Source: Bradyrhizobium algeriense (GTDB taxonomy: Bacteria > Pseudomonadota > Alphaproteobacteria > Rhizobiales > Xanthobacteraceae). Taken from it: 64,000 nucleotides of DNA. This document shows, one piece after another, positions 1 through 64,000 of the stretch (the stretch's first letter is position 1; each line of letters starts with the position of its first letter). Under the pieces are notes generated by a model. It searched no databases. It was not told the DNA's origin and saw only the letters and a list, made by a program, of their open reading frames with translations. A program made the translations under genes and the position numbers. Location of the stretch: contig NZ_JAZHRV010000001.1 in assembly GCF_036924595.1 (NCBI RefSeq), positions 4,154,001 to 4,218,000 of the forward strand, in the 5' to 3' direction.

Positions 1-392
1 CCCGACAGGAAGGCGCCATCCAGCACGACAAGGCGCGATACCCTCTCCGGATAGGTCCCGGCATAGGCCAGCGCGACCATGCCGCCCATCGAGTGGCCGA
101 CAATTGCGGCATCCTGCAGCGCCGCAAAACGCATCAGCCGGGTGAGGTCATAGACATTGTCGGTCAGGCTGTAGCTGCTTCCTTTCGCCCAATCGGAATC
201 GCCGTGGCCGCGCAGATCCGGCGCGATGATATGGAAATGAGGTTGTAATTCGCGCGCGATCGCATCCCAGTTGCGGCAATGATCGAGCCCGCCATGGACC
301 AGGATCAGGGGCGGCGCTGTCTCGTTACCCCAGTCGACATAGTGCAACCGCAGCCCCTGGGACTCATAAAAGCGGTCTGCCGGCTCGGCCAT
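1..392 (-). CDS. alpha/beta-fold hydrolase, partial (3' end outside window)
   Basis: Incomplete: reading from the ATG at 392 the gene runs off the left edge of the window after about 130 codons. The visible part is the N-terminal half of an alpha/beta-hydrolase: LILVHGGLDH (oxyanion-loop HGG), then APDLRGHGDSD, then the nucleophile elbow GHSMGG whose Ser should be catalytic. The acid and His of the triad would lie beyond the edge. The substrate cannot be predicted from this; family members cleave esters, lactones or C-C bonds. It starts 30 nt after the stop of the hydroxyacid dehydrogenase on the same strand, so the two are probably co-transcribed. Confidence 0.85.
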   Translation of the reverse strand, partial: MAEPADRFYESQGLRLHYVDWGNETAPPLILVHGGLDHCRNWDAIARELQPHFHIIAPDLRGHGDSDWAKGSSYSLTDNVYDLTRLMRFAALQDAAIVGHSMGGMVALAYAGTYPERVSRLVVLDGAFLS

Positions 393-422
393 CGTGGGAT
401 CGTCTCTCGTGGAGGTGATGGC

Positions 423-1472
423 CTATTTCGGCACAAATCCGAACGCGCGCTCGAAGCGCTTGACGTAATCGGGCCACACCTCGGGATTGACGATGCGCGG
501 CGGCCGCTTGCCATCCAGCGCATCGAGAATCTGCTCGGCAGCGATCTTGCCCATGTTCATGCGCGCTTCCTTGGTGACGCCTGCCGTATGCGGGCTCGCC
601 AGCACATTGTCGAACTGCAGCAGCGGATGCTCCGGCGGCGGCGGCTCCTTGTCCCAGACGTCGAGGCCTGCGCCCGCAATCCGCTTGTCGCGCAACGCCT
701 CGTACAGCGCTTCCTCATCGTGAATGAAGCCGCGCGCCGTGGTGATGAAAAAGGCGTGCGGCTGCATCAGCGCGAATTCGCGGGCGCCGATCATGCGGCG
801 ATTGTCCTTGGTCAGCGGACAGGAAATCGAGACGAAATCCGAGCGGCGCATCAGATCGTGAAGCTCGACCTTCTCGCCGCCCCGCGCGGCGATTTCTTCC
901 GCGGTCAGAAAGGGATCGTAGGCGATCACCTTCATATGCAGCAGGCCATTGCACAGCTCCGCGATGCGGCGGCCGACATTGCCGATGCCGACGATGCCGA
1001 TGGTCTTGCCCTGCGCCTCGTTGCCGATCAGCGCGTTGCGATTGACGTTGGCCTCTCGGCGCAGCGCGCGGTCGGACTCGAGAATGCGCTTGGACAGCGT
1101 CAGCAGCATGCCGAGCGCATGCTCGGCGACCGAATTGGCGTTGCCGCCGGATTGATTGACGACGAGCACCCCCGCCGCCGTGCAGGCATCGACGTCGACG
1201 GGGTCGAAGCCAGCGCCGTTCGAGGACACGATCAGGAGGTTCGGCGCCCGCTTCAGCAAATCCCGACCGACATGGAAATGTTTTGCGATCTCGTCGCGCG
1301 CCGCTCCGACCTGATAGGCATGCGCCGCCGCCAAAATTGGCGCTGCAATCGTATCGGGGCTTTCGTTTTCCAGCCGGTCCAGCCGCACGTCGGCGCGCGC
1401 TTTCAGGATGTCGATGTAGATCTCGTGAGCGAGATATTTGACGTAGAACACGCGCTTGTTGTTGACGGTCAT
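423..1472 (-). CDS. D-2-hydroxyacid dehydrogenase (NAD(P)-dependent)
   Basis: The 349-aa product has the layout of the D-isomer 2-hydroxyacid dehydrogenase family (D-glycerate, D-lactate and phosphoglycerate dehydrogenases). The Rossmann motif GIGNVG is at residues 162-167 and the catalytic triad is recognisable as Arg247 (TTARGF), Glu276 (DKEPP) and His295 (SPHTAG). It interconverts a 2-oxoacid and a D-2-hydroxyacid. The exact substrate is not readable; glyoxylate or hydroxypyruvate would fit the gcl-hyi-glxR operon 4 kb away, and sulfolactate-type substrates would fit the divergent decarboxylase. I chose the ATG at 1472; a TTG at 1484 is a poorer alternative. It diverges from the decarboxylase genes across a 324-bp gap. 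Confidence 0.88.
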   Translation of the reverse strand: MTVNNKRVFYVKYLAHEIYIDILKARADVRLDRLENESPDTIAAPILAAAHAYQVGAARDEIAKHFHVGRDLLKRAPNLLIVSSNGAGFDPVDVDACTAAGVLVVNQSGGNANSVAEHALGMLLTLSKRILESDRALRREANVNRNALIGNEAQGKTIGIVGIGNVGRRIAELCNGLLHMKVIAYDPFLTAEEIAARGGEKVELHDLMRRSDFVSISCPLTKDNRRMIGAREFALMQPHAFFITTARGFIHDEEALYEALRDKRIAGAGLDVWDKEPPPPEHPLLQFDNVLASPHTAGVTKEARMNMGKIAAEQILDALDGKRPPRIVNPEVWPDYVKRFERAFGFVPK

Positions 1473-1796
1473 TTTTCTTGGCAACTTTCAGTTCGAAGAG
1501 CGTAGGGCTTGACTGGTTTGGCGGGAGGGCCGCTGGCGGCCATGGTCAGGTAACAAGTCTCAGTGGAAGCGCCCGCAGCGCAACAGCCGCGCTGGCAGCA
1601 TTTCGGATATATCCAGCCATTGCCCCTCCCGGCATCTCTTCTTGCTTATCTCATATCGTCGCATACCCGATGTAGGGGCGCGCGGCGCAGAGCAGGATAC
1701 GATCGGAACATGTTGACAATCTCGCCGATGGCGTCAAGTTTCGCCGCTCCAAGAATGAAAGCCGACGAATAATCGGCGCGGATGAGGGAGACCAAA
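1473..1796. other. divergent intergenic region, hydroxyacid dehydrogenase / decarboxylase
   Basis: About 320 bp with no convincing gene. It must carry both divergent promoters. A TTGACA at 1713-1718 is a candidate -35 for the rightward decarboxylase genes, but the hexamer 17 nt later is a poor -10. A 10-bp palindrome GGATATATCC sits at 1605-1614. No known operator is recognised. Confidence 0.5.
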
Positions 1797-2351
1797 ATGG
1801 CGGTTGTGGAGGAAAAAACCTCGCCCGAAACCTCTGAGAAGAGCTGGCATGGCATCGTGCTGCAAAGCCTCAAGCGCAACGATATCCGCCTGGTCCCCTA
1901 CGTACCCGACCGCGTCCTGACCACGCTGATCAGGAGCCTGCACGCCGATCCCTTTTTCACGACCTTCCCCACCGCGCGCGAGGAGGAAGCGGTCGGCATC
2001 GTCTCCGGCGCCTGGATGGGCGGCATGCGCGGCGCCGTGCTGATGCAGACGTCCGGGTTTGCCACGCTCGCGAACGTGCTGGCGTCGCTGGCGATCCCCT
2101 ATCAGATCCCGCTGATCATGTTCGTGTCCGAGCGCGGCACGCTCGGCGAGTTCAATTACGGCCAGTCGCTGGTGTGCCGCACCATGCGCCCCGTGCTGGA
2201 TTCGCTCGCGATGGAGCACCACACCGCTACACGTCTCGACGAGTTCGAATTCATCGTCGACCGCTCGATCAAACAGGCCATCACCACGCAGGCGCCGGTG
2301 GCGCTGATCCTCTCGCCGCTTCTGACCGGCGGCAAGGTCTTCGACAAGTGA
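1797..2351 (+). CDS. sulfopyruvate/phosphonopyruvate decarboxylase-like TPP enzyme, alpha (PYR) subunit
   Basis: A 184-aa stand-alone PYR half of a thiamine-diphosphate decarboxylase. It shows the TPP-activating Glu region (TAREEEAVGIVSGAW) and an inter-strand Gly/Ser segment (QTSGFAT). Splitting into two short proteins is typical of ComD/ComE sulfopyruvate decarboxylase relatives rather than of single-chain enzymes such as Gcl. The ATG at 1797 follows GAGGGAG at good spacing; an ATG at 1782 is upstream of that ribosome-binding site. It overlaps or abuts the beta-subunit gene, implying a 1:1 complex. The substrate is unproven: a 3-carbon 2-oxoacid with a polar C3 group (sulfopyruvate, phosphonopyruvate, hydroxypyruvate) is likely. 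Confidence 0.8.
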   Translation: MAVVEEKTSPETSEKSWHGIVLQSLKRNDIRLVPYVPDRVLTTLIRSLHADPFFTTFPTAREEEAVGIVSGAWMGGMRGAVLMQTSGFATLANVLASLAIPYQIPLIMFVSERGTLGEFNYGQSLVCRTMRPVLDSLAMEHHTATRLDEFEFIVDRSIKQAITTQAPVALILSPLLTGGKVFDK

Positions 2352-2359
2352 GCGATCCC

Positions 2360-2968
2360 ATGAACAGCGACACCTCCGCCCGCAATACCAAGGTCATGAA
2401 CCGCTTCGATCTCACCTCGCGGCTGATCGCGAAGTTGAAGAACGAGGAAGCCGTGATCGGCGGCATCGGCAACACCAATTTCGACCTGTGGGCCGCCGGC
2501 CACCGGCCGCAGAATTTCTACATGCTCGGCAGCATGGGCCTCGCCTTCCCGATCGCGCTCGGCGTAGCGCTGGCGCAGCCGGATCGGCGCATATTTGCCC
2601 TCGAGGGCGACGGCTCGCTGTTGATGCAACTGGGTTCGCTCTCGACCATTGCGACGTTGGCGCCGAAAAACCTCACCATGGTGGTGATGGACAATGGCAT
2701 CTATCAGATCACCGGCGCGCAACCGACGCCAGGCGCCACTGTTGCCGACATCGTCGCCATCGCCACCGCGAGCGGGCTCACCCACTCCAGCTGGGCGGCG
2801 GATGAAGACGATTTCGAGCGGCTGATCGAACAATCCATGTCGGCCGCAGGCCCGACGCTGATCGGCGTGCGCATCGACGACAAGCCGGGCACAGGCACCA
2901 CCCGCCGCGATCCCGTGCAGATCCGGGAACGCTTCATGCACGGTATGGGCGTACGGGAGCCGCTCTGA
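2360..2968 (+). CDS. sulfopyruvate/phosphonopyruvate decarboxylase-like TPP enzyme, beta (PP) subunit
   Basis: A 202-aa PP half that complements the preceding gene. The diphosphate/Mg-binding motif is clear: EGDGSLLMQLGSLSTIATL ending in MVVMDNGIYQ, the GDG-X(25-30)-N signature. The N-terminal GIGNTNFDLWAAG and YMLGSMGLAFPIALG segments are typical of the C-terminal TPP domain of ComE and acetolactate-synthase-like enzymes. The ATG at 2360 is preceded by AAGTGAG; an in-frame GTG at 2348 would overlap the upstream TGA as GTGA and give translational coupling, so the true start is one of these two. The pair acts as one cytosolic decarboxylase. Confidence 0.82.
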   Translation: MNSDTSARNTKVMNRFDLTSRLIAKLKNEEAVIGGIGNTNFDLWAAGHRPQNFYMLGSMGLAFPIALGVALAQPDRRIFALEGDGSLLMQLGSLSTIATLAPKNLTMVVMDNGIYQITGAQPTPGATVADIVAIATASGLTHSSWAADEDDFERLIEQSMSAAGPTLIGVRIDDKPGTGTTRRDPVQIRERFMHGMGVREPL

Positions 2969-3043
2969 GGCGAATTAACCACAGGCATCGCCAATTCGCA
3001 TGCGCGGGAATATCCGGCACATAATTCGTGCTATGCGGTCCCG

Positions 3044-3397
3044 ATGACGATCATCCTTCGATTATTCGCCTGGGGCCTTGCCGCAGCCATCGCGTTCGCC
3101 ACCCTCGGGCCGGCGGAACAGCGGCCCCATTCAAACCTGGGACAAAACGGAGAGCACGCGCTTGCCTTCGTGCTGCTGGGACTGGCTTTCGGACTGGCCT
3201 ACACGCGCGCTCCATCGCGCACGGCCGCCCTCGTCATCGCCTTCACAGGTCTGATCGAAGTGCTGCAGTTCCTGGCGCCCGGCCGGCACGCACGCCTGGA
3301 AGATTTTGTGGTCGACGCGCTGGCGGCATCGCTCGGCCTTGTGGCTGCTGCGGCTCTCGACTGGACGATCAGGCGAACCCAGCGATCGTTGCCGTAG
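3044..3397 (+). CDS. VanZ-like membrane protein
   Basis: A 117-aa mostly hydrophobic protein with four predicted membrane segments (roughly residues 5-20, 38-54, 58-76, 88-106). The HALAFVLLGLAFGLAY and LIEVLQFLAPGRHARLEDFVVDALAASLG segments match the VanZ-like family, whose acidic/His residues between helices are conserved. VanZ of enterococci gives low-level teicoplanin resistance; in rhizobia the role of these short proteins is unknown. It stands alone on the plus strand, followed by a shared hairpin terminator. Confidence 0.75.
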   Translation: MTIILRLFAWGLAAAIAFATLGPAEQRPHSNLGQNGEHALAFVLLGLAFGLAYTRAPSRTAALVIAFTGLIEVLQFLAPGRHARLEDFVVDALAASLGLVAAAALDWTIRRTQRSLP

Positions 3398-3411
3398 CCC
3401 CCGTCGCAAAA

Positions 3412-3442
3412 AATCCTCGCGGGACAACGCCCCGCGAGGATT
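3412..3442 (-). terminator. intrinsic terminator of the DUF1236-like gene
   Basis: A perfect 12-bp stem (AATCCTCGCGGG / CCCGCGAGGATT) with a 7-nt loop. On the minus strand it is followed by a run of six T, so it terminates the leftward gene ending at 3465. On the plus strand the T-run is absent, so it would stop the VanZ-like gene only weakly. Confidence 0.85.
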
Positions 3443-3464
3443 AATCCTGGAAACGCGGTCTTCG

Positions 3465-3848
3465 TTAGTCGAGGATCCTGACGACCCTGCGCGTGCGCGG
3501 CTCCACGATCACACGGCGATCATTGACGACCGCATAGCGGTATTCAGTGTGCCGCGGCACCGTACGCAGTGCGACGGTCGGCGGCAGCGGCTGACCCACC
3601 ACCACTTCCTCACGAACCACGACAGAACGATCGCGCGGGATCGACGTGATCACGGCGTTCGGAATTTCAACGGCTGCACCGACCGCAGCGCCCACGGTAC
3701 CACCGACGATGGCGCCGACCGGACCAGCGGCTTCACCACCCCTCGCGGCGCCCTCCGCCGCACCTTGGGCGGTGGTCGACTGAGCAAAAGCTGCGCCAGG
3801 CGCCAGCAGCGCGGCGGCAATCAGTGAAACAGCCAAACGATTATTCAT
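3465..3848 (-). CDS. secreted DUF1236-like protein
   Basis: A 127-aa exported protein. Residues 1-22 form a signal peptide ending in AAFAQ. A Gly/Ala-rich stretch (GPVGAIVGGTVGAAVGAAV, about residues 37-55) resembles a glycine zipper. The C-terminal part (VVVREEVVVGQPLPPTVALRTVPRHTEYRYAVVNDRRVIVEPRTRRVVRILD) fits the DUF1236 family, common and often multicopy in Bradyrhizobiaceae periplasms. The ATG is preceded by GGAGGA at 8 nt. Function unknown. Monocistronic, with its own terminator. Confidence 0.85.
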   Translation of the reverse strand: MNNRLAVSLIAAALLAPGAAFAQSTTAQGAAEGAARGGEAAGPVGAIVGGTVGAAVGAAVEIPNAVITSIPRDRSVVVREEVVVGQPLPPTVALRTVPRHTEYRYAVVNDRRVIVEPRTRRVVRILD

Positions 3849-3988
3849 CGCATTCCTCCAGCGAAATTGACGATGCGTCTCAACCACTGGAAGCGTGAGA
3901 AGGTTCCGGATCCAATACGGCAGCAAAAAGAGCCGCGCCGAAATTTCGACGCGGTTCCAGTCACAGGGGAGTTCCAGTCCTAAAGGAT

Positions 3989-4876
3989 TCAGCCTTTTGC
4001 GACCTGATGGTTCGCCATCATCTCCAGTGCACGCACCATGCCCGAATGGTCCCACGCCTTGCCGCCATGGGCGGTACAGGAACTGAACAATTGCTGAGCC
4101 ACCGCCGTGCTGGGCAAGGAAATGCCGAGCGCACGCGCGCCCTCCAGCGCCAGATTGAGATCCTTCTGGTGCAGTTCGATACGGAAGCCCGGTTCAAAAT
4201 TGCGCTTCACCATGCGCTCGCCATGCACTTCGAGAATCCGCGACGACGCAAAGCCGCCCATCAGCGCCTGCCGCACCAGCGCCGGATCCGCGCCGGCCTT
4301 CGACGCGAACAGCAGCGCCTCGCCGACCGCCTCGATCGTCAGCGCGACGATGATCTGGTTGGCGACCTTGGTCGTCTGCCCGTCGCCATTGCCGCCGACG
4401 AGGGTGACGTTCTTGCCCATCTTGTCGAACACCGGCTTCATGGTGTTGAACGCGCGCTCCGGCCCTCCCACCATGATGGTCAGGCTCGCCGCCTTGGCGC
4501 CGACCTCGCCGCCCGAAACCGGTGCATCGAGATAATCGGCGCCGAGCGCCTCTATTTTCTTTGCAAACTCCTTGGTGGCCAGCGGCGAGATCGAACTCAT
4601 GTCGACGACGATCTGCCCCTTGGAGAGCCCGGCCGCGACGCCGTCCTGCCCGAACAACACCGCTTCCACATGCGGCGTATCCGGCACCATGATGATGACG
4701 GCGTCGGCCCTCTCGGCGACTTCCTTGCCGGACTTGCAGACCAGACCGCCGGCCGCGACCAGATCCGGCGCAATCGGCCCTACATCGTGCAGAAGCAGGC
4801 GGTGGCCGGCGGCCTGGAGATGGCCTGCCATCGGGCGCCCCATGGTGCCGAGGCCGATAAAGCCGATATCGATCAT
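3989..4876 (-). CDS. glxR: 2-hydroxy-3-oxopropionate (tartronate semialdehyde) reductase
   Basis: The 295-aa product belongs to the beta-hydroxyacid dehydrogenase family. The NAD(P) motif GLGTMG is at residues 9-14, the substrate-binding signature DAPVSGG at 118-124, and the catalytic Lys170 lies in GQTTKVANQ. It reduces tartronate semialdehyde to D-glycerate in the cytosol, the last step of the glyoxylate carboligase route. It is third in gcl-hyi-glxR, 34 nt after hyi, with AAAGGGGAG before its ATG. Family relatives (3-hydroxyisobutyrate dehydrogenases) look alike, but the operon makes this assignment secure. Confidence 0.93.
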   Translation of the reverse strand: MIDIGFIGLGTMGRPMAGHLQAAGHRLLLHDVGPIAPDLVAAGGLVCKSGKEVAERADAVIIMVPDTPHVEAVLFGQDGVAAGLSKGQIVVDMSSISPLATKEFAKKIEALGADYLDAPVSGGEVGAKAASLTIMVGGPERAFNTMKPVFDKMGKNVTLVGGNGDGQTTKVANQIIVALTIEAVGEALLFASKAGADPALVRQALMGGFASSRILEVHGERMVKRNFEPGFRIELHQKDLNLALEGARALGISLPSTAVAQQLFSSCTAHGGKAWDHSGMVRALEMMANHQVAKG

Positions 4877-4910
4877 TTCAAACTCCCCTTTGTCTTTTCT
4901 TGTTTCTTGT

Positions 4911-5696
4911 TCAAGTGTCGGCCGTCAGCGCGGCGTGCCAACCGAGGCCCTCGACTGTCGTCGTCCTCGGCTTGTATTCGCACCCGACCCAGCCGCGATA
5001 ACCAATAGCGTCGAGGTGGCGGAACAGGAAAGGATAGTTGATCTCGCCGGTGCCCGGCTCATTGCGGCCGGGATTATCAGCGAGCTGGACATGGGCGATG
5101 CGGGCCAGGTGCTTTTGCAAGGTGCGCGCAATGTCGCCCTCCATCACCTGCATGTGGTAGATGTCGTACTGCACGAACAGATTGCTCGAACGTACGTCCG
5201 CAATGAGCTGAAGCGCCTGCTCGGTCCGGTTCAGAAAGAAGCCGGGGATGTCGATCGTGTTGATCGGCTCGATCAGAAGCTTGATCCCTTCCCTCGCGAG
5301 CGCATCCGCTGCGAAACGCAGATTCCCCACCAGCACCTCGTTCAAATCGATCCTGTCCACACCGTCAGGCGCAATACCGACCAGGCAGTTGAGCTGACGG
5401 CAATCGAGCGCCTTGGCGTAATCGATGGCGCGCGCGACACCATCGCGAAACTCCTCGACCCTGTCGGGCAGGATCGCGATGCCCCGCTCGCCCGCCGCCC
5501 AGTTGCCCGCGGGAAGATTGTGCAGCACTTGCGTCAGCCCGTGCTGGTGCAACTGCTCGCGCAGCTCGGCCTTGTCGAAATCATACGGGAATAGATATTC
5601 CACCCCGCCGAAGCCTGCAGCCTTGGCGGCGGCAAAGCGATCGAGGAACGGCAACTCGCCGAACAGCATGGTGAGATTGGCGGCAAATTTTGGCAC
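4911..5696 (-). CDS. hyi: hydroxypyruvate isomerase
   Basis: A 261-aa TIM-barrel protein of the AP-endonuclease-2/xylose-isomerase-like superfamily. Recognisable segments are LTMLFGELPFLDRFAAAKAAGFGGVEYLFPYD, LLIEPINTIDIPGFFLN (metal-ligand Glu), VQYDIYHMQVMEGD and the C-terminal GWVGCEYKP (second Glu). It interconverts hydroxypyruvate and tartronate semialdehyde. The start is a GTG at 5696 with GGAGAG upstream. It lies 17 nt after gcl and 34 nt before glxR, an arrangement known from gcl operons of many proteobacteria. Confidence 0.93.
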   Translation of the reverse strand: MPKFAANLTMLFGELPFLDRFAAAKAAGFGGVEYLFPYDFDKAELREQLHQHGLTQVLHNLPAGNWAAGERGIAILPDRVEEFRDGVARAIDYAKALDCRQLNCLVGIAPDGVDRIDLNEVLVGNLRFAADALAREGIKLLIEPINTIDIPGFFLNRTEQALQLIADVRSSNLFVQYDIYHMQVMEGDIARTLQKHLARIAHVQLADNPGRNEPGTGEINYPFLFRHLDAIGYRGWVGCEYKPRTTTVEGLGWHAALTADT

Positions 5697-5713
5697 GATC
5701 TACTCTCCTCGAT

Positions 5714-7513
5714 TTATGCCGGCAGCAGCTTGCCGGATTGCGGCGCGCTCGACTTGGCCGGTGTGTCGTCCAGCGGTAGATCGAGCACCTCCTCGAATTC
5801 GACGATGTTGTCGATCTCGGTGCCCATCGAGATGTTGGTGACGCGTTCGAGAATAAACTCGACGACAACAGGCACCTTGAACTCCGCCATCCATTCCCGA
5901 GCGGTCGCGAACGCCGCCTGCGCATGGTTCGGGTCGGTGACGCGGATCGCCTTGCAGCCCAGCCCCTCGGCCACCGCGACGTGGTCCACGCCATAGACCC
6001 CGAGCTCGGGCGCGTTAATGTTCTCGAAGGAAAGCTGGACATGGTAGTCCATGTCGAAGCCGCGCTGCGCCTGGCGGATCAATCCGAGATAGGAGTTGTT
6101 CACGACGACGTGGATGTAAGGCAACTTGAACTGCGCGCCGACCGCCAGCTCCTCGATCAGGAACTGGAAATCGTAATCCCCCGACAGCGCGACGATGTTG
6201 CGGCTTGGATCGGCCGCGCGCACGCCAAGCGCCGCCGGCAGCGTCCAGCCGAGCGGACCGGCCTGCCCCGCATTGATCCAGTTGCGCGGGCCGTAGACGC
6301 CCAGGAACTGCGCGCCGGCGATCTGCGACAGGCCGATCACGCTGACGTAGCAGGTGTCGCGCCCGAACGCCTTGCTCATCTCTTCATAGACGCGCTGCGG
6401 CTTGATCGGCATGTCGTCGAAATGGCTCTTGCGCAGCATCGTGCGCTTGCGGTCCTGGCACGCCGCCGGCCACGCCTGCCTCTCCCGCAGCTTGCCGGCC
6501 TTCCGCCACTCCTTGGCAACCGCGACGAACAATTCCAGCGCCGCCTTGGCGTCGGACACGATGCCGAAATCGGGATTGAAGACGCGCCCGATCTGCGTCG
6601 GCTCGATATCGACATGCACGAACGTCCGACCCTTGGTGTAGGTCTCGATCGAACCGGTGTGCCGGTTGGCCCAGCGGTTGCCGATCCCAAGCACGAAGTC
6701 GGATTGCAGCATGGTGGCGTTGCCGTAGCGGTGGCTGGTCTGCAGGCCGACCATGCCCGCCATCAGCACGTGATCATCGGGAATGGCGCCCCACCCCATC
6801 AGCGTCGGTACCACCGGAACATTGACGGTCTCGGCGAACGCCACCAGCAACTCCGATGCGTCGGCATTGATGACGCCGCCGCCCGCGACGATCAGCGGCC
6901 GCTCCGCCGCGTTGAGCATCTCGAGCGCCTTTTCGATCTGCTTGCGCGTCGCCGCGGGCTTGTAGACCGGCAGCGGCTCATAGGTCTCGTCGTCGAATTC
7001 GATTTCCGCAAGCTGCACGTCGAGCGGCAGGTCGATCAGGACCGGGCCCGGGCGCCCGGAGCGCATGATATGAAACGCCTGGCTGAACACGCGCGGCACC
7101 AGCGCCGGCTCGCGCACGGTGACCGCCCATTTCGTCACGGGTTTCGCGATGGATTCGATGTCGATGGCCTGAAAGTCTTCCTTGTAGAGCCGTGCGCGCG
7201 GCGCCTGCCCGGTGATACAGAGGATCGGAATGGAGTCCGCGATCGCCGAATAGAGTCCGGTGATCATGTCGGTGCCGGCCGGCCCCGATGTGCCGATGCA
7301 GACGCCGATATTGCCCGCCTCGGCACGGGTATAGCCCTCGGCCATGTGGGAGGCGCCCTCGACATGGCGCGCCAGGATGTGCCCGATCGAACCGCGCTTC
7401 TTCAGCGCGGAATACAACGGATTGATCGCAGCTCCGGGAACTCCGAAGGCGATGGTCACGCCCTCCTTTTCCAGGATCCGTACGGCCGCATCGATCGCTC
7501 GCATCTTCGCCAT
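5714..7513 (-). CDS. gcl: glyoxylate carboligase
   Basis: A 599-aa full-length TPP/FAD enzyme that condenses two glyoxylates to tartronate semialdehyde plus CO2. The diagnostic feature is Val51 in ARHVEGASH: Gcl uniquely replaces the TPP-activating Glu by Val, at the same residue number as the E. coli enzyme. The PP-domain motif [18 protein letters not shown]...VVVNNSYLG is intact. First gene of the operon with hyi and glxR; GAGG precedes the ATG. With oxc/frc 12 kb away it could link oxalate-derived C2 units to glycerate. No glycerate kinase gene is in the window. Confidence 0.95.
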
Positions 7514-7761
7514 TTCGCGCCTCGCTCAAGGGGTGTGGCTCTGGCAGCGATCTTCGCGACAGCGACACGCGATCTCAACGCGGGTGATTTTATTTCCCGC
7601 GGAGTGGAAGGGATCGACGAAAGTTACGATAAATCAATTGGTTATTGCCATCACAAGATGGAAACGCCGCGCATCGAAGGTTTCGTTGTACAGACGAGCT
7701 ATGGTTTGCTTCGCAACAATACATGCTAACGTTGCATCAGGGTCGGTTGAAGAAATTGCGA

Positions 7762-8979
7762 ATGTTTTGGTTTGGAAGTCGTGCAGTGGTCCGTTCATAC
7801 GCGGACAAAAGGTTGTGGCGTTCGCATCGCTGGCGTTCCCACCAAACGGCCCCCCTCGGGCAACTGGCCTTCGCACTGTCGGCATGCTTGACCATCCTGG
7901 CTGGAACGGGGGAGCTCGCCCGGGCGGAGGATCCGCTGTCAGCCAAAATCCTTTCGGCCTGCCGCGTTCCACCGCGCGCAGCGTACGGGGAAATCCGAAA
8001 GCCATCGCCCGAAAGCAAGAAAGGCTACCCTTTCATCCTGGCTGCAACCCGCTTCAAGTTCACGGGCGATTACGACCGCGCCATCGAACAGATTGATCAG
8101 GCCATCAAAGCCGATCCAGCAAATCCGCGTTTCTATAGCGAGCGAGGCATCGCCCGCGGGGCCAACCACCAGTTCAGGGAAGCCGTTGAGGACCTCGATC
8201 ATGCAATAAGCCTCGATCCCGGCTCCTCCGTCGCCTTCCTCGAACGAGGGGTGCTCTACGCGGGCATGAGCGAATTCGGCCATGCCATTGAAGATTACGA
8301 CGAAGCCATCAAGCTCTTTCCCGCCAACGCCCGTGGCTACCTGCTCCGCGGTATTGTCTATCGCGACAAACGCGAATACGACCGGGCAATCGAGGATTTC
8401 GACCAGTCGATCAAACTGGATCCCCTCTGCCCGTCCGGCTTCAATGCACGAGGCTTCACCTACGATCTGAAAGGCCAGCGTGATCGCGCCACGGCAGACT
8501 ACGACCGGGCGATTGAACTTGATTCGGATCCCGGGAATGCCTTCGCTTTCTTGCGTCGGGCCACCTCCTTCCAGGCAAAACGTGATTATGACCGCGCCAT
8601 CCAGGACCTTGGACAAGCGTTGAAACTCGAACCCAGAAATGCCCGCGCACTAAACCACCGCTGTTTCATCCGCGCAATCGCCGGCGCATTCGACAGCGCC
8701 CTCGCCGATTGCAATGAGGCATTACTGATACGACCCCGCGATCCCAGCCTTCTCGATAGCCGCGCACTCGCCTATCTCAGGAAAGGATCGCTCGGCGACT
8801 CGCTCGCCGACTATGATAAAGTGCTTCATATCAACGCGCGAAGACCCCTCTCGCTGTATGGACGCGGGCTCGTCAAACGACGGAAGGGTGACATTGCGGA
8901 AAGCGAGGTCGATATCGCGACAGCCCTGGCCATCCTTCCGGCCGTGGCAGACTACATGACGCAATACGGTATCAAGTGA
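7762..8979 (+). CDS. TPR-repeat protein, probably exported or membrane-anchored
   Basis: After a basic N-terminus and a hydrophobic segment (GQLAFALSACLTILAGTGELARA) come about nine tetratricopeptide repeats covering most of the chain. Their regular spacing of 34 residues shows in the recurring YDRAIEQ/YDRAIEDFDQ/IKLDP patterns. The hydrophobic segment would export or anchor it, placing the TPR superhelix in the periplasm as a scaffold. Partners are unknown; the next gene is a peptidoglycan amidase, which makes an envelope role plausible. The start is uncertain: ATG at 7762 or at 7723 in the same frame, neither with a strong ribosome-binding site. Confidence 0.8.
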   Translation: MFWFGSRAVVRSYADKRLWRSHRWRSHQTAPLGQLAFALSACLTILAGTGELARAEDPLSAKILSACRVPPRAAYGEIRKPSPESKKGYPFILAATRFKFTGDYDRAIEQIDQAIKADPANPRFYSERGIARGANHQFREAVEDLDHAISLDPGSSVAFLERGVLYAGMSEFGHAIEDYDEAIKLFPANARGYLLRGIVYRDKREYDRAIEDFDQSIKLDPLCPSGFNARGFTYDLKGQRDRATADYDRAIELDSDPGNAFAFLRRATSFQAKRDYDRAIQDLGQALKLEPRNARALNHRCFIRAIAGAFDSALADCNEALLIRPRDPSLLDSRALAYLRKGSLGDSLADYDKVLHINARRPLSLYGRGLVKRRKGDIAESEVDIATALAILPAVADYMTQYGIK

Positions 8980-9089
8980 CGGCTTTCGTCCACGCCAACC
9001 CCACCTTGCTCCACGCCAGCACCTTGACATGACCCCTTCCGCTATCGCGATCTGAGCTGCTATAATGGCCCTTCGGGAGGGGGGCGAGC

Positions 9090-10109
9090 ATGAAGCGCCG
9101 CGGGTTCATTTGTGTTCTCGGTAGTGTCGCTTCGGGATTTTGGCCCCGCCGCCGCACCATCATCGTCACGATGGCCGCAATGGTGCTTCTGCCGATCGAG
9201 GTCAGCGATGCCGGCTGGCTGTCGGATATCTTCAAAGGCTCGTCAAAGCAGGCCAAATCGCCAAGACAAGCCAAATCGCCAAAGCACGTCACCTCACGCA
9301 AGCCTGCCGCTTTGGCTAGGCGTGCCGTCTCGCCAAAGCCCCGCAACGTAAAGCTTGCCGCCCTGGGGCCGGTCGGCTTGCCCCCTGCCGCTTTGAAACC
9401 GGTCGCGACCCGTTGCGATCCCGCAAAATTCCGGATCGTTCTGGACGTGGGACATACCGCCGAATCGGAAGGCGCGATCAGCGCCCGCAACGTCTCCGAG
9501 TTTGCCTTCAATCTGCGCCTTGCGAGGCAGATTGAGGAGAAGTTGAAGGCCGAAGGTTTTGCCGAGACCAGATTGCTTCTGACCGAGGGCAAGGCCAGGC
9601 GCAGCCTGGTCAAACGCGTCGCCGCCGCCAACAATCTGGCCGCGGATCTCTTCCTGTCGATCCACCATGACTCCGTGCCCAACAAGTTCCTCGAGGACTG
9701 GGAGTTCGAGGGAAAGAAAAGCCGTTTCAGCGACCGCTTCAGCGGATATTCCGTCTTCGTCTCCCGCAGGAATCCGGACTTCAAGACAAGCTTCGCCTTC
9801 GCCGAACTGATCGGCAAGGAAATGAAGGCCCAGGGCCTTGAGTATGCCAAGCAATACACGCAAGCCATCATGGGTCGCTACCAGCGTCCGCTGCTGAACA
9901 AGGAAACCGGCGTCTACCGCTACGATGAGCTCATCGTGCTGAGAAACACGCAGATGGCTGCCGCCCTGCTGGAGGCGGGCTCGATCATCAACCGGGACGA
10001 AGAGCTCAAGATGAGTTCGCCTGAACGCCGGGACATCATCAGCAGCGGCGTCACAGCGGCGGTGAAGGAATTCTGCGAGCCGCGATGGGGCATCCTCGGT
10101 CCGCTCTGA
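9090..10109 (+). CDS. N-acetylmuramoyl-L-alanine amidase (Amidase_3)
   Basis: A 339-aa periplasmic zinc amidase that cuts peptide stems from peptidoglycan glycan chains. The N-terminus has a hydrophobic export segment (residues 20-45), then a Lys-rich low-complexity linker with repeated QAKSPK (about 50-85). The catalytic domain begins at FRIVLDVGHT (Zn His), with NVSEFAFN (Zn Glu), LFLSIHHDS (Zn His) and ALLEAGSIIN (catalytic Glu). It lacks an AMIN domain. A strong GGGAGGGGGG precedes the ATG. Convergent with the secreted protein at 10156-11286. Confidence 0.92.
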   Translation: MKRRGFICVLGSVASGFWPRRRTIIVTMAAMVLLPIEVSDAGWLSDIFKGSSKQAKSPRQAKSPKHVTSRKPAALARRAVSPKPRNVKLAALGPVGLPPAALKPVATRCDPAKFRIVLDVGHTAESEGAISARNVSEFAFNLRLARQIEEKLKAEGFAETRLLLTEGKARRSLVKRVAAANNLAADLFLSIHHDSVPNKFLEDWEFEGKKSRFSDRFSGYSVFVSRRNPDFKTSFAFAELIGKEMKAQGLEYAKQYTQAIMGRYQRPLLNKETGVYRYDELIVLRNTQMAAALLEAGSIINRDEELKMSSPERRDIISSGVTAAVKEFCEPRWGILGPL

Positions 10110-10155
10110 TGGCGGGGTGGCGGCCCGCCTCGCATCCGAACCCGGCCTGCCGGCT

Positions 10156-11286
10156 TCAACCTTTTGACCGCGCCTTGATCTTGTCGAATTCGGCAAGCGC
10201 TCGTTCAAACTTGTCGTTGAAGAGCCACATCGCATCGAGAATTTCGCGGAAGGTTGCAGATGTTTTGGCTCTGTCAGCCTGTCCAAAGGTGAAAACGCTG
10301 TTGTTTCGCAGGTATCCCATGATTGTCGGGTCAGAAATTCTATAGTTGAGCAGGTTGCTTGACTTGAGTGCGGACTTCGTTGGACTCGGAATAATCTGGA
10401 TCAGTTCGAACAGCTTCATCTGATCGATCGGATCCGGTAGTGTTTTCACGATCGACGGGACTTGCGGGAAAATATCCGCGTGCGCGTTCATCAGGCCATC
10501 GCGCACAGCGGTCCAGTGGTTGTACCGGTGATCCAGATTGCCGACCCGTGCCTCTTCCTTGTCGTCGCGAAGGCTGAGTGCAGGATCAAGGGCTGCTATC
10601 GACTTTTTTATCGCCGCCCATTTCTTTCGCCCATTTTGATCTTCGGGTATGCCTGTTTGCAGACTTCCCTTGTATTTATTCGAGCGCGCATTCCCGATGT
10701 TTTGATTGCCATTTGTCTCGGCAAAGAACAGCCCCAGGCTGGTGCGTCCTGCCGCTTCGGCATTGGCCGCATCAAGGCCCCTGACTCGCGCAATGGCCGT
10801 GCCCAGATCGACAACGTCCTTGAATGGGGTATCTGAGTTTTGCGCGTTGACGGGCGGCGCCTGCATCAGGTCGAAAAGTCTCCTGTACTCGTCGAGCAGC
10901 GGTTCATTGTCGGCGCTAAAATATGCCGGAGGGATTCCATATTTATTGGGCCCGCCAATTTTGGACGGAAGCGCGTCGGTGAGGTCTTTGTACGCGCTCA
11001 TCATGTTGTTGCGTGCAAGGTAGAGCGCCTGTCCCGGCAGGTTCGGTAGCGGTTGCCTGGAATTGATCTGCGTGCGCCGCTGGCCCAGGATCGCCTCAAA
11101 GTGGTTTCGTGAATTATTGTATGTATCGAGCGCCTCCGATTGCTTTTTCGTGAGTGCGGCCGGCTCGCCCATTGCAGGCGACATCAAGCCGAGATTGCCG
11201 ATGACGGCCGCGACCAGCGACGCGACCGCGCAGAGTCCGAGAGCAAGCGCTGCCGTGGGCGCAGCGGTATGGCTTTTTATCCCCAT
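10156..11286 (-). CDS. exported protein of unknown function with a lysozyme-like motif
   Basis: A 376-aa protein with an N-terminal signal/anchor (residues 9-42, ending near SPAMGEP). I do not recognise the family. The centre holds GLFFAETNGNQNIGNARSNK followed by YKGSLQTG. The order Glu...Ala-x-Ser...Gly-x-x-Gln recalls the active-site region of lytic transglycosylase/lysozyme-fold enzymes (E-S...A-x-S...G-x-M-Q). This is a pattern resemblance only. The convergent peptidoglycan amidase neighbour is compatible with a cell-wall role. An alternative is a purely structural secreted protein. Confidence 0.7.
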   Translation of the reverse strand: MGIKSHTAAPTAALALGLCAVASLVAAVIGNLGLMSPAMGEPAALTKKQSEALDTYNNSRNHFEAILGQRRTQINSRQPLPNLPGQALYLARNNMMSAYKDLTDALPSKIGGPNKYGIPPAYFSADNEPLLDEYRRLFDLMQAPPVNAQNSDTPFKDVVDLGTAIARVRGLDAANAEAAGRTSLGLFFAETNGNQNIGNARSNKYKGSLQTGIPEDQNGRKKWAAIKKSIAALDPALSLRDDKEEARVGNLDHRYNHWTAVRDGLMNAHADIFPQVPSIVKTLPDPIDQMKLFELIQIIPSPTKSALKSSNLLNYRISDPTIMGYLRNNSVFTFGQADRAKTSATFREILDAMWLFNDKFERALAEFDKIKARSKG

Positions 11287-11499
11287 GGCGATTTTCCATG
11301 CCCAAATTTCATCGGATACGACTCATTGGATCGTAAACAACGAACGCGCGGCTTGGCGAGGCCAAAGCTCCAGTCCGATCCAATGTCCATTCCCCGGCAT
11401 TTTCCGGACTGCACGCTATCCACTTCGCCCGAAAACGCGATAGCCTTCCTCTGGGGTGCGCCAAGGCACTCCCTTGAAACGAAAGGCCGGCGAAAGATC

Positions 11500-12168
11500 A
11501 TGGGTTTCTTCGAGCGACTGAAGACAGCGGCATCCGCCGAGTGGCGGGCCTATACCGAGCACCCCTTCACGGAGGGGCTGGCAGACGGTTCGCTTACCGA
11601 GGCGGCGTTTCGTCACTACCTCGTCCAGGATTACCTGTTCCTCATCGAGTTTGCCCGCGCCTACGCGCTCGCCGTCTACAAGTCGCCCACGCTCGCCGAC
11701 ATGCGCGAAGCGGCGTCCGGCCTCTCGGCCATTCTCGACGTCGAGATGAACCTGCACGTAAAACTCTGCGCCGGCTGGGGCCTGTCGGCCGCCGACCTTG
11801 AACAAGCCCCTCCGGCGGTCGAGATGCTGGCCTATACCCGCTACGTGCTCGACGCGGGAATGCGCGGCGATCTGCTGGCGCTCAAGGTGGCGCTCGCTCC
11901 TTGCGTGATCGGCTACGCCGAGATCGCGACGCGGCTTGCCGCGCGGCCCAATGCGCTCGCTGCAACAAACCCGTATAGCGTCTGGATCGCCGAGTATGCT
12001 GGGGGCCCCTATCAGGAAGTCGCGGCAAAAGCTCGGGCGCATCTCGAAGGTCTCGCCGATCTCTACGCCACGCCGGCCCGCGAGGCAGAGCTGATCGCGA
12101 TCTTCAGGGAAGCCACAAGGCTCGAAGCCGACTTCTGGGAAATGGGATGGCGCGTGGGCAAGCGCTGA
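11500..12168 (+). CDS. tenA: TenA-family aminopyrimidine aminohydrolase / thiaminase II
   Basis: A 222-aa all-helical TenA protein that salvages thiamin pyrimidine breakdown products (4-amino-5-aminomethyl-2-methylpyrimidine to HMP). The key positions match the B. subtilis TenA numbering: Asp44 in YLVQDYLFL, the catalytic Cys135 in LAPCVIGYAEI, and a C-terminal Glu in the RLEADFWEMG helix. The HPFTEGL motif is at 21-27. The ATG at 11500 gives the canonical length; the open frame runs further upstream but has no family sequence there. No other thiamin genes are adjacent; TPP enzymes are numerous in this window. Confidence 0.92.
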   Translation: MGFFERLKTAASAEWRAYTEHPFTEGLADGSLTEAAFRHYLVQDYLFLIEFARAYALAVYKSPTLADMREAASGLSAILDVEMNLHVKLCAGWGLSAADLEQAPPAVEMLAYTRYVLDAGMRGDLLALKVALAPCVIGYAEIATRLAARPNALAATNPYSVWIAEYAGGPYQEVAAKARAHLEGLADLYATPAREAELIAIFREATRLEADFWEMGWRVGKR

Positions 12169-12237
12169 AGCGTCACTGACCGGCGCCGGGTCAGAAAGCT
12201 TTGGAAATATCGTTGCCCCGCAACGGCGCAAACCAGC

Positions 12238-13299
12238 TCAGTTCATCCGCAGTTCCGTGATGTGCCGCGGATCCGGGCTCAGCTCACCGCGCTCCACGCG
12301 CTTGACGATATCAGTCAGCGCAGCATTTGCGGCGCAGGAAATGCCGATCTTCTCGCCCTCGCGCACCACAAGGCCGTTGAGGAATTCGATCTCCGTGCGC
12401 CGGCCCTTCTGCATGTCCTGCCCCATCGAGGGGCGCTGCTGCGAGGAAGTCAGTTTGCCGTCCTTGAACCTCCGCTCGTCGCAGACGCGCATCGCCGCTT
12501 CGTCGCCCTCGCCGGCACGGGCGATCGTGTCGGGCGCAAGATGCAAAATCTCTTCCAGTTGATAGCCCTGCGCCTGGCCAACGCGGATCGCTTCGCTGCC
12601 GAGCCGCGTGGAGAAACGGCGAAGCGGCTCGCTTTGCAGAATTTCTGCGCCCGGCAGGCCGGTGCAGGCGGAGAGCCCATTGCCCATGACGTTGGCGACC
12701 AGTTTCGACCAGCGCTCGCCCCAGAGATTGTCCGTCACCTTGGCGCTGTCGGAGTAGCCGACCAGGCGGCAGACTTCCTCCGCCCGCGGCGTGATGCGGC
12801 CGTGGACTTCGCCGGCGCGAAACACCGTATGCGCCGCCCCGCCCTTGCCGGCGCCCCGGTGGATGTGGCCGGGCTCCGGCAGGTTCACTGTGATGCTGCT
12901 GGCGATGCAGCCCAGCGTCTTGCCCCAGCCGACGATCCCGGCAATCGTCTCCTCGTTCATGCAGTTCTGCAGCGACACGACATAGCCGTCCGGCGCCAGA
13001 TATTGCCGGATCAGCATGGTGGCCCAGGCGGTGTCGTAGGATTTCATGCAGACGAAGGCGATTTCGACCGGCTTCTCCTTGGCGAGCTGCTGCGCGTCGG
13101 TGACGTGGAGCGCGCGCACGGGCACCGAGAATTCCCCAACATCCATGGCGTGGGTGACGCGCAGCCCGTGCTTCCTCATGTGTTCGACATGCTCGGGCCA
13201 GGGATCGAGGAACGTAACGTCCTCCCCCGCCTGCGCCATATGGGCGCCGGCATACCCGCCGACGGCGCCTGCTCCGACGATCGCGATTTTCCGGCCCAT
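12238..13299 (-). CDS. 2-dehydropantoate 2-reductase family (PanE/ApbA-like) oxidoreductase
   Basis: A 353-aa NAD(P)-binding protein starting directly with the Rossmann fold: KIAIVGAGAVGGYAGAHMAQAG. The ApbA C-terminal domain follows, with the conserved Lys in ERWSKLVANVMGNGLSACTGLPG and the SSQQRPSMGQDMQKGRRTEIEFLNGLV signature (Ser..Gln-D..GR.TEI-..NG). Authentic PanE is about 300 residues, so this longer paralogue may reduce another branched 2-oxoacid. The ATG at 13299 is preceded by GGGGGGA; an upstream in-frame ATG at 13350 lacks such a site. It stands alone. Confidence 0.88.
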   Translation of the reverse strand: MGRKIAIVGAGAVGGYAGAHMAQAGEDVTFLDPWPEHVEHMRKHGLRVTHAMDVGEFSVPVRALHVTDAQQLAKEKPVEIAFVCMKSYDTAWATMLIRQYLAPDGYVVSLQNCMNEETIAGIVGWGKTLGCIASSITVNLPEPGHIHRGAGKGGAAHTVFRAGEVHGRITPRAEEVCRLVGYSDSAKVTDNLWGERWSKLVANVMGNGLSACTGLPGAEILQSEPLRRFSTRLGSEAIRVGQAQGYQLEEILHLAPDTIARAGEGDEAAMRVCDERRFKDGKLTSSQQRPSMGQDMQKGRRTEIEFLNGLVVREGEKIGISCAANAALTDIVKRVERGELSPDPRHITELRMN

Positions 13300-13451
13300 G
13301 ATTCCCCCCTGCATTTTCTTGCGACGGCGGATGCAACCGCGCCCGCTCATCCGTTGCAGGACAGTCTAGCGGATCGAGAGGCCCTGCCAACCCGCCACCA
13401 AAATTCGGTCATTCCCAAGAGGTGAGCTTCTGACCCAATTCGGACTTGGGT

Positions 13452-14513
13452 TCAGGTAAGTAGCGACCTGCAATCGAGATCATCGACGGCAAGCATGATG
13501 CGTTCAAGACCATTCCACCAGATCACGGCGGGGATATTGTTTACAGCTTGCCACACGGGCGTCGTAATTTGCCAAAGCACCGACAATCGATAATCGGCTT
13601 CGAGCACATGTCGATCGTAGCCCTGGATCCCGTGAGCAACCAGCGTCTCGTGGTATTCGTCGAGAAGTGAACGTTCCATCGCTTGTCGACGGTCAGGATA
13701 CCAGTGCATCGCGATCATGTAGGCAAGGTCCCGCGATGCGACATCGAGGCGCCAGCTGTCCCAGTCGAACAGTCGAGCATCGTCGGACTGATGGTCTCGC
13801 GGCAAAAACGTATTCCAAACATGCGCGTCGCCTTGGGTGATCGTAAAGTTTCGATGTGAGTGATAGCGCTGAAGCAGACGAGGTGCAGAGCCGAGCAATT
13901 GTTCATAGAGCCGGCGCCGCTCGCGTGACAGTAGGTCACCCGCGCGATCAGCAAAACGTTGGAAGTCGCTCGCGACAAGTTGCATCTGCCGATCCATGGC
14001 CTCGGGATCGAGCCACGTCCCTACGGAGACACCGAGTCGCGGGCTGTCCCACCAAGAAGCATGGAGGCGAGCGTGCGCTCGAACGATTGCTCCACATTGC
14101 TGCCTTGTGGGCGGCAGCGGCCACTGGGTCGGAACGGCGTGCGTTTCTGTGAGGTCCTCAAGGAGGAGATGCCACGCGCTCGTCTCTGCATCGTGATACG
14201 CCTCGAAACAGCGAGGCACTATGTTGGTCACCATCAGTGGCGCAATCTGATCATAAAACGCGACCTCCTGACGGCCGGCATGCAGCACATCTCCGACGCG
14301 ATCAGGGTGACAAGTCTTGAAGATGAGGGAGCGCGGGGCGTCGTCGGTCGGTGCACTGTACGTCAAGCGTACCCGAATGATCCGAGAGAGGATGGTATCG
14401 CGGGAGCTTTCGACCGTGACATCGCTGACGTGAGCCTCGCCAAGCACGCTAGTTCGGCGGAGTGCCGCGGTGAGACGCTCAGCCCGGATCGCTTCTGGAA
14501 TCGGTTGCGTCAT
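13452..14513 (-). CDS. phosphotransferase of the APH/ecdysteroid-kinase-like superfamily
   Basis: The 353-aa protein has a eukaryotic-kinase-like small-molecule kinase fold. The N-lobe Lys lies in LIFKTCHPD; the catalytic loop is ITQGDAHVWN (H/G-x-D-x-x-x-x-N) and the metal-binding Asp is in FDWDSWRLD. The HLLLEDLTETH hinge and the Trp-rich C-terminal helix are typical of ecdysteroid-kinase-like proteins found in environmental bacteria. It probably phosphorylates a hydroxyl on a small molecule; the substrate is unknown and antibiotic resistance should not be assumed. AGGAGAG precedes the ATG. Monocistronic. Confidence 0.85.
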   Translation of the reverse strand: MTQPIPEAIRAERLTAALRRTSVLGEAHVSDVTVESSRDTILSRIIRVRLTYSAPTDDAPRSLIFKTCHPDRVGDVLHAGRQEVAFYDQIAPLMVTNIVPRCFEAYHDAETSAWHLLLEDLTETHAVPTQWPLPPTRQQCGAIVRAHARLHASWWDSPRLGVSVGTWLDPEAMDRQMQLVASDFQRFADRAGDLLSRERRRLYEQLLGSAPRLLQRYHSHRNFTITQGDAHVWNTFLPRDHQSDDARLFDWDSWRLDVASRDLAYMIAMHWYPDRRQAMERSLLDEYHETLVAHGIQGYDRHVLEADYRLSVLWQITTPVWQAVNNIPAVIWWNGLERIMLAVDDLDCRSLLT

Positions 14514-14742
14514 TGCGCTCTCCTAAATTCGGCGAAGCTAGCCCTTTTTAGGTCATCTGCGCAACTGGCGGTTGAGCACGTTCGTTCGCAGTGATCGGCA
14601 GCAGTCGGCCAGGATGACCGCTAGTGGACATGGCCAACTCGCCTAATGTCCACTTTCCACAAAAGCGGGGCCCGTGCCATGCCGCTAATCATTGATGGCT
14701 TGTGGTTGCGCTCGCTGCGGTCGGGGCTCAGACAGCCTTCGG
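14514..14742. other. short intergenic stretch with degenerate genomic filler
   Basis: No gene. Around 14640-14675 the sequence (TAATGTCCACTTTCCACAAA) resembles the decayed fragments scattered between genes in Bradyrhizobium-type genomes; similar filler occurs near 37520 and 40740. No clear terminator is seen for the NYN gene. Confidence 0.35.
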
Positions 14743-15516
14743 TTACTCACCTCCCGCAGGTTTTCGAGCGGTTTTCGTCTTCGGAAGTGATTCGGCGGTG
14801 GACTTGATCCGAATTCGCATCGATCCACCCTTGGGCTGATCGATCTCGAAAGAGTTTGTCTTTCGCACGAGGTCGCTCAGCTTGCGGGCGCCGAAGGTCC
14901 TCGAATCGAAATCGGGAGCCAGGTTGGTAATCCGTGTTCCGACTTCCCCAAGATCGACCCACCCGTCTTCGCTTTCCATCTGGGCGATCACCTTCTTGAT
15001 GATAGAGGTGGCTTCATCAGGGGATTGGAGCGGATTCGACTTCGAGGCGGCATCCTGGGTGTTCGCCGTGCCGCCAAGCAGGTTCTCGGTATAGAAGAAT
15101 CTTCGGCAGGCCTGCCTGAAGCTTTCCGGCGTCTTCTGCGCGCCGAACCCAAACACATCGACGCCGTGCTCCCGGATGCGGGCGGCAAGCCGCGTAAAAT
15201 CGCTGTCTGATGACACCAGGCAAAATCCGTCGAACCGGCCGCTGTGAAGCAGGTCCATTGCGTCAATGACCAGGGTTATGTCGGACGCATTCTTTCCAGT
15301 CGTATAGGCGAACTGCTGCTGGGGTATGATGGCATGCTTCGACAGAATGTCGGCCCAGCCCTTGGACCTTGCATTGGAGAAGTCGCCGTAGATGCGGCGG
15401 ACGCTGGCCTCGCCGATCTTGGCAATCTCCTCGAACAATCCGTCCGCGATCTTTGCGGACGCATTGTCAGCGTCGATCAGAACGGCGAGACGGGGCGAGC
15501 GGAGTTCGGAAGGCAT
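14743..15516 (-). CDS. NYN domain / OST-HTH (LOTUS) protein, putative RNase
   Basis: A 257-aa two-domain protein. Residues about 8-145 are a NYN (LabA/DUF88-type, PIN-like) nuclease domain with conserved acidic residues in LAVLIDADNAS, ASDITLVIDAMDLL and FCLVSSDSDFTRLA. Residues about 165-245 are an OST-HTH/LOTUS domain (TSIIKKVIAQMESEDGWVDLGEVG...LSDLVRKTNSFEI), thought to bind RNA. Such proteins are predicted to cleave or sequester RNA. ATG at 15516 has GGGGAAAG upstream; an in-frame TTG at 15528 is less likely. No partner gene is evident. Confidence 0.9.
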   Translation of the reverse strand: MPSELRSPRLAVLIDADNASAKIADGLFEEIAKIGEASVRRIYGDFSNARSKGWADILSKHAIIPQQQFAYTTGKNASDITLVIDAMDLLHSGRFDGFCLVSSDSDFTRLAARIREHGVDVFGFGAQKTPESFRQACRRFFYTENLLGGTANTQDAASKSNPLQSPDEATSIIKKVIAQMESEDGWVDLGEVGTRITNLAPDFDSRTFGARKLSDLVRKTNSFEIDQPKGGSMRIRIKSTAESLPKTKTARKPAGGE

Positions 15517-15702
15517 GACTTTCCCCAAAAAGGAAATGGAAACCTGGAAGACGGCGAGGCCGCCCGCAGGCCGTTGAGCCCGAGGACGTCGCCCCCTCGA
15601 AGCCGCTGCATGAACGAGCGATAGCTGGATAATACCGGTGCCCGGGCTCTCGCCACCAGACCTAAATTTCTCTCAGCGGGCACGAGTGGCCGCAAACGCG
15701 GC

Positions 15703-16563
15703 TCAGGCCGTTTTCGCCGCCGGCATCACGCCCCCAAGCGCAACCGTCAGCTCCGCCGCGACGTCGCGCACGATTTTTCCGAGTTCGGGCACACGCTCTT
15801 CGGTGACGCGGGAGGTCATGCCGGAGACGGAAATCGCCGCCAGCGGCTCGCTGCAGTCGCTGTAGACGACGGCGGCAACACAGCGCAGCCCCATGCGCGC
15901 CTCCTCATCGTCGACCGCATAGCCACGACGTCGGATCACCTCGAGCTCCCTGAACAGCTCGCCCGGCCGCACGATCGACTTCTCCGTCAGGCGCGGCATG
16001 CCCTGGCGGCAAATGATCGCGTTGACGTCAGCATCGGAATAGGTGGCGAGCACGGCCTTGCCGACGCCGGAGGCGACCATCGCGACGCGGCCGCCCACCT
16101 TGGTCAGCGAGCGCATGATCTCGCGGCTCTCCATGCGGGTCAGGACGATGATGGATTCGTCGTCGACTACGGCGAGATTGGCGGTTTCACGGGTCAGGTC
16201 GCGCAGTTTGCGCAAATAAGGCATCGCCTGCGCCGTGAAATTGCGGCGGCGGGTGAAGGTCGCGCCCACCGCAAAGCTCTGCGCGCCGACATGCCATTTC
16301 AATTCGGTGCGGTCGAACTGGACGAAGCGGCGCTTCTCCAGCGTCGCCAGCAGGCGGTGCACGGTCGAGGTCGACAACCCCGTGCGAACCGCGAGATCAG
16401 TCAGCCGATAGCCCTCGTCGTCTTCGGCCAGCACTTCGATGATGGAGAGCGCGCGGTCGACCGACTGGACGCCGCCATCCCGGGAATCGGCATCATTGTC
16501 GGCGCCGGATTTCGGCTCGACCGGTTTGCGCCGGATCACGTTTCGCTTCATCGCGACCTGCAT
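15703..16563 (-). CDS. IclR-family transcriptional regulator
   Basis: A 286-aa regulator. The N-terminal winged helix-turn-helix spans about residues 28-95 (VDRALSIIEVLAEDDEGYRLTDLAVRTGLSTSTVHRLLATLEKRRFVQ). The C-terminal IclR effector domain spans about 105-275 (AQAMPYLRKLRDLTRETANLAVVDDESIIVLTRMES...GVGKAVLATYSD). IclR proteins often control aromatic or small-acid catabolism and respond to a metabolite. Its target is not evident: it lies convergently beyond a repeat hairpin from the acyl-CoA synthetase on the same strand, 142 nt downstream of that gene, and might be its co-transcribed regulator. Confidence 0.9.
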   Translation of the reverse strand: MQVAMKRNVIRRKPVEPKSGADNDADSRDGGVQSVDRALSIIEVLAEDDEGYRLTDLAVRTGLSTSTVHRLLATLEKRRFVQFDRTELKWHVGAQSFAVGATFTRRRNFTAQAMPYLRKLRDLTRETANLAVVDDESIIVLTRMESREIMRSLTKVGGRVAMVASGVGKAVLATYSDADVNAIICRQGMPRLTEKSIVRPGELFRELEVIRRRGYAVDDEEARMGLRCVAAVVYSDCSEPLAAISVSGMTSRVTEERVPELGKIVRDVAAELTVALGGVMPAAKTA

Positions 16564-16605
16564 CCATCAATCAGTCAGAGTGCTAGCGCGTGATTAGCCG
16601 GTTCT

Positions 16606-16634
16606 CCCTCTCCCCGTTCTTCACGGGGAGAGGG
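16606..16634. repeat. hairpin repeat between IclR gene and acyl-CoA synthetase
   Basis: A perfect 12-bp stem (CCCTCTCCCCGT / ACGGGGAGAGGG) with a 5-nt loop, flanked by GGTCGGGGTGAGGGG and, at about 16687, CCCCTCACCC. This is the style of the dispersed palindromic repeats of Bradyrhizobium-type genomes. It could also terminate transcription leaving the synthetase gene, but has no T-run. Confidence 0.7.
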
Positions 16635-16705
16635 TCGGGGTGAGGGGCTGCCTCCGCGAATTCGCAAGACGTGAATACGCTGAGACTCCCCTCACCCACC
16701 CGTCG

Positions 16706-18871
16706 TTAGAGCAGGCCCGCGCCGCGCGCCCACTTGTACTTGGCGCCGAGCACCTCGACCGGCAGTTCGGTCGAATAGGCATAGGCCGGGATGCCGTTCT
16801 GGTAGAGATATTCGGCGGCCTCCTCGACCTCGACGTCGCCGGCGAGCGAGGCGACGATTGGCTTCACAAAACCCTTCGCCTCCATCTCCTTCTTCACCTC
16901 GACCATGTTGCGCGCGAACACCATCGGTGGCGTCACGATCGTGTGCCAGTAGCCGAGGATCAGCGAATGGATCCGCTCGTCCGACAGGCCGAGCTTCACG
17001 GTGTTGACGTAGGTGATCGGCGGCTCGCCGCCAGTGATATCCACAGGATTTCCGGCCGCGCCGAACGGCGGGATGAATTTGCGGAACGCGGCGTCAAGAT
17101 CCGGCGGCATCGTCATCAGCGACAGGCCGTTATCCACAACCGAGTCCGACAGCAGTACGCCCGAACCGCCGGCACCGGTGATGATCAGGATGTTCTCGCC
17201 CTTCGGCGTCGGCAACACAGGCACGCCGCGCGCGAATTCGAGCAATTGCCTTAAAGACCGAGCGCGGATCACGCCGGACTGGGCGAACACGTCCTCGTAG
17301 ATCTTGTCGTTGCCGGCGAGCGCGCCGGTATGCGACGAGGCCGCCTTTGCACCGGCCGACGTGCGGCCCGCCTTCAGCACCACCACCGGCTTCTTCTTGG
17401 AGACGCGCTTGGCGGCCTCCGCGAAGGCGCGGCCGTCCTTCAGGTCTTCGCAGTGCTGCGCGATGATCGCGGTGTTCGGATCCTGCTCGAAGAAGGCGAG
17501 CAGATCGTCCTCGTCGATGTCGGACTTGTTGCCGAGGCCGACGATCGCGGAGACGCCCATCTTGGCCGAGCGCGAGAAGCCGATGATCGCCATGCCGATG
17601 CCGCCGGACTGCGACGACAGCGCCGCCGAACCCTTGACGTCGTAGGCGGTGCAGAACGTGGCGCAGAGATTGGCCGGCGTATAATAGAAGCCGTAGATGT
17701 TCGGCCCCATCAGGCGGATGTTGTACTTCTTGCCGACTTCGACGATCTCGGCCTGCAATTCAGGCGCGCCCGCTTCGGCAAAGCCCGACGGAATCAGAAC
17801 GGCGCCTGGAATTTTCTTCTCGCCGCATTCGGCCAGCGCACCGGCAACGAACTTCGCGGGGATCGCAAACACCGCCGTGTCGATCACGCCGGGGACGTCC
17901 TTGACGCTCTTGTAGGCCTTGTAGCCCAGGATCTCCGCCGCCTTCGGGTGGATCGGATAGATCTCGCCCTTGTAGCCGCCGTTGATCAGGTTCTTCATCA
18001 CGGAGTTGCCGATCTTGCCGTCTTCGGCGGAGGCGCCGATCACGGCAACGCCCTTCGGCTGCATGATGCGGTTCATCGCCGTGACGATTTCTTCGGTCGG
18101 GCGCGGCGCCGGGCGCGGCTTGTAGTCGAAGTCGACGACGATGCGCACGTCGGCGGCAATCGCGTCCTTCTTGGTGGCGAACACCGGGTTGAGATCGAGT
18201 TCGACGATTTCGGGGAAGTCGCTGACGAGCTGCGACACTTTGACAATGACATCAGCCAGCGCCTCGCGAGAGACCGGATCGCCGCCGCGCACGCCCTTGA
18301 GCATGTCATGGGCTTGGATGCCGTCGAGCATCGACAGCGCATCGTCCCTGGTCGCGGGCGCGAGACGGAAGGTGATGTCCTTCAGCACTTCGACCAGCAC
18401 GCCGCCGAGGCCGAACGCCACCAGCTTGCCGAACGAACCATCGGTGATGGAGCCGACGATGACCTCGGTGCCGCCGGCCAGCATCTGCTGGACCTGGATG
18501 CCCTCGATCTTGGCGTCAGCCTTATACTTCTTGGCATTGGCGAGGATGGTCTCGTAGGTCTTTTCCGCATCCGCCGCGGTGTTGACGCCGACCACGACGC
18601 CGCCGGCTTCGGTCTTGTGGAGAATGTCCGGCGAGACGATCTTCATCACCACCGGGAAACCCATGCCCGTTGCGAGCTTGGCGGCCTCGGCGGCAGACTT
18701 GGCCACGCCTTCCTTCGGAACCGGGATGCCGTAGGCGTCGCACACCAGCTTGCCTTCCGGCGCGGTGAGGCTGGTGCGCTTGTCGGATTTCACCGCATCG
18801 AGCACCCGGCGGACAGCCTGGTGGGCGCTGGGCTCGGCGATCTTGCGGGCCGCATCTGCAGAATTTGACAT
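16706..18871 (-). CDS. NDP-forming acyl-CoA synthetase (acetate-CoA ligase ADP-forming family)
   Basis: A 721-aa fused ligase with the beta-alpha domain order. An ATP-grasp domain comes first (about residues 30-245), then a CoA-binding Rossmann domain (about 270-400, PKGVAVIGASAEDGKIGN), then the succinyl-CoA-ligase-like domain. The last carries the phosphorylated His514 in ASSHTGALAGND. It makes an acyl-CoA from acid, CoA and NTP without PPi release. It diverges from gntR-oxc-frc and shares their operator, so the substrate may be oxalate, formate or the CoA donor acid that primes formyl-CoA transferase; this is inference. The ATG follows AGGAGG. Confidence 0.9.
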   Translation of the reverse strand: MSNSADAARKIAEPSAHQAVRRVLDAVKSDKRTSLTAPEGKLVCDAYGIPVPKEGVAKSAAEAAKLATGMGFPVVMKIVSPDILHKTEAGGVVVGVNTAADAEKTYETILANAKKYKADAKIEGIQVQQMLAGGTEVIVGSITDGSFGKLVAFGLGGVLVEVLKDITFRLAPATRDDALSMLDGIQAHDMLKGVRGGDPVSREALADVIVKVSQLVSDFPEIVELDLNPVFATKKDAIAADVRIVVDFDYKPRPAPRPTEEIVTAMNRIMQPKGVAVIGASAEDGKIGNSVMKNLINGGYKGEIYPIHPKAAEILGYKAYKSVKDVPGVIDTAVFAIPAKFVAGALAECGEKKIPGAVLIPSGFAEAGAPELQAEIVEVGKKYNIRLMGPNIYGFYYTPANLCATFCTAYDVKGSAALSSQSGGIGMAIIGFSRSAKMGVSAIVGLGNKSDIDEDDLLAFFEQDPNTAIIAQHCEDLKDGRAFAEAAKRVSKKKPVVVLKAGRTSAGAKAASSHTGALAGNDKIYEDVFAQSGVIRARSLRQLLEFARGVPVLPTPKGENILIITGAGGSGVLLSDSVVDNGLSLMTMPPDLDAAFRKFIPPFGAAGNPVDITGGEPPITYVNTVKLGLSDERIHSLILGYWHTIVTPPMVFARNMVEVKKEMEAKGFVKPIVASLAGDVEVEEAAEYLYQNGIPAYAYSTELPVEVLGAKYKWARGAGLL

Positions 18872-18896
18872 TGGCTTCCTCCTGGGGCTAATTTTA

Positions 18897-18913
18897 TGGC
18901 ATTTGGTATGCCA
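18897..18913. promoter_or_regulatory. predicted GntR operator, site 1
   Basis: TGGCATTTGGTATGCCA: full match to TGGYAT-N5-ATRCCA and containing the compact TGGTATRCCA core. It lies 26-42 nt upstream of the acyl-CoA synthetase ATG, just downstream of a leftward TTGACA (complement of 18921-18926), so binding there would block that promoter. Confidence 0.75.
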
Positions 18914-18968
18914 GAGATCCGATTGTCAAGACAAACTATCGCGCAGAAACAGCGAAAACACGGGCATC

Positions 18969-18994
18969 TTGACATACTGGTATTTGGTATGCCA
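18969..18994 (+). promoter_or_regulatory. TTGACA promoter element with predicted GntR operator, site 2
   Basis: TTGACA at 18969-18974 is followed directly by operator copy TGGTATTTGGTATGCCA (18978-18994), which occupies the spacer and -10 area 61-77 nt upstream of the gntR GTG. The -10 hexamer is not clear. The arrangement suggests autorepression of gntR-oxc-frc. Confidence 0.7.
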
Positions 18995-19054
18995 AAAATA
19001 TTCGAGTGTTTCTTCTGCTAAGAAGACGTCTCCAACACAGGGAGGAGACGAGTC

Positions 19055-19786
19055 GTGCCCGCACCAAAACAAACCAAGGCGCCGCCTGTCATGGCTGAGG
19101 CAGATATTGCAATCGTCCGGATTGCTCCCGAGACGAGCTTCAAGAACAAGGCCTACGAGGCCTTGAAGGAAGCTATTCTCAAGATGGACATCTACGCGAC
19201 GCCCGAGCAGGTGATGCTCGACGAGCGCGCGCTGTCCGAACGCCTCGGCGTCAGCCGCACCCCTATTCGCGAAGCCATCGCGATGCTTGAACAAGATGGC
19301 TTCGTCAAAACCGTTCCGCGCCGCGGCATCGTCGTGGTTCGCCGCACCAAGACCGAGATCGTCGACATGATCCGCGCTTGGGCTGCGCTCGAAAGCATGG
19401 CCGCGCGCCTGATCACGACCACCGCGCGCAAGAAGGACATCACGGCGCTGCGCGATTTCTTCAAGGATTTTGGCAAAGATCGCCTGCCGCAGGATCATGT
19501 CGAGGAATACTCCAAAGCCAACATCGCGTTCCATCAGGCGCTAATCTCGCTTTCGGAATCGCCGGTGCTGGTCGATTTGACCAACGACCTCCTGCTGCAT
19601 GTGCGCGGCTACCGGCAATTGACCATCGGGCGGAAGGATCGCACCGCGACCTCCCTGCCCGAGCATCTCGGCATCATCGAAGCGCTGGAAGCACGCGACA
19701 CCGAACTCGCCGAGAAACGCGCACGCGACCACACGCTGGGCCTTGCCGCCTACGTCGAGGCGCACGGCCAGGAACTATTTACCTAG
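19055..19786 (+). CDS. GntR-family (FCD/FadR-type) transcriptional regulator of the oxalate locus
   Basis: A 243-aa regulator. Residues about 30-95 form the GntR winged helix (YEALKEAILKMDIYATPEQVMLDERALSERLGVSRTPIREAIAMLEQDGFVKTVPRRGIVV); residues about 100-235 form the all-helical FCD ligand domain. The GTG at 19055 has GGGAGGAG at ideal distance; an internal ATG at 19091 would remove disordered residues only. It heads an operon with oxc and frc and diverges from the acyl-CoA synthetase. FadR-type regulators bind TGGTATACCA-like palindromes, exactly what recurs seven times in this locus. A likely ligand is oxalate, oxalyl-CoA or formyl-CoA. Confidence 0.92.
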   Translation: MPAPKQTKAPPVMAEADIAIVRIAPETSFKNKAYEALKEAILKMDIYATPEQVMLDERALSERLGVSRTPIREAIAMLEQDGFVKTVPRRGIVVVRRTKTEIVDMIRAWAALESMAARLITTTARKKDITALRDFFKDFGKDRLPQDHVEEYSKANIAFHQALISLSESPVLVDLTNDLLLHVRGYRQLTIGRKDRTATSLPEHLGIIEALEARDTELAEKRARDHTLGLAAYVEAHGQELFT

Positions 19787-19852
19787 ACGCAACTTCGCAC
19801 CAGAAGACGACGAAAAATCGTCCGAACCAAAACGATCAGGGAGATGAAGCCC

Positions 19853-21583
19853 ATGCTGAATACCGCGACCAAGTCCGAAGCACCGGGCACCGAGCAAGAG
19901 CTGACGGATGGCTTTCATCTCGTCATCGACGCGCTCAAGCTCAACGGCATCAACACCATCTATGGTGTGCCGGGCATCCCGATCACGGACCTCGGCCGCA
20001 TGATGCAGGCCGAGGGTATTCGCGTGCTGTCGTTCCGCCACGAGCAGAACGCCGGCTACGCCGCCTCGATCGCCGGCTACCTGACCAAGAAACCGGGCGT
20101 CTGCCTCACCGTCTCGGCGCCCGGCTTCCTCAACGGCCTCACCGCGCTCGCCCACGCCACCACCAACTGCTTCCCGATGATCCTGATCTCGGGCTCCTCC
20201 GAGCGCGAGATCGTCGACCTGCAGCAGGGCGACTATGAAGAGATGGACCAGCTTGCGGTCGCCAAGCCGCTCTGCAAGGCCGCCTTCCGCGTCCTGCATG
20301 CGGCCGACATCGGCATCGGCCTGGCGCGCGCGATCCGTGCCGCCGTCTCGGGTCGCCCGGGCGGCGTTTATCTCGACCTGCCCGCAAAACTTTTCGGTCA
20401 GGTGATGGACGCGGCTGCCGGCGCGAAGTCGCTGGTGAAGGTGATCGACGCTGCGCCGGCCCAGATCCCTGCCCCATCCGCCGTCAAGCGCGCGCTCGAC
20501 GTGCTCAAGGGGGCGAAACGCCCCCTCATCATTCTCGGCAAGGGCGCGGCCTATGCGCAGGCCGACGACGAGATCCGCGCCTTCGTCGAAAAGACCGGCG
20601 CGCCGTTCCTGCAGATGAGCATGGCCAAGGGCTTGCTGCCCGACACGCATGCGCAGTCGGCCGGTGCGGCACGCTCGACCGTGCTGAAGGACGCCGATGT
20701 CGTCATGCTGATCGGCGCCCGCCTCAACTGGCTGCTGTCGCACGGCAAGGGCAAGACCTGGGGCGACGCGCCTAAGAAATTCATCCAGATCGACATCGAG
20801 CCGAAGGAAATGGATTCCAACGTCGAGATCGTGGCCCCCGTGGTCGGCGATATCGGCTCCTGCGTGTCCGCGCTGCTCGAGGGCATGGGCGGCAGCTGGT
20901 CCGCTGCGCCGGCCGACTGGGTCTCGACCGTCAACAAGAAGCGTGACGACAACGTTGCCAAGATGGCGCCGAAGCTGATGAGCAACGCCTCGCCGATGGA
21001 TTATCACGGCGCACTCGGCGCACTGCGCACCATCATCAAGGAGCGGCCCGACGCCATCCTGGTCAACGAAGGTGCCAATACGCTCGACCTCGCCCGCGGC
21101 GTCATTGACATGTACAAGCCGCGCAAGCGGCTCGACGTCGGCACCTGGGGCGTCATGGGCATCGGCATGGGCTATTCGATCGCGGCCGCCGTCGAGACCG
21201 GCAAGCCGGTGCTCGCGATCGAGGGCGACTCGGCCTTCGGTTTCTCCGGCATGGAGATCGAGACCATCTGCCGCTACCAGCTTCCGGTCTGCATCGTCAT
21301 CTTCAACAATGACGGCATCTATCGCGGCACCGACGTCAATGCGAGCGGCTCCGATCCGGCGACGACGGTGTTCGTCAAGGGCTCACGCTACGACAAGATG
21401 ATGGAAGCGTTCGGCGGCGTCGGCATCAATGCCACCTCGCCCGACGAGCTGAAGCGCGCTGTCAACGCAGCGATGGATTCCGGCAAGCCGACGCTCATCA
21501 ACGCGGTGATCGATCCGGCGGCCGGTTCCGAGAGCGGCCGCATCGGCAACCTCAATCCGCAAAGCGTTCTGAAAAAGAAATAA
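19853..21583 (+). CDS. oxc: oxalyl-CoA decarboxylase
   Basis: A 576-aa TPP enzyme converting oxalyl-CoA to formyl-CoA plus CO2. The TPP-activating Glu64 is in [13 protein letters not shown], in contrast with Val51 of Gcl in the same window. The PP motif [34 protein letters not shown] is intact, and the C-terminus is Lys-rich as in known oxalyl-CoA decarboxylases. I chose the ATG at 19853 because AGGGAG lies 9 nt upstream; an ATG at 19844 overlaps the ribosome-binding site. It is 66 nt after gntR and 65 nt before frc, so one transcript is likely. Confidence 0.96.
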
Positions 21584-21648
21584 CCGACTTCAACCCATTT
21601 CATCCTGCACGCGCAAGGCGCAGACAGACACAGTACGGAGCAAAGACG

Positions 21649-22926
21649 ATGACAAAGGCGCTCAAGGGCGTTCGTATTCTTGATTTCACCCACGTTCAGT
21701 CGGGTCCGACCTGCACGCAATTGCTGGCCTGGTTCGGCGCCGACGTGATCAAGGTCGAACGCCCCGGCGTCGGCGACATCACGCGTGGCCAGTTGCAGGA
21801 CATTCCCAATGTGGACAGCCTGTATTTCACCATGCTCAACCACAACAAGCGCTCGATCACGCTCGACACCAAGAACCCGAAGGGCAAGGAAGTCCTCACC
21901 GCCCTGATCAAGAGCTGCGACGTGCTGGTGGAAAATTTCGGCCCCGGCGTGCTCGATCGCATGGGCTTCCCCTGGGAGAAGATCCACGCCATCAACCCGA
22001 AGATGATCGTGGCCTCGATCAAGGGCTTTGGTCCCGGGCCTTACGAAGACTGCAAGGTGTATGAGAACGTCGCCCAGTGCACCGGCGGCGCCGCTTCGAC
22101 CACTGGCTTCCGCGACGGGCTGCCGCTCGTCACCGGCGCGCAGATCGGCGACAGCGGCACCGGGTTGCATCTCGCGCTCGGCATCGTCACCGCGCTCTAC
22201 CAGCGCACCATGACCGGCCAGGGCCAGAAGGTTACGGCTGCGATGCAGGACGGCGTGCTCAACCTCGCGCGCGTCAAACTGCGCGACCAGCAGCGCCTCG
22301 CCCATGGTCCGCTGAAGGAATACAGCCAGTTCGGCGAAGGCATTCCGTTCGGCGACGCGGTGCCGCGCGCCGGCAACGATTCCGGTGGCGGCCAGCCCGG
22401 CCGCATCCTGAAGTGCAAGGGCTGGGAGACCGATCCCAACGCCTACATCTATTTCATCACCCAGGCGCCGGTGTGGGAGAAGATCTGTGACGTGATCGGT
22501 GAGCCTACCTGGAAGACCGATGCGAACTACGCCAAGCCGCCTGCCCGCCTGTCGCGGCTGAACGAGATCTTCGCTCGCATCGAACAGTGGACGATGACCA
22601 AGACCAAGTTCGAGGCGATGGAAATCCTCAACAGGGACGACATCCCCTGCGGCCCGATCCTGTCGATGAAGGAGATCGCCGAAGACCAGTCGCTGCGCGC
22701 GACCGGCACCGTGGTCGAGGTCGATCATCCGACCCGCGGCAAGTACATCTCCGTCGGCAATCCGATCAAGCTGTCGGACTCACCGAGCGAGGTGACGCGT
22801 TCGCCGCTGCTCGGCGAGCACACCGACGAGATCCTGCGCCAGGTTCTCGGCTTCTCCGATCACCAGGTCGCCGAGATCCACGACTCCGGCGCGCTCGATC
22901 CGCCGCGGAAGCAGGCGGCCGAATAA
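21649..22926 (+). CDS. frc: formyl-CoA:oxalate CoA-transferase
   Basis: A 425-aa class III CoA-transferase that swaps CoA between formyl-CoA and oxalate, feeding Oxc. The catalytic Asp is Asp168 in AQIGDSGTG, equivalent to Asp169 of the O. formigenes enzyme. The N-terminus [36 protein letters not shown] is highly characteristic, as is the Gln at position 17 of HVQSGP that distinguishes formyl-CoA transferases from other family members. Followed by a strong terminator, so the operon gntR-oxc-frc ends here. Confidence 0.96.
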
Positions 22927-22954
22927 GCCAACTCTTAAGAGAACACAAAATGCC

Positions 22955-22982
22955 AAGGCCGCCGGTTTCCGGCGGCCTTTTT
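22955..22982 (+). terminator. intrinsic terminator after frc
   Basis: An 11-bp GC-rich stem (AAGGCCGCCGG / CCGGCGGCCTT), 3-nt loop TTT, then T-rich tail. It sits 28 nt after the frc stop and closes the gntR-oxc-frc transcript. Confidence 0.9.
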
Positions 22983-23075
22983 CTGTCTGGGATGTTCCGT
23001 CTGGAATGCCACTTTCTTTAGTTTTGCTGCAATGCAAACAGCCAATTGCTGCTATGCAAACAAGCCCGTTGTAGC

Positions 23076-23092
23076 TGGCATCTGGTATACAT
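23076..23092. promoter_or_regulatory. predicted GntR operator, site 3
   Basis: TGGCATCTGGTATACAT: left half perfect, right half two mismatches to TGGYAT-N5-ATRCCA. It lies 57-73 nt upstream of the 45-codon gene, inside the independent unit bounded by two terminators. Confidence 0.65.
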
Positions 23093-23148
23093 AAATTGTC
23101 CCGAGATTACCAAGCGGAATGGTTCCGCTCCAAGAAAAGGGGACAAAC

Positions 23149-23286
23149 ATGTCCAAGACTGCATCCATGGGCCTCCTGCCCTCCAGCACCCTGTTCAGCC
23201 GTCTGATGGCTTCCATCGACCGCCTGCTGACCGCGAGCAGCCGTATCGCCATCCGCAACGGCGACCTCCCCCGTTTCGGTCTCTGA
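23149..23286 (+). CDS. small protein of the oxalate locus (45 aa), unknown function
   Basis: Too short for standard gene calling. An ATG at 23149 is preceded by AAAAGGGGA at 6 nt and opens 45 codons to TGA at 23284. The product begins MSKTASMGLLPSSTLFSRLM, is basic and amphipathic in the middle (RLMASIDRLLTASSRIAIR) and ends RNGDLPRFGL. It has no Cys and no clear membrane segment. It has its own operator-like site upstream and its own terminator downstream (23360), so it is a separate transcription unit between the frc terminator and the transporter genes. It could be a stress or transport-associated peptide; I do not recognise a family. Confidence 0.75.
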   Translation: MSKTASMGLLPSSTLFSRLMASIDRLLTASSRIAIRNGDLPRFGL

Positions 23287-23359
23287 GCCTATAAAATAAG
23301 CGATTTGCGATCGAAGGTCTTCTTCAGGCGAACGGTCCTCCGCATGATCTCTCTGTACC

Positions 23360-23387
23360 AATGGCCCCGGCTTCCGGGGCCATTTTT
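23360..23387 (+). terminator. intrinsic terminator after the 45-aa gene
   Basis: An 11-bp stem (AATGGCCCCGG / CCGGGGCCATT), 3-nt loop CTT, followed by TTT. It lies about 75 nt after the small gene's stop. Confidence 0.9.
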
Positions 23388-23471
23388 CGTTTGCAGCGGG
23401 CCGCCGACTTTTACCAACATCTGCGACAAATCAGCCCGAATGCCAATTCGCCGCAATAACCGTTTGCGTCC

Positions 23472-23488
23472 TGGCATATCGCATACAA
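23472..23488. promoter_or_regulatory. predicted GntR operator, site 7
   Basis: TGGCATATCGCATACAA: left half perfect, right half one mismatch to TGGYAT-N5-ATRCCA, but the compact TGGTATACCA core is degraded. It is 333-349 nt upstream of the tctC-like ATG, so regulation of the transporter from here requires a long leader. Confidence 0.45.
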
Positions 23489-23820
23489 AGATACATCAAG
23501 GGCGCCCGCACCGAAAAGAAGGGCGCATTTTGGGGGGATAAGGTCGTGCGGTCCACGAGGACAGCCAAGGCGATCTGGCGCGAAGCCGGCGGTGCATCTC
23601 ACCTGCCCTCTTCGGCGTTATGCAAATACACAATTGGCCGAAAGGAGCGGATGCCGCACCGAAAGGTCCCTCTTACAATTCGAGCCTGCAATCATCGCAC
23701 GGGGACAACCGTTGCGGTGTAACAGTCATGAGTGCGAGAACAACCCGATCGAATGGTCGGGACAGAACTAGAAAGCCGGCAAAGACCGACGTAACCACAG
23801 TTCGACGGGAGAGAAACAAA

Positions 23821-24834
23821 ATGAAGCACACTGCACAAACGGCGTTGGGCGCAATCGCCGCCTTATGCGCGATCGGGATTTCTGTTCCTGCGATCGCCGC
23901 ATGGGAACCGGTACGGCCAGTCGAGTTCATCGTTCCTGCCGGCACCGGCGGCGGCGCCGATCAGATGGCGCGGACGATCCAGGGCATCGTCACCAAGCAC
24001 AATCTGATGAAGCAGCCGATGGTCGTCATCAACAAGGCGGGCGGCGCCGGCGGCGAAGGCTTCCTCGACCTCAAGACATCGGGCGGCAATCCGCACAAGA
24101 TCATCATCACGCTCTCCAACCTCTTCACCACCCCTCTTGCCACCGGCATCCCGTTCAACTGGAAGGATCTCACGCCGGTAACGATGCTGGCGCTCGATGA
24201 GTTCGTGCTGTGGGTGAACGCCGAAAAACCGTACAAGACGACGAAAGAATATATTGATGCCGTGAAGGCCGCTCCTGCCGGTACCATGAAGATGGGCGGC
24301 ACCGGCTCGAAGCAGGAAGACCAGATCATTACGGTCGCGGTCGAGAAAGCCACCGGCAGCAAGTTCACCTACATTCCCTACAAGGGCGGCGGCGAAGTCG
24401 CGGTTCAGCTCGTCGGCAACCATGTCGACTCCACTGTCAACAATCCGATTGAGGCCGTCGCGCAATGGCGTGGTGGCAAGCTGCGTCCGCTTTGCGTGTT
24501 CGACGCGCAGCCGATGGGCTATGACGAACAGGTCGCGGACGGCAAGAGCTGGAAGGATATTCCGACCTGCAAGTCGCAGGGTCTCGATATGGAATATCTG
24601 ATGCTGCGCGGCATCTTCATGTCGCCACGGGCCACCAAGGATCAGATCGAATATTACGTCGAGCTGTTCAAGAAGGTTCGCGCCACGCCCGAGTGGCAGG
24701 ACTTCATGAAGAGCGGCGCGTTCAACACGACCTCCCTGACCGGGGCAGAATATGCCAAATGGGTCGAGGTCGAGGAAAAGCGCCACGAGGTCCTGATGAA
24801 GGATGCCGGTTTCCTTGCCGCACCTGGCAACTGA
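23821..24834 (+). CDS. tripartite tricarboxylate transporter substrate-binding protein (TctC/Bug family)
   Basis: A 337-aa periplasmic binding protein. A signal peptide covers residues 1-27 (ending AIAAW). The Bug-fold hallmarks are present: RPVEFIVPAGTGGGADQMAR, MVVINKAGGAGGEG, GTGSKQEDQI and FTYIPYKGGGEVAVQLVGNHVDSTVNNP. Bug proteins bind carboxylates. GGGAGAG precedes the ATG. It is followed by tctB- and tctA-like genes, so this is a full TTT importer. Its location between frc and the OxlT-like carrier suggests oxalate or a related dicarboxylate as the solute. Confidence 0.92.
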   Translation: MKHTAQTALGAIAALCAIGISVPAIAAWEPVRPVEFIVPAGTGGGADQMARTIQGIVTKHNLMKQPMVVINKAGGAGGEGFLDLKTSGGNPHKIIITLSNLFTTPLATGIPFNWKDLTPVTMLALDEFVLWVNAEKPYKTTKEYIDAVKAAPAGTMKMGGTGSKQEDQIITVAVEKATGSKFTYIPYKGGGEVAVQLVGNHVDSTVNNPIEAVAQWRGGKLRPLCVFDAQPMGYDEQVADGKSWKDIPTCKSQGLDMEYLMLRGIFMSPRATKDQIEYYVELFKKVRATPEWQDFMKSGAFNTTSLTGAEYAKWVEVEEKRHEVLMKDAGFLAAPGN

Positions 24835-24906
24835 TCGACGCATCGCCCGCAACCGGGATCATAACGCAGGCGCCGGGCCTCGGGCCCGGCCGCGCATGGA
24901 GTTTTG

Positions 24907-25404
24907 ATGACAACAGGCAGCTCGAGCAAGACAGGCCCCACCCACAAGCTGGTGGAGGCTGGGATCACGTTGCTGATCGCCCTCTTCGGCGTCATCGTTA
25001 TCGTCGGCAGCCTGAAGGCCGGCATTAACTGGGGCGCGGAGGGTCCGCGCGCCGGCTTCTTTCCATTCTACATCGGAATCTTCATCGTCGCATCCAGCGG
25101 GATAAACCTGTGGAACGGACTGCGCGACGACAATGACGAGCTGTTCGCGGAATGGGGACAGCTTCGCCAGGTTATGAGCGTCGTCATTCCAACCGCGATC
25201 TATGTCGGCGCCATGCCGTTCACCGGGCTGTATCTCGCCTCGATCGTCTTCATCGCATGGTTCATGCGATGGCTGGGCAAGTACCCTTGGATTACCGTGC
25301 TGGCCGTCGCGCTCGGCATGCCCATTGTCACCTATTTCATTTTCGAGCGCTACTTTCTGGTCCCGCTTCCCAAGGGGCCGATCGAAGAGTGGCTCGGTCT
25401 GTAA
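24907..25404 (+). CDS. tripartite tricarboxylate transporter small membrane subunit (TctB family)
   Basis: A 165-aa protein with four predicted membrane helices (about residues 14-34, 48-64, 86-104 and 119-143). WGAEGPRAGFFPFYIGIFIV is the typical TctB motif, and the TAIYVGAMPFTGLYLASIVFIAWFMRWLG segment fits helices 3-4. It forms the inner-membrane complex with TctA. The ATG at 24907 is 72 nt after the binding-protein stop. Confidence 0.9.
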   Translation: MTTGSSSKTGPTHKLVEAGITLLIALFGVIVIVGSLKAGINWGAEGPRAGFFPFYIGIFIVASSGINLWNGLRDDNDELFAEWGQLRQVMSVVIPTAIYVGAMPFTGLYLASIVFIAWFMRWLGKYPWITVLAVALGMPIVTYFIFERYFLVPLPKGPIEEWLGL

Positions 25405-25431
25405 CATCGGCGCACAGTCAGGATTATCGGG

Positions 25432-26931
25432 ATGGAAGAACTCGTCAATCTGTTTCATGGCTTTGCGGTCGCGCTGCAGCCTTTCAACATCATGGTGATG
25501 GTCCTCGGCATCGTGCTCGGCGTCATCATCGGCGTGCTTCCGGGATTGGGCGGCGCCAATGGCGTTGCGATCCTGTTGCCGCTGACATTCTCGATGCCGC
25601 CGACGTCGGCCATCATCATGCTGTCCTGTATTTATTGGGGCGCATTGTTCGGCGGAGCGATCACCTCGATTCTCTTCAACATACCCGGCGAACCATGGTC
25701 GGTCGCGACGACATTCGACGGCTACCCGATGGCGCAGAAGGGCAAGGCCGGCGAAGCTTTGACGGCGGCCTTCACCTCGTCGTTCGTGGGCGCCCTGTTC
25801 GCCGTGATCATGATCACGCTAGTCGCGCCGCTGGTCGCAAGCTTCGCGTTGCAATTCGGACCAGCCGAGAAATTCGCGGTTTATTTTCTGGCGTTCTGCA
25901 GTTTCGTCGGCTTGAGCAAGGAACCACCCTTCAAAACCATTGCGGCGATGATGATTGGATTTGCGCTCGCCGCCGTCGGCCTCGACTCCATCACCGGACA
26001 GCTACGGCTGACATTCGGCGTTACCCATCTGCTCAACGGGTTCGACTTCCTGATCGCCGTCATCGGGCTGTTCGGCATCGGCGAGATCCTGCTGACGATG
26101 GAGGAAGGGCTCGCCTTCCGCGGCGGCAGCGCCAAGATCAATTTGCGGGTGGTGCTGCAGACCTGGAAGGAGTTGCCGGCCTACTGGGTGACGTCGCTGC
26201 GCTCCTGCGTGATCGGCTGCTGGATGGGCATCACGCCGGCCGGCGCAACGCCGGCATCCTTCATGAGCTACGGCATCGCCAAGCGGGTGTCGAAGAAAGG
26301 CGCCAATTTCGGCAAGGGAGAAATCGAAGGCGTGGTCGCACCGGAGACCGCGGCGCACGCCGCCGGCACCGCGGCGTTGCTGCCGATGCTTTCGCTTGGC
26401 GTTCCGGGTTCGCCGACAGCCGCCGTGTTGCTCGGCGGCCTCCTGATCTGGGGCCTGCAGCCCGGGCCGATGCTGTTTGTCGAACAGAAGGAATTCGTCT
26501 GGGGCCTGATCGCCTCGATGTATCTCGGCAATCTCGTCGGCCTGATCGTTGTGTTGACCTGCGTGCCTGTCTTCGCGGCCATCCTGCGCGTCCCCTTCAG
26601 CATCATCGCGCCACTCATCCTGGTGCTGTGCGCGATCGGCGCCTACTCGGTTCACAGCAGCACGTTCGACGTGGTGTTGATGCTGGTGTTCGGCGTGATC
26701 GGCTACCTGCTCAAGAAGTGCAACTATCCCCTCGCCCCGCTGGTGCTGGCCATCGTGCTCGGCGACAAGGCGGAAGAGGCATTCCGGCAATCGTTGCTGG
26801 GATCCCAGGGCTCGCTCGGCATATTCTTTTCCAACACGCTGGTCAGCACGATCATGATCCTGGGATTGGTTGCACTGTTCTGGTCGGTGATCCAGCAAGG
26901 CTATACCCGCTTGCGCGGCGCCGTTGCCTGA
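25432..26931 (+). CDS. tripartite tricarboxylate transporter large permease (TctA family)
   Basis: A 499-aa protein with about 11-12 membrane helices. The family's conserved segments are all visible: GVIIGVLPGLGGANGVAILLPLTF near the N-terminus, IYWGALFGGAITSILFNIPGEPWSVATTFDGYPMAQKGKAGEAL, and the second Gly-rich repeat EGVVAPETAAHAAGTAALLPMLSLGVPGSPTAAVLLGGL. It catalyses ion-coupled uptake of the solute delivered by the TctC-like protein. Last gene of the operon, followed by tandem hairpins. Confidence 0.94.
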   Translation: MEELVNLFHGFAVALQPFNIMVMVLGIVLGVIIGVLPGLGGANGVAILLPLTFSMPPTSAIIMLSCIYWGALFGGAITSILFNIPGEPWSVATTFDGYPMAQKGKAGEALTAAFTSSFVGALFAVIMITLVAPLVASFALQFGPAEKFAVYFLAFCSFVGLSKEPPFKTIAAMMIGFALAAVGLDSITGQLRLTFGVTHLLNGFDFLIAVIGLFGIGEILLTMEEGLAFRGGSAKINLRVVLQTWKELPAYWVTSLRSCVIGCWMGITPAGATPASFMSYGIAKRVSKKGANFGKGEIEGVVAPETAAHAAGTAALLPMLSLGVPGSPTAAVLLGGLLIWGLQPGPMLFVEQKEFVWGLIASMYLGNLVGLIVVLTCVPVFAAILRVPFSIIAPLILVLCAIGAYSVHSSTFDVVLMLVFGVIGYLLKKCNYPLAPLVLAIVLGDKAEEAFRQSLLGSQGSLGIFFSNTLVSTIMILGLVALFWSVIQQGYTRLRGAVA

Positions 26932-26973
26932 AGTGAGCAAGGCGCCATCGCCAGAGCGAACAAAATCCTTCCC

Positions 26974-27012
26974 TGAAGCCTGACTACGAGGAGCATAGTC
27001 AGGCTTCATTTA
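26974..27012 (+). terminator. intrinsic terminator after tctA-like gene
   Basis: A perfect 13-bp stem (TGAAGCCTGACTA / TAGTCAGGCTTCA), 9-nt loop, then TTTAA, starting 43 nt after the stop codon. Confidence 0.85.
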
Positions 27013-27030
27013 ACCACCTGAAACGGGTCA

Positions 27031-27067
27031 TGATGGCCGGGCACTGTCCCGGCCATCATCGTTTTTG
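27031..27067 (+). terminator. second hairpin terminator after tctA-like gene
   Basis: An 11-bp stem (TGATGGCCGGG / CCCGGCCATCA), 6-nt loop, followed by TCGTTTTT. Together with the hairpin at 26974 it forms a tandem terminator insulating the MFS gene. Confidence 0.8.
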
Positions 27068-27250
27068 GGCGCTGGGATATCAGGCGCGAGAAAGTGCAAG
27101 CTCTCATAACGAATGCAGCCAGCAGCGCTCGTCTACTAATTTCTTTTTTGTTTCAGTATTTTAACGTGTGGCCTGATCACCGCAGTTCTAATGACGCGTG
27201 TTCAGTAGCAACAGGAAATGCGACAAACTGGCAAGATTTCTCTTGTCTAC

Positions 27251-27267
27251 TGGCATAACATATACCA
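27251..27267. promoter_or_regulatory. predicted GntR operator, site 4
   Basis: TGGCATAACATATACCA: full match to TGGYAT-N5-ATRCCA. It lies 52-68 nt upstream of the ATG of the OxlT-like carrier, where a promoter is expected. Confidence 0.7.
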
Positions 27268-27318
27268 AACTCTTCCCTTGAGCTGTCGGGTATCGATAGA
27301 ACAGCCTATGGAGGGAAG

Positions 27319-28614
27319 ATGACGGACACAGTGCACGGAGCGGCCCCCGTCGCGGCGGCCCGAGTCAGCGATGCTTATCGCTGGACCCAGTTAGCCATCG
27401 GCGTCGCCGCAATGGTCATGATCGCCAATTATCAATATGGTTGGACTTTCTTCGTCCCCGACATCCAGAAGAAATTCGGATGGGATCGCGCTTCGATCCA
27501 GTGGGCATTTACGCTGTTCGTGCTGTTCGAGACCTGGCTGGTCCCGGTCGAAGGATGGTTCGTCGATAAATACGGCCCGCGCCTCGTCGTCCTGGTCGGC
27601 GGCATCCTCTGCGCCATCGGATGGGCGATCAACGCCCAGGCGACCACCCTCAACGGCTTCTATCTCGGCATGATCATCGCAGGCATCGGCGCCGGCGGCG
27701 TGTACGGCACCTGCGTCGGCAACGCGCTGAAATGGTTTCCGGACAAGCGCGGCCTTGCTGCCGGTATCACCGCCGCCGGATTCGGCGCGGGCTCGGCGCT
27801 GACGGTCGCGCCGATCCAGGCGATGATCAAGGACTCCGGCTTCCAGACCACCTTCCTCTATTTCGGTCTCGGACAAGGCATCATCATCGTGATCCTCGCC
27901 TTCTTGATGTTCGCGCCCAAAGTGGGACAGGTGCCTGCGGTGACGCAGAATGCCAACATCATCCAGACCCGGCGCAATTATCAGCCGACCGAGGTGATCC
28001 GTCAGCCGATCTTCTGGCTGATGTATTTCATGTTCGTGATCGTCGGCGCCGGCGGATTGATGGTCACCGCCAACCTCAAGCCGATCGCCGTCGACTGGAA
28101 GGTCGACAGCGTACCCGTCACACTGATGGCGGTGACGATGACGGCAGTGACGTTCGCGGCCACCATCGATCGCGTCCTCAACGGCCTCACCCGTCCCTTC
28201 TTCGGCTGGATCTCGGACATGATCGGGCGCGAGAACACCATGTTCATCGCGTTCGGCATGGAAGGCATCGGCATCTGGGGCCTGTACATGCTGGGCCACG
28301 ATCCGGTGTGGTTCGTGCTGCTGTCGGGCTTCGTGTTCTTTGCCTGGGGCGAGATCTATTCCCTCTTCCCGTCGACCTGCACCGACACCTTCGGCGCGAA
28401 GTTCGCGACCACCAATGCCGGCCTGCTCTACACGGCGAAGGGCACCGCGGCGCTGCTGGTGCCTGTCGCGAACTACATGCAGCAGTCTTCAGGCACCTGG
28501 GACACCGTGTTCATCGTCGCGGCCGGTGCGAACATCCTGGCCTCGGTGCTGGCGATCGCCTTGCTCAAGCCCTGGCGCAAGTCGGTGGTCGCCAAATCGC
28601 AGCTCGCGGCCTGA
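27319..28614 (+). CDS. MFS transporter, oxalate/formate antiporter (OxlT-like) family
   Basis: A 431-aa 12-helix major facilitator. The N-terminal YRWTQLAIGVAAMVMIANYQYGWTFFVPDIQKKFGW and GGVYGTCVGNALKWFPDKRGLAAGITAAGFGAGSALTVAPIQ segments are characteristic of the oxalate:formate antiporter family; so is FFGWISDMIGRENTMFIAFGMEGIGIWGLYMLG. OxlT exchanges oxalate for formate across the inner membrane. A GGAGGGAAG site precedes the ATG. It has its own operator (site 4) and terminator (28641), and its position beside frc/oxc strongly supports the substrate. Confidence 0.9.
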   Translation: MTDTVHGAAPVAAARVSDAYRWTQLAIGVAAMVMIANYQYGWTFFVPDIQKKFGWDRASIQWAFTLFVLFETWLVPVEGWFVDKYGPRLVVLVGGILCAIGWAINAQATTLNGFYLGMIIAGIGAGGVYGTCVGNALKWFPDKRGLAAGITAAGFGAGSALTVAPIQAMIKDSGFQTTFLYFGLGQGIIIVILAFLMFAPKVGQVPAVTQNANIIQTRRNYQPTEVIRQPIFWLMYFMFVIVGAGGLMVTANLKPIAVDWKVDSVPVTLMAVTMTAVTFAATIDRVLNGLTRPFFGWISDMIGRENTMFIAFGMEGIGIWGLYMLGHDPVWFVLLSGFVFFAWGEIYSLFPSTCTDTFGAKFATTNAGLLYTAKGTAALLVPVANYMQQSSGTWDTVFIVAAGANILASVLAIALLKPWRKSVVAKSQLAA

Positions 28615-28640
28615 TCCAAACCGGATCGGCTATTCGAAAC

Positions 28641-28675
28641 AAGCGCGCTCATCCTCCGGGATGGGCGCGTTTTTC
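28641..28675 (+). terminator. intrinsic terminator after the OxlT-like gene
   Basis: An 11-bp stem with one G-T pair (CGCGCTCATCC / GGATGGGCGCG), short loop, then TTTTTCTTTT. Confidence 0.85.
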
Positions 28676-28686
28676 TTTTGCCTGGG

Positions 28687-28706
28687 CGTCATCTGGTATA
28701 CCAGAT
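28687..28706. promoter_or_regulatory. predicted GntR operator, site 5 (perfect compact palindrome)
   Basis: Contains ATCTGGTATACCAGAT (28691-28706), a perfect 16-bp palindrome and the best compact core in the locus. It lies just after the MFS terminator and about 190 nt upstream of the CBS-protein ATG. Confidence 0.72.
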
Positions 28707-28828
28707 CGCTTTTCGGCCCGCCCCAGGGACGTTCCTCTATCCTCGGGTCGGAATGGAGCGCTTCAATAACGTCAGTAATACTGCCTATTTATCTTCATCC
28801 CGGCGAAAGATTTCCAAGGCCAAACGTG

Positions 28829-28853
28829 TTGACAATTGGCATTATGTATACCA
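28829..28853 (+). promoter_or_regulatory. TTGACA element with predicted GntR operator, site 6
   Basis: TTGACA at 28829-28834 followed by TGGCATTATGTATACCA (28837-28853), a full match to TGGYAT-N5-ATRCCA, 36-52 nt upstream of the CBS-protein ATG. Same layout as at the gntR promoter. Confidence 0.7.
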
Positions 28854-28888
28854 GAGTTAGATCAATGTTTCACCCCAAGGAGGTTGCC

Positions 28889-29320
28889 ATGCAAGTCGGA
28901 GATATCCTGCGCAACAAAGCCGCCCGTGTCGCAACGGTCCGCATGAACGAGACCGTCGCCGTCGCAGCCCAACTGATGCGCTCCAGCAATATCAGCGCGC
29001 TGGTCGTCAAGGATGTCGTCCGCACCGAAGGCAACACGGCGGTCGGCATGTTCACCGAGCGCGACGTCGTTCGCGCGATTGCCGCACACGGCGCAGCCGG
29101 CGTGAACATGCGCGTTTCGCAATTCATTTCGGTGCAACAGCTCGTTTCCTGCACGTCGACGGATACGCTCGAGCATGTCCGCCACCTCATGAGCAAGCAT
29201 CACATCCGCCACGTGCCGGTGATCGACAATTACAGCCTGATCGGCGTCATCAGCATTCGCGATATCTTCAACGCGTTCGACGACGAAGCAACGCCCTTTA
29301 AGCTCGCCGCATCGGCCTGA
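28889..29320 (+). CDS. CBS-domain pair protein
   Basis: A 143-aa protein made of two CBS motifs: residues about 1-62 (MQVGDILRNKAARVATVRMNETVAVAAQLMRSSNISALVV...GMFTERDVVRAI) and about 76-132 (VSQFISVQQLVSCTSTDTLEHVRHLMSKHHIRHVPVIDNYSLIGVISIRDIF). Such stand-alone pairs bind adenosine nucleotides and regulate other proteins. AAGGAGG precedes the ATG at 28889. Two operator-like sites (5 and 6) precede it, linking it to the oxalate regulon; it might sense energy or CoA-nucleotide status there. Partner unknown. Confidence 0.9.
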   Translation: MQVGDILRNKAARVATVRMNETVAVAAQLMRSSNISALVVKDVVRTEGNTAVGMFTERDVVRAIAAHGAAGVNMRVSQFISVQQLVSCTSTDTLEHVRHLMSKHHIRHVPVIDNYSLIGVISIRDIFNAFDDEATPFKLAASA

Positions 29321-29475
29321 CCGTCGCTTCGAACTGCGCCGGCATTTTTTGGGCTGCACTCCCAGGGAAGACGGTATCGCACCGCAATAGTCGGCTTAAC
29401 TCCTGTCGCAAAGCAGGCGCTCGCAAATCTGCGCCGGAGTAGTGGTGCCGGAAAACATCATCTGTGGGAGGGCGC

Positions 29476-30564
29476 ATGGCGCGTAACATTCTGATCCTCG
29501 GGGCCTCGTATGGCTCGTTGCTGGCGACAAAGCTTTTGATGGCGGGTCACAACGTGACCCTGGTTTGCCGGAAGCAGACGGCAGAACTCATCAATCGCGA
29601 CGGCACCGAAGTTCGCATCAAGCTGCGCGACGAGGCGGCCCACCGGCCGATCTTCTCGCGCGACCTGCCTGGCATCTTGGACGCAGTCGAGCCCGCCGAC
29701 GTCGATCCTTCCCGTTATGATCTGGTTGGTCTTGCGATGCAGGAGCCGCAATACGCTGCTCCCGCGATGCGGCTTCTGATGATCAAAATCGCCGAAGCGA
29801 AGCTGCCTTGCCTTTCGATCATGAACATGCCCCCTCTGCCCTATCTCAAGCGCATCCCGGCCCTTGCGGAAATGGAGTTGGAGAAGGCCTATACCAACGC
29901 TGCGGTATGGGATCGGTTTGAGCCAGGCCTGGTGTCGCTCTGCTCTCCGGATCCGCAGGCCTTCCGTCCCCCAGAGGAAGCGGCGAATGTTCTTCACGTC
30001 GGCTTGCCGACAAACTTCAAGGCCGCGTCATTTGCGGACGAGAAGCACAATCTGCTGCTTCGAGAGCTGGAAGCCGACATCGATGGGGTGAAGCTGGATG
30101 GCCAGGACGTTCCGGTGAAGCTCAAAGTGTTCGATTCGATGTTCGTCCCTCTGGCCAAATGGTCGATGCTGTTGACCGGGAATTACCGCTGCATCACGCC
30201 GCAAGAGCCGCAATCGATCCGCGACGCGGTGCACGGCGATATCAACCTCTCGCAATCGATTTATGACCACGTCGATGCCATCGCCCAGCGTTTGGGCGCC
30301 GATCCCACGGATCAGGTACCTTTCGAGAAATATGCCAAAGCGGCGGAAAGCCTTCTCAGGCCCTCGTCAGCAGCCCGGGCGGTCGCTGGTGGCGCGCCTT
30401 CCATCGAACGCGTCGACCTGCTGGTGAAGCTGATTTCGCATCAGCTTGGCGCACCCAATGCCGAAATCGACCGTACGGTCCAGATCGTCAATCAGAAACT
30501 GAATGAGAGCATCACGGCGAACGCGTCCGGCGCACCGCGAGGTGCTCCAGTCGCTGTGACGTAG
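29476..30564 (+). CDS. ketopantoate-reductase-like NAD(P)-binding protein
   Basis: A 362-aa protein whose N-terminus is a Rossmann fold of the ApbA/PanE type: NILILGASYGSLLATKLLMAGHNVTLVCRKQTAELINRDG. The glycine pattern is GASYGS, not GxGxxG, so cofactor binding may be altered. The C-terminal half (VFDSMFVPLAKWSMLLTGNYRCITPQEPQSIRDAVH) corresponds to the helical ApbA domain but is divergent. GGGAGG precedes the ATG at 29476. Substrate unknown. It begins 155 nt after the CBS gene with no recognised operator of its own. Confidence 0.72.
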   Translation: MARNILILGASYGSLLATKLLMAGHNVTLVCRKQTAELINRDGTEVRIKLRDEAAHRPIFSRDLPGILDAVEPADVDPSRYDLVGLAMQEPQYAAPAMRLLMIKIAEAKLPCLSIMNMPPLPYLKRIPALAEMELEKAYTNAAVWDRFEPGLVSLCSPDPQAFRPPEEAANVLHVGLPTNFKAASFADEKHNLLLRELEADIDGVKLDGQDVPVKLKVFDSMFVPLAKWSMLLTGNYRCITPQEPQSIRDAVHGDINLSQSIYDHVDAIAQRLGADPTDQVPFEKYAKAAESLLRPSSAARAVAGGAPSIERVDLLVKLISHQLGAPNAEIDRTVQIVNQKLNESITANASGAPRGAPVAVT

Positions 30565-30602
30565 ATCCCTTTCGGTTCTGATTGAAATCACAGATGCGAT
30601 AG

Positions 30603-31454
30603 CTAGCGCCGCGGCGTCCTTCCACGTATGCGATCGAAGCCCTGCTTGATAGCGGCGAAGCGTTTGTCGATGAAGGGTTCGTGCTCGGTGTCGGTGAAGA
30701 TGTAGGGCCAGTCATTTTCGATTGCCTCGCGAACCAGTTCGCCGACATAGAGCGGATCGATGCCATTGTTGATCCGTTCCTGAAGCGCCTTGATGAACTC
30801 GGCGAGCGGTCCTTCCGTCGGCGGCGGGCTGCCGATCTTCCCGGCGAACCGCTGCGGCACATTGCGCCGAGAATTCATGATCTGAGTGCGGATGACGCCC
30901 GGACACAGAACGGATACCCCGATTTTCCGCGGCGCGAGCACCGTCCGCAGTCCTTCGGACAGAGCCACTACTCCATATTTGCTCACATCGTACCCGGGAT
31001 TTGGTCCCGCAATCAGTCCGGAGACGGACGCCGTGGAAACAATCTGCCCTCCTTCGCCATGCGCCTCGATCAGCGGACCGAAAATCTCGATGCCCCAAAT
31101 CACCGACATCAGATTGACGCCAAGAACCCAATTCCAACCTGCATCTGTCCAATGACCGTAACCCCGGCCGCCGCCGACCCCCGCATTGTTGACGAGAATA
31201 TGGACCCTGCCGTACCGCGCCACGGTGGCGTCCGCTGCGGCTTGGAGTTCTGCTTTGAGCGATACATCCGCTCTCACGCCGTCAACGTCGGCGTTGGTAA
31301 GTTTCAATTTCTCTACCGCCGTTGCTAACGCCTCTTCCTCGATGTCGCATAGCATGACCTTCACCCCCGCCCGCGACAGCGCCGTGGCTATCCCTAATCC
31401 GATGCCTGATGCTGCTCCGGTGACGAAGGCTGTTCGTCCGATAAGGTCTTGCAT
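30603..31454 (-). CDS. short-chain dehydrogenase/reductase (SDR)
   Basis: A 283-aa classical SDR. The cofactor motif TGAASGIGLGIA is at residues 11-22, NNAG appears in ILVNNAGVGGG, and the active site is Ser (VSTASVSG) with YDVSKYG giving Tyr-x-x-x-Lys. The substrate is not predictable. The ATG at 31454 places the glycine motif at the usual distance; the open frame upstream is not family-like. It converges with the ketopantoate-reductase-like gene, 38 nt apart, with no clear terminator between. Confidence 0.92.
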   Translation of the reverse strand: MQDLIGRTAFVTGAASGIGLGIATALSRAGVKVMLCDIEEEALATAVEKLKLTNADVDGVRADVSLKAELQAAADATVARYGRVHILVNNAGVGGGRGYGHWTDAGWNWVLGVNLMSVIWGIEIFGPLIEAHGEGGQIVSTASVSGLIAGPNPGYDVSKYGVVALSEGLRTVLAPRKIGVSVLCPGVIRTQIMNSRRNVPQRFAGKIGSPPPTEGPLAEFIKALQERINNGIDPLYVGELVREAIENDWPYIFTDTEHEPFIDKRFAAIKQGFDRIRGRTPRR

Positions 31455-31787
31455 GTGCGTGTTTCCGTTGCTTTTGCAATTGGCCTTGGCAGATACCATT
31501 TGGTTCGCTGAGTTTATAGTACTTAAGCTCAATGGCGCGCCGCGCATGTCCGTTGTGGGTCACACAGCCAGGGTCAAACTCGGAAGTCCGGAGGTGCAAG
31601 GGCGAGATCTGCTTTGCCCGCGTACGCAGACATCGTCAGATCAGTCGGTCAAGTCCCCCGCGTTCGAGGAAGAGCCTCGCTTTTGAGGATCCACCAATTC
31701 AACACTGGTGATCTGCAATGGAGTGGGAGGCTGCCATGTAGGCAGCCTCTTTCTACCTTGATGCTATTTCCACCCCGGCTGACCCCG
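31455..31787. other. intergenic stretch with orphan terminator
   Basis: No gene recognised. The part around 31550-31680 resembles decayed filler. A rightward terminator hairpin at 31727-31753 has no rightward gene in front of it within 300 bp, so a small RNA ending there is possible. Confidence 0.4.
31727..31753 (+). terminator. orphan intrinsic terminator
   Basis: A perfect 9-bp stem (GAGGCTGCC / GGCAGCCTC) with a 5-nt loop followed by TTTCT. No plus-strand coding gene precedes it. Confidence 0.7.
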
Positions 31788-32030
31788 TCATGGGGAGTCA
31801 TCCCAACGTGGAGATGAAACAAGGCTCACGCCCATCCCGACCTCACGTGTGGGCTTCCGATCAGTCTTGAACAACAGTTGTGCGGCCTCGACGTTCGTGG
31901 CGCAGCGCTCGAGCCAGCGAGCCACGAGAAAATCAACCCGCGTGGCAAATCGCAGTCGAGCCGCGGCCAGCACAAGCCTCGCATCCAAGCCATGATCGGA
32001 TGGTCTCTTGACGTCGTTGCGGGCGCTCAT
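31788..32030 (-). CDS. small hypothetical protein (80 aa)
   Basis: A short gene supported mainly by AGGAGGG six nt before the ATG at 32030. The product is Arg- and Ala-rich (LDARLVLAAARLRFATRVDFLVARWLERCATNVEAAQLLF), predicted helical and amphipathic, with no signal peptide or known motif. The region is otherwise sparse, so this could be a true small gene or the remnant of one. Confidence 0.4.
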   Translation of the reverse strand: MSARNDVKRPSDHGLDARLVLAAARLRFATRVDFLVARWLERCATNVEAAQLLFKTDRKPTREVGMGVSLVSSPRWDDSP

Positions 32031-32340
32031 CTTGCCCTCCTGCCGGTTCGGCGGAGGGAGCGGCCCTGCACCGAGAGTTACACTCTTGCCTTGCGGATCA
32101 GCCCCGCTTGGAGCTGAAAATTCGGACCCCGTGTCATCACGGACATGCACGACCAATCGGCCAGCCAATTAAGCGGCCGGACGCGGGCGGTAGTCTCTGC
32201 GATGTGTCGTGCGTTGCGCATTACGGTCCTCAAGAGTGCAGGCAATCTCACCCAGGACGAATGTCATGATCTAAGCGCAGAGAAAATTCAGCGCGTCAAA
32301 TGTTTTATGTTCAAGAGGTGCGGAATTTTTGCATGCCAGC

Positions 32341-32380
32341 AATTTTCGAACACCGGCGCCGCCGGTTGGGTTCGAAAATT
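32341..32380. other. long two-step inverted repeat
   Basis: An outer 11-bp perfect arm (AATTTTCGAAC / GTTCGAAAATT) encloses an inner 6-bp arm (ACCGGC / GCCGGT). No flanking T-run or coding gene explains it. It could be a regulatory RNA structure or the relic of a mobile-element end. Confidence 0.5.
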
Positions 32381-32674
32381 TCCGGTTGTGGTCAATTGGC
32401 GGAAGCGGCGATTACTTCGCCATGTCCGGTCTTCCCCACGGAAGCAGAGACCAGTCGGAAGGGTCGGCATATCCGCTGGGGCCAAGAACAGACTTCAACA
32501 GACCACCAACGGAAGCGAGCCCAAAGCGTCGCCTGATCAGTCGCTCAGTTTGTCAAGAACCCACGTTCGATTGAGGAACGGCTCGGCCCATACAGACGGA
32601 AATAGGCGAACCGGGATTTGCCCGGGATCATGGGCACCAAATCGCGCAAGGTTGGCCGCGGCGTCGCGCCAGCG

Positions 32675-32821
32675 CTACAGGTCAACGCTAACTGATCCGC
32701 AGGGCTTGAAGGTTTGGAGCGAGCGCCCGTGCAAGCACCCCTCATGTTTCTGGGCGTAGGCAAGCACGCCCATGATAATCAAGGCCACCACGACCAATCC
32801 GGCTACTAGGTTCTGCACCAT
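32675..32821 (-). CDS. small single-helix membrane protein (48 aa)
   Basis: An untracked short gene. The ATG at 32821 follows GGAG at 8 nt. The product begins MVQNLVAGLVVVALIIMGVL, a clear transmembrane helix, then has a polar tail with two Cys (EGCLHGRS and KPCGSVSVDL). Small bitopic proteins of this type commonly modulate membrane enzymes or stress responses. No neighbour suggests a partner. Its architecture is similar to the 53-aa protein at 52564. Confidence 0.5.
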   Translation of the reverse strand: MVQNLVAGLVVVALIIMGVLAYAQKHEGCLHGRSLQTFKPCGSVSVDL

Positions 32822-33425
32822 GGCTGTCACTCCAGGTGAACTCATGAACAAGGCGACCGGCTCGAATCGTGGGGATCAACGCCGGGGCGGCGCTCGCTCT
32901 CGAGCCGACCATGGGGCTGCGGTTGAAATGATCAGCGAGAGGTCGCGCAGCCAAAGAGAGCACAATTGTCGGCCTGATGGCAGTGCAAACTTGTTGCCGC
33001 GCTGCGCAAATTCGATGCGCGATCAGAAGCCGCGTCTTCGAAAATTCGCCTGTTTGGCGCCATTGCCGCGTTGCTGGCGCTTTCGGGGCGAGCGGCCGAA
33101 ATGAACCTGGATGATCTGCTGCTCGTGCGCCTGCCGGCGCCGCCCGAAGGACGCCGTGCCCGCTCCAGGTGATGGACGGCAACTACCAGAGGCTAAGCGG
33201 CGTTTGTCCGTGGTGGAACGCCATGGTCGCCCGGCAATGACCTGAATTCGATTCCCGCGAAAACCAACTCCCGGCTACCGGATGAGCCCGCATTTCGAGA
33301 AGGGCATTTGTGGAACGTAACGGAACCTCAGGCGTTCTTTTTCGCGGAAATGAGCAGCGCCGTCGCCCCGGCGCAGCAAGCGCAGACGCCGAGGCGTTGC
33401 GCCGCGCTGGTCGGAGGGAACGCTC
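32822..33425. other. sparse region upstream of the FBP aldolase/phosphatase
   Basis: About 600 bp without a gene I can defend. A plus-strand frame ending at 33172 encodes an Ala-rich segment and MNLDDLLLVRLPAPPEGRRA but has no start with a ribosome-binding site. The promoter of the downstream operon must lie here, but no element is clear. Confidence 0.4.
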
Positions 33426-34571
33426 ATGAGACTCACCCTTTCGGTCATCAAGGCTGACATAGGCTCCGTCGGCGGCCACACGAAACCGTCTACACGCATG
33501 ATGGCGGCTGTCGAGGGCGAGGTCGCGAAGGCGATCTGCGATGGCCTGCTGATCGACGCTTTCGTCTGCCACACCGGCGACGACATTGCGATCATCATGA
33601 CACACACACGGGGCGAAGGGAGCTCCGAGGTGCATCAACTTGCCTGGAAGGCGTTCCTCGCGGCCACCTCGGTCGCGAAAACCTCCGGGCTTTATGGCGC
33701 CGGCCAGGATCTTCTCGTCGACGCACCTTCCGGAAACGTTCGCGGCGCCGGACCGGGCGTCGCCGAGCTCAGCTTCGACCACAGCCTCTCTGGCACGAGA
33801 CCTGCGGAGTCCTTCATGGTGTTCGCCGCCGACAAATGCGGCCCCGGCGCCTACAACCTGCCGCTCTACCTCGCCTTCGCCGATCCCATGTATTGCGCCG
33901 GGCTGATGCTGCCCCCGATGATCAAGGGATTCCGTTTCCATGTCATCGACATGGACCACACGGCCGGCGACAGCGTGATCGAACTCGACGCGCCCGCGGA
34001 TGGCTACCACATTGCCGCGCTGCTCCGCGACAACGAGCGCTTTGGCATTGATCGCATTGTTTCCCGGACCCATGGCGAGGTCGCCGTCGCCGTTTCGGCG
34101 CAGCGTCTTCACGCGATCGCAGGCAAGTACACCGGCAAGGACGATCCGGTCGCGATCGTCCGGAACCAGGGGATTTTCCCGGCCCCCGAAGAAATCGTTT
34201 CACCGTTCGCGAAGGCGCACTTCGTAGGCGGCGATGCGCGCGGCTCGCACGTGATGCCGCTCATGCCGGTGCCACTTAACACTCCGGTGACGGGCATGTA
34301 CTGCCTGCCGATCGTTTCCTGCACCGGCTTTTCGATCGACAAGGACGGCCGTTTTTCAGAGTCCTTTACCGATTTCTTCGACAATCCGGCGTGGGACGAG
34401 GTCCGCCGGCGCGCCCAGCGCAAGGCAATCGAGATGCGCAGCCAGGGCTGGTCAGGCGCCGCGATGCTGCCCTATTCCGAGTTGGAGTATGGTGGCTTCC
34501 GCGACACCGTGTCCTCACTGCTGAAGCGCTTTCAGGTGCGCGAGGAGCGCAAGCCGGAAGCGGCCGAGTAA
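33426..34571 (+). CDS. archaeal-type fructose-1,6-bisphosphate aldolase/phosphatase (FBPase class V)
   Basis: A 381-aa protein of the bifunctional FBPA/P family. The N-terminal KADIGSVGGHTKPS and the metal-binding segments GDDIAIIMTHTRGE, GQDLLVDAPSGNVRGAGPGVAE and ADKCGPGAYNLPLYLAFADP match the archaeal enzymes. Both aldolase residues are kept: Tyr235 and Lys238 in AGKYTGKDDP correspond to Tyr229 and the Schiff-base Lys232 described for the archaeal enzyme. It should therefore condense triose phosphates and dephosphorylate the product to fructose-6-phosphate. GGAGGG precedes the ATG. It is followed after 21 nt by a phosphofructokinase gene. Confidence 0.92.
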   Translation: MRLTLSVIKADIGSVGGHTKPSTRMMAAVEGEVAKAICDGLLIDAFVCHTGDDIAIIMTHTRGEGSSEVHQLAWKAFLAATSVAKTSGLYGAGQDLLVDAPSGNVRGAGPGVAELSFDHSLSGTRPAESFMVFAADKCGPGAYNLPLYLAFADPMYCAGLMLPPMIKGFRFHVIDMDHTAGDSVIELDAPADGYHIAALLRDNERFGIDRIVSRTHGEVAVAVSAQRLHAIAGKYTGKDDPVAIVRNQGIFPAPEEIVSPFAKAHFVGGDARGSHVMPLMPVPLNTPVTGMYCLPIVSCTGFSIDKDGRFSESFTDFFDNPAWDEVRRRAQRKAIEMRSQGWSGAAMLPYSELEYGGFRDTVSSLLKRFQVREERKPEAAE

Positions 34572-34592
34572 GGGACTGCCTGCGAGGTGGGT

Positions 34593-35780
34593 ATGGCAAA
34601 AAGGCGTATCGGCATTCTCACGGGCGGCGGCGACGTTCCCGGTCTCAACGCAGTCATCAAGAGCGTGACATATCGCGGCAGCGAGAACGACATCGAGGTC
34701 GTCGGCCTCCGCCGTGGTTGGGAGGCCCTTACGCACGTGAACCTCGAGGACCCGGCCTCTAGGTCCCACTACATCATCCCGCTGAACCGTGACAACACGC
34801 GCACTATAGACCGGAGCGGCGGCACTGTGCTGCACTCGAGCCGCACCAATCCGTCCAGGATGAAGAAGCTGCCAGATCATCTCGCAGGCCACGACTTTCC
34901 GGCCTCGCTCAGCACGAAGGGCGGCATCGCAACCAGGACGTGGGACGTCACCGGCCAGGTGCTGGCTAACCTCTCGGGGCTCGGCATCGAACATCTGATT
35001 GCCATCGGTGGCGACGACACGCTCAGTTACGCAGCCAAGCTCAACGACCTCGGCGTCAAGATCATCGCCATCCCGAAGACGATGGACAACGACGTCCGCA
35101 ACACCGAGTACTGCATCGGCTTCTCGACCGCGATCACCCGCGCCAGCGACGCCATCCAGCGGCAGCGCACCACTGTCGGATCGCACGAGCGAATCGGCAT
35201 TTTCCGCGTCTTTGGCCGCGATGCCGGATTTACGGCGCTCTACACCGCGTACGCCACCTCGATACGGTGCGTCATACCGGAGTACAAGGTCGATCTCGAC
35301 AAACTGATCCAGTTGCTCGTCGAGGAGAAGCGCGCCAACCCAAGCAACTATGCGCTCGTCGTGCTCAGCGAGGGCGCCGCGTGGGAGGGCTACGAGGTGC
35401 AGGAATACGGTGAGCCTGATGCTTACGGTCATCGCAAGAAGGCGAGTGTGGCGGAATCGTTCGCCGACGAGATCAAGCGACGCGTCGGCGAGGAGACGAT
35501 CACCTCCGATCTCACATACGACCTGCGATCGGGCAATCCTGACTTCATGGACAAGCTCGTGGCCCTGACTTTCGGCAATATGGCGTACGATGCCGTCCTC
35601 GAAGGCAAGACCGGCCTCATGTCGGCGCTGGTGGAGGGGCGCTACGACCTCGTGCCCATCCCTGATGTCAGGCTCGGGCCGCGCAAGCTGGACGTCGCCA
35701 GCACGTACAACACGGACCGCTACCGTCCCATCTACACCAATAAGCGCGGGCAGCCGATCTTTCTCAACCGCGCGTCATAG
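34593..35780 (+). CDS. 6-phosphofructokinase, pyrophosphate-type motifs
   Basis: A 395-aa PFK-A superfamily enzyme. The N-terminal GGGDVPGLNAVIK is at residues 11-23. The phosphoryl-donor loop reads GGDDT (139-143) and the active-site loop PKTMDND (161-167). In ATP enzymes these are GGDGS/T and PGTIDND; Asp in the first and Lys in the second are the accepted marks of PPi dependence. The reaction is fructose-6-phosphate to fructose-1,6-bisphosphate, reversible if PPi is used. The ATG at 34593 has GAGGTG upstream. It forms a two-gene operon with the FBP aldolase/phosphatase. Confidence 0.9.
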   Translation: MAKRRIGILTGGGDVPGLNAVIKSVTYRGSENDIEVVGLRRGWEALTHVNLEDPASRSHYIIPLNRDNTRTIDRSGGTVLHSSRTNPSRMKKLPDHLAGHDFPASLSTKGGIATRTWDVTGQVLANLSGLGIEHLIAIGGDDTLSYAAKLNDLGVKIIAIPKTMDNDVRNTEYCIGFSTAITRASDAIQRQRTTVGSHERIGIFRVFGRDAGFTALYTAYATSIRCVIPEYKVDLDKLIQLLVEEKRANPSNYALVVLSEGAAWEGYEVQEYGEPDAYGHRKKASVAESFADEIKRRVGEETITSDLTYDLRSGNPDFMDKLVALTFGNMAYDAVLEGKTGLMSALVEGRYDLVPIPDVRLGPRKLDVASTYNTDRYRPIYTNKRGQPIFLNRAS

Positions 35781-35850
35781 GGCGGAAGGTGGTAACCCCT
35801 CGAGCGAAGTGGGACACCGGTTTTTCGGGAGCGCCAAAAGCGATCGGGCT

Positions 35851-37413
35851 CTAGCGGCGCTGCTTTTTCGGCTTTAGCGAAGCCGCCGGCGCTCGCGCAT
35901 TGGCATCGAGCGATGTTGACGCCACTGGCGTGTCACCCTTGGCTCCTTCGCGTCCAATTTCGCGTCGCGGCCAGGCAAAATCGTCGGCGCGACCGGCTGG
36001 TGCCGACAAGGGCTCACCTGTGATCAAGACCCGGGCGGCTTGCGCATCGATCGCCACCGGCCGCGCCCCGGGAGCGCCGAGTAGTTGATCCGTGCCGACA
36101 GAAGAGCCCACCAAGGGAACGATCGGCCCGGCCAGCGGACGCGGCGCCGGCTGATCCGGCCGAGCACTGGCGTCGGGCGTTGCCGGTTCGGTGGGCAGCA
36201 CAATCGGCGCGGAACGCGCAGCCAGCAGCCGGTTGATTTCACGCTCGGCATAATGCGCGAGCTTGAGCGCGCCGGCCTTGGTGAAGTACACGCCATCGGA
36301 GGAACGCAGCCGGCGGATCTGCCCTTCGAAATCGGGGCCTTGCTGTGAAAAGCGGCCGGCTTCATCGACAAATCCGTCCCAGACATCGATATAGGTGATG
36401 CCGGCCTTGCCGGCCGCATCGCGATAGAGCGTATCCAGGAACGCCGTGTCGGCTGTCGCCTTGGGGCCGCGTACCGCCGGCAGACCCACCCACAGCACTG
36501 GCACACCCTTGGACTTGAGTACGCCGATCATTTCGTCGATCTTTTCCCTGTAGAGTTCGACCCAGCGTTTCTCGCGAAACTCATGGAGGCCGTTCGGCGA
36601 GCCCGCGCTCTTCTCCGGTCCAGTGACCGGTCGCGCGTCATTGTTGTCGGCGGCATCGTCTGGCGACAATTCGGTATCCGTCACCTTGGCTGCACCATCG
36701 GGCTTCGCCGCGGGTTTTGCGACCGAGGGCTTGCCATCAGGTTTGGCCTTGGCGTCCTTCTTGTCCCCCGGCTTACTGTCGGATTTTTCGGCTGCCGGCT
36801 CGCGGATTGCGACGCGGTCGTCAAGCCCGAGCATGACGACAATGGCGTCCGCTTTTTCGACGGCGAGAATGCCTTTGGCGGCGGCGGCCCAATCGGCTGG
36901 ATCGCCCTTCGGCTGATACTTGATCAGGCCGGAGGCTGACTTGTGTTTGCGGATCACGCCCATCTCAGGCTGATCAGCATAGACGTCCTCAAGCCCATAG
37001 GCGAGCCAGTCCGCCATGGCGTCACCGAGCACAAGAATGTGGCGCTCGGGTACAGTGTTGCGCTTCTCGGGCGGCGGGGCCTTTGAAAAATCCTCGCGCA
37101 CCGCCGGGGGCGCTTGCCGCCCATGCGAACGAGGTGGCGGCGCGTACTGCTGCTGGTACGGCGCAAACGTGTCGTTGCCGAACCAGCCTCCACCACGTTG
37201 TTCGTTACCGGACCAGCCTCCACCGCGTTGTTCGTTACCAAACCAGCCGCCGCCACGTTGTGGTTGCGGTCGCTGCTGATATTCGCCGAAATTAAAAAAC
37301 TGTGCAGAGGTAGGTCCGGCCAGGCCGAACACCAAGCCCACCGCGACGGCTAGCGCAATCAGCCGACCACGCTCGGTGAAGAAGATGCATCGCCCTTTTG
37401 GTCCGTTTGGCAT
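35851..37413 (-). CDS. DUF459-type SGNH/GDSL-like hydrolase, exported
   Basis: A 520-aa protein. An N-terminal hydrophobic export segment (about residues 12-35) is followed by a low-complexity stretch of three RGGGWFGNEQ-like repeats (about 40-75). The catalytic domain then begins at HILVLGDAMADWLAYGLED (block I, where the usual Ser is replaced around GDAMAD). It contains VLWVGLPAVRG (block III-like) and SSDGVYFTKAG (block V-like, Asp but Tyr instead of His). The altered blocks are usual in the DUF459 branch; activity is uncertain. A Lys/Ala/Pro-rich insertion (about 185-235) interrupts the domain. A GTG at 37425 is an alternative start. Confidence 0.82.
   Translation of the reverse strand: MPNGPKGRCIFFTERGRLIALAVAVGLVFGLAGPTSAQFFNFGEYQQRPQPQRGGGWFGNEQRGGGWSGNEQRGGGWFGNDTFAPYQQQYAPPPRSHGRQAPPAVREDFSKAPPPEKRNTVPERHILVLGDAMADWLAYGLEDVYADQPEMGVIRKHKSASGLIKYQPKGDPADWAAAAKGILAVEKADAIVVMLGLDDRVAIREPAAEKSDSKPGDKKDAKAKPDGKPSVAKPAAKPDGAAKVTDTELSPDDAADNNDARPVTGPEKSAGSPNGLHEFREKRWVELYREKIDEMIGVLKSKGVPVLWVGLPAVRGPKATADTAFLDTLYRDAAGKAGITYIDVWDGFVDEAGRFSQQGPDFEGQIRRLRSSDGVYFTKAGALKLAHYAEREINRLLAARSAPIVLPTEPATPDASARPDQPAPRPLAGPIVPLVGSSVGTDQLLGAPGARPVAIDAQAARVLITGEPLSAPAGRADDFAWPRREIGREGAKGDTPVASTSLDANARAPAASLKPKKQRR
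37180..37272. repeat. 30-bp tandem repeats inside the DUF459 gene
   Basis: Three imperfect in-frame copies of a 30-bp unit (encoding RGGGWFGNEQ on the minus strand). The repeats make the linker Gly/Trp/Asn-rich and could vary in copy number by slippage. Confidence 0.8.
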
Positions 37414-37617
37414 GCTGGACCGCACACACGCAGAACCTGCCTTAGCCAGATTAGCACGAGGCGCCCGGTGGTGGGGTCTCAGTTTACCGTGAAGTGCGGT
37501 GTCGTCAGTTCAAGCAAGAGCCCGTGTGTCCCGCTTCGGGTCAAAGCGTCGATTTTGGCATGTCAGCAAGCACGTCGAGCGCCCTTCGTGGAAACGAAGG
37601 TCCCACTCTCGCAACGA

Positions 37618-37758
37618 TTACCCCTCGGCTGCGAATACGTAGCTGCTGCCATCCTTGGCCAGCGTGCCGACGGTCGGCATCAACCAGCGAGTACCCGAAA
37701 TGGTGAGCTTGTCGGCAACCGCGCGATCGAAGATCTTCCTTCGCGTTTCGACGGTCAT
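37618..37758 (-). pseudogene. 3' remnant of an MBL-fold metallo-hydrolase gene
   Basis: A 46-codon frame whose translation contains TRRKIFDRAVADKLTISGTR and TVGTLAKDG. This is the C-terminal signature of rhizobial MBL-fold metallo-hydrolases, in which ATRRKIFDRA is followed by a G-x-P-x-x-G-T-L-x-KDG ending. The metal-binding HxHxDH and the rest of the roughly 300-residue protein are absent upstream, so only the tail survives. Confidence 0.65.
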
Positions 37759-37951
37759 TTGCGGATAGGTCGGAGACCGCCCCACTTCCGAACAGCGCCG
37801 CCAGAGCGGAACTTCATAAAACGCTCCGGCTCAGGCGCGGCGCGCCGTTCGAAGGTGCCAAGGAACTTCGGACGCGTGTGGAACCAGAAAACGCCTCCCG
37901 CGTTGAAATAAAAATTGATCGGATAATCCAGAAAAAGCGGGGATATCTCCC

Positions 37952-37981
37952 AAAAGGAGGCTTGATTTCTTGCCTCTTTTT
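37952..37981 (+). terminator. T-flanked hairpin before the 62-aa gene
   Basis: A 10-bp stem with one G-T pair (AAAAGGAGGC / GCCTCTTTTT), 10-nt loop, ending in five T. It ends 40 nt before the start of the next gene, so it may be a terminator of decayed upstream DNA or an attenuator in that gene's leader. Confidence 0.55.
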
Positions 37982-38021
37982 CCCGGTCGGACGGCATTTC
38001 TTTGATGGGGAGGAAGAAGAG

Positions 38022-38210
38022 ATGACTGATCAGCAATTGGCTCTTCAGGCGATTAACGAAGCGCAACTCATACTGGAAGAATACCTTCGGCCCCGGCCGC
38101 AAAACAATGAGCTTATCCTCGACAAGCTCGTGGAAGTTCTCGAACGCCCCGATTTGGTAGTTGCTGTAAGTCGCTTGCAGCAGCAGAGCAATCTCTCAGT
38201 GCGCAAATGA
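38022..38210 (+). CDS. small hypothetical protein (62 aa)
   Basis: The ATG at 38022 follows GGGGAGGA at 9 nt. The product is predicted fully helical and acidic (LALQAINEAQLILEEYLRP...ELILDKLVEVLERPDLVVAVSRLQQQ), cytosolic, with no known domain. Its last codons overlap the next gene (ATG at 38207 within its stop region), so the two are translationally coupled. Confidence 0.75.
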   Translation: MTDQQLALQAINEAQLILEEYLRPRPQNNELILDKLVEVLERPDLVVAVSRLQQQSNLSVRK

Positions 38211-38569
38211 GGAAACTGCCAGCAATCGCCTTGGCCGCCTGGGTTGCTACGCTCCTACCAGTTGGGACGCCAACCGCCGCGCAGGCCAAACAACAATGCA
38301 GCGCCGCAGCACCATCAAATCCGCACGGGCGTTGGTGGTCCTATCGTCTGATCGATGGACGAAAGTGCTGGTACGAAGGCAAGCCCATGCTTTCAAAATC
38401 GTTGTTGGAATGGCCCAAGGGGGCATTCGCGCAACCCGTTTCCGACAGAGAAGAAGTTCAAAGCGTTGTCACAGAGAAGCCTGGCGATCCGTTAGATGCG
38501 CAAGCCCGAGCACTGGAAGGTTCTGACAGTTTCGAAGCGCGATGGCGCGAAAGGGTGAAAATGCAATAG
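38207..38569 (+). CDS. exported small protein (120 aa) with WWSYRLIDGRKCWY motif
   Basis: Residues 1-27 form a signal peptide (ending AAQAK). The mature part begins with CSAAAPSNPHGRWWSYRLIDGRKCWYEGKPMLSKSLLEW, a short Trp/Cys-containing module frequently seen in Bradyrhizobiaceae secreted proteins. The two Cys (about residues 31 and 54) could form a disulfide. Function unknown. It overlaps the stop of the preceding gene by 4 nt. Confidence 0.78.
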   Translation: MRKLPAIALAAWVATLLPVGTPTAAQAKQQCSAAAPSNPHGRWWSYRLIDGRKCWYEGKPMLSKSLLEWPKGAFAQPVSDREEVQSVVTEKPGDPLDAQARALEGSDSFEARWRERVKMQ

Positions 38570-38675
38570 GCGTTGCCCCAAAGGAAAGTCGCTAAGCGCC
38601 GGGATCGCGCCTGTGCAGCACCGACAATCAGTTTTGGGGAACTCGCGAAGAACTCTTGTTTTCTAACCAGGCGTA

Positions 38676-39332
38676 ATGCGGAAACCAGCAATGCGAACGG
38701 CCGCAGATTTCAATCTCTATTACGCAACTCCTGACCCCTGGCATATTTCCCACGCGCAGTTCAGGGATAAGGTCTTGCGCCGACGCCTGAAGCCGTTCAT
38801 CCGCGGCAAATCCGTTCTTGAACTGGGTTGTGGTGAAGGTCACCTGACCCAAACAATTTTTAACAAAGCACGATCCGTGGTTGGCATCGACATAAGCGAT
38901 GTAGCGATTGCTCGCGCTAAATCGCTGAACCTGCCAAATGCCCGATTTGAATGCGCTGATTTTTTACAAGCGTCATTCGAGGGTTACGATGTGATTGCGG
39001 CCCTCGAATGCGTCTACTATCTGTCCTTTCAAGAGCAGGGAGCGTTCCTGGAGAAAGTTGCCAAAGAACACCCTGACAAAATACTTCTGCTCTCGGGTCC
39101 AATTGTGGATTACAGAAGGCACTTCAGTCATAAGCGATTGATGCACGAGTTTACGACTTTGGGGTTCACTCCGCTTAAATTTTATAACCTGTCGGTTTAT
39201 TGGTATCCGCCTTCATCCAGAATTATCGCTGGCCTGATCAAGCTGCCACTTGGACACACCTTGCTTGATTGGATACCGGACTCGATGATCTACCAAAGAC
39301 TGTACGCACTTCGGGCACCGAGACGCCCCTGA
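38676..39332 (+). CDS. SAM-dependent methyltransferase, NodS-like
   Basis: A 218-aa class I methyltransferase. Motif I is SVLELGCGEGHLT (about residues 45-57), followed by VVGIDIS (motif II) and FECADFLQASFEGYDVIAALECVYYLS (post-motif region). The N-terminal YYATPDPWHISHAQFRDKVLRRRL resembles NodS and related N-methyltransferases (D-P-W). Real NodS N-methylates a chitooligosaccharide during Nod-factor synthesis, but no nod genes or nod box are present, so it is better called NodS-like. The gene is visibly more AT-rich than its neighbours, consistent with transfer. Confidence 0.82.
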   Translation: MRKPAMRTAADFNLYYATPDPWHISHAQFRDKVLRRRLKPFIRGKSVLELGCGEGHLTQTIFNKARSVVGIDISDVAIARAKSLNLPNARFECADFLQASFEGYDVIAALECVYYLSFQEQGAFLEKVAKEHPDKILLLSGPIVDYRRHFSHKRLMHEFTTLGFTPLKFYNLSVYWYPPSSRIIAGLIKLPLGHTLLDWIPDSMIYQRLYALRAPRRP

Positions 39333-39427
39333 CTCGGATATCGCCAGTTCGAATTTGGTCCGCTGTTGGGCAACCGTGCGGGGTTCTTGGCGGTGAAAGC
39401 CCGACGGGTCTTCCGGCGCAACAACGA

Positions 39428-40642
39428 CTACGCGATGACCGGCAACGACTTGAGGCCACGAACGACCGGCGCGGCGCGCCACTGCAGTTCGTGAGCAGGA
39501 CAGGCAGGCGTCAACTCAGGCAGGCGTCGCAGCAGGCAACCGAACGCGATCTCGGCCTCCATCTTCGCCAGATGCGAGCCGACGCAAAAGTGAACGCCAT
39601 CTCCAAACGCAAGATGCGGATTGGGCTTGCGGGCCAGATCCAGCCGATCGGGCTCCGCGAATTTCTGCGCATCCCGGTTGGCGGAGGCAATGACGGGGAA
39701 AATAACATCGCCGCGCCTGATCGTGGTGCCGTGCAGGTCGATGTCCTGGGCCGCATATCGCTCCGTTGCGGTCTCGACGGGTGCCGTGAAGCGTAACAAC
39801 TCCTCGACCGCAGACCCAAGGAGCGAGAAATCTCCGAGGAGCCGCTTTTTTTCGCGCGGATTCTCCATCAGCGCCAGCATTCCGGACCCGATCAGGTTCA
39901 CGGTCGTCTCGTGGCCGGCGATGATCAGGAGCACCAGCATGGCAATGAGCTCGCTCTCGCTCAGCCGATCGCCCCCCTCCTCCACGGCGATCAGCGCGGA
40001 GATGAGATCATCCTTCGGGGTGCGCCGGCGCGTGGCAACGAGGCGCCGCAAATATCGCATCAATGCAAAGATCGAGGGCAGCGAGAGCGCCATGCGAAAT
40101 TCCGATCGCGCTCCGAGAAAAACATTGGTCCACTTCCGAAAGCGCGTCCGGGCCTCTTCGGGCAGGCCCAGCAGCTCCGAGATCACGGTCAACGGCAGCG
40201 GAAGCGCGAAATCCTCGATAAGGTCGGGCTTCGACTTGGCGCGCAACCGATCGACGAGACCCTCAGCCAGGACTTCGGTGCGGTTTCGCAACTGCTCGAT
40301 GCGTGCACGGCTAAACGCCTTGTTGATGAGGGCCCGCAGCCTTCGATGTGCGGGATCGTCCAGGTCCAGCATGTTCTCCGAGAGTGTCCTGAGGCTCACG
40401 GGTGTCCACCACGGCATGGACTTAGGCGAGCGCAAGCCGGCATTGCCCGCGTCTTTGACGAACCTGGCGCTGTCCTGGAGGCACAGGGCCACGTCATCGT
40501 AACGCGTAATCAGCCACGCCCGCTTCAGGACGGGTACGCCAACTTCGAAAGCCGGCGCCTCGCTGCGAAGAAACGCATAGAACGGAAACGGGTCGCGCTT
40601 GTGCTCGGCTGAGTAGATGTCGACTTTGCGAGGATCGTTCAT
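39428..40642 (-). CDS. cytochrome P450
   Basis: A 404-aa soluble bacterial P450. The I-helix oxygen-activation motif is AGHETT, the K-helix ExxR is EELLR, and the haem-ligand loop is HLAFGDGVHFCVGSHLAKME with the axial Cys. No membrane anchor. It needs ferredoxin or flavodoxin partners, none of which are adjacent. The substrate cannot be inferred; similar proteins are annotated CYP107/CYP-like hydroxylases. The ATG at 40642 starts the family-like sequence; the frame is open to 40702. Confidence 0.92.
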   Translation of the reverse strand: MNDPRKVDIYSAEHKRDPFPFYAFLRSEAPAFEVGVPVLKRAWLITRYDDVALCLQDSARFVKDAGNAGLRSPKSMPWWTPVSLRTLSENMLDLDDPAHRRLRALINKAFSRARIEQLRNRTEVLAEGLVDRLRAKSKPDLIEDFALPLPLTVISELLGLPEEARTRFRKWTNVFLGARSEFRMALSLPSIFALMRYLRRLVATRRRTPKDDLISALIAVEEGGDRLSESELIAMLVLLIIAGHETTVNLIGSGMLALMENPREKKRLLGDFSLLGSAVEELLRFTAPVETATERYAAQDIDLHGTTIRRGDVIFPVIASANRDAQKFAEPDRLDLARKPNPHLAFGDGVHFCVGSHLAKMEAEIAFGCLLRRLPELTPACPAHELQWRAAPVVRGLKSLPVIA

Positions 40643-42031
<1,389 letters not shown>

Positions 42032-42063
42032 GCGCGCGCTACTAGCAAAGAAAGAGAAGAGCC

Positions 42064-43032
42064 ATGAAAGCCTATGTCTACGGCGCCAGCGGCGCTGAAA
42101 TCACCGATGTTGCAAAACCTTCGCCGAAGGGCACACAGGTGCTGGTCAAGGTCCATGCCTGCGGCCTCAACCGCGCCGACCTCGGCATGACCAAGGGCCA
42201 TGCGCATGGCGCGGCCGGCGGCGTCGGCACCGTGCTCGGCATGGAATGGGCCGGCGAAGTCGCCGAACTCGGCCCTGATGCAAAAGGCATCAAGGTCGGC
42301 GACAAGATCATGGGCTCGGGCGGCGCGGCGTTTGCCGAGTATACGCTGGCCGACCATGGCCGGCTGTTCCGCGCGCCCTCGAACATGAATTTCGAGGAGG
42401 CCGCCACCCTCCCGGTCGCGCTCGCCACCATGCACAACGCGCTCGTGACCAACGGCGCGCTGCAGAAAGGCCAGACGGTCCTGATCCAGGGCGCCAGTTC
42501 CGGCGTCGGCTTGATGGCGATGCAGATCGCAAAATTCAAGGGCGCAAAACTCGTCATCGGCTCCTCGACGGATGCGATGCGCCGCGGCCGGCTGAAGGAG
42601 TTCGGCGCCGATCTGGCGATCGATTCCAGCGATCCCGGCTGGGTCGACGAGGTGCTGAAAGCCACCAATGGCGAAGGCGTCGACCTGATCGTCGACCAGG
42701 TTTCCGGCAAGGTTGCGAACCAGAATCTCGCGGCAACCAAGGTCAAGGGCCGCATCGTCAATGTCGGCCGGCTCGGCGGCACCCACGCCGATTTCAATTT
42801 CGACCTGCACGCCGCCCGCCGCATCAACTATATCGGCGTCACCTTCCGCACCCGCACCATCGAGGAAATCCGCGAGATTTTCGACGAAGTCCGCAAGGAC
42901 ATCTGGGGCGCGGTGGAATCGCGAAAACTGCAACTGCCGATCGACAAGGTCTATCCCTTCGCCGAGATCGGAAGAGCGTTCGAGCACATGGAAGCCAACA
43001 AGCACCTCGGCAAGATCGTGGTGACGTTGTAG
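42064..43032 (+). CDS. zinc-independent MDR-family quinone oxidoreductase
   Basis: A 322-aa medium-chain reductase. The N-terminal GroES-like domain contains VHACGLNRADLGMTKG and GMEWAGEVAELG; the NADPH site is LIQGASSGVGLMAMQIAKFKGA (about residues 143-164). The Zn-binding Cys/His set of alcohol dehydrogenases is missing, so it is of the QOR/crotonyl-reductase-like branch. It probably reduces quinones or activated C=C bonds with NADPH. Likely co-transcribed with the nitronate monooxygenase. Confidence 0.9.
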   Translation: MKAYVYGASGAEITDVAKPSPKGTQVLVKVHACGLNRADLGMTKGHAHGAAGGVGTVLGMEWAGEVAELGPDAKGIKVGDKIMGSGGAAFAEYTLADHGRLFRAPSNMNFEEAATLPVALATMHNALVTNGALQKGQTVLIQGASSGVGLMAMQIAKFKGAKLVIGSSTDAMRRGRLKEFGADLAIDSSDPGWVDEVLKATNGEGVDLIVDQVSGKVANQNLAATKVKGRIVNVGRLGGTHADFNFDLHAARRINYIGVTFRTRTIEEIREIFDEVRKDIWGAVESRKLQLPIDKVYPFAEIGRAFEHMEANKHLGKIVVTL

Positions 43033-43036
43033 ATGC

Positions 43037-43090
43037 CTGTCCCGGACGGGGTGCAGCGCGTGAGCGCTGCTCCGCAGAGCCGGGACCCAC
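43037..43090. repeat. dispersed palindromic repeat
   Basis: An outer arm GTCCCGG (43039-43045) / CCGGGAC (43080-43086) encloses an inner arm GCAGCGC / GCGCTGC. This has the form of intergenic repeats common in Bradyrhizobium-type genomes; it may serve as a terminator for the plus-strand operon. Confidence 0.65.
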
Positions 43091-43094
43091 GCCG

Positions 43095-43253
43095 TTACGC
43101 ATCCGAACGTTCGCGCTCGCGGGCGGGATGCTGGATGGCGAGGACAATAATTTCCTCGGCCTCATCGTGAGCCGTGTAATAGACCAGATCATCTTGGCTG
43201 TCAGGAGGTAAGCGCCGCACGGCTTCCAGGGCTTTTTCGAGCAGTTTTGTCAT
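43095..43253 (-). pseudogene. antitoxin-toxin chimera (ParE/RelE-type remnant)
   Basis: A 52-codon frame. Residues 1-23 (MTKLLEKALEAVRRLPPDSQ) look like the start of a rhizobial addiction-module antitoxin. Residues 24-52 (VYYTAHDEAEEIIVLAIQHPARERE) look like the C-terminal strand of a ParE/RelE toxin, where YxVD..E..I.VLAI.HxxR is conserved. The two are fused in frame, so an internal deletion has probably removed the rest of both proteins. It is unlikely to be active. Confidence 0.6.
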
Positions 43254-43306
43254 GAGAGAAAGATACGGTCGAACCGCCCAAAATGGAAGGGCATCCGCCC
43301 CACGGC

Positions 43307-43576
43307 CTATGAACGAGGCTTTCGGCGCGTGTTGGCCAGCGCTGCGATCGCCCATCCGAGGATGGCGGCCGCGCCGATCCAGATCAGAAAATCGCTCCAG
43401 CGGCTGGCGAGGCCGAGTGCGAGGCCGGGCATGAACGCACCTGATAAGAGCAACCAGCGCAGGCCGGGCCGCGCGAGGGCGACACCGCGACGCTTCGGAT
43501 CGACCGCCGCAAGGAGCGCGATGCAGGCGGCGCTTACCAGCGCACCGGATAAGCCGAGCCAGCCGAGCAGCATCAT
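43307..43576 (-). CDS. DUF3325-type membrane protein of siderophore locus
   Basis: An 89-aa protein with three predicted membrane helices (about residues 4-24, 38-57, 62-82). Its position directly after a PepSY protein in a TonB-receptor operon matches the DUF3325 family. The ATG at 43576 overlaps the PepSY stop as ATGA, so translation is coupled. Probably an accessory subunit of the inner-membrane ferric-siderophore reduction apparatus; role not established. Confidence 0.75.
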   Translation of the reverse strand: MMLLGWLGLSGALVSAACIALLAAVDPKRRGVALARPGLRWLLLSGAFMPGLALGLASRWSDFLIWIGAAAILGWAIAALANTRRKPRS

Positions 43577-45156
43577 TCGGCGGACTGCACGAAGGAGCCC
43601 GCGTCGAATGCGGCCGGCTCGCGGGTTCGCAATGCCATGGTGGCGGACAGCACGCAAACGACGCCGCCGAGCGCGACCAGGACATCCATCACCGGCACCG
43701 CACTCTGCCCGGTCGCAAGCGCTGCGCGCCAATTTGGGCCGCCGGCCGCGGCACGCAGCAGCGGAAGCGCCATCAGCAACACGCCGGTCGCGCCGAACAG
43801 CAGCGGCGGGACCCGCTCGATCGATCGCATCCGCAGTGCCGGGACAACGGCGAGTGCGGCAGCGATCAGAAAGGCCGCCGGCGTCCAGAACACGGATGCC
43901 AGCGATGGCAGGCTGATGAAATAGGCCGCGGCTGCCGCTGCCATCGCAAAAGGCAGGCCGCCTCCCACCCACGCGGTCACGCGCCCGAGCACGCGCCAGC
44001 CGCGCTGGTCGGCGCGTCGCCGGACCCAGAGATTCAATCCGCTCCAGGCCACGTAGGCGCTGGCCGCGCCAAGCGCAAACCACACGGCGCGCGACCACCA
44101 TCCAGCGAAATTGCCGAAGTGAACCGGGCCGATCAGACCGAGCAAGGATGCCCCGAGCGACGGTTTTGTGCCGACGATCGGCCGCTCGCGAATGAGTTCG
44201 CCGGTCGCCCCATTGTAGATCAGGCGCGACGCCGACAGATCGCCGCGCCTGGGCGCCGGAAATACGGTAATGCGCGCGTCGGCGCGGCCGCGGTTTTCCC
44301 ACGCGGCAAACAACAGCGGCGCGTCGGCGCGCCTGCGCGCATCGGACAGGATGTCGTCGAGATTGGCGGATACGGCAGGACGCGGATCGACCATGGGCAT
44401 CCCGTTGAGCGTCGTGACCATCGCGCGCACATCGCCCTTGAACGCGATCTTCGCCAGCATCGGCAAGGCGACCGCGATGGTGAAGCTGAGATAGGCGCCG
44501 GTGAACGCGAGCACGAAGGCATGCGGCAGCGTCCACGTCCCGGCAACGGAATGCAGGTCGCGCAGGCCGACCAGCCGGTCACGTCCGCGCAGGATAAAGA
44601 TGTCCCGGAACAAATGCCGGTGCATCAGGATGCCCGAGACCGCCGCCACCAGCATGGCGAGACCGAGAATGCCCGTGAGGATCAGCCCCCACGGATTCGG
44701 CAGGTGCAGCCGCACATGGAGGTCGACGTAAAAGCGCCCGAGCGCCGTGAACGGATCGTTGGCCGCGAGTTCGTTGCCAAAACCTTCGGCGCGCGAGACG
44801 ATCCGGCCCTCCGGCCCGATCGTGGTGAGGATTCCGCGCTCGCGGCGCGCGCCGTTGATGGTCTCGTCGGTGTGGAAGAACACCCACACATTGCCGGCGG
44901 GCGTCGCCCGCAAGGAGAGGTCCTCGCGGAACTGAGCGGGCGTTTCCGCCTCCAGCCGCGCGAGCACGGCATGGAGCGGCTGGCTCAGCGGCTCGCTTGT
45001 TCCGAGCAGCCCGCCCGACCAGGCCTTGATTTCGTTCGCGAACACGGCGGCCGTGCCGGTTACGATGACGGCGTACAGCAACAGGCCCAGCAATGCGCCG
45101 GCCCAGCCGTGGACCGCCACCAGCGTCCTGGTTTCGCGTGCTTTCAGGTTAATCAC
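43573..45156 (-). CDS. PepSY-domain membrane protein, putative ferric-siderophore reductase (FoxB/PiuB-like)
   Basis: A 527-aa protein with an N-terminal helix (about residues 14-36), a periplasmic PepSY region, further helices near 145-165, 190-215 and 340-370, and a C-terminal bundle to residue 515. Conserved His at helix ends (AVHGWAGALLG, LHVRLHLPNPWG, MHRHLF, DLHSVAGTWTLPHAFVL, GPVHFGNFAGWW) fit haem-type electron transfer. Such proteins reduce ferric siderophores in the inner membrane. GTG start with GGAGAAG. Between the DUF3649 and DUF3325 genes. Confidence 0.88.
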   Translation of the reverse strand: MINLKARETRTLVAVHGWAGALLGLLLYAVIVTGTAAVFANEIKAWSGGLLGTSEPLSQPLHAVLARLEAETPAQFREDLSLRATPAGNVWVFFHTDETINGARRERGILTTIGPEGRIVSRAEGFGNELAANDPFTALGRFYVDLHVRLHLPNPWGLILTGILGLAMLVAAVSGILMHRHLFRDIFILRGRDRLVGLRDLHSVAGTWTLPHAFVLAFTGAYLSFTIAVALPMLAKIAFKGDVRAMVTTLNGMPMVDPRPAVSANLDDILSDARRRADAPLLFAAWENRGRADARITVFPAPRRGDLSASRLIYNGATGELIRERPIVGTKPSLGASLLGLIGPVHFGNFAGWWSRAVWFALGAASAYVAWSGLNLWVRRRADQRGWRVLGRVTAWVGGGLPFAMAAAAAAYFISLPSLASVFWTPAAFLIAAALAVVPALRMRSIERVPPLLFGATGVLLMALPLLRAAAGGPNWRAALATGQSAVPVMDVLVALGGVVCVLSATMALRTREPAAFDAGSFVQSAE

Positions 45157-45184
45157 GACTTCTCCGCGGGGTCGAAGGATCGTC

Positions 45185-45487
45185 TCAGCCGAACAGAATA
45201 GCTCTTAACGCGATCAGGTGAATGACGGCGATGCCCGTCATGATGATCACGATGCGGCCGAGGCTCCGGTCGAGCAAGGCATAGAAGAAGATCAAGCCCC
45301 AGATCGCCGGCATGAAGAACAACGGCAACGCGATGTGGTCAACTCCGCCGCTCCCTTTGGGCACCCAGAACGGCATCACGGCGATGATGAGAACCGTGAG
45401 CCCCACGGCGCAGGGTCCGGCCAGCAACGCGCGCAGCCAGGGATGCAGGCGGCCGGGTTCCGCAATGCTGGAGTTCGCAGCCGCCAA
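45185..45487 (-). CDS. DUF3649-type membrane protein of siderophore locus
   Basis: A 100-aa protein with three helices (LRALLAGPCAVGLTVLIIAVMPFWV, IALPLFFMPAIWGLIFFYALL, RIVIIMTGIAVIHLIALRAILF). It matches the small DUF3649 proteins that sit between TonB receptors and PepSY reductases. I chose a TTG start at 45487 because GAGGGGAGG precedes it at good spacing; a GTG at 45502 is the alternative. It begins 17 nt after the receptor stop. Confidence 0.72.
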   Translation of the reverse strand: MAAANSSIAEPGRLHPWLRALLAGPCAVGLTVLIIAVMPFWVPKGSGGVDHIALPLFFMPAIWGLIFFYALLDRSLGRIVIIMTGIAVIHLIALRAILFG

Positions 45488-45503
45488 ATTGCCTCCCCTC
45501 ACC

Positions 45504-47840
45504 TCAGAAATTGAACGTCGTCGACAGCAGATAGGTTCGGGGAGCGCCGAGGGATACGGCGCTGCTAACCGTGCGATAGGAGTTCCAGTACGCCTCGTTG
45601 AAGACGTTCTCGACACTGGCGCGAACGACAATCGGCTTGCCGTTCCAGGGTGACGTGAAGGTGTAGCGCGCACCGAGGTCGACTCGCGTCCACGCCGGCA
45701 GCTCCTGCGTATTCGCATCGTTGGCGTAACTCTCGCTGGTATAGATGACCCTGCCCGTCAGCGTGAGCCCACGCATGAACGGAGTGTCCCATTCGGCGCC
45801 AAGATTGAGGTTTGTCGCCGATACACCCACGGGTGTATTGCCGTTGTAGCTGATAATGATCGGTCCAACCGAGACCGCTTGCTTGACCACTTCGCCGTTG
45901 ATGAAAGTCACGCCGCCCAGGACTCGGAACGTCGGCGTCAGTTCGCCGAAGGTATACAGTTCGAGGCCACGATTGCGCTGCTCGCCGGCAAGTCGCTTTG
46001 CGGGTAGTACTACTCCCGGCACAGGGACCGACATCGTGTTCGGGCTGGTGATATCGAACACGCTCGCCGTGAAGGTGATGCGGCCCATATCGATCTTGAA
46101 GCCGGCTTCCTTCTGCTTGGTCTGAGCAGGCGGAATGATTTCTCCGACGTTCGAGTACGTCGTGGCTCCGGTGACAACTTCCGGCACCTTGAGACCCTCG
46201 ATGTAGTTCGCGTAGAGCGAGACGTTCTCCACCGGCTTAACGATTACTGCATAGCCGGGGCTCCAGGTCGGAACATCGATACTCGATTTGGCGCCGCTCA
46301 GGAGATTTACACTGTCCACACCCACCGTCTGCCGTCTGGCCCCAACGACGAACTGAAGCCTGTTGTCGAACATCGACATCGTGTCCGCGATGCCGACACT
46401 CGAAAGCTTCGTCCGGGTCTCCAGATTTTGGACGACGGTGGCGAAGTTCGGGTAAGGGATCGCGACCGGGTTGTACAGGTTTGAATTGACGGCCGCGCCG
46501 GCCTTACCGAACGAACTGTAGTCCCGATCGAAGGCCGAGTAGTTGACGGTCAGGAGGTGGTTGACGGGGCCGGTGTCAACCGAAGCGCGAACGCCGACCT
46601 CACCCGCATAATTGTCATAGACGTCGCGTCCATTGAAGGGAGCGGCCGTCCAGTTGCCGTTGGCGTTCGTAATGCGCGGCGACGGATAGATGTAGTCGAT
46701 CTCGCTCTTGTGGTATCCCAACGCGCCATATGCTGTGACCGACTCGGTCAGATCGACTTCGCCGCGCGCCATTGCGAACGTGTCCCTCGGCTTCCACGAC
46801 GCCCAGTCCGGCATGTAATTGGCGCCGGGCTTCGGTAAGGCTGGAACCGGAATGGTGGTCGCAAAAGGAGGGCTGGTGGTGAACGTCAGGAACCGCAGCG
46901 GCGGCGAAAGATTTTCGGCCTGGTAACCGAGATCCGCGGAGAAGCGCACACGCTCGCCGCGGTAGTCCATATTGAGTACGGCGTTGCCGATCTGATCGGT
47001 CTGCCGGTCGAACGCGGTCCGTCCGCCTCCTCCCCCACCATTGAACCGGATTCCCCATTCCTTGTGCTCGCCGTAGCGCCGTGCCACATCGACCAGCGCT
47101 CCGACTTGGGATTTGGATATATATCTCGTGGTCAACTGCGTGATGTCGAAGTCGGGCGCGCTCTTCGTCACCAGGTTAATGCTGCCTCCGATGCCACCTG
47201 CGGGCGGCATGCCGGTGAGCAGCACACCCGGCCCCTTCAGAACCTCGACACGATCGAGGAAATTCGCCGATGATGCATAAAACGGTGCCATTCCATAGAG
47301 GCCGTTCATCAAGAAGTCGCCGCTGTCGTGGTAGAAACCTCTGATGTAGAGGCCGTCGATGCCGTTGCCGGCGGGCGTCTTCATCCGGACCGACGGATCG
47401 TTGAACAGGACATCGCCGACGGTGCGTGCCTGCTGGTTTGCAATCAGTTCTGCCGTGTAACTGGTCTGGTTGAACGGCGTATTCATCACGCCGCGGTTGC
47501 CGAGCAATCCGAGGCTGCCGCCCGTCGCCACCTGTCCGCCAGCATAGGGAGCCGGCGGTGCGCCGAGCGTTCCGGTCGAAGGCGTCACATATGGGACCGG
47601 TTCGACGCGGCGAGGCGCCGGTGCAGCGACACGCCGTTGCACACGCGAGGTGGATGTCTGCGATCTCTGTGCTGCGGGCCGCGCACGTTGCTGCCCTGGA
47701 GCATCGACGGTGACCGGCGGCAAATTCGATTGCGCGAATGCTTTCTGACCACTTGCAAAATCCAGCGAAAGAGCAAGATAGCTCACCGCCCCCAACGAAA
47801 TAACACGCACAACATTTCCGGTCGCAATCGCATGCGTCAT
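45504..47840 (-). CDS. TonB-dependent siderophore receptor
   Basis: A 778-aa outer-membrane receptor. The signal peptide ends near KAFAQ (about residue 37). A Pro/Arg/Ala-rich linker precedes the plug (about 115-240: TVGDVLFNDPSVRMKTPAGNGIDGLYIRGFYHD...DRVEVLKGPGVLLTGMPPAGGIGGSINLVTK). The 22-strand barrel follows and ends in the C-terminal aromatic LLSTTFNF. The plug sequence resembles ferrichrome/ferrioxamine-type (FhuA/FoxA) receptors. The ATG at 47840 fits the signal peptide; the frame is open to 48035. First gene of the iron operon. Confidence 0.92.
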   Translation of the reverse strand: MTHAIATGNVVRVISLGAVSYLALSLDFASGQKAFAQSNLPPVTVDAPGQQRARPAAQRSQTSTSRVQRRVAAPAPRRVEPVPYVTPSTGTLGAPPAPYAGGQVATGGSLGLLGNRGVMNTPFNQTSYTAELIANQQARTVGDVLFNDPSVRMKTPAGNGIDGLYIRGFYHDSGDFLMNGLYGMAPFYASSANFLDRVEVLKGPGVLLTGMPPAGGIGGSINLVTKSAPDFDITQLTTRYISKSQVGALVDVARRYGEHKEWGIRFNGGGGGGRTAFDRQTDQIGNAVLNMDYRGERVRFSADLGYQAENLSPPLRFLTFTTSPPFATTIPVPALPKPGANYMPDWASWKPRDTFAMARGEVDLTESVTAYGALGYHKSEIDYIYPSPRITNANGNWTAAPFNGRDVYDNYAGEVGVRASVDTGPVNHLLTVNYSAFDRDYSSFGKAGAAVNSNLYNPVAIPYPNFATVVQNLETRTKLSSVGIADTMSMFDNRLQFVVGARRQTVGVDSVNLLSGAKSSIDVPTWSPGYAVIVKPVENVSLYANYIEGLKVPEVVTGATTYSNVGEIIPPAQTKQKEAGFKIDMGRITFTASVFDITSPNTMSVPVPGVVLPAKRLAGEQRNRGLELYTFGELTPTFRVLGGVTFINGEVVKQAVSVGPIIISYNGNTPVGVSATNLNLGAEWDTPFMRGLTLTGRVIYTSESYANDANTQELPAWTRVDLGARYTFTSPWNGKPIVVRASVENVFNEAYWNSYRTVSSAVSLGAPRTYLLSTTFNF

Positions 47841-48143
47841 ACTTTCACCCAACTCCCCACGAAGTCGTTCTAACTTCCCAAGTCGAATGGGCGAGTAGAA
47901 GTCATCTAAGATGATGGTGTGCGTGCACGACGGATTGCGTCTGTGACAACCGGGCAACGTTGCAAGTCGATTGCCCAAGTTGAGTGCAGCAGTTTCTAAT
48001 TGTTCTAATTCTAAAGTGCTGACTGCGTTGAGCACATCAATTCATGGCGCGTGATAATTTGACGCGGTCATGTATGATTGCGAGCAACCTTAGGATGATT
48101 CAGGTTCACCCCACCTATCGTATTCAGGATCAAGCTGCTTCAT
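47841..48143. other. divergent regulatory region of the siderophore operon
   Basis: About 300 bp between the receptor gene and the divergent helix-hairpin-helix gene. Its main feature is the cluster of TTCTAA hexamers at 47994-48014. No gene is recognised. Confidence 0.55.
47994..48014 (-). promoter_or_regulatory. TTCTAA direct-repeat cluster, candidate iron-responsive site
   Basis: TTCTAA occurs at 47994-47999, 48003-48008 and 48009-48014 (TTAGAA on the receptor strand). TTAGAA/TTCTAA is the half-site of the Irr iron-control element of rhizobia, which is normally an inverted repeat; here the copies are direct. The location about 160 nt before the receptor ATG fits iron regulation. Confidence 0.5.
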
Positions 48144-48551
48144 ATGACAAGCGCAAACAAGGTTGCCGTCACTTCCGGCGCGGATCTGCCGGACAGGATC
48201 ATTCAATTGATGACGAATGCGCCGTATGCATCATTCGTCGTGCGGTGCGCTGCCGATCGCGCCGTTTTCCTTCCCGAGATCATATCCCTGCACACGAGGC
48301 GTGAGCTTTCCGAGATCAGCGGGGTCGGCCGGGCTTCGATCGCAAGGATGCAGGCCTGGCTGGCGCAGCATGGACGAAGGTTGCGAAGGCCAGATGAAAG
48401 CATCGACACTGTCATTTGCCATTTTGGCGTTCGACGAAAGGATCCGCATCCGTATAAGCGCCCGACCTTGCCGGCGATCACACCGCAGCCCGACGCCACG
48501 CTGGCGCCCGCGCTGCAGAATTCGGACAGCAGGATCGACGCAGCTTTGTAG
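48144..48551 (+). CDS. small protein with RpoA-CTD-like helix-hairpin-helix segment
   Basis: A 135-aa protein. Residues about 47-82 read SLHTRRELSEISGVGRASIARMQAWLAQHGRRLRRP. This matches the layout of the RNA polymerase alpha C-terminal domain (LxTxxEL...GxGRxSxxxxxxxLxxxGxxL), a helix-hairpin-helix fold that binds DNA and regulators. The rest lacks known motifs and the Pro-rich C-terminus is likely disordered. It diverges from the siderophore receptor and could be a local DNA-binding regulator. Function unproven. Confidence 0.65.
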   Translation: MTSANKVAVTSGADLPDRIIQLMTNAPYASFVVRCAADRAVFLPEIISLHTRRELSEISGVGRASIARMQAWLAQHGRRLRRPDESIDTVICHFGVRRKDPHPYKRPTLPAITPQPDATLAPALQNSDSRIDAAL

Positions 48552-48594
48552 GGCGGGGCAAAGGCGTTCTTCACGCCGTGCCCACCATCAATGC

Positions 48595-49593
48595 TTATCG
48601 CGGTTCGCCTGAAAAGGCCTGCCGCAGCGTCGAAAGCCGGTCGAGCGCAGCTTGCGGCAGCGGACCTTTTTCGGCAGCAGCGAGCGCGTCCTCGAATTGT
48701 TGCGGCGTCGCCATGCCGACCAGGATCGTACCCATCGCCGGATGAGACAGCGCAAACCGCGTGGCGGCTTCGGTCAGGCTGGTGGCGAACCCCTCCTCTA
48801 TCAGCGGCATCAGGCGGCGCGCGCGATCGATATCGGCATCGTAGCTCACCGCCGAGCCGATCGGCTCAGGCGCCGGCCCCGCAATCGGATGACGCTCGGC
48901 CGAGCCCGACAGCGCGCCGCCGGCCAGCACGCGGATGCCCACGACGCCAACGCCGGCAGCCTGGGTCGCATCGAACAATCGCGCATAGTCCTGCGCCGGA
49001 TAGCGCGCCGGCAATTCGCAGGCCGCGGATGGATTGAGCATGTTGTAGACGACCTGCGCGCTGTCGAAGACGCGCGCACCAATCACCTGATGCAGCGCCG
49101 CCGTATCGCCGAGCGCCGTCATTCCGAGGAAGCGAATCTTGCCCTGCCGGCGCAGGCGCTCGAACGCCGGCGCCACATCGTCGAGCACCTGCCGGACGCT
49201 GAGCGCCGATCCGCCGCCGTTCTCGGTGATCGGATTGTGCAGATGAAGGATGTCGACCTGTTCAAGACGCAGCCGCGTCAGGCTGCCTTCGAGTGATGTT
49301 CCGACCGCATCATCAATGCGGCCGGTCTCGCTAGCCGGCAATCGGACCTTGGTGCCGACGACGACGTTGGCCGGCTTCAGCTTTTGCAAAACGCGGCCAA
49401 GGTTCTTCTCCGATTCGCCGTCGCCGTACTGCACGGCGGTGTCGAAATAGTTGACGCCGGCGGCAATCGCCCGCGCGATGGTTCGCTCCTGGTCGGCAGC
49501 ATCGCCGCGCACCATCAATCCGCCCACCGCGCCGCAACCGAAGCCCAGCACCGAAAGCCGCATTCCCGTGCGCCCAAAGACCCGCAATTGCAT
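48595..49593 (-). CDS. aldo/keto reductase
   Basis: A 332-aa AKR. The TIM-barrel signature is present: LSVLGFGCGAVGGL, then INYFDTAVQYGDGESEKNLGRVL with the catalytic Asp and Tyr (VNYFDTAVQYGDGESE), the Lys in VVVGTKVRLP, and His in ILHLHNPI. It reduces aldehydes or ketones with NADPH; substrate unknown. An inserted SALSVRQVLDDVAPAFERLRRQGKIRFLGM is typical. The first codons and upstream leader are duplicated at 56827-56926. Confidence 0.9.
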   Translation of the reverse strand: MQLRVFGRTGMRLSVLGFGCGAVGGLMVRGDAADQERTIARAIAAGVNYFDTAVQYGDGESEKNLGRVLQKLKPANVVVGTKVRLPASETGRIDDAVGTSLEGSLTRLRLEQVDILHLHNPITENGGGSALSVRQVLDDVAPAFERLRRQGKIRFLGMTALGDTAALHQVIGARVFDSAQVVYNMLNPSAACELPARYPAQDYARLFDATQAAGVGVVGIRVLAGGALSGSAERHPIAGPAPEPIGSAVSYDADIDRARRLMPLIEEGFATSLTEAATRFALSHPAMGTILVGMATPQQFEDALAAAEKGPLPQAALDRLSTLRQAFSGEPR

Positions 49594-49684
49594 CGCTTTT
49601 CCTCCGAATGGTTAGAGAGAGTATGCAAGGTCGAACGGCCGTTACTCAACCTGGATATTTGCCGCCGTGATGATCGGCGCCCAC
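49579..49684. repeat. duplicated 5' leader of aldo/keto reductase, copy 1
   Basis: The start region of the aldo/keto reductase and about 90 nt upstream. It aligns with 56827-56926 with roughly 80 percent identity, including GACCCGCAATTGCATCGCT, GTTACTCAACCT and TGATATTTGCCGCCGTGATG-like blocks. Confidence 0.75.
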
Positions 49685-49975
49685 AAAAGTGGAAGTGGGA
49701 AAACTTTACTCAATTCTTCTTCGGCTTGCGCGACTACCATCCCAATCACCCGCCACTGAACGGCTTCGAGACGGGCGCGGTGCGGGTTCCATTTCGCACC
49801 CGCACGCGCTTTCCACATCGCAGTTCGATCATCACCGCAAATAAGTCTTGGCGGCGGCGTGAAAGCCAATACGCTGTGTGCTGGCAACGACGCCAGACGC
49901 ACGCGTGAGTCGCAACGGCCGGTATCAGCTTTGCGGACAAGAATGCGCGTGCAAGATCAGTTGAGAGGCTGTGCG
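49685..49975. other. intergenic region before the APC permease
   Basis: No gene recognised; the promoter of the permease must lie here. Weak open frames on both strands have no family sequence. Confidence 0.4.
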
Positions 49976-51403
49976 ATGACCGATCTCTCCTTGAAAGCCG
50001 CGACACCTGTATCACCTGCCACTACTGATGCCGAGCCGAGCCTGAATCGTGTCATGGGCCCGTGGCTCCTCCTGCTGTTCATCGTCGGTGACATTCTCGG
50101 CACCGGCATCTATGCACTCACCGGCCAGGTGGCCAACCAGGTGGGCGGCGTCGTCTGGCTGCCGTTCCTTGTCGCCTTCGTCGTGGCGCTGATCACTGCG
50201 CTGAGCTATCTCGAACTCGTTACCAAGTATCCAAAGGCCGCAGGCGCCGCGCTCTACACCCACAAGGCGTTCGGCATCCACTTTATCACGTTCATCGTTG
50301 CGTTCGCGGTGATGTGCTCGGGAATTACCTCCGCTTCCACGGCTTCGCGAGCTTTCTCTGCAAACATGTCGAGCGCGCTTGGCCTGGGCTTGTCGGGGTT
50401 CGGCATCACCATGACGGGTCTCGTCTTCATGGCGATCGTTGCCGCGGTCAACTTCCGCGGCGTCGGCGAAAGCGTGAAAGCGAATGTAGTTCTGACTTGC
50501 GTCGAACTAACCGGCCTGCTGATCATCATCGTCATCGGCCTGTGGGCGATCAGCCTGGGTCAGGGTGACGTCTCGCGCGTCATGCAGTTCAAGGCAGGCG
50601 ATGCCGGTCTGATCTGGCCGATAATCGCCGCGACCACGCTCGCTTTCTTCGCCATGGTCGGCTTCGAAGATTCCGTCAACATGGCCGAGGAATGCAAGGA
50701 GCCGACACGGGATTTCCCAAAAGTGCTGCTCGCCGGCCTGTTCATCACCGGCGCAATCTACGTGCTGGTCTCTATCTCGGCGATTACGCTGGTTCCGCCG
50801 GCGCAGCTCGGCGAAGGAGAGACGCCGCTGTTGAAAGTGGTGCAGGCCGGCGCGCCGAACTTTCCGGTCTGGATCTTCGGCTTCATCACCATGTTTGCGG
50901 TCGCCAACTCCGCCCTGATCAACATGCTGATGGCGAGCCGGCTCGTCTACGGCATGAGCCGCGAACATGTGCTGCCGCCGTTGCTTGGCAAGGTGCATGC
51001 GAGCCGGCGTACGCCCTATATCGCGATCGGCTTCACCACGCTGCTGGCGTTCGGACTGATCACCATCGTCGGCGAAGTGCCTGCGCTCGGCGGAACGACC
51101 GCGCTGCTGCTGCTCTGTGTGTTTGCGGTGGTCAATATCGCGGTGTTGGCGCTGCGCAAGGATAGCGTTGCGCACGACCATTTTCGCACGCCGACGATCC
51201 TGCCGGTGCTGGGCGCAATCACCTGCGCATTCCTGGCCGGGCCATGGACCGGACGGGCGATCGTTCAGTACCACGTCGCCGGGGTCTTGATCGCCATCGG
51301 CGTCGTGCTCTGGCTGATCACGATGCTGGTCAACCGCGCCCAGGGCGTCAGACCCGACGAGCCGGAAATGGAGACGATGGGCGGCCAGGGACCCGTGAAC
51401 TAG
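49976..51403 (+). CDS. APC-superfamily amino acid/polyamine permease
   Basis: A 475-aa 12-helix permease. The N-terminal helix RVMGPWLLLLFIVGDILGTGIYALTGQVA carries the unwound Gly-x-Gly substrate motif (GDILGTGIYAL). The conserved FFAMVGFEDSVNMAEECKEPTRDFPK segment after helix 6 is typical of amino-acid transporters of the APC family. The ATG at 49976 gives the canonical length. Substrate unknown. Monocistronic. Confidence 0.9.
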   Translation: MTDLSLKAATPVSPATTDAEPSLNRVMGPWLLLLFIVGDILGTGIYALTGQVANQVGGVVWLPFLVAFVVALITALSYLELVTKYPKAAGAALYTHKAFGIHFITFIVAFAVMCSGITSASTASRAFSANMSSALGLGLSGFGITMTGLVFMAIVAAVNFRGVGESVKANVVLTCVELTGLLIIIVIGLWAISLGQGDVSRVMQFKAGDAGLIWPIIAATTLAFFAMVGFEDSVNMAEECKEPTRDFPKVLLAGLFITGAIYVLVSISAITLVPPAQLGEGETPLLKVVQAGAPNFPVWIFGFITMFAVANSALINMLMASRLVYGMSREHVLPPLLGKVHASRRTPYIAIGFTTLLAFGLITIVGEVPALGGTTALLLLCVFAVVNIAVLALRKDSVAHDHFRTPTILPVLGAITCAFLAGPWTGRAIVQYHVAGVLIAIGVVLWLITMLVNRAQGVRPDEPEMETMGGQGPVN

Positions 51404-51419
51404 CTGCAGCCCAGGACGA

Positions 51420-51466
51420 CTTGGTCTGATGACGGCCTTGTCTGGTGGCGACCTTGTCTGATGACG
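51420..51466. repeat. three 16-bp imperfect tandem repeats
   Basis: Units CTTGGTCTGATGACGG, CCTTGTCTGGTGGCGA and CCTTGTCTGATGACGT follow each other just after the permease stop. No function evident. Confidence 0.6.
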
Positions 51467-51649
51467 TCCTCGCCGCTTTCGGCGCGCACGGCGGGAGTTT
51501 CTTGCGGTTCCAGAATTAACCCGCAGCGCGGACATAAAGCTTAACTAATAAGCTTACCAAAGGGCTTCTGTTGCTTGGTTTTCCCGAGCAGCTAACCCTT
51601 TAGCAGCATTTTGCCTGCCCGCTCACATTTTCATTCAAGGAGCATTGTC

Positions 51650-52159
51650 ATGGCGCAGTCGACCAAACCGCCGATCTTTGATGCGATCGATCTTGAACGC
51701 GAGATCGAGGAAGAATTTCGAAAGCTGCCGCAGGATCGCGAATCCCAGCCGAGCGATTTCGCGCCGCCTTCGGTACGCGCGCCGGATCTCGCGCTGCCCG
51801 ACTATGTCGAGCATCGCGACGGGGCCACCGAGATCGGCAAGCTGTCGGCGGAGGCTGTTGTCCGCGAATACGAAGCTGTGGCGAAAGACATCGAGGCCCT
51901 CGGCGTTGAGCTGGTCGAGCACGTCAAGCAATGCGAGGCCATGAGCCGCGAGACGCTCGTCGTGATCGATGAGCTCAAGGAAACCGCGGAGCGATACCGC
52001 CAGGAGGCCAAGCGCGTCTTCCTCCAGATTGAGACCTATTCGCTGGTGATGGCGGAGGTACGCAAGACCTGTGCTGAAATGAGGGACAAGATCGCAGCTC
52101 CGGCCACCGTTCGAACTAAGCCAAAGAAAAATGAGCCCCGAGCCGCCCAGGAAGGCTGA
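51650..52159 (+). CDS. coiled-coil hypothetical protein (169 aa)
   Basis: The ATG at 51650 follows AAGGAGC. The N-terminal third is acidic/Pro-rich and probably disordered (EREIEEEFRKLPQDRESQPSDFAPPSVRAPDL). Residues about 62-150 form a long amphipathic helix (EAVVREYEAVAKDIEALGVELVEHVKQCEAMSRETLVVIDELKETAERYRQEAKRVFLQIE), predicted coiled coil. The C-terminus is basic. Similar proteins are widespread and uncharacterised in Bradyrhizobiaceae. No membrane segment. Confidence 0.8.
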   Translation: MAQSTKPPIFDAIDLEREIEEEFRKLPQDRESQPSDFAPPSVRAPDLALPDYVEHRDGATEIGKLSAEAVVREYEAVAKDIEALGVELVEHVKQCEAMSRETLVVIDELKETAERYRQEAKRVFLQIETYSLVMAEVRKTCAEMRDKIAAPATVRTKPKKNEPRAAQEG

Positions 52160-52563
52160 GGTCCAAGGCTGAGGTCCGAGGCTGAGGTCCGAAAATTGCC
52201 GGTTGAGCCCCATACACCGCGTTAAACTGAAGGCCCCGCAGTAAACAGAGGTCCGGTTCGATCACCTCGTCGTAGCGCGTTTGAACCGATGATCGGAAGG
52301 TGCGGCGGGGAGCACCACAAGGCGAATCAAGCGCAGCGTAATCCGCCATCTTATTTGGGATGCAGCGGCGGATTACGCCGAAGCCTGTCATCGGGTCGTG
52401 CTTTTGCGCGGGACCCATTGAGCTAATCGCCCTCCGCGCAGTCAGCGGGCATGGAACCTTTATGACGTTCCTATACCGCCGGCCGGCTCGTCCTCTCGAT
52501 TTTATATGCCGGCAGACCGATCTCTCGCGTGCGGTCGAAAATCACGACCGAACGGAATGGAGA
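52160..52563. other. intergenic region holding a dispersed repeat
   Basis: About 400 bp. The 3' part of the coiled-coil gene is followed by short repeated CTGAGGTCC units (52158-52192) and then repeat copy A (52322-52442). No other gene. Confidence 0.5.
52322..52442. repeat. dispersed palindromic element, copy A
   Basis: Contains the core GCGCAGCGTAATCCGCCATC (52331-52350) shared with copies at 54867 and 63005, followed by GGCGGATTACGCC, its approximate complement. Flanking arms are degenerate. Confidence 0.75.
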
Positions 52564-52725
52564 ATGAGCCATGTCTGCCCAAGCTGTTGTTTGGGAATGG
52601 CGCGCCCTTTTGGCGGAATGGATGTCGAAAAGTCCATGCACCTGGCCGTGCTGCTCGGCGGCCTTCTGACCGTCAGCATCGCGGTCAACGCGATGATCGT
52701 CCTCGCCGACGGCAGCAGGCCATAA
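52564..52725 (+). CDS. small Cys-containing membrane protein (53 aa)
   Basis: The ATG at 52564 has GGAG close upstream; a later in-frame ATG at 52618 is also possible. The product starts MSHVCPSCCLGMARPFGGMD (three Cys in a C-x-x-C-C arrangement) and ends with a transmembrane helix (HLAVLLGGLLTVSIAVNAMIVLA). The Cys cluster could bind metal. Unknown family; the short start would give a 35-residue single-helix peptide without the Cys. Confidence 0.45.
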   Translation: MSHVCPSCCLGMARPFGGMDVEKSMHLAVLLGGLLTVSIAVNAMIVLADGSRP

Positions 52726-52914
52726 GCCCGTTTCCTGCGTTCCAGATGTCGCCGTGGTCTGGATGACATATGGAACTCATGTTTGATGCGGCTCACGCGC
52801 CGGTGAAGTTGGGATATAATCGGGTCAGCTTATCAGGGCTTTGGCCGGTTTGCTCTTCGGCCAACGCGTTGTCGTCCAGGTGCCAGGCAGGAGTTAAAGC
52901 CAGGAGTTGAAGCG

Positions 52915-53775
52915 ATGACCGACGTTGAATCGAAGCTGCAGGACATGACCCCGGCGCCCGATGCCGTTCCCCTTTTTGGCCCGGTCACATCGGAAGTGAT
53001 GCGCTACCTTGCTTCCATTGCAATGACCGCCGTCGCGACGGTCGTGGCTGTCGGTGTCGACACCAGGATGAGCATTCCAAACCTGTCCCTGGTGTTTGTC
53101 GTTCCGGTGATCATCGCGGGCGTCAGCCTCGGCCTGGGCCCGTCACTCTGTTCGGCGATCCTTGGCGCCTTGGCCTTCAATTTTTTCCTGACCGAGCCTC
53201 GCTACTCGCTGGCCGTCGACGACGCGGCGAACATCTGGGCGATTGGACTGCTGCTTGTCGTCGGTCTCATCGTGAGCGGCGTTGCCTTCACCTCCCGCCA
53301 GAGGGCGACCGAGGCGGCACTGCTAAGAAGACAGACGGCTATGCTGCAAGGCTACAGCCGTGACGTCGTCGCGGCCGGCAATACGAAGGCGATCGTCTCG
53401 ATCACTTCGCAAGCCCTTGCCGCGCTCTTCCAGGTTCCTGCCGTCGTGATGCTCGTTACGGAGGGCGACAGAGTTGTTTCCCTAGAGAGAGTCGGCGACG
53501 TAGAACCCCAGGAGGCCGAATTGGAGGCGGCGCGATCGTCGCTGGCAACCGGGACTGTCATGCGCAGCGACGTCTACCCGAACTTGGCCTCGCGGTTTGA
53601 CTTTTGGCCTGTGAAGACGGCCGAAGGCCCGAATGCCGTCATTGGACTAGCATTCGACCCGGACGAACGCCCTTCGGCACCAGATACGCTGGTCAGCATC
53701 GTTGTGCGTGTCTTGGCCCTGGTGCTTGACCGTCAACATGCACGGGGGAGAGCCGACGCCCGGCCCGCCGGTTGA
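52915..53775 (+). CDS. DUF4118 (KdpD-type) membrane sensor module without kinase
   Basis: A 286-aa protein. Residues about 30-125 contain four helices of the DUF4118 domain found in KdpD (RYLASIAMTAVATVVAVGVDTRMSIPNLSLVFVVPVIIAGVSLGLGPSLCSAILGALAFNFFLTEPRYSLAV). A GAF-like domain follows (about 150-275). The histidine kinase core of KdpD is absent, as is the N-terminal Kdp/Usp part. Similar short proteins may sense membrane or ion status and signal by protein contact. It precedes a CorA gene by 103 nt, compatible with an ion-homeostasis role. Confidence 0.85.
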   Translation: MTDVESKLQDMTPAPDAVPLFGPVTSEVMRYLASIAMTAVATVVAVGVDTRMSIPNLSLVFVVPVIIAGVSLGLGPSLCSAILGALAFNFFLTEPRYSLAVDDAANIWAIGLLLVVGLIVSGVAFTSRQRATEAALLRRQTAMLQGYSRDVVAAGNTKAIVSITSQALAALFQVPAVVMLVTEGDRVVSLERVGDVEPQEAELEAARSSLATGTVMRSDVYPNLASRFDFWPVKTAEGPNAVIGLAFDPDERPSAPDTLVSIVVRVLALVLDRQHARGRADARPAG

Positions 53776-53878
53776 ATCCGCGGGCGCGAGCGCTGCAGGG
53801 ACTGCAACAAAATGTAGCCAAGCGGCTCAATTGATTTGGATGGTGCACCCCGCTCAATAAGTTCGGAGGAAGCTCGTT

Positions 53879-54844
53879 GTGAGCGTCGTGGCAGCCCACC
53901 TGTATCGTAATGGCAAGAATGTAAAAGTCGTTTCCTTGGACGAGCCTATCGATTGCAAGGGAAAATCCGAGTTTGTCTGGATCGGCTTATTCGAGCCTTC
54001 GGAACGAGAACTTGAGCAACTTGAGAAAAACTATGGACTCCATCCTCTTGCGATTGAGGACGCATTCAAAGCCAACCAAATACCGAAGGTTGATGTTTAC
54101 GGCGATCAACTGTTTGTAATGACACGCACCGCTCATCTTGAGCGCGACCACATCGCCTATGGCGAAACCGCAATTTTTGTCGGGAAGAATTTCATCATTT
54201 CGGTTCGGCATGGCTCGGCTCGGGCGCATAGCGAACTCCGCGCGCAACTCGAAGCGGCGCCTAGCCTGCTGGGCCAAGGCCCAGACTATGTTCTCCACGC
54301 CATCCTCGACTTTATCGTTGATGGCTATCTCCCGATTGTCGAAACGATCGAGGAACGCGTCCTAACCATGGAACAAAGCGCTCTCGACAACTTCCTCAGC
54401 CGTGCAGAGGTCAAGCGGATCTTCGGGCTACGCCAGGAACTGATCCGGTTTAAGAGGATCATCGGCCCCATGACGGAGGTTTGCGGCCGGCTTGTCCACC
54501 TTGATACACCGTGCCTCGATGCTAACGCTCGTCCCTATTTCCAGGACGTCCTGGACCACGTGCGACGCGTCGATGCGATGGTGAACTCCTTGCGAGACGT
54601 TCTGACTTCGGTTTTTGAAGTGAGCAATCTGCTGGAGCAGCAGCGTCAGGGCGTGATCACGCGGCAGCTGGCCGCTTGGGCCGCAATACTTGCCGTACCC
54701 ACCGCGATCGCCGGAATTTACGGCATGAATTTTGAAAATATGCCCGAGTTGAAGACGCAATACGGCTACTTTATCATCGTCGGCATTATCGTCCTGCTTT
54801 GCACGGTGCTCTACGTGCGTTTCAAGCGCGCTCGATGGCTTTGA
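53879..54844 (+). CDS. CorA-family divalent metal transporter
   Basis: A 321-aa CorA protein. A cytosolic alpha/beta domain and long stalk helix (about residues 120-260) precede two C-terminal membrane helices. The selectivity motif YGMN is at 281-284 and the inter-helix acidic loop is FENMPELKTQYG. The pentamer imports Mg2+ or Co2+. GTG start with GGAGGAAG. Directly after the DUF4118 protein. Confidence 0.95.
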   Translation: MSVVAAHLYRNGKNVKVVSLDEPIDCKGKSEFVWIGLFEPSERELEQLEKNYGLHPLAIEDAFKANQIPKVDVYGDQLFVMTRTAHLERDHIAYGETAIFVGKNFIISVRHGSARAHSELRAQLEAAPSLLGQGPDYVLHAILDFIVDGYLPIVETIEERVLTMEQSALDNFLSRAEVKRIFGLRQELIRFKRIIGPMTEVCGRLVHLDTPCLDANARPYFQDVLDHVRRVDAMVNSLRDVLTSVFEVSNLLEQQRQGVITRQLAAWAAILAVPTAIAGIYGMNFENMPELKTQYGYFIIVGIIVLLCTVLYVRFKRARWL

Positions 54845-54851
54845 TGGCGGC

Positions 54852-55012
54852 GTGTAGGCCGGATTAGCGCAGCGTAATCCGCCATCTTACCTGAGACTTG
54901 GCGGCGGATTGCGCCGGAGCCTGTCATCACTGCGCGAGCGCAATTGCACTCGTGGCGGGCCGCGCTTTTGCGCGGACCCGTTGGGCTAAATCCGCCCTCC
55001 GCCCTACGCGCG
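54852..55012. repeat. dispersed palindromic element, copy B
   Basis: Core GCGCAGCGTAATCCGCCATC at 54867-54886. The left arm GTAGGCCGGATT pairs with the right-end AAATCCGCC...CCTACGCG. It is longer than copy C by an insertion in the middle (GCGCGAGCGC and GCGGGCCGCG subhairpins). Confidence 0.8.
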
Positions 55013-55034
55013 GCTTCCTGAAAATTCCCGGGGC

Positions 55035-56099
55035 TCAGATTTCCCGGAACGACACCAGGCGGCGCTGCGCCTCGTCCCACAATACAAGCCGTACACACTG
55101 AAAGCTCTGCAGGAGCGTGATGCGACCGACGTCGCGCAGCTCAGGATGGTCGTGCAGCACGCGCGGCAGCCGGTAATAGGGAATACGACTGCTGAGGTGA
55201 TGCACGTGGTGAATGCCGATGTTGGCCGTGAACCAGCGTAGCAGCGCCGGCAGTTCATAATGTGAGCTGCCGTGCAGCGCGGCTTGACGCAGGTCCCAGC
55301 TGTCGTCGCGGTCCCACATCGTATGCTCAAACTGATGCTGCACGTAGAACAGCCATACGCCGGCCGTGCCGGCCAGGAGCGTAATCGGAAGGTGCACGAG
55401 CAGGAACGCCTTGATGCCGATAAACCATGTGAGCACGGCGACGATCACGGCAATCGCGAGATTGGTTGCCATTGTACTGGCCCAGGGCTGCCAACCATTG
55501 CGCATGAGGCCGACCGGGAGCCTCTGTTGCAAAAGAAACAGATAGGCCGGCCCGACCCCGAACATGATCAGCGGGTGGCGGTAAAGGCGGTATTTCAGAC
55601 GGCCCCACCAGGGAAGCGCCCGGTATTCGCGCACGGTCAGCGTATCGAGATCGCCGATACCGCGGCGATCGAGGTTGCCGGTGGTGGCATGATGAATCGC
55701 ATGCGAGCGGCGCCAGCAGTCGTAGGGCGTGAGCGTGAGCACGCCAATGACGCGGCCGACCCAGTCATTCGCCAGACGGCCGGCAAAAAAGGTGCCGTGA
55801 CCGCAGTCGTGCTGGATCATGAACAGGCGCACGAGAAAGCCGGCCGCCGGAATAGCGATAAGTAATGACGCCCAGGCATGGCCGAGGGAGAACGTGAACC
55901 AGGCCGCGGCCCACAGCATCACCAGCGGCAGGGCCGTGATCGCCAGTTCGGCAATGCTGCGCAGCCGACTTGGGGTGCTGTAGTTGCTCAAGATGCGCTG
56001 CCAGCGCCGGGCGTTGAGGACGTCATCGCCTCCACTGGGCGGTTGAACGACGCCAACGGCCTCTTGCCTGTTAGAGCGCTGCAAGGCTGTATTAGGCAC
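55035..56099 (-). CDS. membrane fatty acid desaturase
   Basis: A 354-aa di-iron membrane desaturase. The three His boxes are HDCGH (97-101), HAIHH (133-137) and HHVHH (about 304-308), with four membrane helices between and after them. The arrangement matches acyl-lipid delta-12/omega-3-type desaturases. It would introduce a double bond into membrane acyl chains, needing ferredoxin or similar. GTG start at 56099. Monocistronic. Confidence 0.93.
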   Translation of the reverse strand: MPNTALQRSNRQEAVGVVQPPSGGDDVLNARRWQRILSNYSTPSRLRSIAELAITALPLVMLWAAAWFTFSLGHAWASLLIAIPAAGFLVRLFMIQHDCGHGTFFAGRLANDWVGRVIGVLTLTPYDCWRRSHAIHHATTGNLDRRGIGDLDTLTVREYRALPWWGRLKYRLYRHPLIMFGVGPAYLFLLQQRLPVGLMRNGWQPWASTMATNLAIAVIVAVLTWFIGIKAFLLVHLPITLLAGTAGVWLFYVQHQFEHTMWDRDDSWDLRQAALHGSSHYELPALLRWFTANIGIHHVHHLSSRIPYYRLPRVLHDHPELRDVGRITLLQSFQCVRLVLWDEAQRRLVSFREI

Positions 56100-56381
56100 A
56101 GAGGTATTCCCTTCTGACAGTGCACGTAAAATCGAGGCGCCGAAGGATCGGCGCCTGCGTCGGTTGATCGATGTTTGGAGAAGGGTCTGAAACGTGCGTG
56201 CCTGTCAGTGGCAAGGCAAAGCGCCCAGCGGTTCGGCCAAGTGTCGACTGCCGGACATATGGACAGGAATTGGGGTGGCGTCAAGGACCGCAACGCCGCG
56301 TCACGAACGCTGCGGCGCCCGCCACCGTCCCGGGCAGATCGCCCCGTGTAAACCCGGGGTTCGTTCCGGAAATCCGGGTCA
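56100..56381. other. intergenic, decayed DNA before AraC fragment
   Basis: No gene. The frame of the AraC fragment has a stop at 56349-56351, so the regulator's N-terminal ligand domain is gone. Confidence 0.45.
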
Positions 56382-56795
56382 TTGATCCCCGCCTCCCCTT
56401 GGAAAGATGCGGTTCCAGTCCCTCTTCAACTCGTTCGAAACGTCGAACACTATCTCGACACGACGGGCTCCCGGCCGGTGCACATTTCGGAAATCTGCGC
56501 CCAGTTCAACGTCTCGCGGCGCAGCCTGCACCGGGCGTTCTACGACATGCTGGGTTTGGGACCGGTTACTTTCCTCCGCCGCAAGCGGCTCTGCGCGATC
56601 CACTCCGCGCTACGAGACAACACCCCCGCCATCGCCACCATCGGCGAGATCGCCATGCAACACGGCTTCATCGAACTCGGCCGCTTCTCGCACTACTACC
56701 GATCGCTGTTCGGCGAATATCCTTCGGAAACGCTGCATGCGTCAAAACGCATTTCGCGCGGAATCGACCGCCGGAGGGCTCTCGCCACCGGATGA
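56382..56795 (+). pseudogene. truncated AraC-family regulator (DNA-binding domain only)
   Basis: A 137-codon frame covering just the AraC/HTH_18 domain: HYLDTTGSRPVHISEICAQFNVSRRSLHRAFYDMLGLGPVTFLRRKRL (first HTH and linker helix) and ATIGEIAMQHGFIELGRFSHYYRSLFGEYPSETL (second HTH). AraC proteins of this subtype are about 300-330 residues, and the effector domain is missing upstream. The only start is a TTG without a ribosome-binding site. A constitutive mini-regulator is possible, but a pseudogene is more likely. Confidence 0.7.
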
Positions 56796-56826
56796 TCTCC
56801 CGAGGGGCTGCGCCATTCGGAAGTGA

Positions 56827-56926
56827 GACCCGCAATTGCATCGCTGTTCCTCCGACTGAACGAAGATTATGCAATGTCGAATGCCCGTTACTCAACCTTG
56901 ATATTTGCCGCCGTGATGACAGGCCA
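56827..56926. repeat. duplicated 5' leader of aldo/keto reductase, copy 2
   Basis: Aligns with 49579-49684. On the minus strand it keeps the start codon and about five codons of the aldo/keto reductase (MQLRV), then diverges. It is a stray fragment without a gene behind it. Confidence 0.75.
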
Positions 56927-57423
56927 CAGGCGCGGGTCCACGGGACCGGTGTGTCATGGGCGGATATTCCCGAGCGCTGCGGCTCGCATACGCTAACCGC
57001 TTCAACCAACGGCGCCGGGCCGGGGTTTAGGACTGCCGTCTGGAACTGGTATCAAGGCTTACGACGGCTATTGTCTCCGAACATGGCTCCACGAATTCAG
57101 TACGGAACCCAAAATCCGTTCAATCGCAATCGCTTGCATGCCCGCACAAATTGCGCGCAAGGGGCGAGAGCGATCAAATCAATTCCGGTGAACGATCTAT
57201 CTTCCGCGCTCCTGCCCACTTCATTTGACACGCGTCCTGGTTGGCCCGCCGACGACACCTCGGACCAGATGGCGCACCACGTGCTGCCTTTCTAAGGTCA
57301 TCCCACCCCTCCCATTGACGCTGCACAAGTATTGGTCCCGTTCGCCTTAATCAGGACCTTGCGCTTGACATGCTGCGAGTGGTCAACTCGCTGATCGGGA
57401 CACTTCTGCACGGTTGGAGAAGC
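56927..57423. other. intergenic region before the ABC importer operon
   Basis: About 500 bp. No gene recognised. The operon promoter must be here; no clear element is seen. Confidence 0.4.
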
Positions 57424-59019
57424 ATGATGTTCAAGAAGATTGCGATCGTGGCTGGTTTGGGACTGGCACTCGCCGCCACGGCGGAGGCCCAGACACCGCG
57501 CAAGGGCGGAACCATTCGTATGACGGCGCCCTATGGCTCCAGTTTCTCCAGCATGGACATCCATACGACACAGCGCGCCCAGGACGAGATATTCGCCAAA
57601 GGCCTGCATCGCTCGCTCTACTTCTGGGATTCCGCTGAGGGCAAGCCGGTTCCGGAGCTTGCCAAGGAGGTCACCGTCTCGGGCGGAGGTCTCGTTTACA
57701 CCTTCAAGCTGCGCGACGACGCCTATTTCCATCACGGCCGCAAGATGACGGCGGATGACGTCATCTGGAGCTTCAATCGCATCATGGACGGCTCCAAGGC
57801 CTATCCCGGGGCGCGTTTTGTCCGCGTGATCGAGGGCGCGGCCGAGGTCGAGAAGGGCCAGGCCAAGGAAATCTCCGGCCTGAAGAAAATCGACGACTTC
57901 ACGCTTGAAATGAAGCTGACCGAGAAGGTCGATCCAGGCTTCTACTTCTTCACCGCGATAACTTCCATCTATCCCGCCGACGAAGGCGCGAAGGAGGGCT
58001 TCATCCAGAAGCCGATCGGTCTTGGGCCGTTCAAATTCGTCGAGCATGTGCCGGGATCGCGCGTCGTTCTGGAGCGGTGGGACAGGTTCTACAAGCCCGG
58101 CAAGCCGTATGCCGACAAGCTCATCGTCTCGACCATGGGCGAAGCCGCGGCGCGCGACGTCGCCTTCCGCAACAAGGAAATCGACACCTCTGTGCTCGGG
58201 CCCGCGCAATACGTCGCCTATCAGGCCGACCCCAACCTCAAGGGCACTATCGCTGAAGTCGCCGAGGTCTTCACGCGTCACATGGGGATGAATCCGGGAT
58301 TCAAACCGTTTGCCGACAAGCGGGTCCGGCAGGCGATCAACCATGCGATCGACACCGACCTGATCATCAGCAAGCTGGTCAAAGGCAAGGCCTATCGCGC
58401 CACTAGCTGGCTGCCTCTGACCTCGACCTCGCCGCTCTACGACAAGACGATGAAGCCCTACGCCTTCGATCCCGCGAAGGCGAAGCAGTTGCTTGCGGAC
58501 GCCGGCTATCCCACCGGCTTTGAATTCGAATGGACGACGAGCCAGAATGAAAGCTGGGGCCTGCCGATCGTCGAGGCCATTATTCCGATGTTGGACAGAG
58601 TGGGCATCAAGGTGAAGGTCAAGCAGGTCGAGACCGCGGTGCTGGCGGAGGTCCTTCGCAAGGGCGACTTCCAGGCCTATGTCTATTCCATGGCGACCGG
58701 CCCGGATCCCCAGGCAGCGCTGAAATGCTTCTACTCATCCACACCGCAATCAGCCTGCAACTACACGACCTTCAAGAACGCGGACTTCGACAAGATGATC
58801 GATGAGGCCGGTCAGACCGACGACGCCGCCAAGCGCGTCCAGCTGCTGCAAAAGGCCAATGCCCTGCTCTATGACGAAGCGCCGGTCTGGTTCTTCAACT
58901 ATAACAAGGCGGTCATGGCGGTGCAGCCGTGGCTCAAGGGGATTCAGTTGAACGCGACGGAACTGACCCATCAAAACGTCGAAGACCTCTGGGTCGACGA
59001 AACCTCGCCCGCGAAGTGA
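57424..59019 (+). CDS. ABC transporter substrate-binding protein, family 5 (peptide/opine type)
   Basis: A 531-aa periplasmic SBP_bac_5 protein. Signal peptide residues 1-22 (ending AEAQ). Family segments: RKGGTIRMTAPYGSSFSSMDIH, DDAYFHHGRKMTADDVIWSFNRI, GLGPFKFVEHVPGSRVVLERWDRFYKPGKPYADKL, and FADKRVRQAINHAIDTDLI. It binds oligopeptides, or as often in rhizobia other amides or glycosides. GGAGAAGC precedes ATG at 57424; ATG at 57427 is also possible. First of a five-gene importer operon. Confidence 0.93.
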   Translation: MMFKKIAIVAGLGLALAATAEAQTPRKGGTIRMTAPYGSSFSSMDIHTTQRAQDEIFAKGLHRSLYFWDSAEGKPVPELAKEVTVSGGGLVYTFKLRDDAYFHHGRKMTADDVIWSFNRIMDGSKAYPGARFVRVIEGAAEVEKGQAKEISGLKKIDDFTLEMKLTEKVDPGFYFFTAITSIYPADEGAKEGFIQKPIGLGPFKFVEHVPGSRVVLERWDRFYKPGKPYADKLIVSTMGEAAARDVAFRNKEIDTSVLGPAQYVAYQADPNLKGTIAEVAEVFTRHMGMNPGFKPFADKRVRQAINHAIDTDLIISKLVKGKAYRATSWLPLTSTSPLYDKTMKPYAFDPAKAKQLLADAGYPTGFEFEWTTSQNESWGLPIVEAIIPMLDRVGIKVKVKQVETAVLAEVLRKGDFQAYVYSMATGPDPQAALKCFYSSTPQSACNYTTFKNADFDKMIDEAGQTDDAAKRVQLLQKANALLYDEAPVWFFNYNKAVMAVQPWLKGIQLNATELTHQNVEDLWVDETSPAK

Positions 59020-59031
59020 CACGCGCGCTCA

Positions 59032-59066
59032 CCCTCCCTCCATCGCAAGCAACGATGGAGGGAGGG
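59032..59066 (+). promoter_or_regulatory. intercistronic hairpin covering the permease ribosome-binding site
   Basis: A perfect 14-bp stem (CCCTCCCTCCATCG / CGATGGAGGGAGGG) with a 7-nt loop. It ends 13 nt before the permease ATG and includes part of the GGAGGGAGG Shine-Dalgarno. Likely stabilises the binding-protein message and lowers permease translation. Confidence 0.75.
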
Positions 59067-59079
59067 AGGAATAGTTGCA

Positions 59080-60015
59080 ATGCTCGCCTTCCTGATCCGT
59101 CGAATCCTGCAAACCGTTCCGACCGTGCTGGCTGTCGTGCTGGTGATCTTTGTGCTGTTCAGCGTCGTTCCGGGCAGTATCGTATCGAGCATGAGCGATG
59201 ACGGCCGGGGTGCGGCGGACCCGCAGGTCGCGGAGCGCATGAAAAAGCAGCTCGGCCTCGACGATCCCGTCTACGTCCGCTTCGGCGCCTACATTGCCAG
59301 GCTCGCGACAGGCGATTTGGGGACGTCGTTCCGGACGCGCGAGCCGGTCACGACCATGATCGCCAAACGAATGTGGCCAACGTTGCAATTGATATTTGCC
59401 GCCATGATGTTTGCGATTGTGATCGGCGTACCGCTCGGGTTCATCGCAGCGCTCCAGCCGGGCGGCATCGTCGACACGATCTCAATGGTCGTGGCGGTCT
59501 CCGGCCTTTCAATGGCTAAATTCTGGCTCGGGCTGCTGCTGATGTACCTGTTTGCGTTGAAACTCGGCTGGCTGCCGAGTTTTGGCTATGGCGATGGAGG
59601 GCTCAAATATCTGATCCTGCCTGCGGTGACGCTCGGTGTCTCGCCAATGGCGCTGCTGGCACGGACGACGCGCGCGGCGGTTCTCGAGATCATGACCGCG
59701 GATTTTGTCCGGACGGCGCGCTCGAAGGGCATGAGCGAGACCCGGGTCGTGAAGTGGCATGTGATGCGCAATGCTCTCGTCATCATTCTCACGACGATCG
59801 GCCTGCAATTCGGCGCGTTGATGGGACAGGCGGTCGTGGTCGAGAAATTGTTCTCCTGGCCGGGCATCGGCTCGCTGCTCGTCGACAGTGTGCTGCAGCG
59901 TGACATTCCCGCTGTCCAGGGCTCTATTTTCGTTGTGGTGCTGTTCTTTCTCGCGATCAATTTGTTGATTGACGTGCTCTATGGCGTGATCGATCCCAGG
60001 ATCAGATACGCATGA
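59080..60015 (+). CDS. ABC transporter permease (DppB-like)
   Basis: A 311-aa inner-membrane permease with six helices. The N-terminal MLAFLIRRILQTVPTVLAVVLVIFVLFSVVPGS and the EAA-loop region ARTTRAAVLEIMTADFVRTARSKGMSETRVVKWHVMRNAL are typical of DppB/OppB. It couples with the ATPases through the EAA loop. Follows the binding-protein gene after a hairpin. Confidence 0.94.
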   Translation: MLAFLIRRILQTVPTVLAVVLVIFVLFSVVPGSIVSSMSDDGRGAADPQVAERMKKQLGLDDPVYVRFGAYIARLATGDLGTSFRTREPVTTMIAKRMWPTLQLIFAAMMFAIVIGVPLGFIAALQPGGIVDTISMVVAVSGLSMAKFWLGLLLMYLFALKLGWLPSFGYGDGGLKYLILPAVTLGVSPMALLARTTRAAVLEIMTADFVRTARSKGMSETRVVKWHVMRNALVIILTTIGLQFGALMGQAVVVEKLFSWPGIGSLLVDSVLQRDIPAVQGSIFVVVLFFLAINLLIDVLYGVIDPRIRYA

Positions 60016-60086
60016 GCGCCGGCCGGCTCCATCATGCCTGTGCGCGATTGACTGAATCGCCTGCCGCGGCGGGGCGGCCGCGATGA
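60012..60086 (+). CDS. possible 24-codon coupling ORF between the two permease genes
   Basis: It starts at an ATG that overlaps the DppB-like stop (ATGA, 60012-60015) and ends at a TGA that overlaps the DppC-like ATG (ATGA, 60083-60086). The product would be a basic 24-residue peptide. It may only serve to carry ribosomes to the next gene, which has no Shine-Dalgarno of its own. Confidence 0.4.
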   Translation: MSAGRLHHACARLTESPAAAGRPR

Positions 60087-60904
60087 AGCTCGGAGCCAGT
60101 CTCATCATCGGCGGGGCGTTGTTCGCGCTTGCGATCTTCGTCGGCCTGTTTGCGCCCTGGCTGGCGCATACCGATCCTGTCATGGATGCCAATTTGCTGA
60201 ATGCGGAAGAGCCACCGAGCTGGATCTGGTGGTTCGGCACCGACGCGCAGGGCCGCGACATTTATTCCCGCGTCGTGCACGGCGCGCGCATCTCGCTGAC
60301 GGTCGGCATCGTCTCGCAGTTGGTCAACAGCGTCATCGGTGTGACACTGGGCGTGACCGCAGGCTATTGGGGCGGCTGGTGGGACGACGTCGTCAATGGC
60401 CTGACCAATCTGATGCTCGCGATCCCCTCGCTGATCTTCGCGCTTGCCATCATGGCGGTCCTTGGACCCGGCCTGACCAGCCTGCTCATCGCGCTCGGGT
60501 TGACCAACTGGTCGTTCACTTGCCGGATAGCACGGGCGTCGACGCTGTCGCTCAAGAGCCAGGGCTATGTCCAGGCGGCAAGGGTGCTCGGCTACGGCGA
60601 TCTGCGCATCATGATCACGCAGCTGCTGCCGAACATGCTGGGACCGATCATTGTCATCGGCACACTGGGCATGGGCGGCGCGGTATTGGCCGAAGCCGCG
60701 CTTTCGTTCCTTGGCCTCGGAATCCGCCCGCCCTATCCAAGCTGGGGCAGCATGCTGTCAGAGGCCCGCGACCAGATCACAACGGCGCCGTGGCTCTCGA
60801 TTTTCCCCGGCCTCGCCATATTCTTGACGGTGCTCGGCCTGAATCTGCTCGGCGATGGCTTGCGTGACGTTCTCGATCCACAGTCGCGGAGCCGACGCAC
60901 ATGA
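60083..60904 (+). CDS. ABC transporter permease (DppC-like)
   Basis: A 273-aa permease. The N-terminal helix IIGGALFALAIFVGLFAPWLAHTDP and WFGTDAQGRDIYSRVVHGARISLTVG are classic DppC/OppC features. The EAA loop is RIARASTLSLKSQGYVQAARVLGYGDLRIMITQLLPN. It pairs with the DppB-like protein. Its stop overlaps the ATG of the next ATPase gene by 4 nt. Confidence 0.94.
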   Translation: MKLGASLIIGGALFALAIFVGLFAPWLAHTDPVMDANLLNAEEPPSWIWWFGTDAQGRDIYSRVVHGARISLTVGIVSQLVNSVIGVTLGVTAGYWGGWWDDVVNGLTNLMLAIPSLIFALAIMAVLGPGLTSLLIALGLTNWSFTCRIARASTLSLKSQGYVQAARVLGYGDLRIMITQLLPNMLGPIIVIGTLGMGGAVLAEAALSFLGLGIRPPYPSWGSMLSEARDQITTAPWLSIFPGLAIFLTVLGLNLLGDGLRDVLDPQSRSRRT

Positions 60905-61881
60905 CGAGCCCTCCTCTGCTCGAAGTCGAGGATTTACGCATCGATCTCAACGACCGATCCGGCCATGTCGCGGCGGTCGAGGGCGTTTCATTCCGCATCG
61001 ATCGTGGCGAGACATTCGGCCTTGTCGGCGAATCCGGCTGCGGCAAGAGTATTACAGCTCTCGCTCTGATCGGCCTGTTGCGCCAGCCGCTTTCGATCGG
61101 TGCCGGTGCCATACGATTTGACGGCCGGGAGATCCAGAGACTTGCCGCGGCCGAGCAACGCGCGTTGCGCGGCAATCGCATCGCCATGATCTTCCAGGAG
61201 CCGATGACGGCGCTTAATCCGGTTTCCCCTGTTGGCCGGCAGATCGCGGAGATGTTCGTGCTGCACAAGGGCAAGAACTGGCGGGAAGCCAACCAACTGG
61301 CCGTCGAGGCGCTGGCGAGCGTCCGCGTCCCCGCACCCGAGCGACGGGTGAAGGATTACCCGCACCAGCTTTCGGGCGGCATGCGTCAACGCGTGATGAT
61401 CGCCATCGCACTCGCATGCGGGCCGGATCTTCTGATCGCCGACGAGCCGACAACCGCGCTCGACGTGACGGTGCAGGCGGAGATCATCGAGCTGATGCGG
61501 AATTTATGCGCCGAGCGAGGTACGGCGATTTTGATGATCAGCCACGATCTGGGCCTGGTCGCCAACGTCTGCCGCCGCGTCGCCGTCATGTATGCCGGTC
61601 GCATTGTCGAGGAGCGCGGCTCGGCCGATATCTTCCGCGTATGCGCGCATCCCTATACGCAAGGCCTGGTCGACTCGCTGCCGCGGCTGGGGAGTCGCGC
61701 AGCTCTTGGCCGGACGCGGCTCAGGGAGATCGCGGGCGTCGTACCGGCGATCGCGGATTTCCCGGACGGTTGCCGGTTCAATCCGCGTTGCGCGCGGGCG
61801 ACCGACATTTGCCGGGCCATCGCGCCGGAGACGACATTGCTCGGTGCAGGCGGACTAGTCAGGTGCCATCACCATGCATGA
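60901..61881 (+). CDS. ABC transporter ATP-binding protein (DppD-like)
   Basis: A 326-aa ATPase. Walker A is GESGCGKS (about residues 43-50), the signature is LSGGMRQR, Walker B is LLIADEPTTALD, and the switch His is in MISHDLG. The C-terminal oligopeptide/dipeptide extension with Cys (CRFNPRCARATDICRAI) may bind an Fe-S cluster as in other DppD proteins. Overlaps its neighbours at both ends. Confidence 0.95.
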   Translation: MTSPPLLEVEDLRIDLNDRSGHVAAVEGVSFRIDRGETFGLVGESGCGKSITALALIGLLRQPLSIGAGAIRFDGREIQRLAAAEQRALRGNRIAMIFQEPMTALNPVSPVGRQIAEMFVLHKGKNWREANQLAVEALASVRVPAPERRVKDYPHQLSGGMRQRVMIAIALACGPDLLIADEPTTALDVTVQAEIIELMRNLCAERGTAILMISHDLGLVANVCRRVAVMYAGRIVEERGSADIFRVCAHPYTQGLVDSLPRLGSRAALGRTRLREIAGVVPAIADFPDGCRFNPRCARATDICRAIAPETTLLGAGGLVRCHHHA

Positions 61882-62911
61882 ATCTGCGCAGAGACCTGGC
61901 GACGATGTCATCCTCAGCGTGAAGGATCTCGCGGTCCATTTTCCGGTTGGCGGCGGCTTGCTGGGTGGCGGCCGGCGGCTGTTGCGTGCGGTCGACGGCA
62001 TCGATCTCGAACTGAAGCGCGGTGAATGCCTCGGTCTGGTCGGCGAATCCGGTTGCGGCAAGTCGACCGTCGCGCTTTCGATACTTGGCCTGCAGATGCC
62101 GACGCGGGGCCGCATCGTGCTGGACGGGCAGATCGTGACGGGCCGGCAATCGGGCGATCGAAAGGCATTGGCCCGCATCGTACAAATGGTGTTTCAGGAC
62201 CCCTACGCCTCGCTCAATCCACGCCAGACCGTTCGTCGCACGCTTGAAGCCCCGCTACGCCTGCATGGCGTGACGGCCAAAAGCGAGATCGACGGGCGCG
62301 TTGCGGCGATGCTCAGGCATGTGGGCCTCCGGCCCGAACAGGCCGGCCGCTACCCGCATGAATTCTCGGGCGGCCAGCGTCAGCGCATCGGCATTGCTCG
62401 CGCGCTGATCCTCAATCCCAAAATTGTCATCTGTGACGAACCTGTATCGGCGCTGGATGTCTCCATCCGTGCCCAGATCATCAATCTGCTGTTGGAATTG
62501 AAGGAAACTCTCGGCCTCTCCTACATCATGATCAGCCACGACCTCGGTGTTGTCGAGCACATGAGCGACAGGGTCGCCGTGATGTATCTCGGCCGCATTG
62601 TGGAGACAGGCGACTGGCGCGAAATCTTCGAACGACCGGCGCACCCGTATACGCAAACCCTTATCGCCGCCATTCCCGATCCGCTACGCCGCGCACCGCT
62701 CGCGACGACAAAGGGCGAGCCTCCCAATCCGCTAAGTCCGCCAGACGGATGTGCGTTCAGTCCGCGCTGTCGTTACGCCGAAGCCGTGTGTCATCGTGAG
62801 CCTGGGCCATCGCTTGAAACGCGTCCCGACGGACACTCGGTCCGCTGTTGGCGAGCTGACGAGATTGCCGGTCAGACGACGTTGACTTCGATGGAAAGCG
62901 AGCATCCCTAG
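61874..62911 (+). CDS. ABC transporter ATP-binding protein (DppF-like)
   Basis: A 345-aa ATPase, partner of the DppD-like protein. Walker A GESGCGKST, signature FSGGQRQR, Walker B VICDEPVSALD, switch MISHDLG. The Cys-containing C-terminal extension is CAFSPRCRYAEAVC. It starts 8 nt inside the previous gene. Last gene of the importer operon. Confidence 0.95.
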   Translation: MHESAQRPGDDVILSVKDLAVHFPVGGGLLGGGRRLLRAVDGIDLELKRGECLGLVGESGCGKSTVALSILGLQMPTRGRIVLDGQIVTGRQSGDRKALARIVQMVFQDPYASLNPRQTVRRTLEAPLRLHGVTAKSEIDGRVAAMLRHVGLRPEQAGRYPHEFSGGQRQRIGIARALILNPKIVICDEPVSALDVSIRAQIINLLLELKETLGLSYIMISHDLGVVEHMSDRVAVMYLGRIVETGDWREIFERPAHPYTQTLIAAIPDPLRRAPLATTKGEPPNPLSPPDGCAFSPRCRYAEAVCHREPGPSLETRPDGHSVRCWRADEIAGQTTLTSMESEHP

Positions 62912-62953
62912 GACGGAATGCAGGTTTGCTATGGGGTCAAACTCAGAAGAACT

Positions 62954-63107
62954 CACTCCGAGCAGATGTCTTTCGAATTACGATGACTTGCGTAGGGCGG
63001 ATTAGCGCAGCGTAATCCGCCATCTTCTTTGAGACGCAGCGGCGGATTACGCCTTCGGCCAATCCGCCCTACGCACTCCAAGTAGATGTCTTCCGAATTA
63101 CGGTGAC
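62954..63107. repeat. repeat element C flanked by 34-bp direct repeats
   Basis: The element 62989-63075 has perfect 15-bp ends (TGCGTAGGGCGGATT / AATCCGCCCTACGCA) and the core GCGCAGCGTAATCCGCCATC at 63005-63024. It is bracketed by direct repeats 62954-62987 and 63074-63107 that match at 30 of 34 positions (CACTCCGAGCAGATGTC versus CACTCCAAGTAGATGTC). Confidence 0.85.
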
Positions 63108-63132
63108 CGTGCTGGCGTGTTACCGCAATGCG

Positions 63133-63975
63133 CTATTCTTTCTTCGGCGACCAGCCATAAGCCTTGACGGAGGCACCGCCCATCAGCATGGCCCGCTCGG
63201 CGTCGCTCAGGCGGCTGGTCTTGCGGAAGGGCTCGACGGCCTGCTCGTAGTTGACGACGGCAAACGCCCGCGTCCAGTCCGTGCCCCACAAGCAGCGATC
63301 GAAGCCCCAGGCATCGAACACGCGGGCGAGCGGGTCCCAAATATCAGGGAAAGGATACGGCTCGCGGGACAGCGTGCAGGCGCCGCTGACCTTGATCACG
63401 GCGTTCGGTCGCTTGGCCAGCTCGAGCACCTTCGGAAGATCGGCCCAAGGCTCGGGCGGCGCCGGCGGCACGCGTGGCTGCAGGATGCCCAGATGATCGA
63501 TGATGAACCGCGTATCGGGATGGCGATCGATCAGCGCCCTGCCCGCGTCCAGATTGTCCCAGCACAGGAGGTTGACCGGAAAATCATGGCGAACCGCCGC
63601 GCGCGCGATCCGGTCGAGGCCGGGGTGATCAGGCGCGCGCCTCGCCTCCTTCGTCAGCATGATGCGGATGCCGACCGTGCCCCGCGTCTTCTTCCAGTCC
63701 GCGACGACGTCGGCCACGCCGGGATCGTCAGGGTCGACCGGCTTGACGATGGCGAGCCGACCGGGATGGGCCCGCTGCACTTCCACGGCATAGCTGGCGT
63801 CGTAGCGGTACAACGAAAAGGCGGAGATGAAGATCGCGCCGTCGACGCCAACCTTGTCCATTGCCGCCACCATCTCGTCACCCGTGACGTGATCGGGCCA
63901 GTTCGGCACACTGTGCCAAGGCCGCTTCGGACTGTTCGCCTCGTAGGCATGGACCTGGGAATCGATGATCGGCAT
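63133..63975 (-). CDS. amidohydrolase-family (PDC-lactonase-like) TIM-barrel hydrolase
   Basis: A 280-aa amidohydrolase_2 protein. The N-terminal metal motif is reduced to IDSQVHAYE (D-x-x-x-H). Further markers are FIIDHLGI (metal His and Asp region), VIKVSGACTL and CLWGTDWTRAF (conserved Asp). Relatives include 2-pyrone-4,6-dicarboxylate lactonase and 4-sulfomuconolactonase. The substrate is probably a lactone or a carboxylic-acid derivative. The ATG at 63975 is near the right window edge, and upstream genes are not visible. Confidence 0.88.
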   Translation of the reverse strand: MPIIDSQVHAYEANSPKRPWHSVPNWPDHVTGDEMVAAMDKVGVDGAIFISAFSLYRYDASYAVEVQRAHPGRLAIVKPVDPDDPGVADVVADWKKTRGTVGIRIMLTKEARRAPDHPGLDRIARAAVRHDFPVNLLCWDNLDAGRALIDRHPDTRFIIDHLGILQPRVPPAPPEPWADLPKVLELAKRPNAVIKVSGACTLSREPYPFPDIWDPLARVFDAWGFDRCLWGTDWTRAFAVVNYEQAVEPFRKTSRLSDAERAMLMGGASVKAYGWSPKKE

Positions 63976-64000
63976 CGTCGCCTCCGCTCTTTTGCCGGCG

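Follow-up and report, generated by a model that had tools for sequence, protein, structure and literature searches.

A 17-bp inverted repeat, TGGYAT-N5-ATRCCA, recurs upstream of the genes for CoA-dependent oxalate breakdown. Judged from its positions, its targets are the acyl-CoA synthetase gene, gntR-oxc-frc, tctCBA, oxlT, the CBS-domain gene and, weakly, the gene for a 45-aa protein; its distal targets are fdsGB-fdsA and sucCD-sucAB. The element probably serves the adjacent GntR/FCD protein as its operator, and this protein would be an autoregulated repressor of a regulon that takes oxalate to CO2. Oxalate is a major carbon compound of plants and soil. An operator with few false positives provides a candidate regulator, a target list and a ready reporter. 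The regulon would tie formate dehydrogenase and succinyl-CoA synthetase to the breakdown of oxalate, a link with a possible bearing on CoA priming of the pathway.

Sites at the oxalate locus

The window (the whole 64,000-nt stretch of DNA analysed) carries a CoA-dependent oxalate catabolic locus, with oxc, frc and oxlT equivalogs all scoring above cut-off (Table 1). The acyl-CoA synthetase scores below the cut-off of every NCBIfam model that it matched. A motif scan of the window placed exact copies of the element at 18897, 18978, 27251 and 28837, a copy with one mismatch at 23472 and copies with two mismatches at 23076 and 28687. These seven positions and their mismatch counts had been given in an earlier note on this DNA and were reproduced in full, as was their placement between genes. 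Of the seven, the copy at 28687 is weak and that at 23076 is degenerate. The site before the 45-aa gene occurs in its one-mismatch form in 5 of 18 relatives and is exact in none of the 18. The copy at 28687 has a TTG nine bases upstream but lies some 185 bp from the next start, and its counterpart has an altered right half in both relatives compared (L098 and L099). This copy is probably not a working promoter operator.

Table 1. Genes, operator copies and predicted promoter elements of the oxalate locus
Feature	Position	Strand	Remarks
IclR protein gene	15703-16563		beyond synthetase
ADP-forming acyl-CoA synthetase, 721 aa	16706..18871	-	ATP-grasp and CoA-ligase domains
Putative operator, acyl-CoA synthetase promoter	18897..18913	-	exact; three half-sites; ~26 bp before ATG
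Predicted -35 TTGACA, acyl-CoA synthetase promoter	18924..18929	-	inferred from consensus and conservation
Predicted -35 TTGACA, gntR-oxc-frc	18969..18974	+
Putative operator, gntR-oxc-frc	18978..18994	+	exact; three half-sites; ~60 bp before gntR GTG
gntR, FadR-subfamily (GntR + FCD) regulator, 243 aa (P0001)	19055..19786	+
oxc, oxalyl-CoA decarboxylase	19844..21583	+	TIGR03254 above cut-off
frc, formyl-CoA transferase	21649..22926	+	TIGR03253 above cut-off
Degenerate operator copy before 45-aa gene	23076..23092	+	two mismatches
45-aa small protein gene	23149..23286	+	present in 18/20 sampled genus/family loci
Putative operator before tctC	23472..23488	+	one mismatch
tctC-like substrate-binding protein	23620..24834	+	start codon uncertain
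tctB-like	24907..25404	+
tctA-like	25432..26931	+
Predicted -35 TTGTCT, oxlT	27243..27248	+	-10 CAAACT 27266-27271; spacer 17 bp
Putative operator, oxlT	27251..27267	+	exact; two half-sites; 51 bp before ATG
oxlT, oxalate/formate antiporter	27319..28614	+	TIGR04259 above cut-off
Weak copy	28687..28703	+	compact core TGGTATACCA, left half lost
Predicted -35 TTGACA, CBS-domain gene	28829..28834	+	-10 CAGAGT 28852-28857; spacer 17 bp
Putative operator, CBS-domain gene	28837..28853	+	exact; 35 bp before ATG
CBS-domain protein	28889..29320	+

The sites at the locus are not a product of chance, an origin rejected by two shuffle tests. The window holds 16 matches with up to two mismatches; the shuffle mean is 4.42, and none of 100 shuffles reaches 16. 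The nine matches beyond the set of seven, of which tctB and tctA hold two, lie outside the intergenic stretches of the locus. In those stretches, five in number and 1399 bases in total, there are 4, 5 and 7 copies at up to 0, 1 and 2 mismatches, respectively, against maxima of 0, 1 and 2 in 2000 dinucleotide shuffles of the same DNA.

Across sampled relative loci the same genes are preceded by sites at similar distances. The gap between gntR and the synthetase gene holds two exact copies in all 20 sampled genus and family loci, and this pairing is an autoregulatory position. The spacing is specific: in 40 relative loci (585 kb), all selected around gntR homologues, 97 inverted pairs are spaced at N5, and any other spacing from 0 to 40 occurs at most twice. 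The earlier note had also drawn attention to a compact core, TGGTATRCCA. Its three copies are present as claimed (18904, 18985 and 28694), but the constant element in relatives is the spaced 17-bp form.

Genomic distribution and the GntR protein

There are seven exact copies in the 8.1-Mb genome. Four are at the oxalate locus, one precedes fdsGB-fdsA, one precedes sucC, and one, at C1:7637078, falls within a coding frame and was put down to chance. All six intergenic copies are thus upstream of oxalate, formate or suc genes. Allowing one mismatch gives 41 places, 32 in coding frames and 9 intergenic, a split made by a simple ORF caller in which a few of the coding assignments are short, weakly scored frames. 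Eight of the nine intergenic places, including two overlapping ones at sucC, stand before oxalate, formate or suc genes. The one stray, at 3411588, is 107 bp before a gene matching the hexapeptide and UDP-GlcNAc O-acyltransferase families. An occurrence at background frequency, which the earlier note had named beforehand as speaking against its proposal, is not what the genome-wide scan found.

The distal targets on the chromosome are the formate dehydrogenase genes fdsGB-fdsA and sucCD-sucAB, in which sucC and sucD encode succinyl-CoA synthetase. A protein search with FdsGB returned names including formate dehydrogenase beta subunit and NADH:ubiquinone oxidoreductase subunit F/E, none with a locus tag. 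For each of the two distal types we placed 29 copies from the genus, 58 in all: 25 precede sucC, 26 fdsGB, 4 gntR and 1 oxlT, so that 56 precede genes of the regulon set, and the other two precede an iclR/CBS pair. Of 265 genus genomes, 239 contain the sucC-type sequence and 147 the fds-type; both counts are upper bounds, because a few copies precede other genes and only the 29 + 29 copies were placed. The iclR/CBS pair is preceded by the element in two species, and in one case adjoins a gene scoring above the glyoxylate carboligase cut-off. In two genomes of another family (L119 and L120), sucCD, the synthetase gene, fds, frc, oxc, gntR and oxlT share one operator-bearing cluster, and in L124 gntR, oxc, frc and fdsGB are co-directional behind a single exact operator. 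These clusters argue that the distal fds and suc genes belong to the regulon. The distribution of sites in the genome and in relatives therefore favours the earlier proposal that the adjacent GntR controls the whole set; the candidate set itself is larger than proposed, with fds, suc and the iclR/CBS pair added.

The abundance of the motif tracks GntR across families. Among genomes of the order outside the genus, at least four exact copies are carried by 20 of 20 whose GntR hit is close (E from 1e-80 to 1e-140) and by 20 of 218 without a GntR hit. The 20 genomes with a close GntR are not independent, since they represent six families and ten are from one genus. In a named collection of 59 loci with GntR proteins 40-97% identical, 21 loci, some of them short, lack any site with one mismatch or fewer in the 300 bp before a regulon gene. 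They include both Cupriavidus loci, three of four Paraburkholderia loci and the one Burkholderia locus. Either the specificity has changed there or the link between GntR and the element is not universal. A scan with one FadR-type core pattern gave no match in the regions before gntR homologues in betaproteobacterial loci, 11 in all and one of them in a MAG labelled Pandoraea.

The gntR product has an N-terminal GntR winged helix (PF00392, 49.9 bits, cut-off 27) and a C-terminal FCD domain (PF07729, 78.6 bits, cut-off 24.3); the C-terminus is predicted to be all-helical in the structural model. The NCBIfam NanR model gives 66.4 bits, far below its cut-off of 260. Residues H160, H204 and H226 are invariant across 22 GntR homologues (alignment A1), at least 90% conserved in the wider alignment A2, and align with histidines of TM0439 (PDB 3FMS). 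These three conserved residues of the FCD pocket probably hold a metal ion.

Promoters and alternative readings

At the oxlT and CBS-gene promoters, the element occupies the predicted -35/-10 spacer and overlaps the -10. A TTG is at the fixed place in 26 of 28 oxlT sites and 18 of 18 CBS sites in relative loci, and the T four bases past the site (the last T of the -10) is kept in all 46 (28/28 and 18/18). This arrangement is as expected for a blocking repressor. A GntR dimer would sit on the 17-bp operator and, at these two promoters, shut RNA polymerase out of the -35/-10 region. Oxalate, oxalyl-CoA or formyl-CoA would enter the FCD pocket and cause release from DNA. Uptake, activation, decarboxylation and formate oxidation would then rise together, and succinyl-CoA synthetase capacity would be added.

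It is highly improbable that GntR is instead an activator or dual regulator whose operator would boost transcription in the oxalate-bound state. An FCD activator is known in CitO, which requires citrate and a metal (PMC4746285), and neither the 9 sucC sites nor the 4 fdsGB sites show the fixed -35/-10 frame. The position between -35 and -10 at oxlT and the CBS gene suits steric block, however, and not activation, although some promoters may be activated. Nor do we give much credence to another regulator, such as the IclR protein or a second FCD protein, binding the element with GntR as a bystander. The IclR gene lies close by, and an IclR relative has the element upstream in two species. Against this, motif abundance tracks GntR, the sites precede gntR itself, and a search of the genome, in which 9 of 43 first-look candidates were scored, gave a single GntR match with an E value of 1e-40 or better. 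The IclR gene was not found in 11 of 20 fetched genus and family loci, all of which retain sites; these stretches end soon after the synthetase gene and IclR may lie elsewhere in the genome, so its absence removes it only as a fixed neighbour. IclR is thought unlikely to bind the element.

Which part of the element is read is a separate matter. In FadR-subfamily sites a TKGT box and an ACMA box stand so close that 2-3 nt separate GT from AC (PMC4494728), and the inner core of the gntR, synthetase, sucC and fds sites of the genus has such boxes. Of 40 unique genus sites, 25 have an intact inner half, as do 37 of 64 unique sites from elsewhere, compared with about 6% by chance. The compact TGGTATRCCA could then be the real operator and the 17-bp palindrome a by-product of half-site reuse. 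We consider this unlikely: the inner half is absent from all 8 unique oxlT-type sites outside the genus and from 8 of the 12 within it, whereas the outer halves are retained. The canonical GT-N2/3-AC core is missing from most oxlT sites and from the two fdsGB sites outside the genus. A genome-wide search for the compact core alone finds 10 places, three at the locus and one within the sucC site. As a defining motif it was rejected, being less specific genome-wide and broken at most oxlT sites.

A more elaborate, tentative possibility, doubtful in our view, is a three-part operator that one FCD repressor reads in two registers, the 17-bp pair everywhere and the overlapping 10-bp FadR-type palindrome, with the third half-site setting the order of release and oxalate wired into sucCD-sucAB. 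In the genus, gntR, the synthetase gene, sucC and fdsGB have the 10-bp palindrome in full; at oxlT and the CBS gene it is mostly broken. The transporter and CBS genes would thus be released before the enzymes and the TCA-cycle branch. If true, this would couple oxalate supply directly to sucCD-sucAB transcription across most of the genus. Outside the genus, however, the third half-site is kept at 0 of 2 fdsGB and 1 of 4 sucC sites.

Comparison with known systems

CoA-dependent oxalate degradation in Bradyrhizobium (PMC5996035) uses the same enzymes (Oxc, Frc and OxlT). In B. diazoefficiens, Frc and Oxc increase on arabinose; blr2316, whose only given name is NADH-ubiquinone oxidoreductase chain F, was detected on arabinose only. 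The main text of that paper does not contain the word GntR. In E. coli, EvgA controls the yfdXWUVE operon, which includes homologues of Frc and Oxc (PMC3720670). EvgA is an acid-response activator, unlike the repressor proposed here, and the passages on yfdXWUVE name no GntR protein. In the same source, YfdE and UctC yielded no product with succinyl-CoA as CoA donor to oxalate, and that route was rejected on the record of these two enzymes. No transcriptional regulator of bacterial CoA-dependent oxalate degradation other than EvgA was among the matches listed in open-licence PubMed Central.

The protein resembles FadR-subfamily regulators in its GntR and FCD domains and its TGGT/ACCA-type half-sites (PMC4494728); the distance between GT and AC is usually 2-3 nt in that subfamily, whereas here the constant outer pair has them 9 nt apart. 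E. coli NanR (PMC8012715) is a GntR-type repressor, with a zinc site, three half-sites per operator and a half-site, GGTATA, that resembles TGGYAT. NanR uses direct repeats of GGTATA and a 32-residue N-terminal extension for cooperativity. Such tandem repeats are not the operator here, where the constant element is an inverted N5 pair, in many sites with a third half-site at a distance of one base. GlcR of Paracoccus denitrificans (PMC11323563) is a GntR repressor of the FadR subfamily that adjoins its target operon and whose DNA binding in EMSA is weakened by glycolate. It controls a single cluster, glcDEF, and has another ligand. The likeness, drawn by description and not by sequence, is that of an alphaproteobacterial FadR-subfamily GntR protein beside its target genes, in the pathway of a two-carbon acid.

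Copies of the putative operator in the locus and in the genome

A pattern scan of the window placed seven copies of the putative 17-bp operator TGGYAT-N5-ATRCCA where the earlier note had put them, with the mismatch numbers it claimed. The seven-copy finding is real. In the five intergenic stretches from the synthetase to the CBS gene, 4, 5 and 7 copies are present at up to 0, 1 and 2 mismatches; the maxima in 2000 dinucleotide shuffles of these stretches are 0, 1 and 2. The whole genome is a single contig of 8.1 Mb, in which the window is G000:C1:4154001-4218000. The genome contains seven exact copies, four of them in the oxalate locus, and no exact match to a reversed-pattern control. At up to one mismatch the genome has 41 places. 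A simple ORF caller, whose crudeness shows in a false frame called across the CBS gene, assigns 32 of these to coding and 9 to intergenic DNA. With seven exact copies in 8.1 Mb, and genes of the set downstream of eight of the nine intergenic places, the element is not at genomic background frequency.

Positions in the window and, where marked C1, in the whole genome
Feature	Position	Detail
Operator copies	18897, 18978, 23076, 23472, 27251, 28687, 28837	28687: weak core in gap 3' of oxlT
gntR	19055-19786	FadR-subfamily regulator
45-aa gene	23149-23286	purine-rich stretch upstream of ATG
PanE/ApbA-type domain genes	12238-13350, 29464-30564	on both sides of the oxalate locus
NYN + OST-HTH/LOTUS domain protein gene	14743-15528	adjoins an IclR gene; no evident oxalate tie
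Stretch with plasmid matches	18800-29500	parts matched by 35 plasmid or secondary-replicon records
Exact copy	C1:5580998	46 bp upstream of gene for 572-aa product with NuoE- and NuoF-type domains
Exact copy	C1:7419536	about 43 bp upstream of sucC; gene order mdh, sucC, DUF1579 gene, sucD, sucA, sucB
Exact copy	C1:7637078	inside a coding frame

The regulator and its relatives

The earlier note assigned control of the whole set to the adjacent GntR, and comparative sequence evidence supports this interpretation well. Seven named records carry a GntR 92-97% identical; as five of them are called Bradyrhizobium, this is taken to be the genus. Of its 265 genomes, 261 match GntR (E 1e-60 or better), and the other four are 67-81% complete. 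We fetched 20 loci (19 from the genus, one from the same family). All 20 have two exact copies in the gntR/synthetase gap, and sites with at most one mismatch lie upstream of oxlT (15/15), the CBS gene (15/15) and tctC (8/9). Upstream of the 45-aa gene such a site is present in only 5 of 18 relatives. Across 40 loci, 97 facing TGGYAT/ATRCCA pairs have the N5 spacing; no other spacing from 0 to 40 has more than two.

Among 297 genomes of the order Rhizobiales, all 30 with GntR at E 1e-80 or better have at least four exact copies. With the genus and one close relative excluded, this number of copies is found in 20/20 such genomes, which are not independent because they span six families and ten belong to one genus, in 12/49 with a weaker match and in 20/218 with no GntR match. 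A named collection gave 59 loci whose GntR is 40-97% identical; in 38 of them a site lies close to a regulon gene. Such a site is absent in 21, including 2/2 Cupriavidus, 3/4 Paraburkholderia, 1/2 Caballeronia and the sole Burkholderia. More distant GntRs have a site in 1 of 21 loci.

Both the GntR and FCD domains score above cut-off, and the scores for all 21 matching NCBIfam models stay below theirs. Residues H160, H204 and H226 are invariant across 22 homologues and align with histidines of TM0439, for which metal binding by three histidines is described (PMC4746285). The AlphaFold model has a mean pLDDT of 84, with residues 1-25 below 50. The targets and the metal-and-carboxylate pattern of FCD proteins suggest that the ligand would be oxalate itself.

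The 45-aa protein keeps its C-terminus RNGDLPRFGL in most of 18 relatives, and substitutions in its gene are most frequent at the third codon position (283/586). The longer 55-aa frame has no Pfam match. The small 45-aa protein is perhaps under oxalate control. As for the two PanE/ApbA-type genes on either side of the locus, a PanE homologue is involved in growth of Methylobacterium on oxalate. A second oxlT-like gene, 54-56% identical and with its own one-mismatch site, adjoins oxlT in 8 of 20 relatives (loci L100, L102, L104, L106, L107, L112, L114 and L117). The window has one oxlT only, and the weak core behind it may be a relic. Many of the plasmid and secondary-replicon records (Azospirillum 14, Sinorhizobium 7, Skermanella 4, others) match across oxc and frc; the oxalate enzymes are thus also carried on large replicons.

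Predicted distal operators at fds and suc genes

The reported oxalate set stands, but as the extent of the regulon it was too small: distal operators would add formate dehydrogenase and the suc operon. The gene after the NuoE/NuoF-type one has a product that scores above the cut-off of TIGR01591 (formate dehydrogenase alpha subunit). Within the genus, sucC-type sequences occur in 239 and fds-type sequences in 147 of 265 genomes. We placed 58 loci with sucC- or fds-type copies, the first new ones among the matches listed and not a random sample; sucC lies 37-47 bp downstream at 25 and fdsGB 38-51 bp downstream at 26. The others have gntR (4) or oxlT (1) downstream or lie in the iclR/CBS gap (2). 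In another family (L119, L120), two gntR genes, sucCD, the synthetase, fdsGB-fdsA, frc, oxc and oxlT are clustered with operators in between. In a third (L124), one exact operator precedes co-directional gntR, oxc, frc and fdsGB.

In B. diazoefficiens on arabinose, Frc and Oxc are reported as more abundant in the cytoplasmic fraction (PMC5996035), and the chain F protein blr2316 as seen on arabinose only (PMC5996035). Should blr2316 be fdsGB, the latter would agree with the fds prediction. The species also has genes under the names fdhF and nuoF (bll3136, bll3137; PMC4070659).

The copies in the iclR/CBS-gene gap come from two species (L150, L152; also L254, L258). The next gene in L150 scores above the glyoxylate carboligase cut-off, which would tie the regulon to glyoxylate use. 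In another family's oxalate clusters (L118, L126-L129), gntR is adjoined by a diverged sucCD-like pair, 37-54% identical, with a close upstream site in three of five loci (L118, L126, L128). This pair may encode a CoA ligase acting on a different acid.

Half-sites, promoters and known operators

A third half-site lies one base after the first and creates an overlapping TNGYATRCCA-type palindrome. At unique genus sites it is present at gntR (6/6), synthetase (1/1), sucC (3/3) and fdsGB (2/2), and intact at tctC (5/6), oxlT (4/12) and CBS (1/6). Overall, this inner half is intact at 25/40 unique sites in the genus and 37/64 in the rest, where chance would give about 6%. Among sites from outside the genus, those at gntR (27/38) and synthetase (6/6) retain it, but few or none do at oxlT (0/8), sucC (1/4) and fdsGB (0/2).

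Promoters were aligned on the operator; the rows are related sequences picked for having the site. The oxlT-type promoters (n=28) carry TTG at a constant distance upstream (T 28, T 26, G 26), where all 18 CBS-type promoters have TTGAC. A T stands four positions 3' of the site in 28/28 and 18/18. From sequence, we infer a predicted -35 separated by a 17-bp spacer from a -10 CANNNT, the first two bases of which are the operator's last two. TTGACA lies three bases upstream at most gntR sites and about ten at synthetase sites. No comparable fixed TTG was seen at sucC (9 sites) or fdsGB (4 sites).

The GT-AC distance in FadR-subfamily operators is described as usually 2-3 nt, and the NanR operator as direct TGGTATAW repeats (PMC4494728), bound by three NanR dimers (PMC8012715). 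Here, in contrast, the outer pair is spaced and constant, and is thus unusual for the subfamily. We regard this as a new regulon of a known kind of repressor, with an operator that is unusual; the system itself is not of a new kind.
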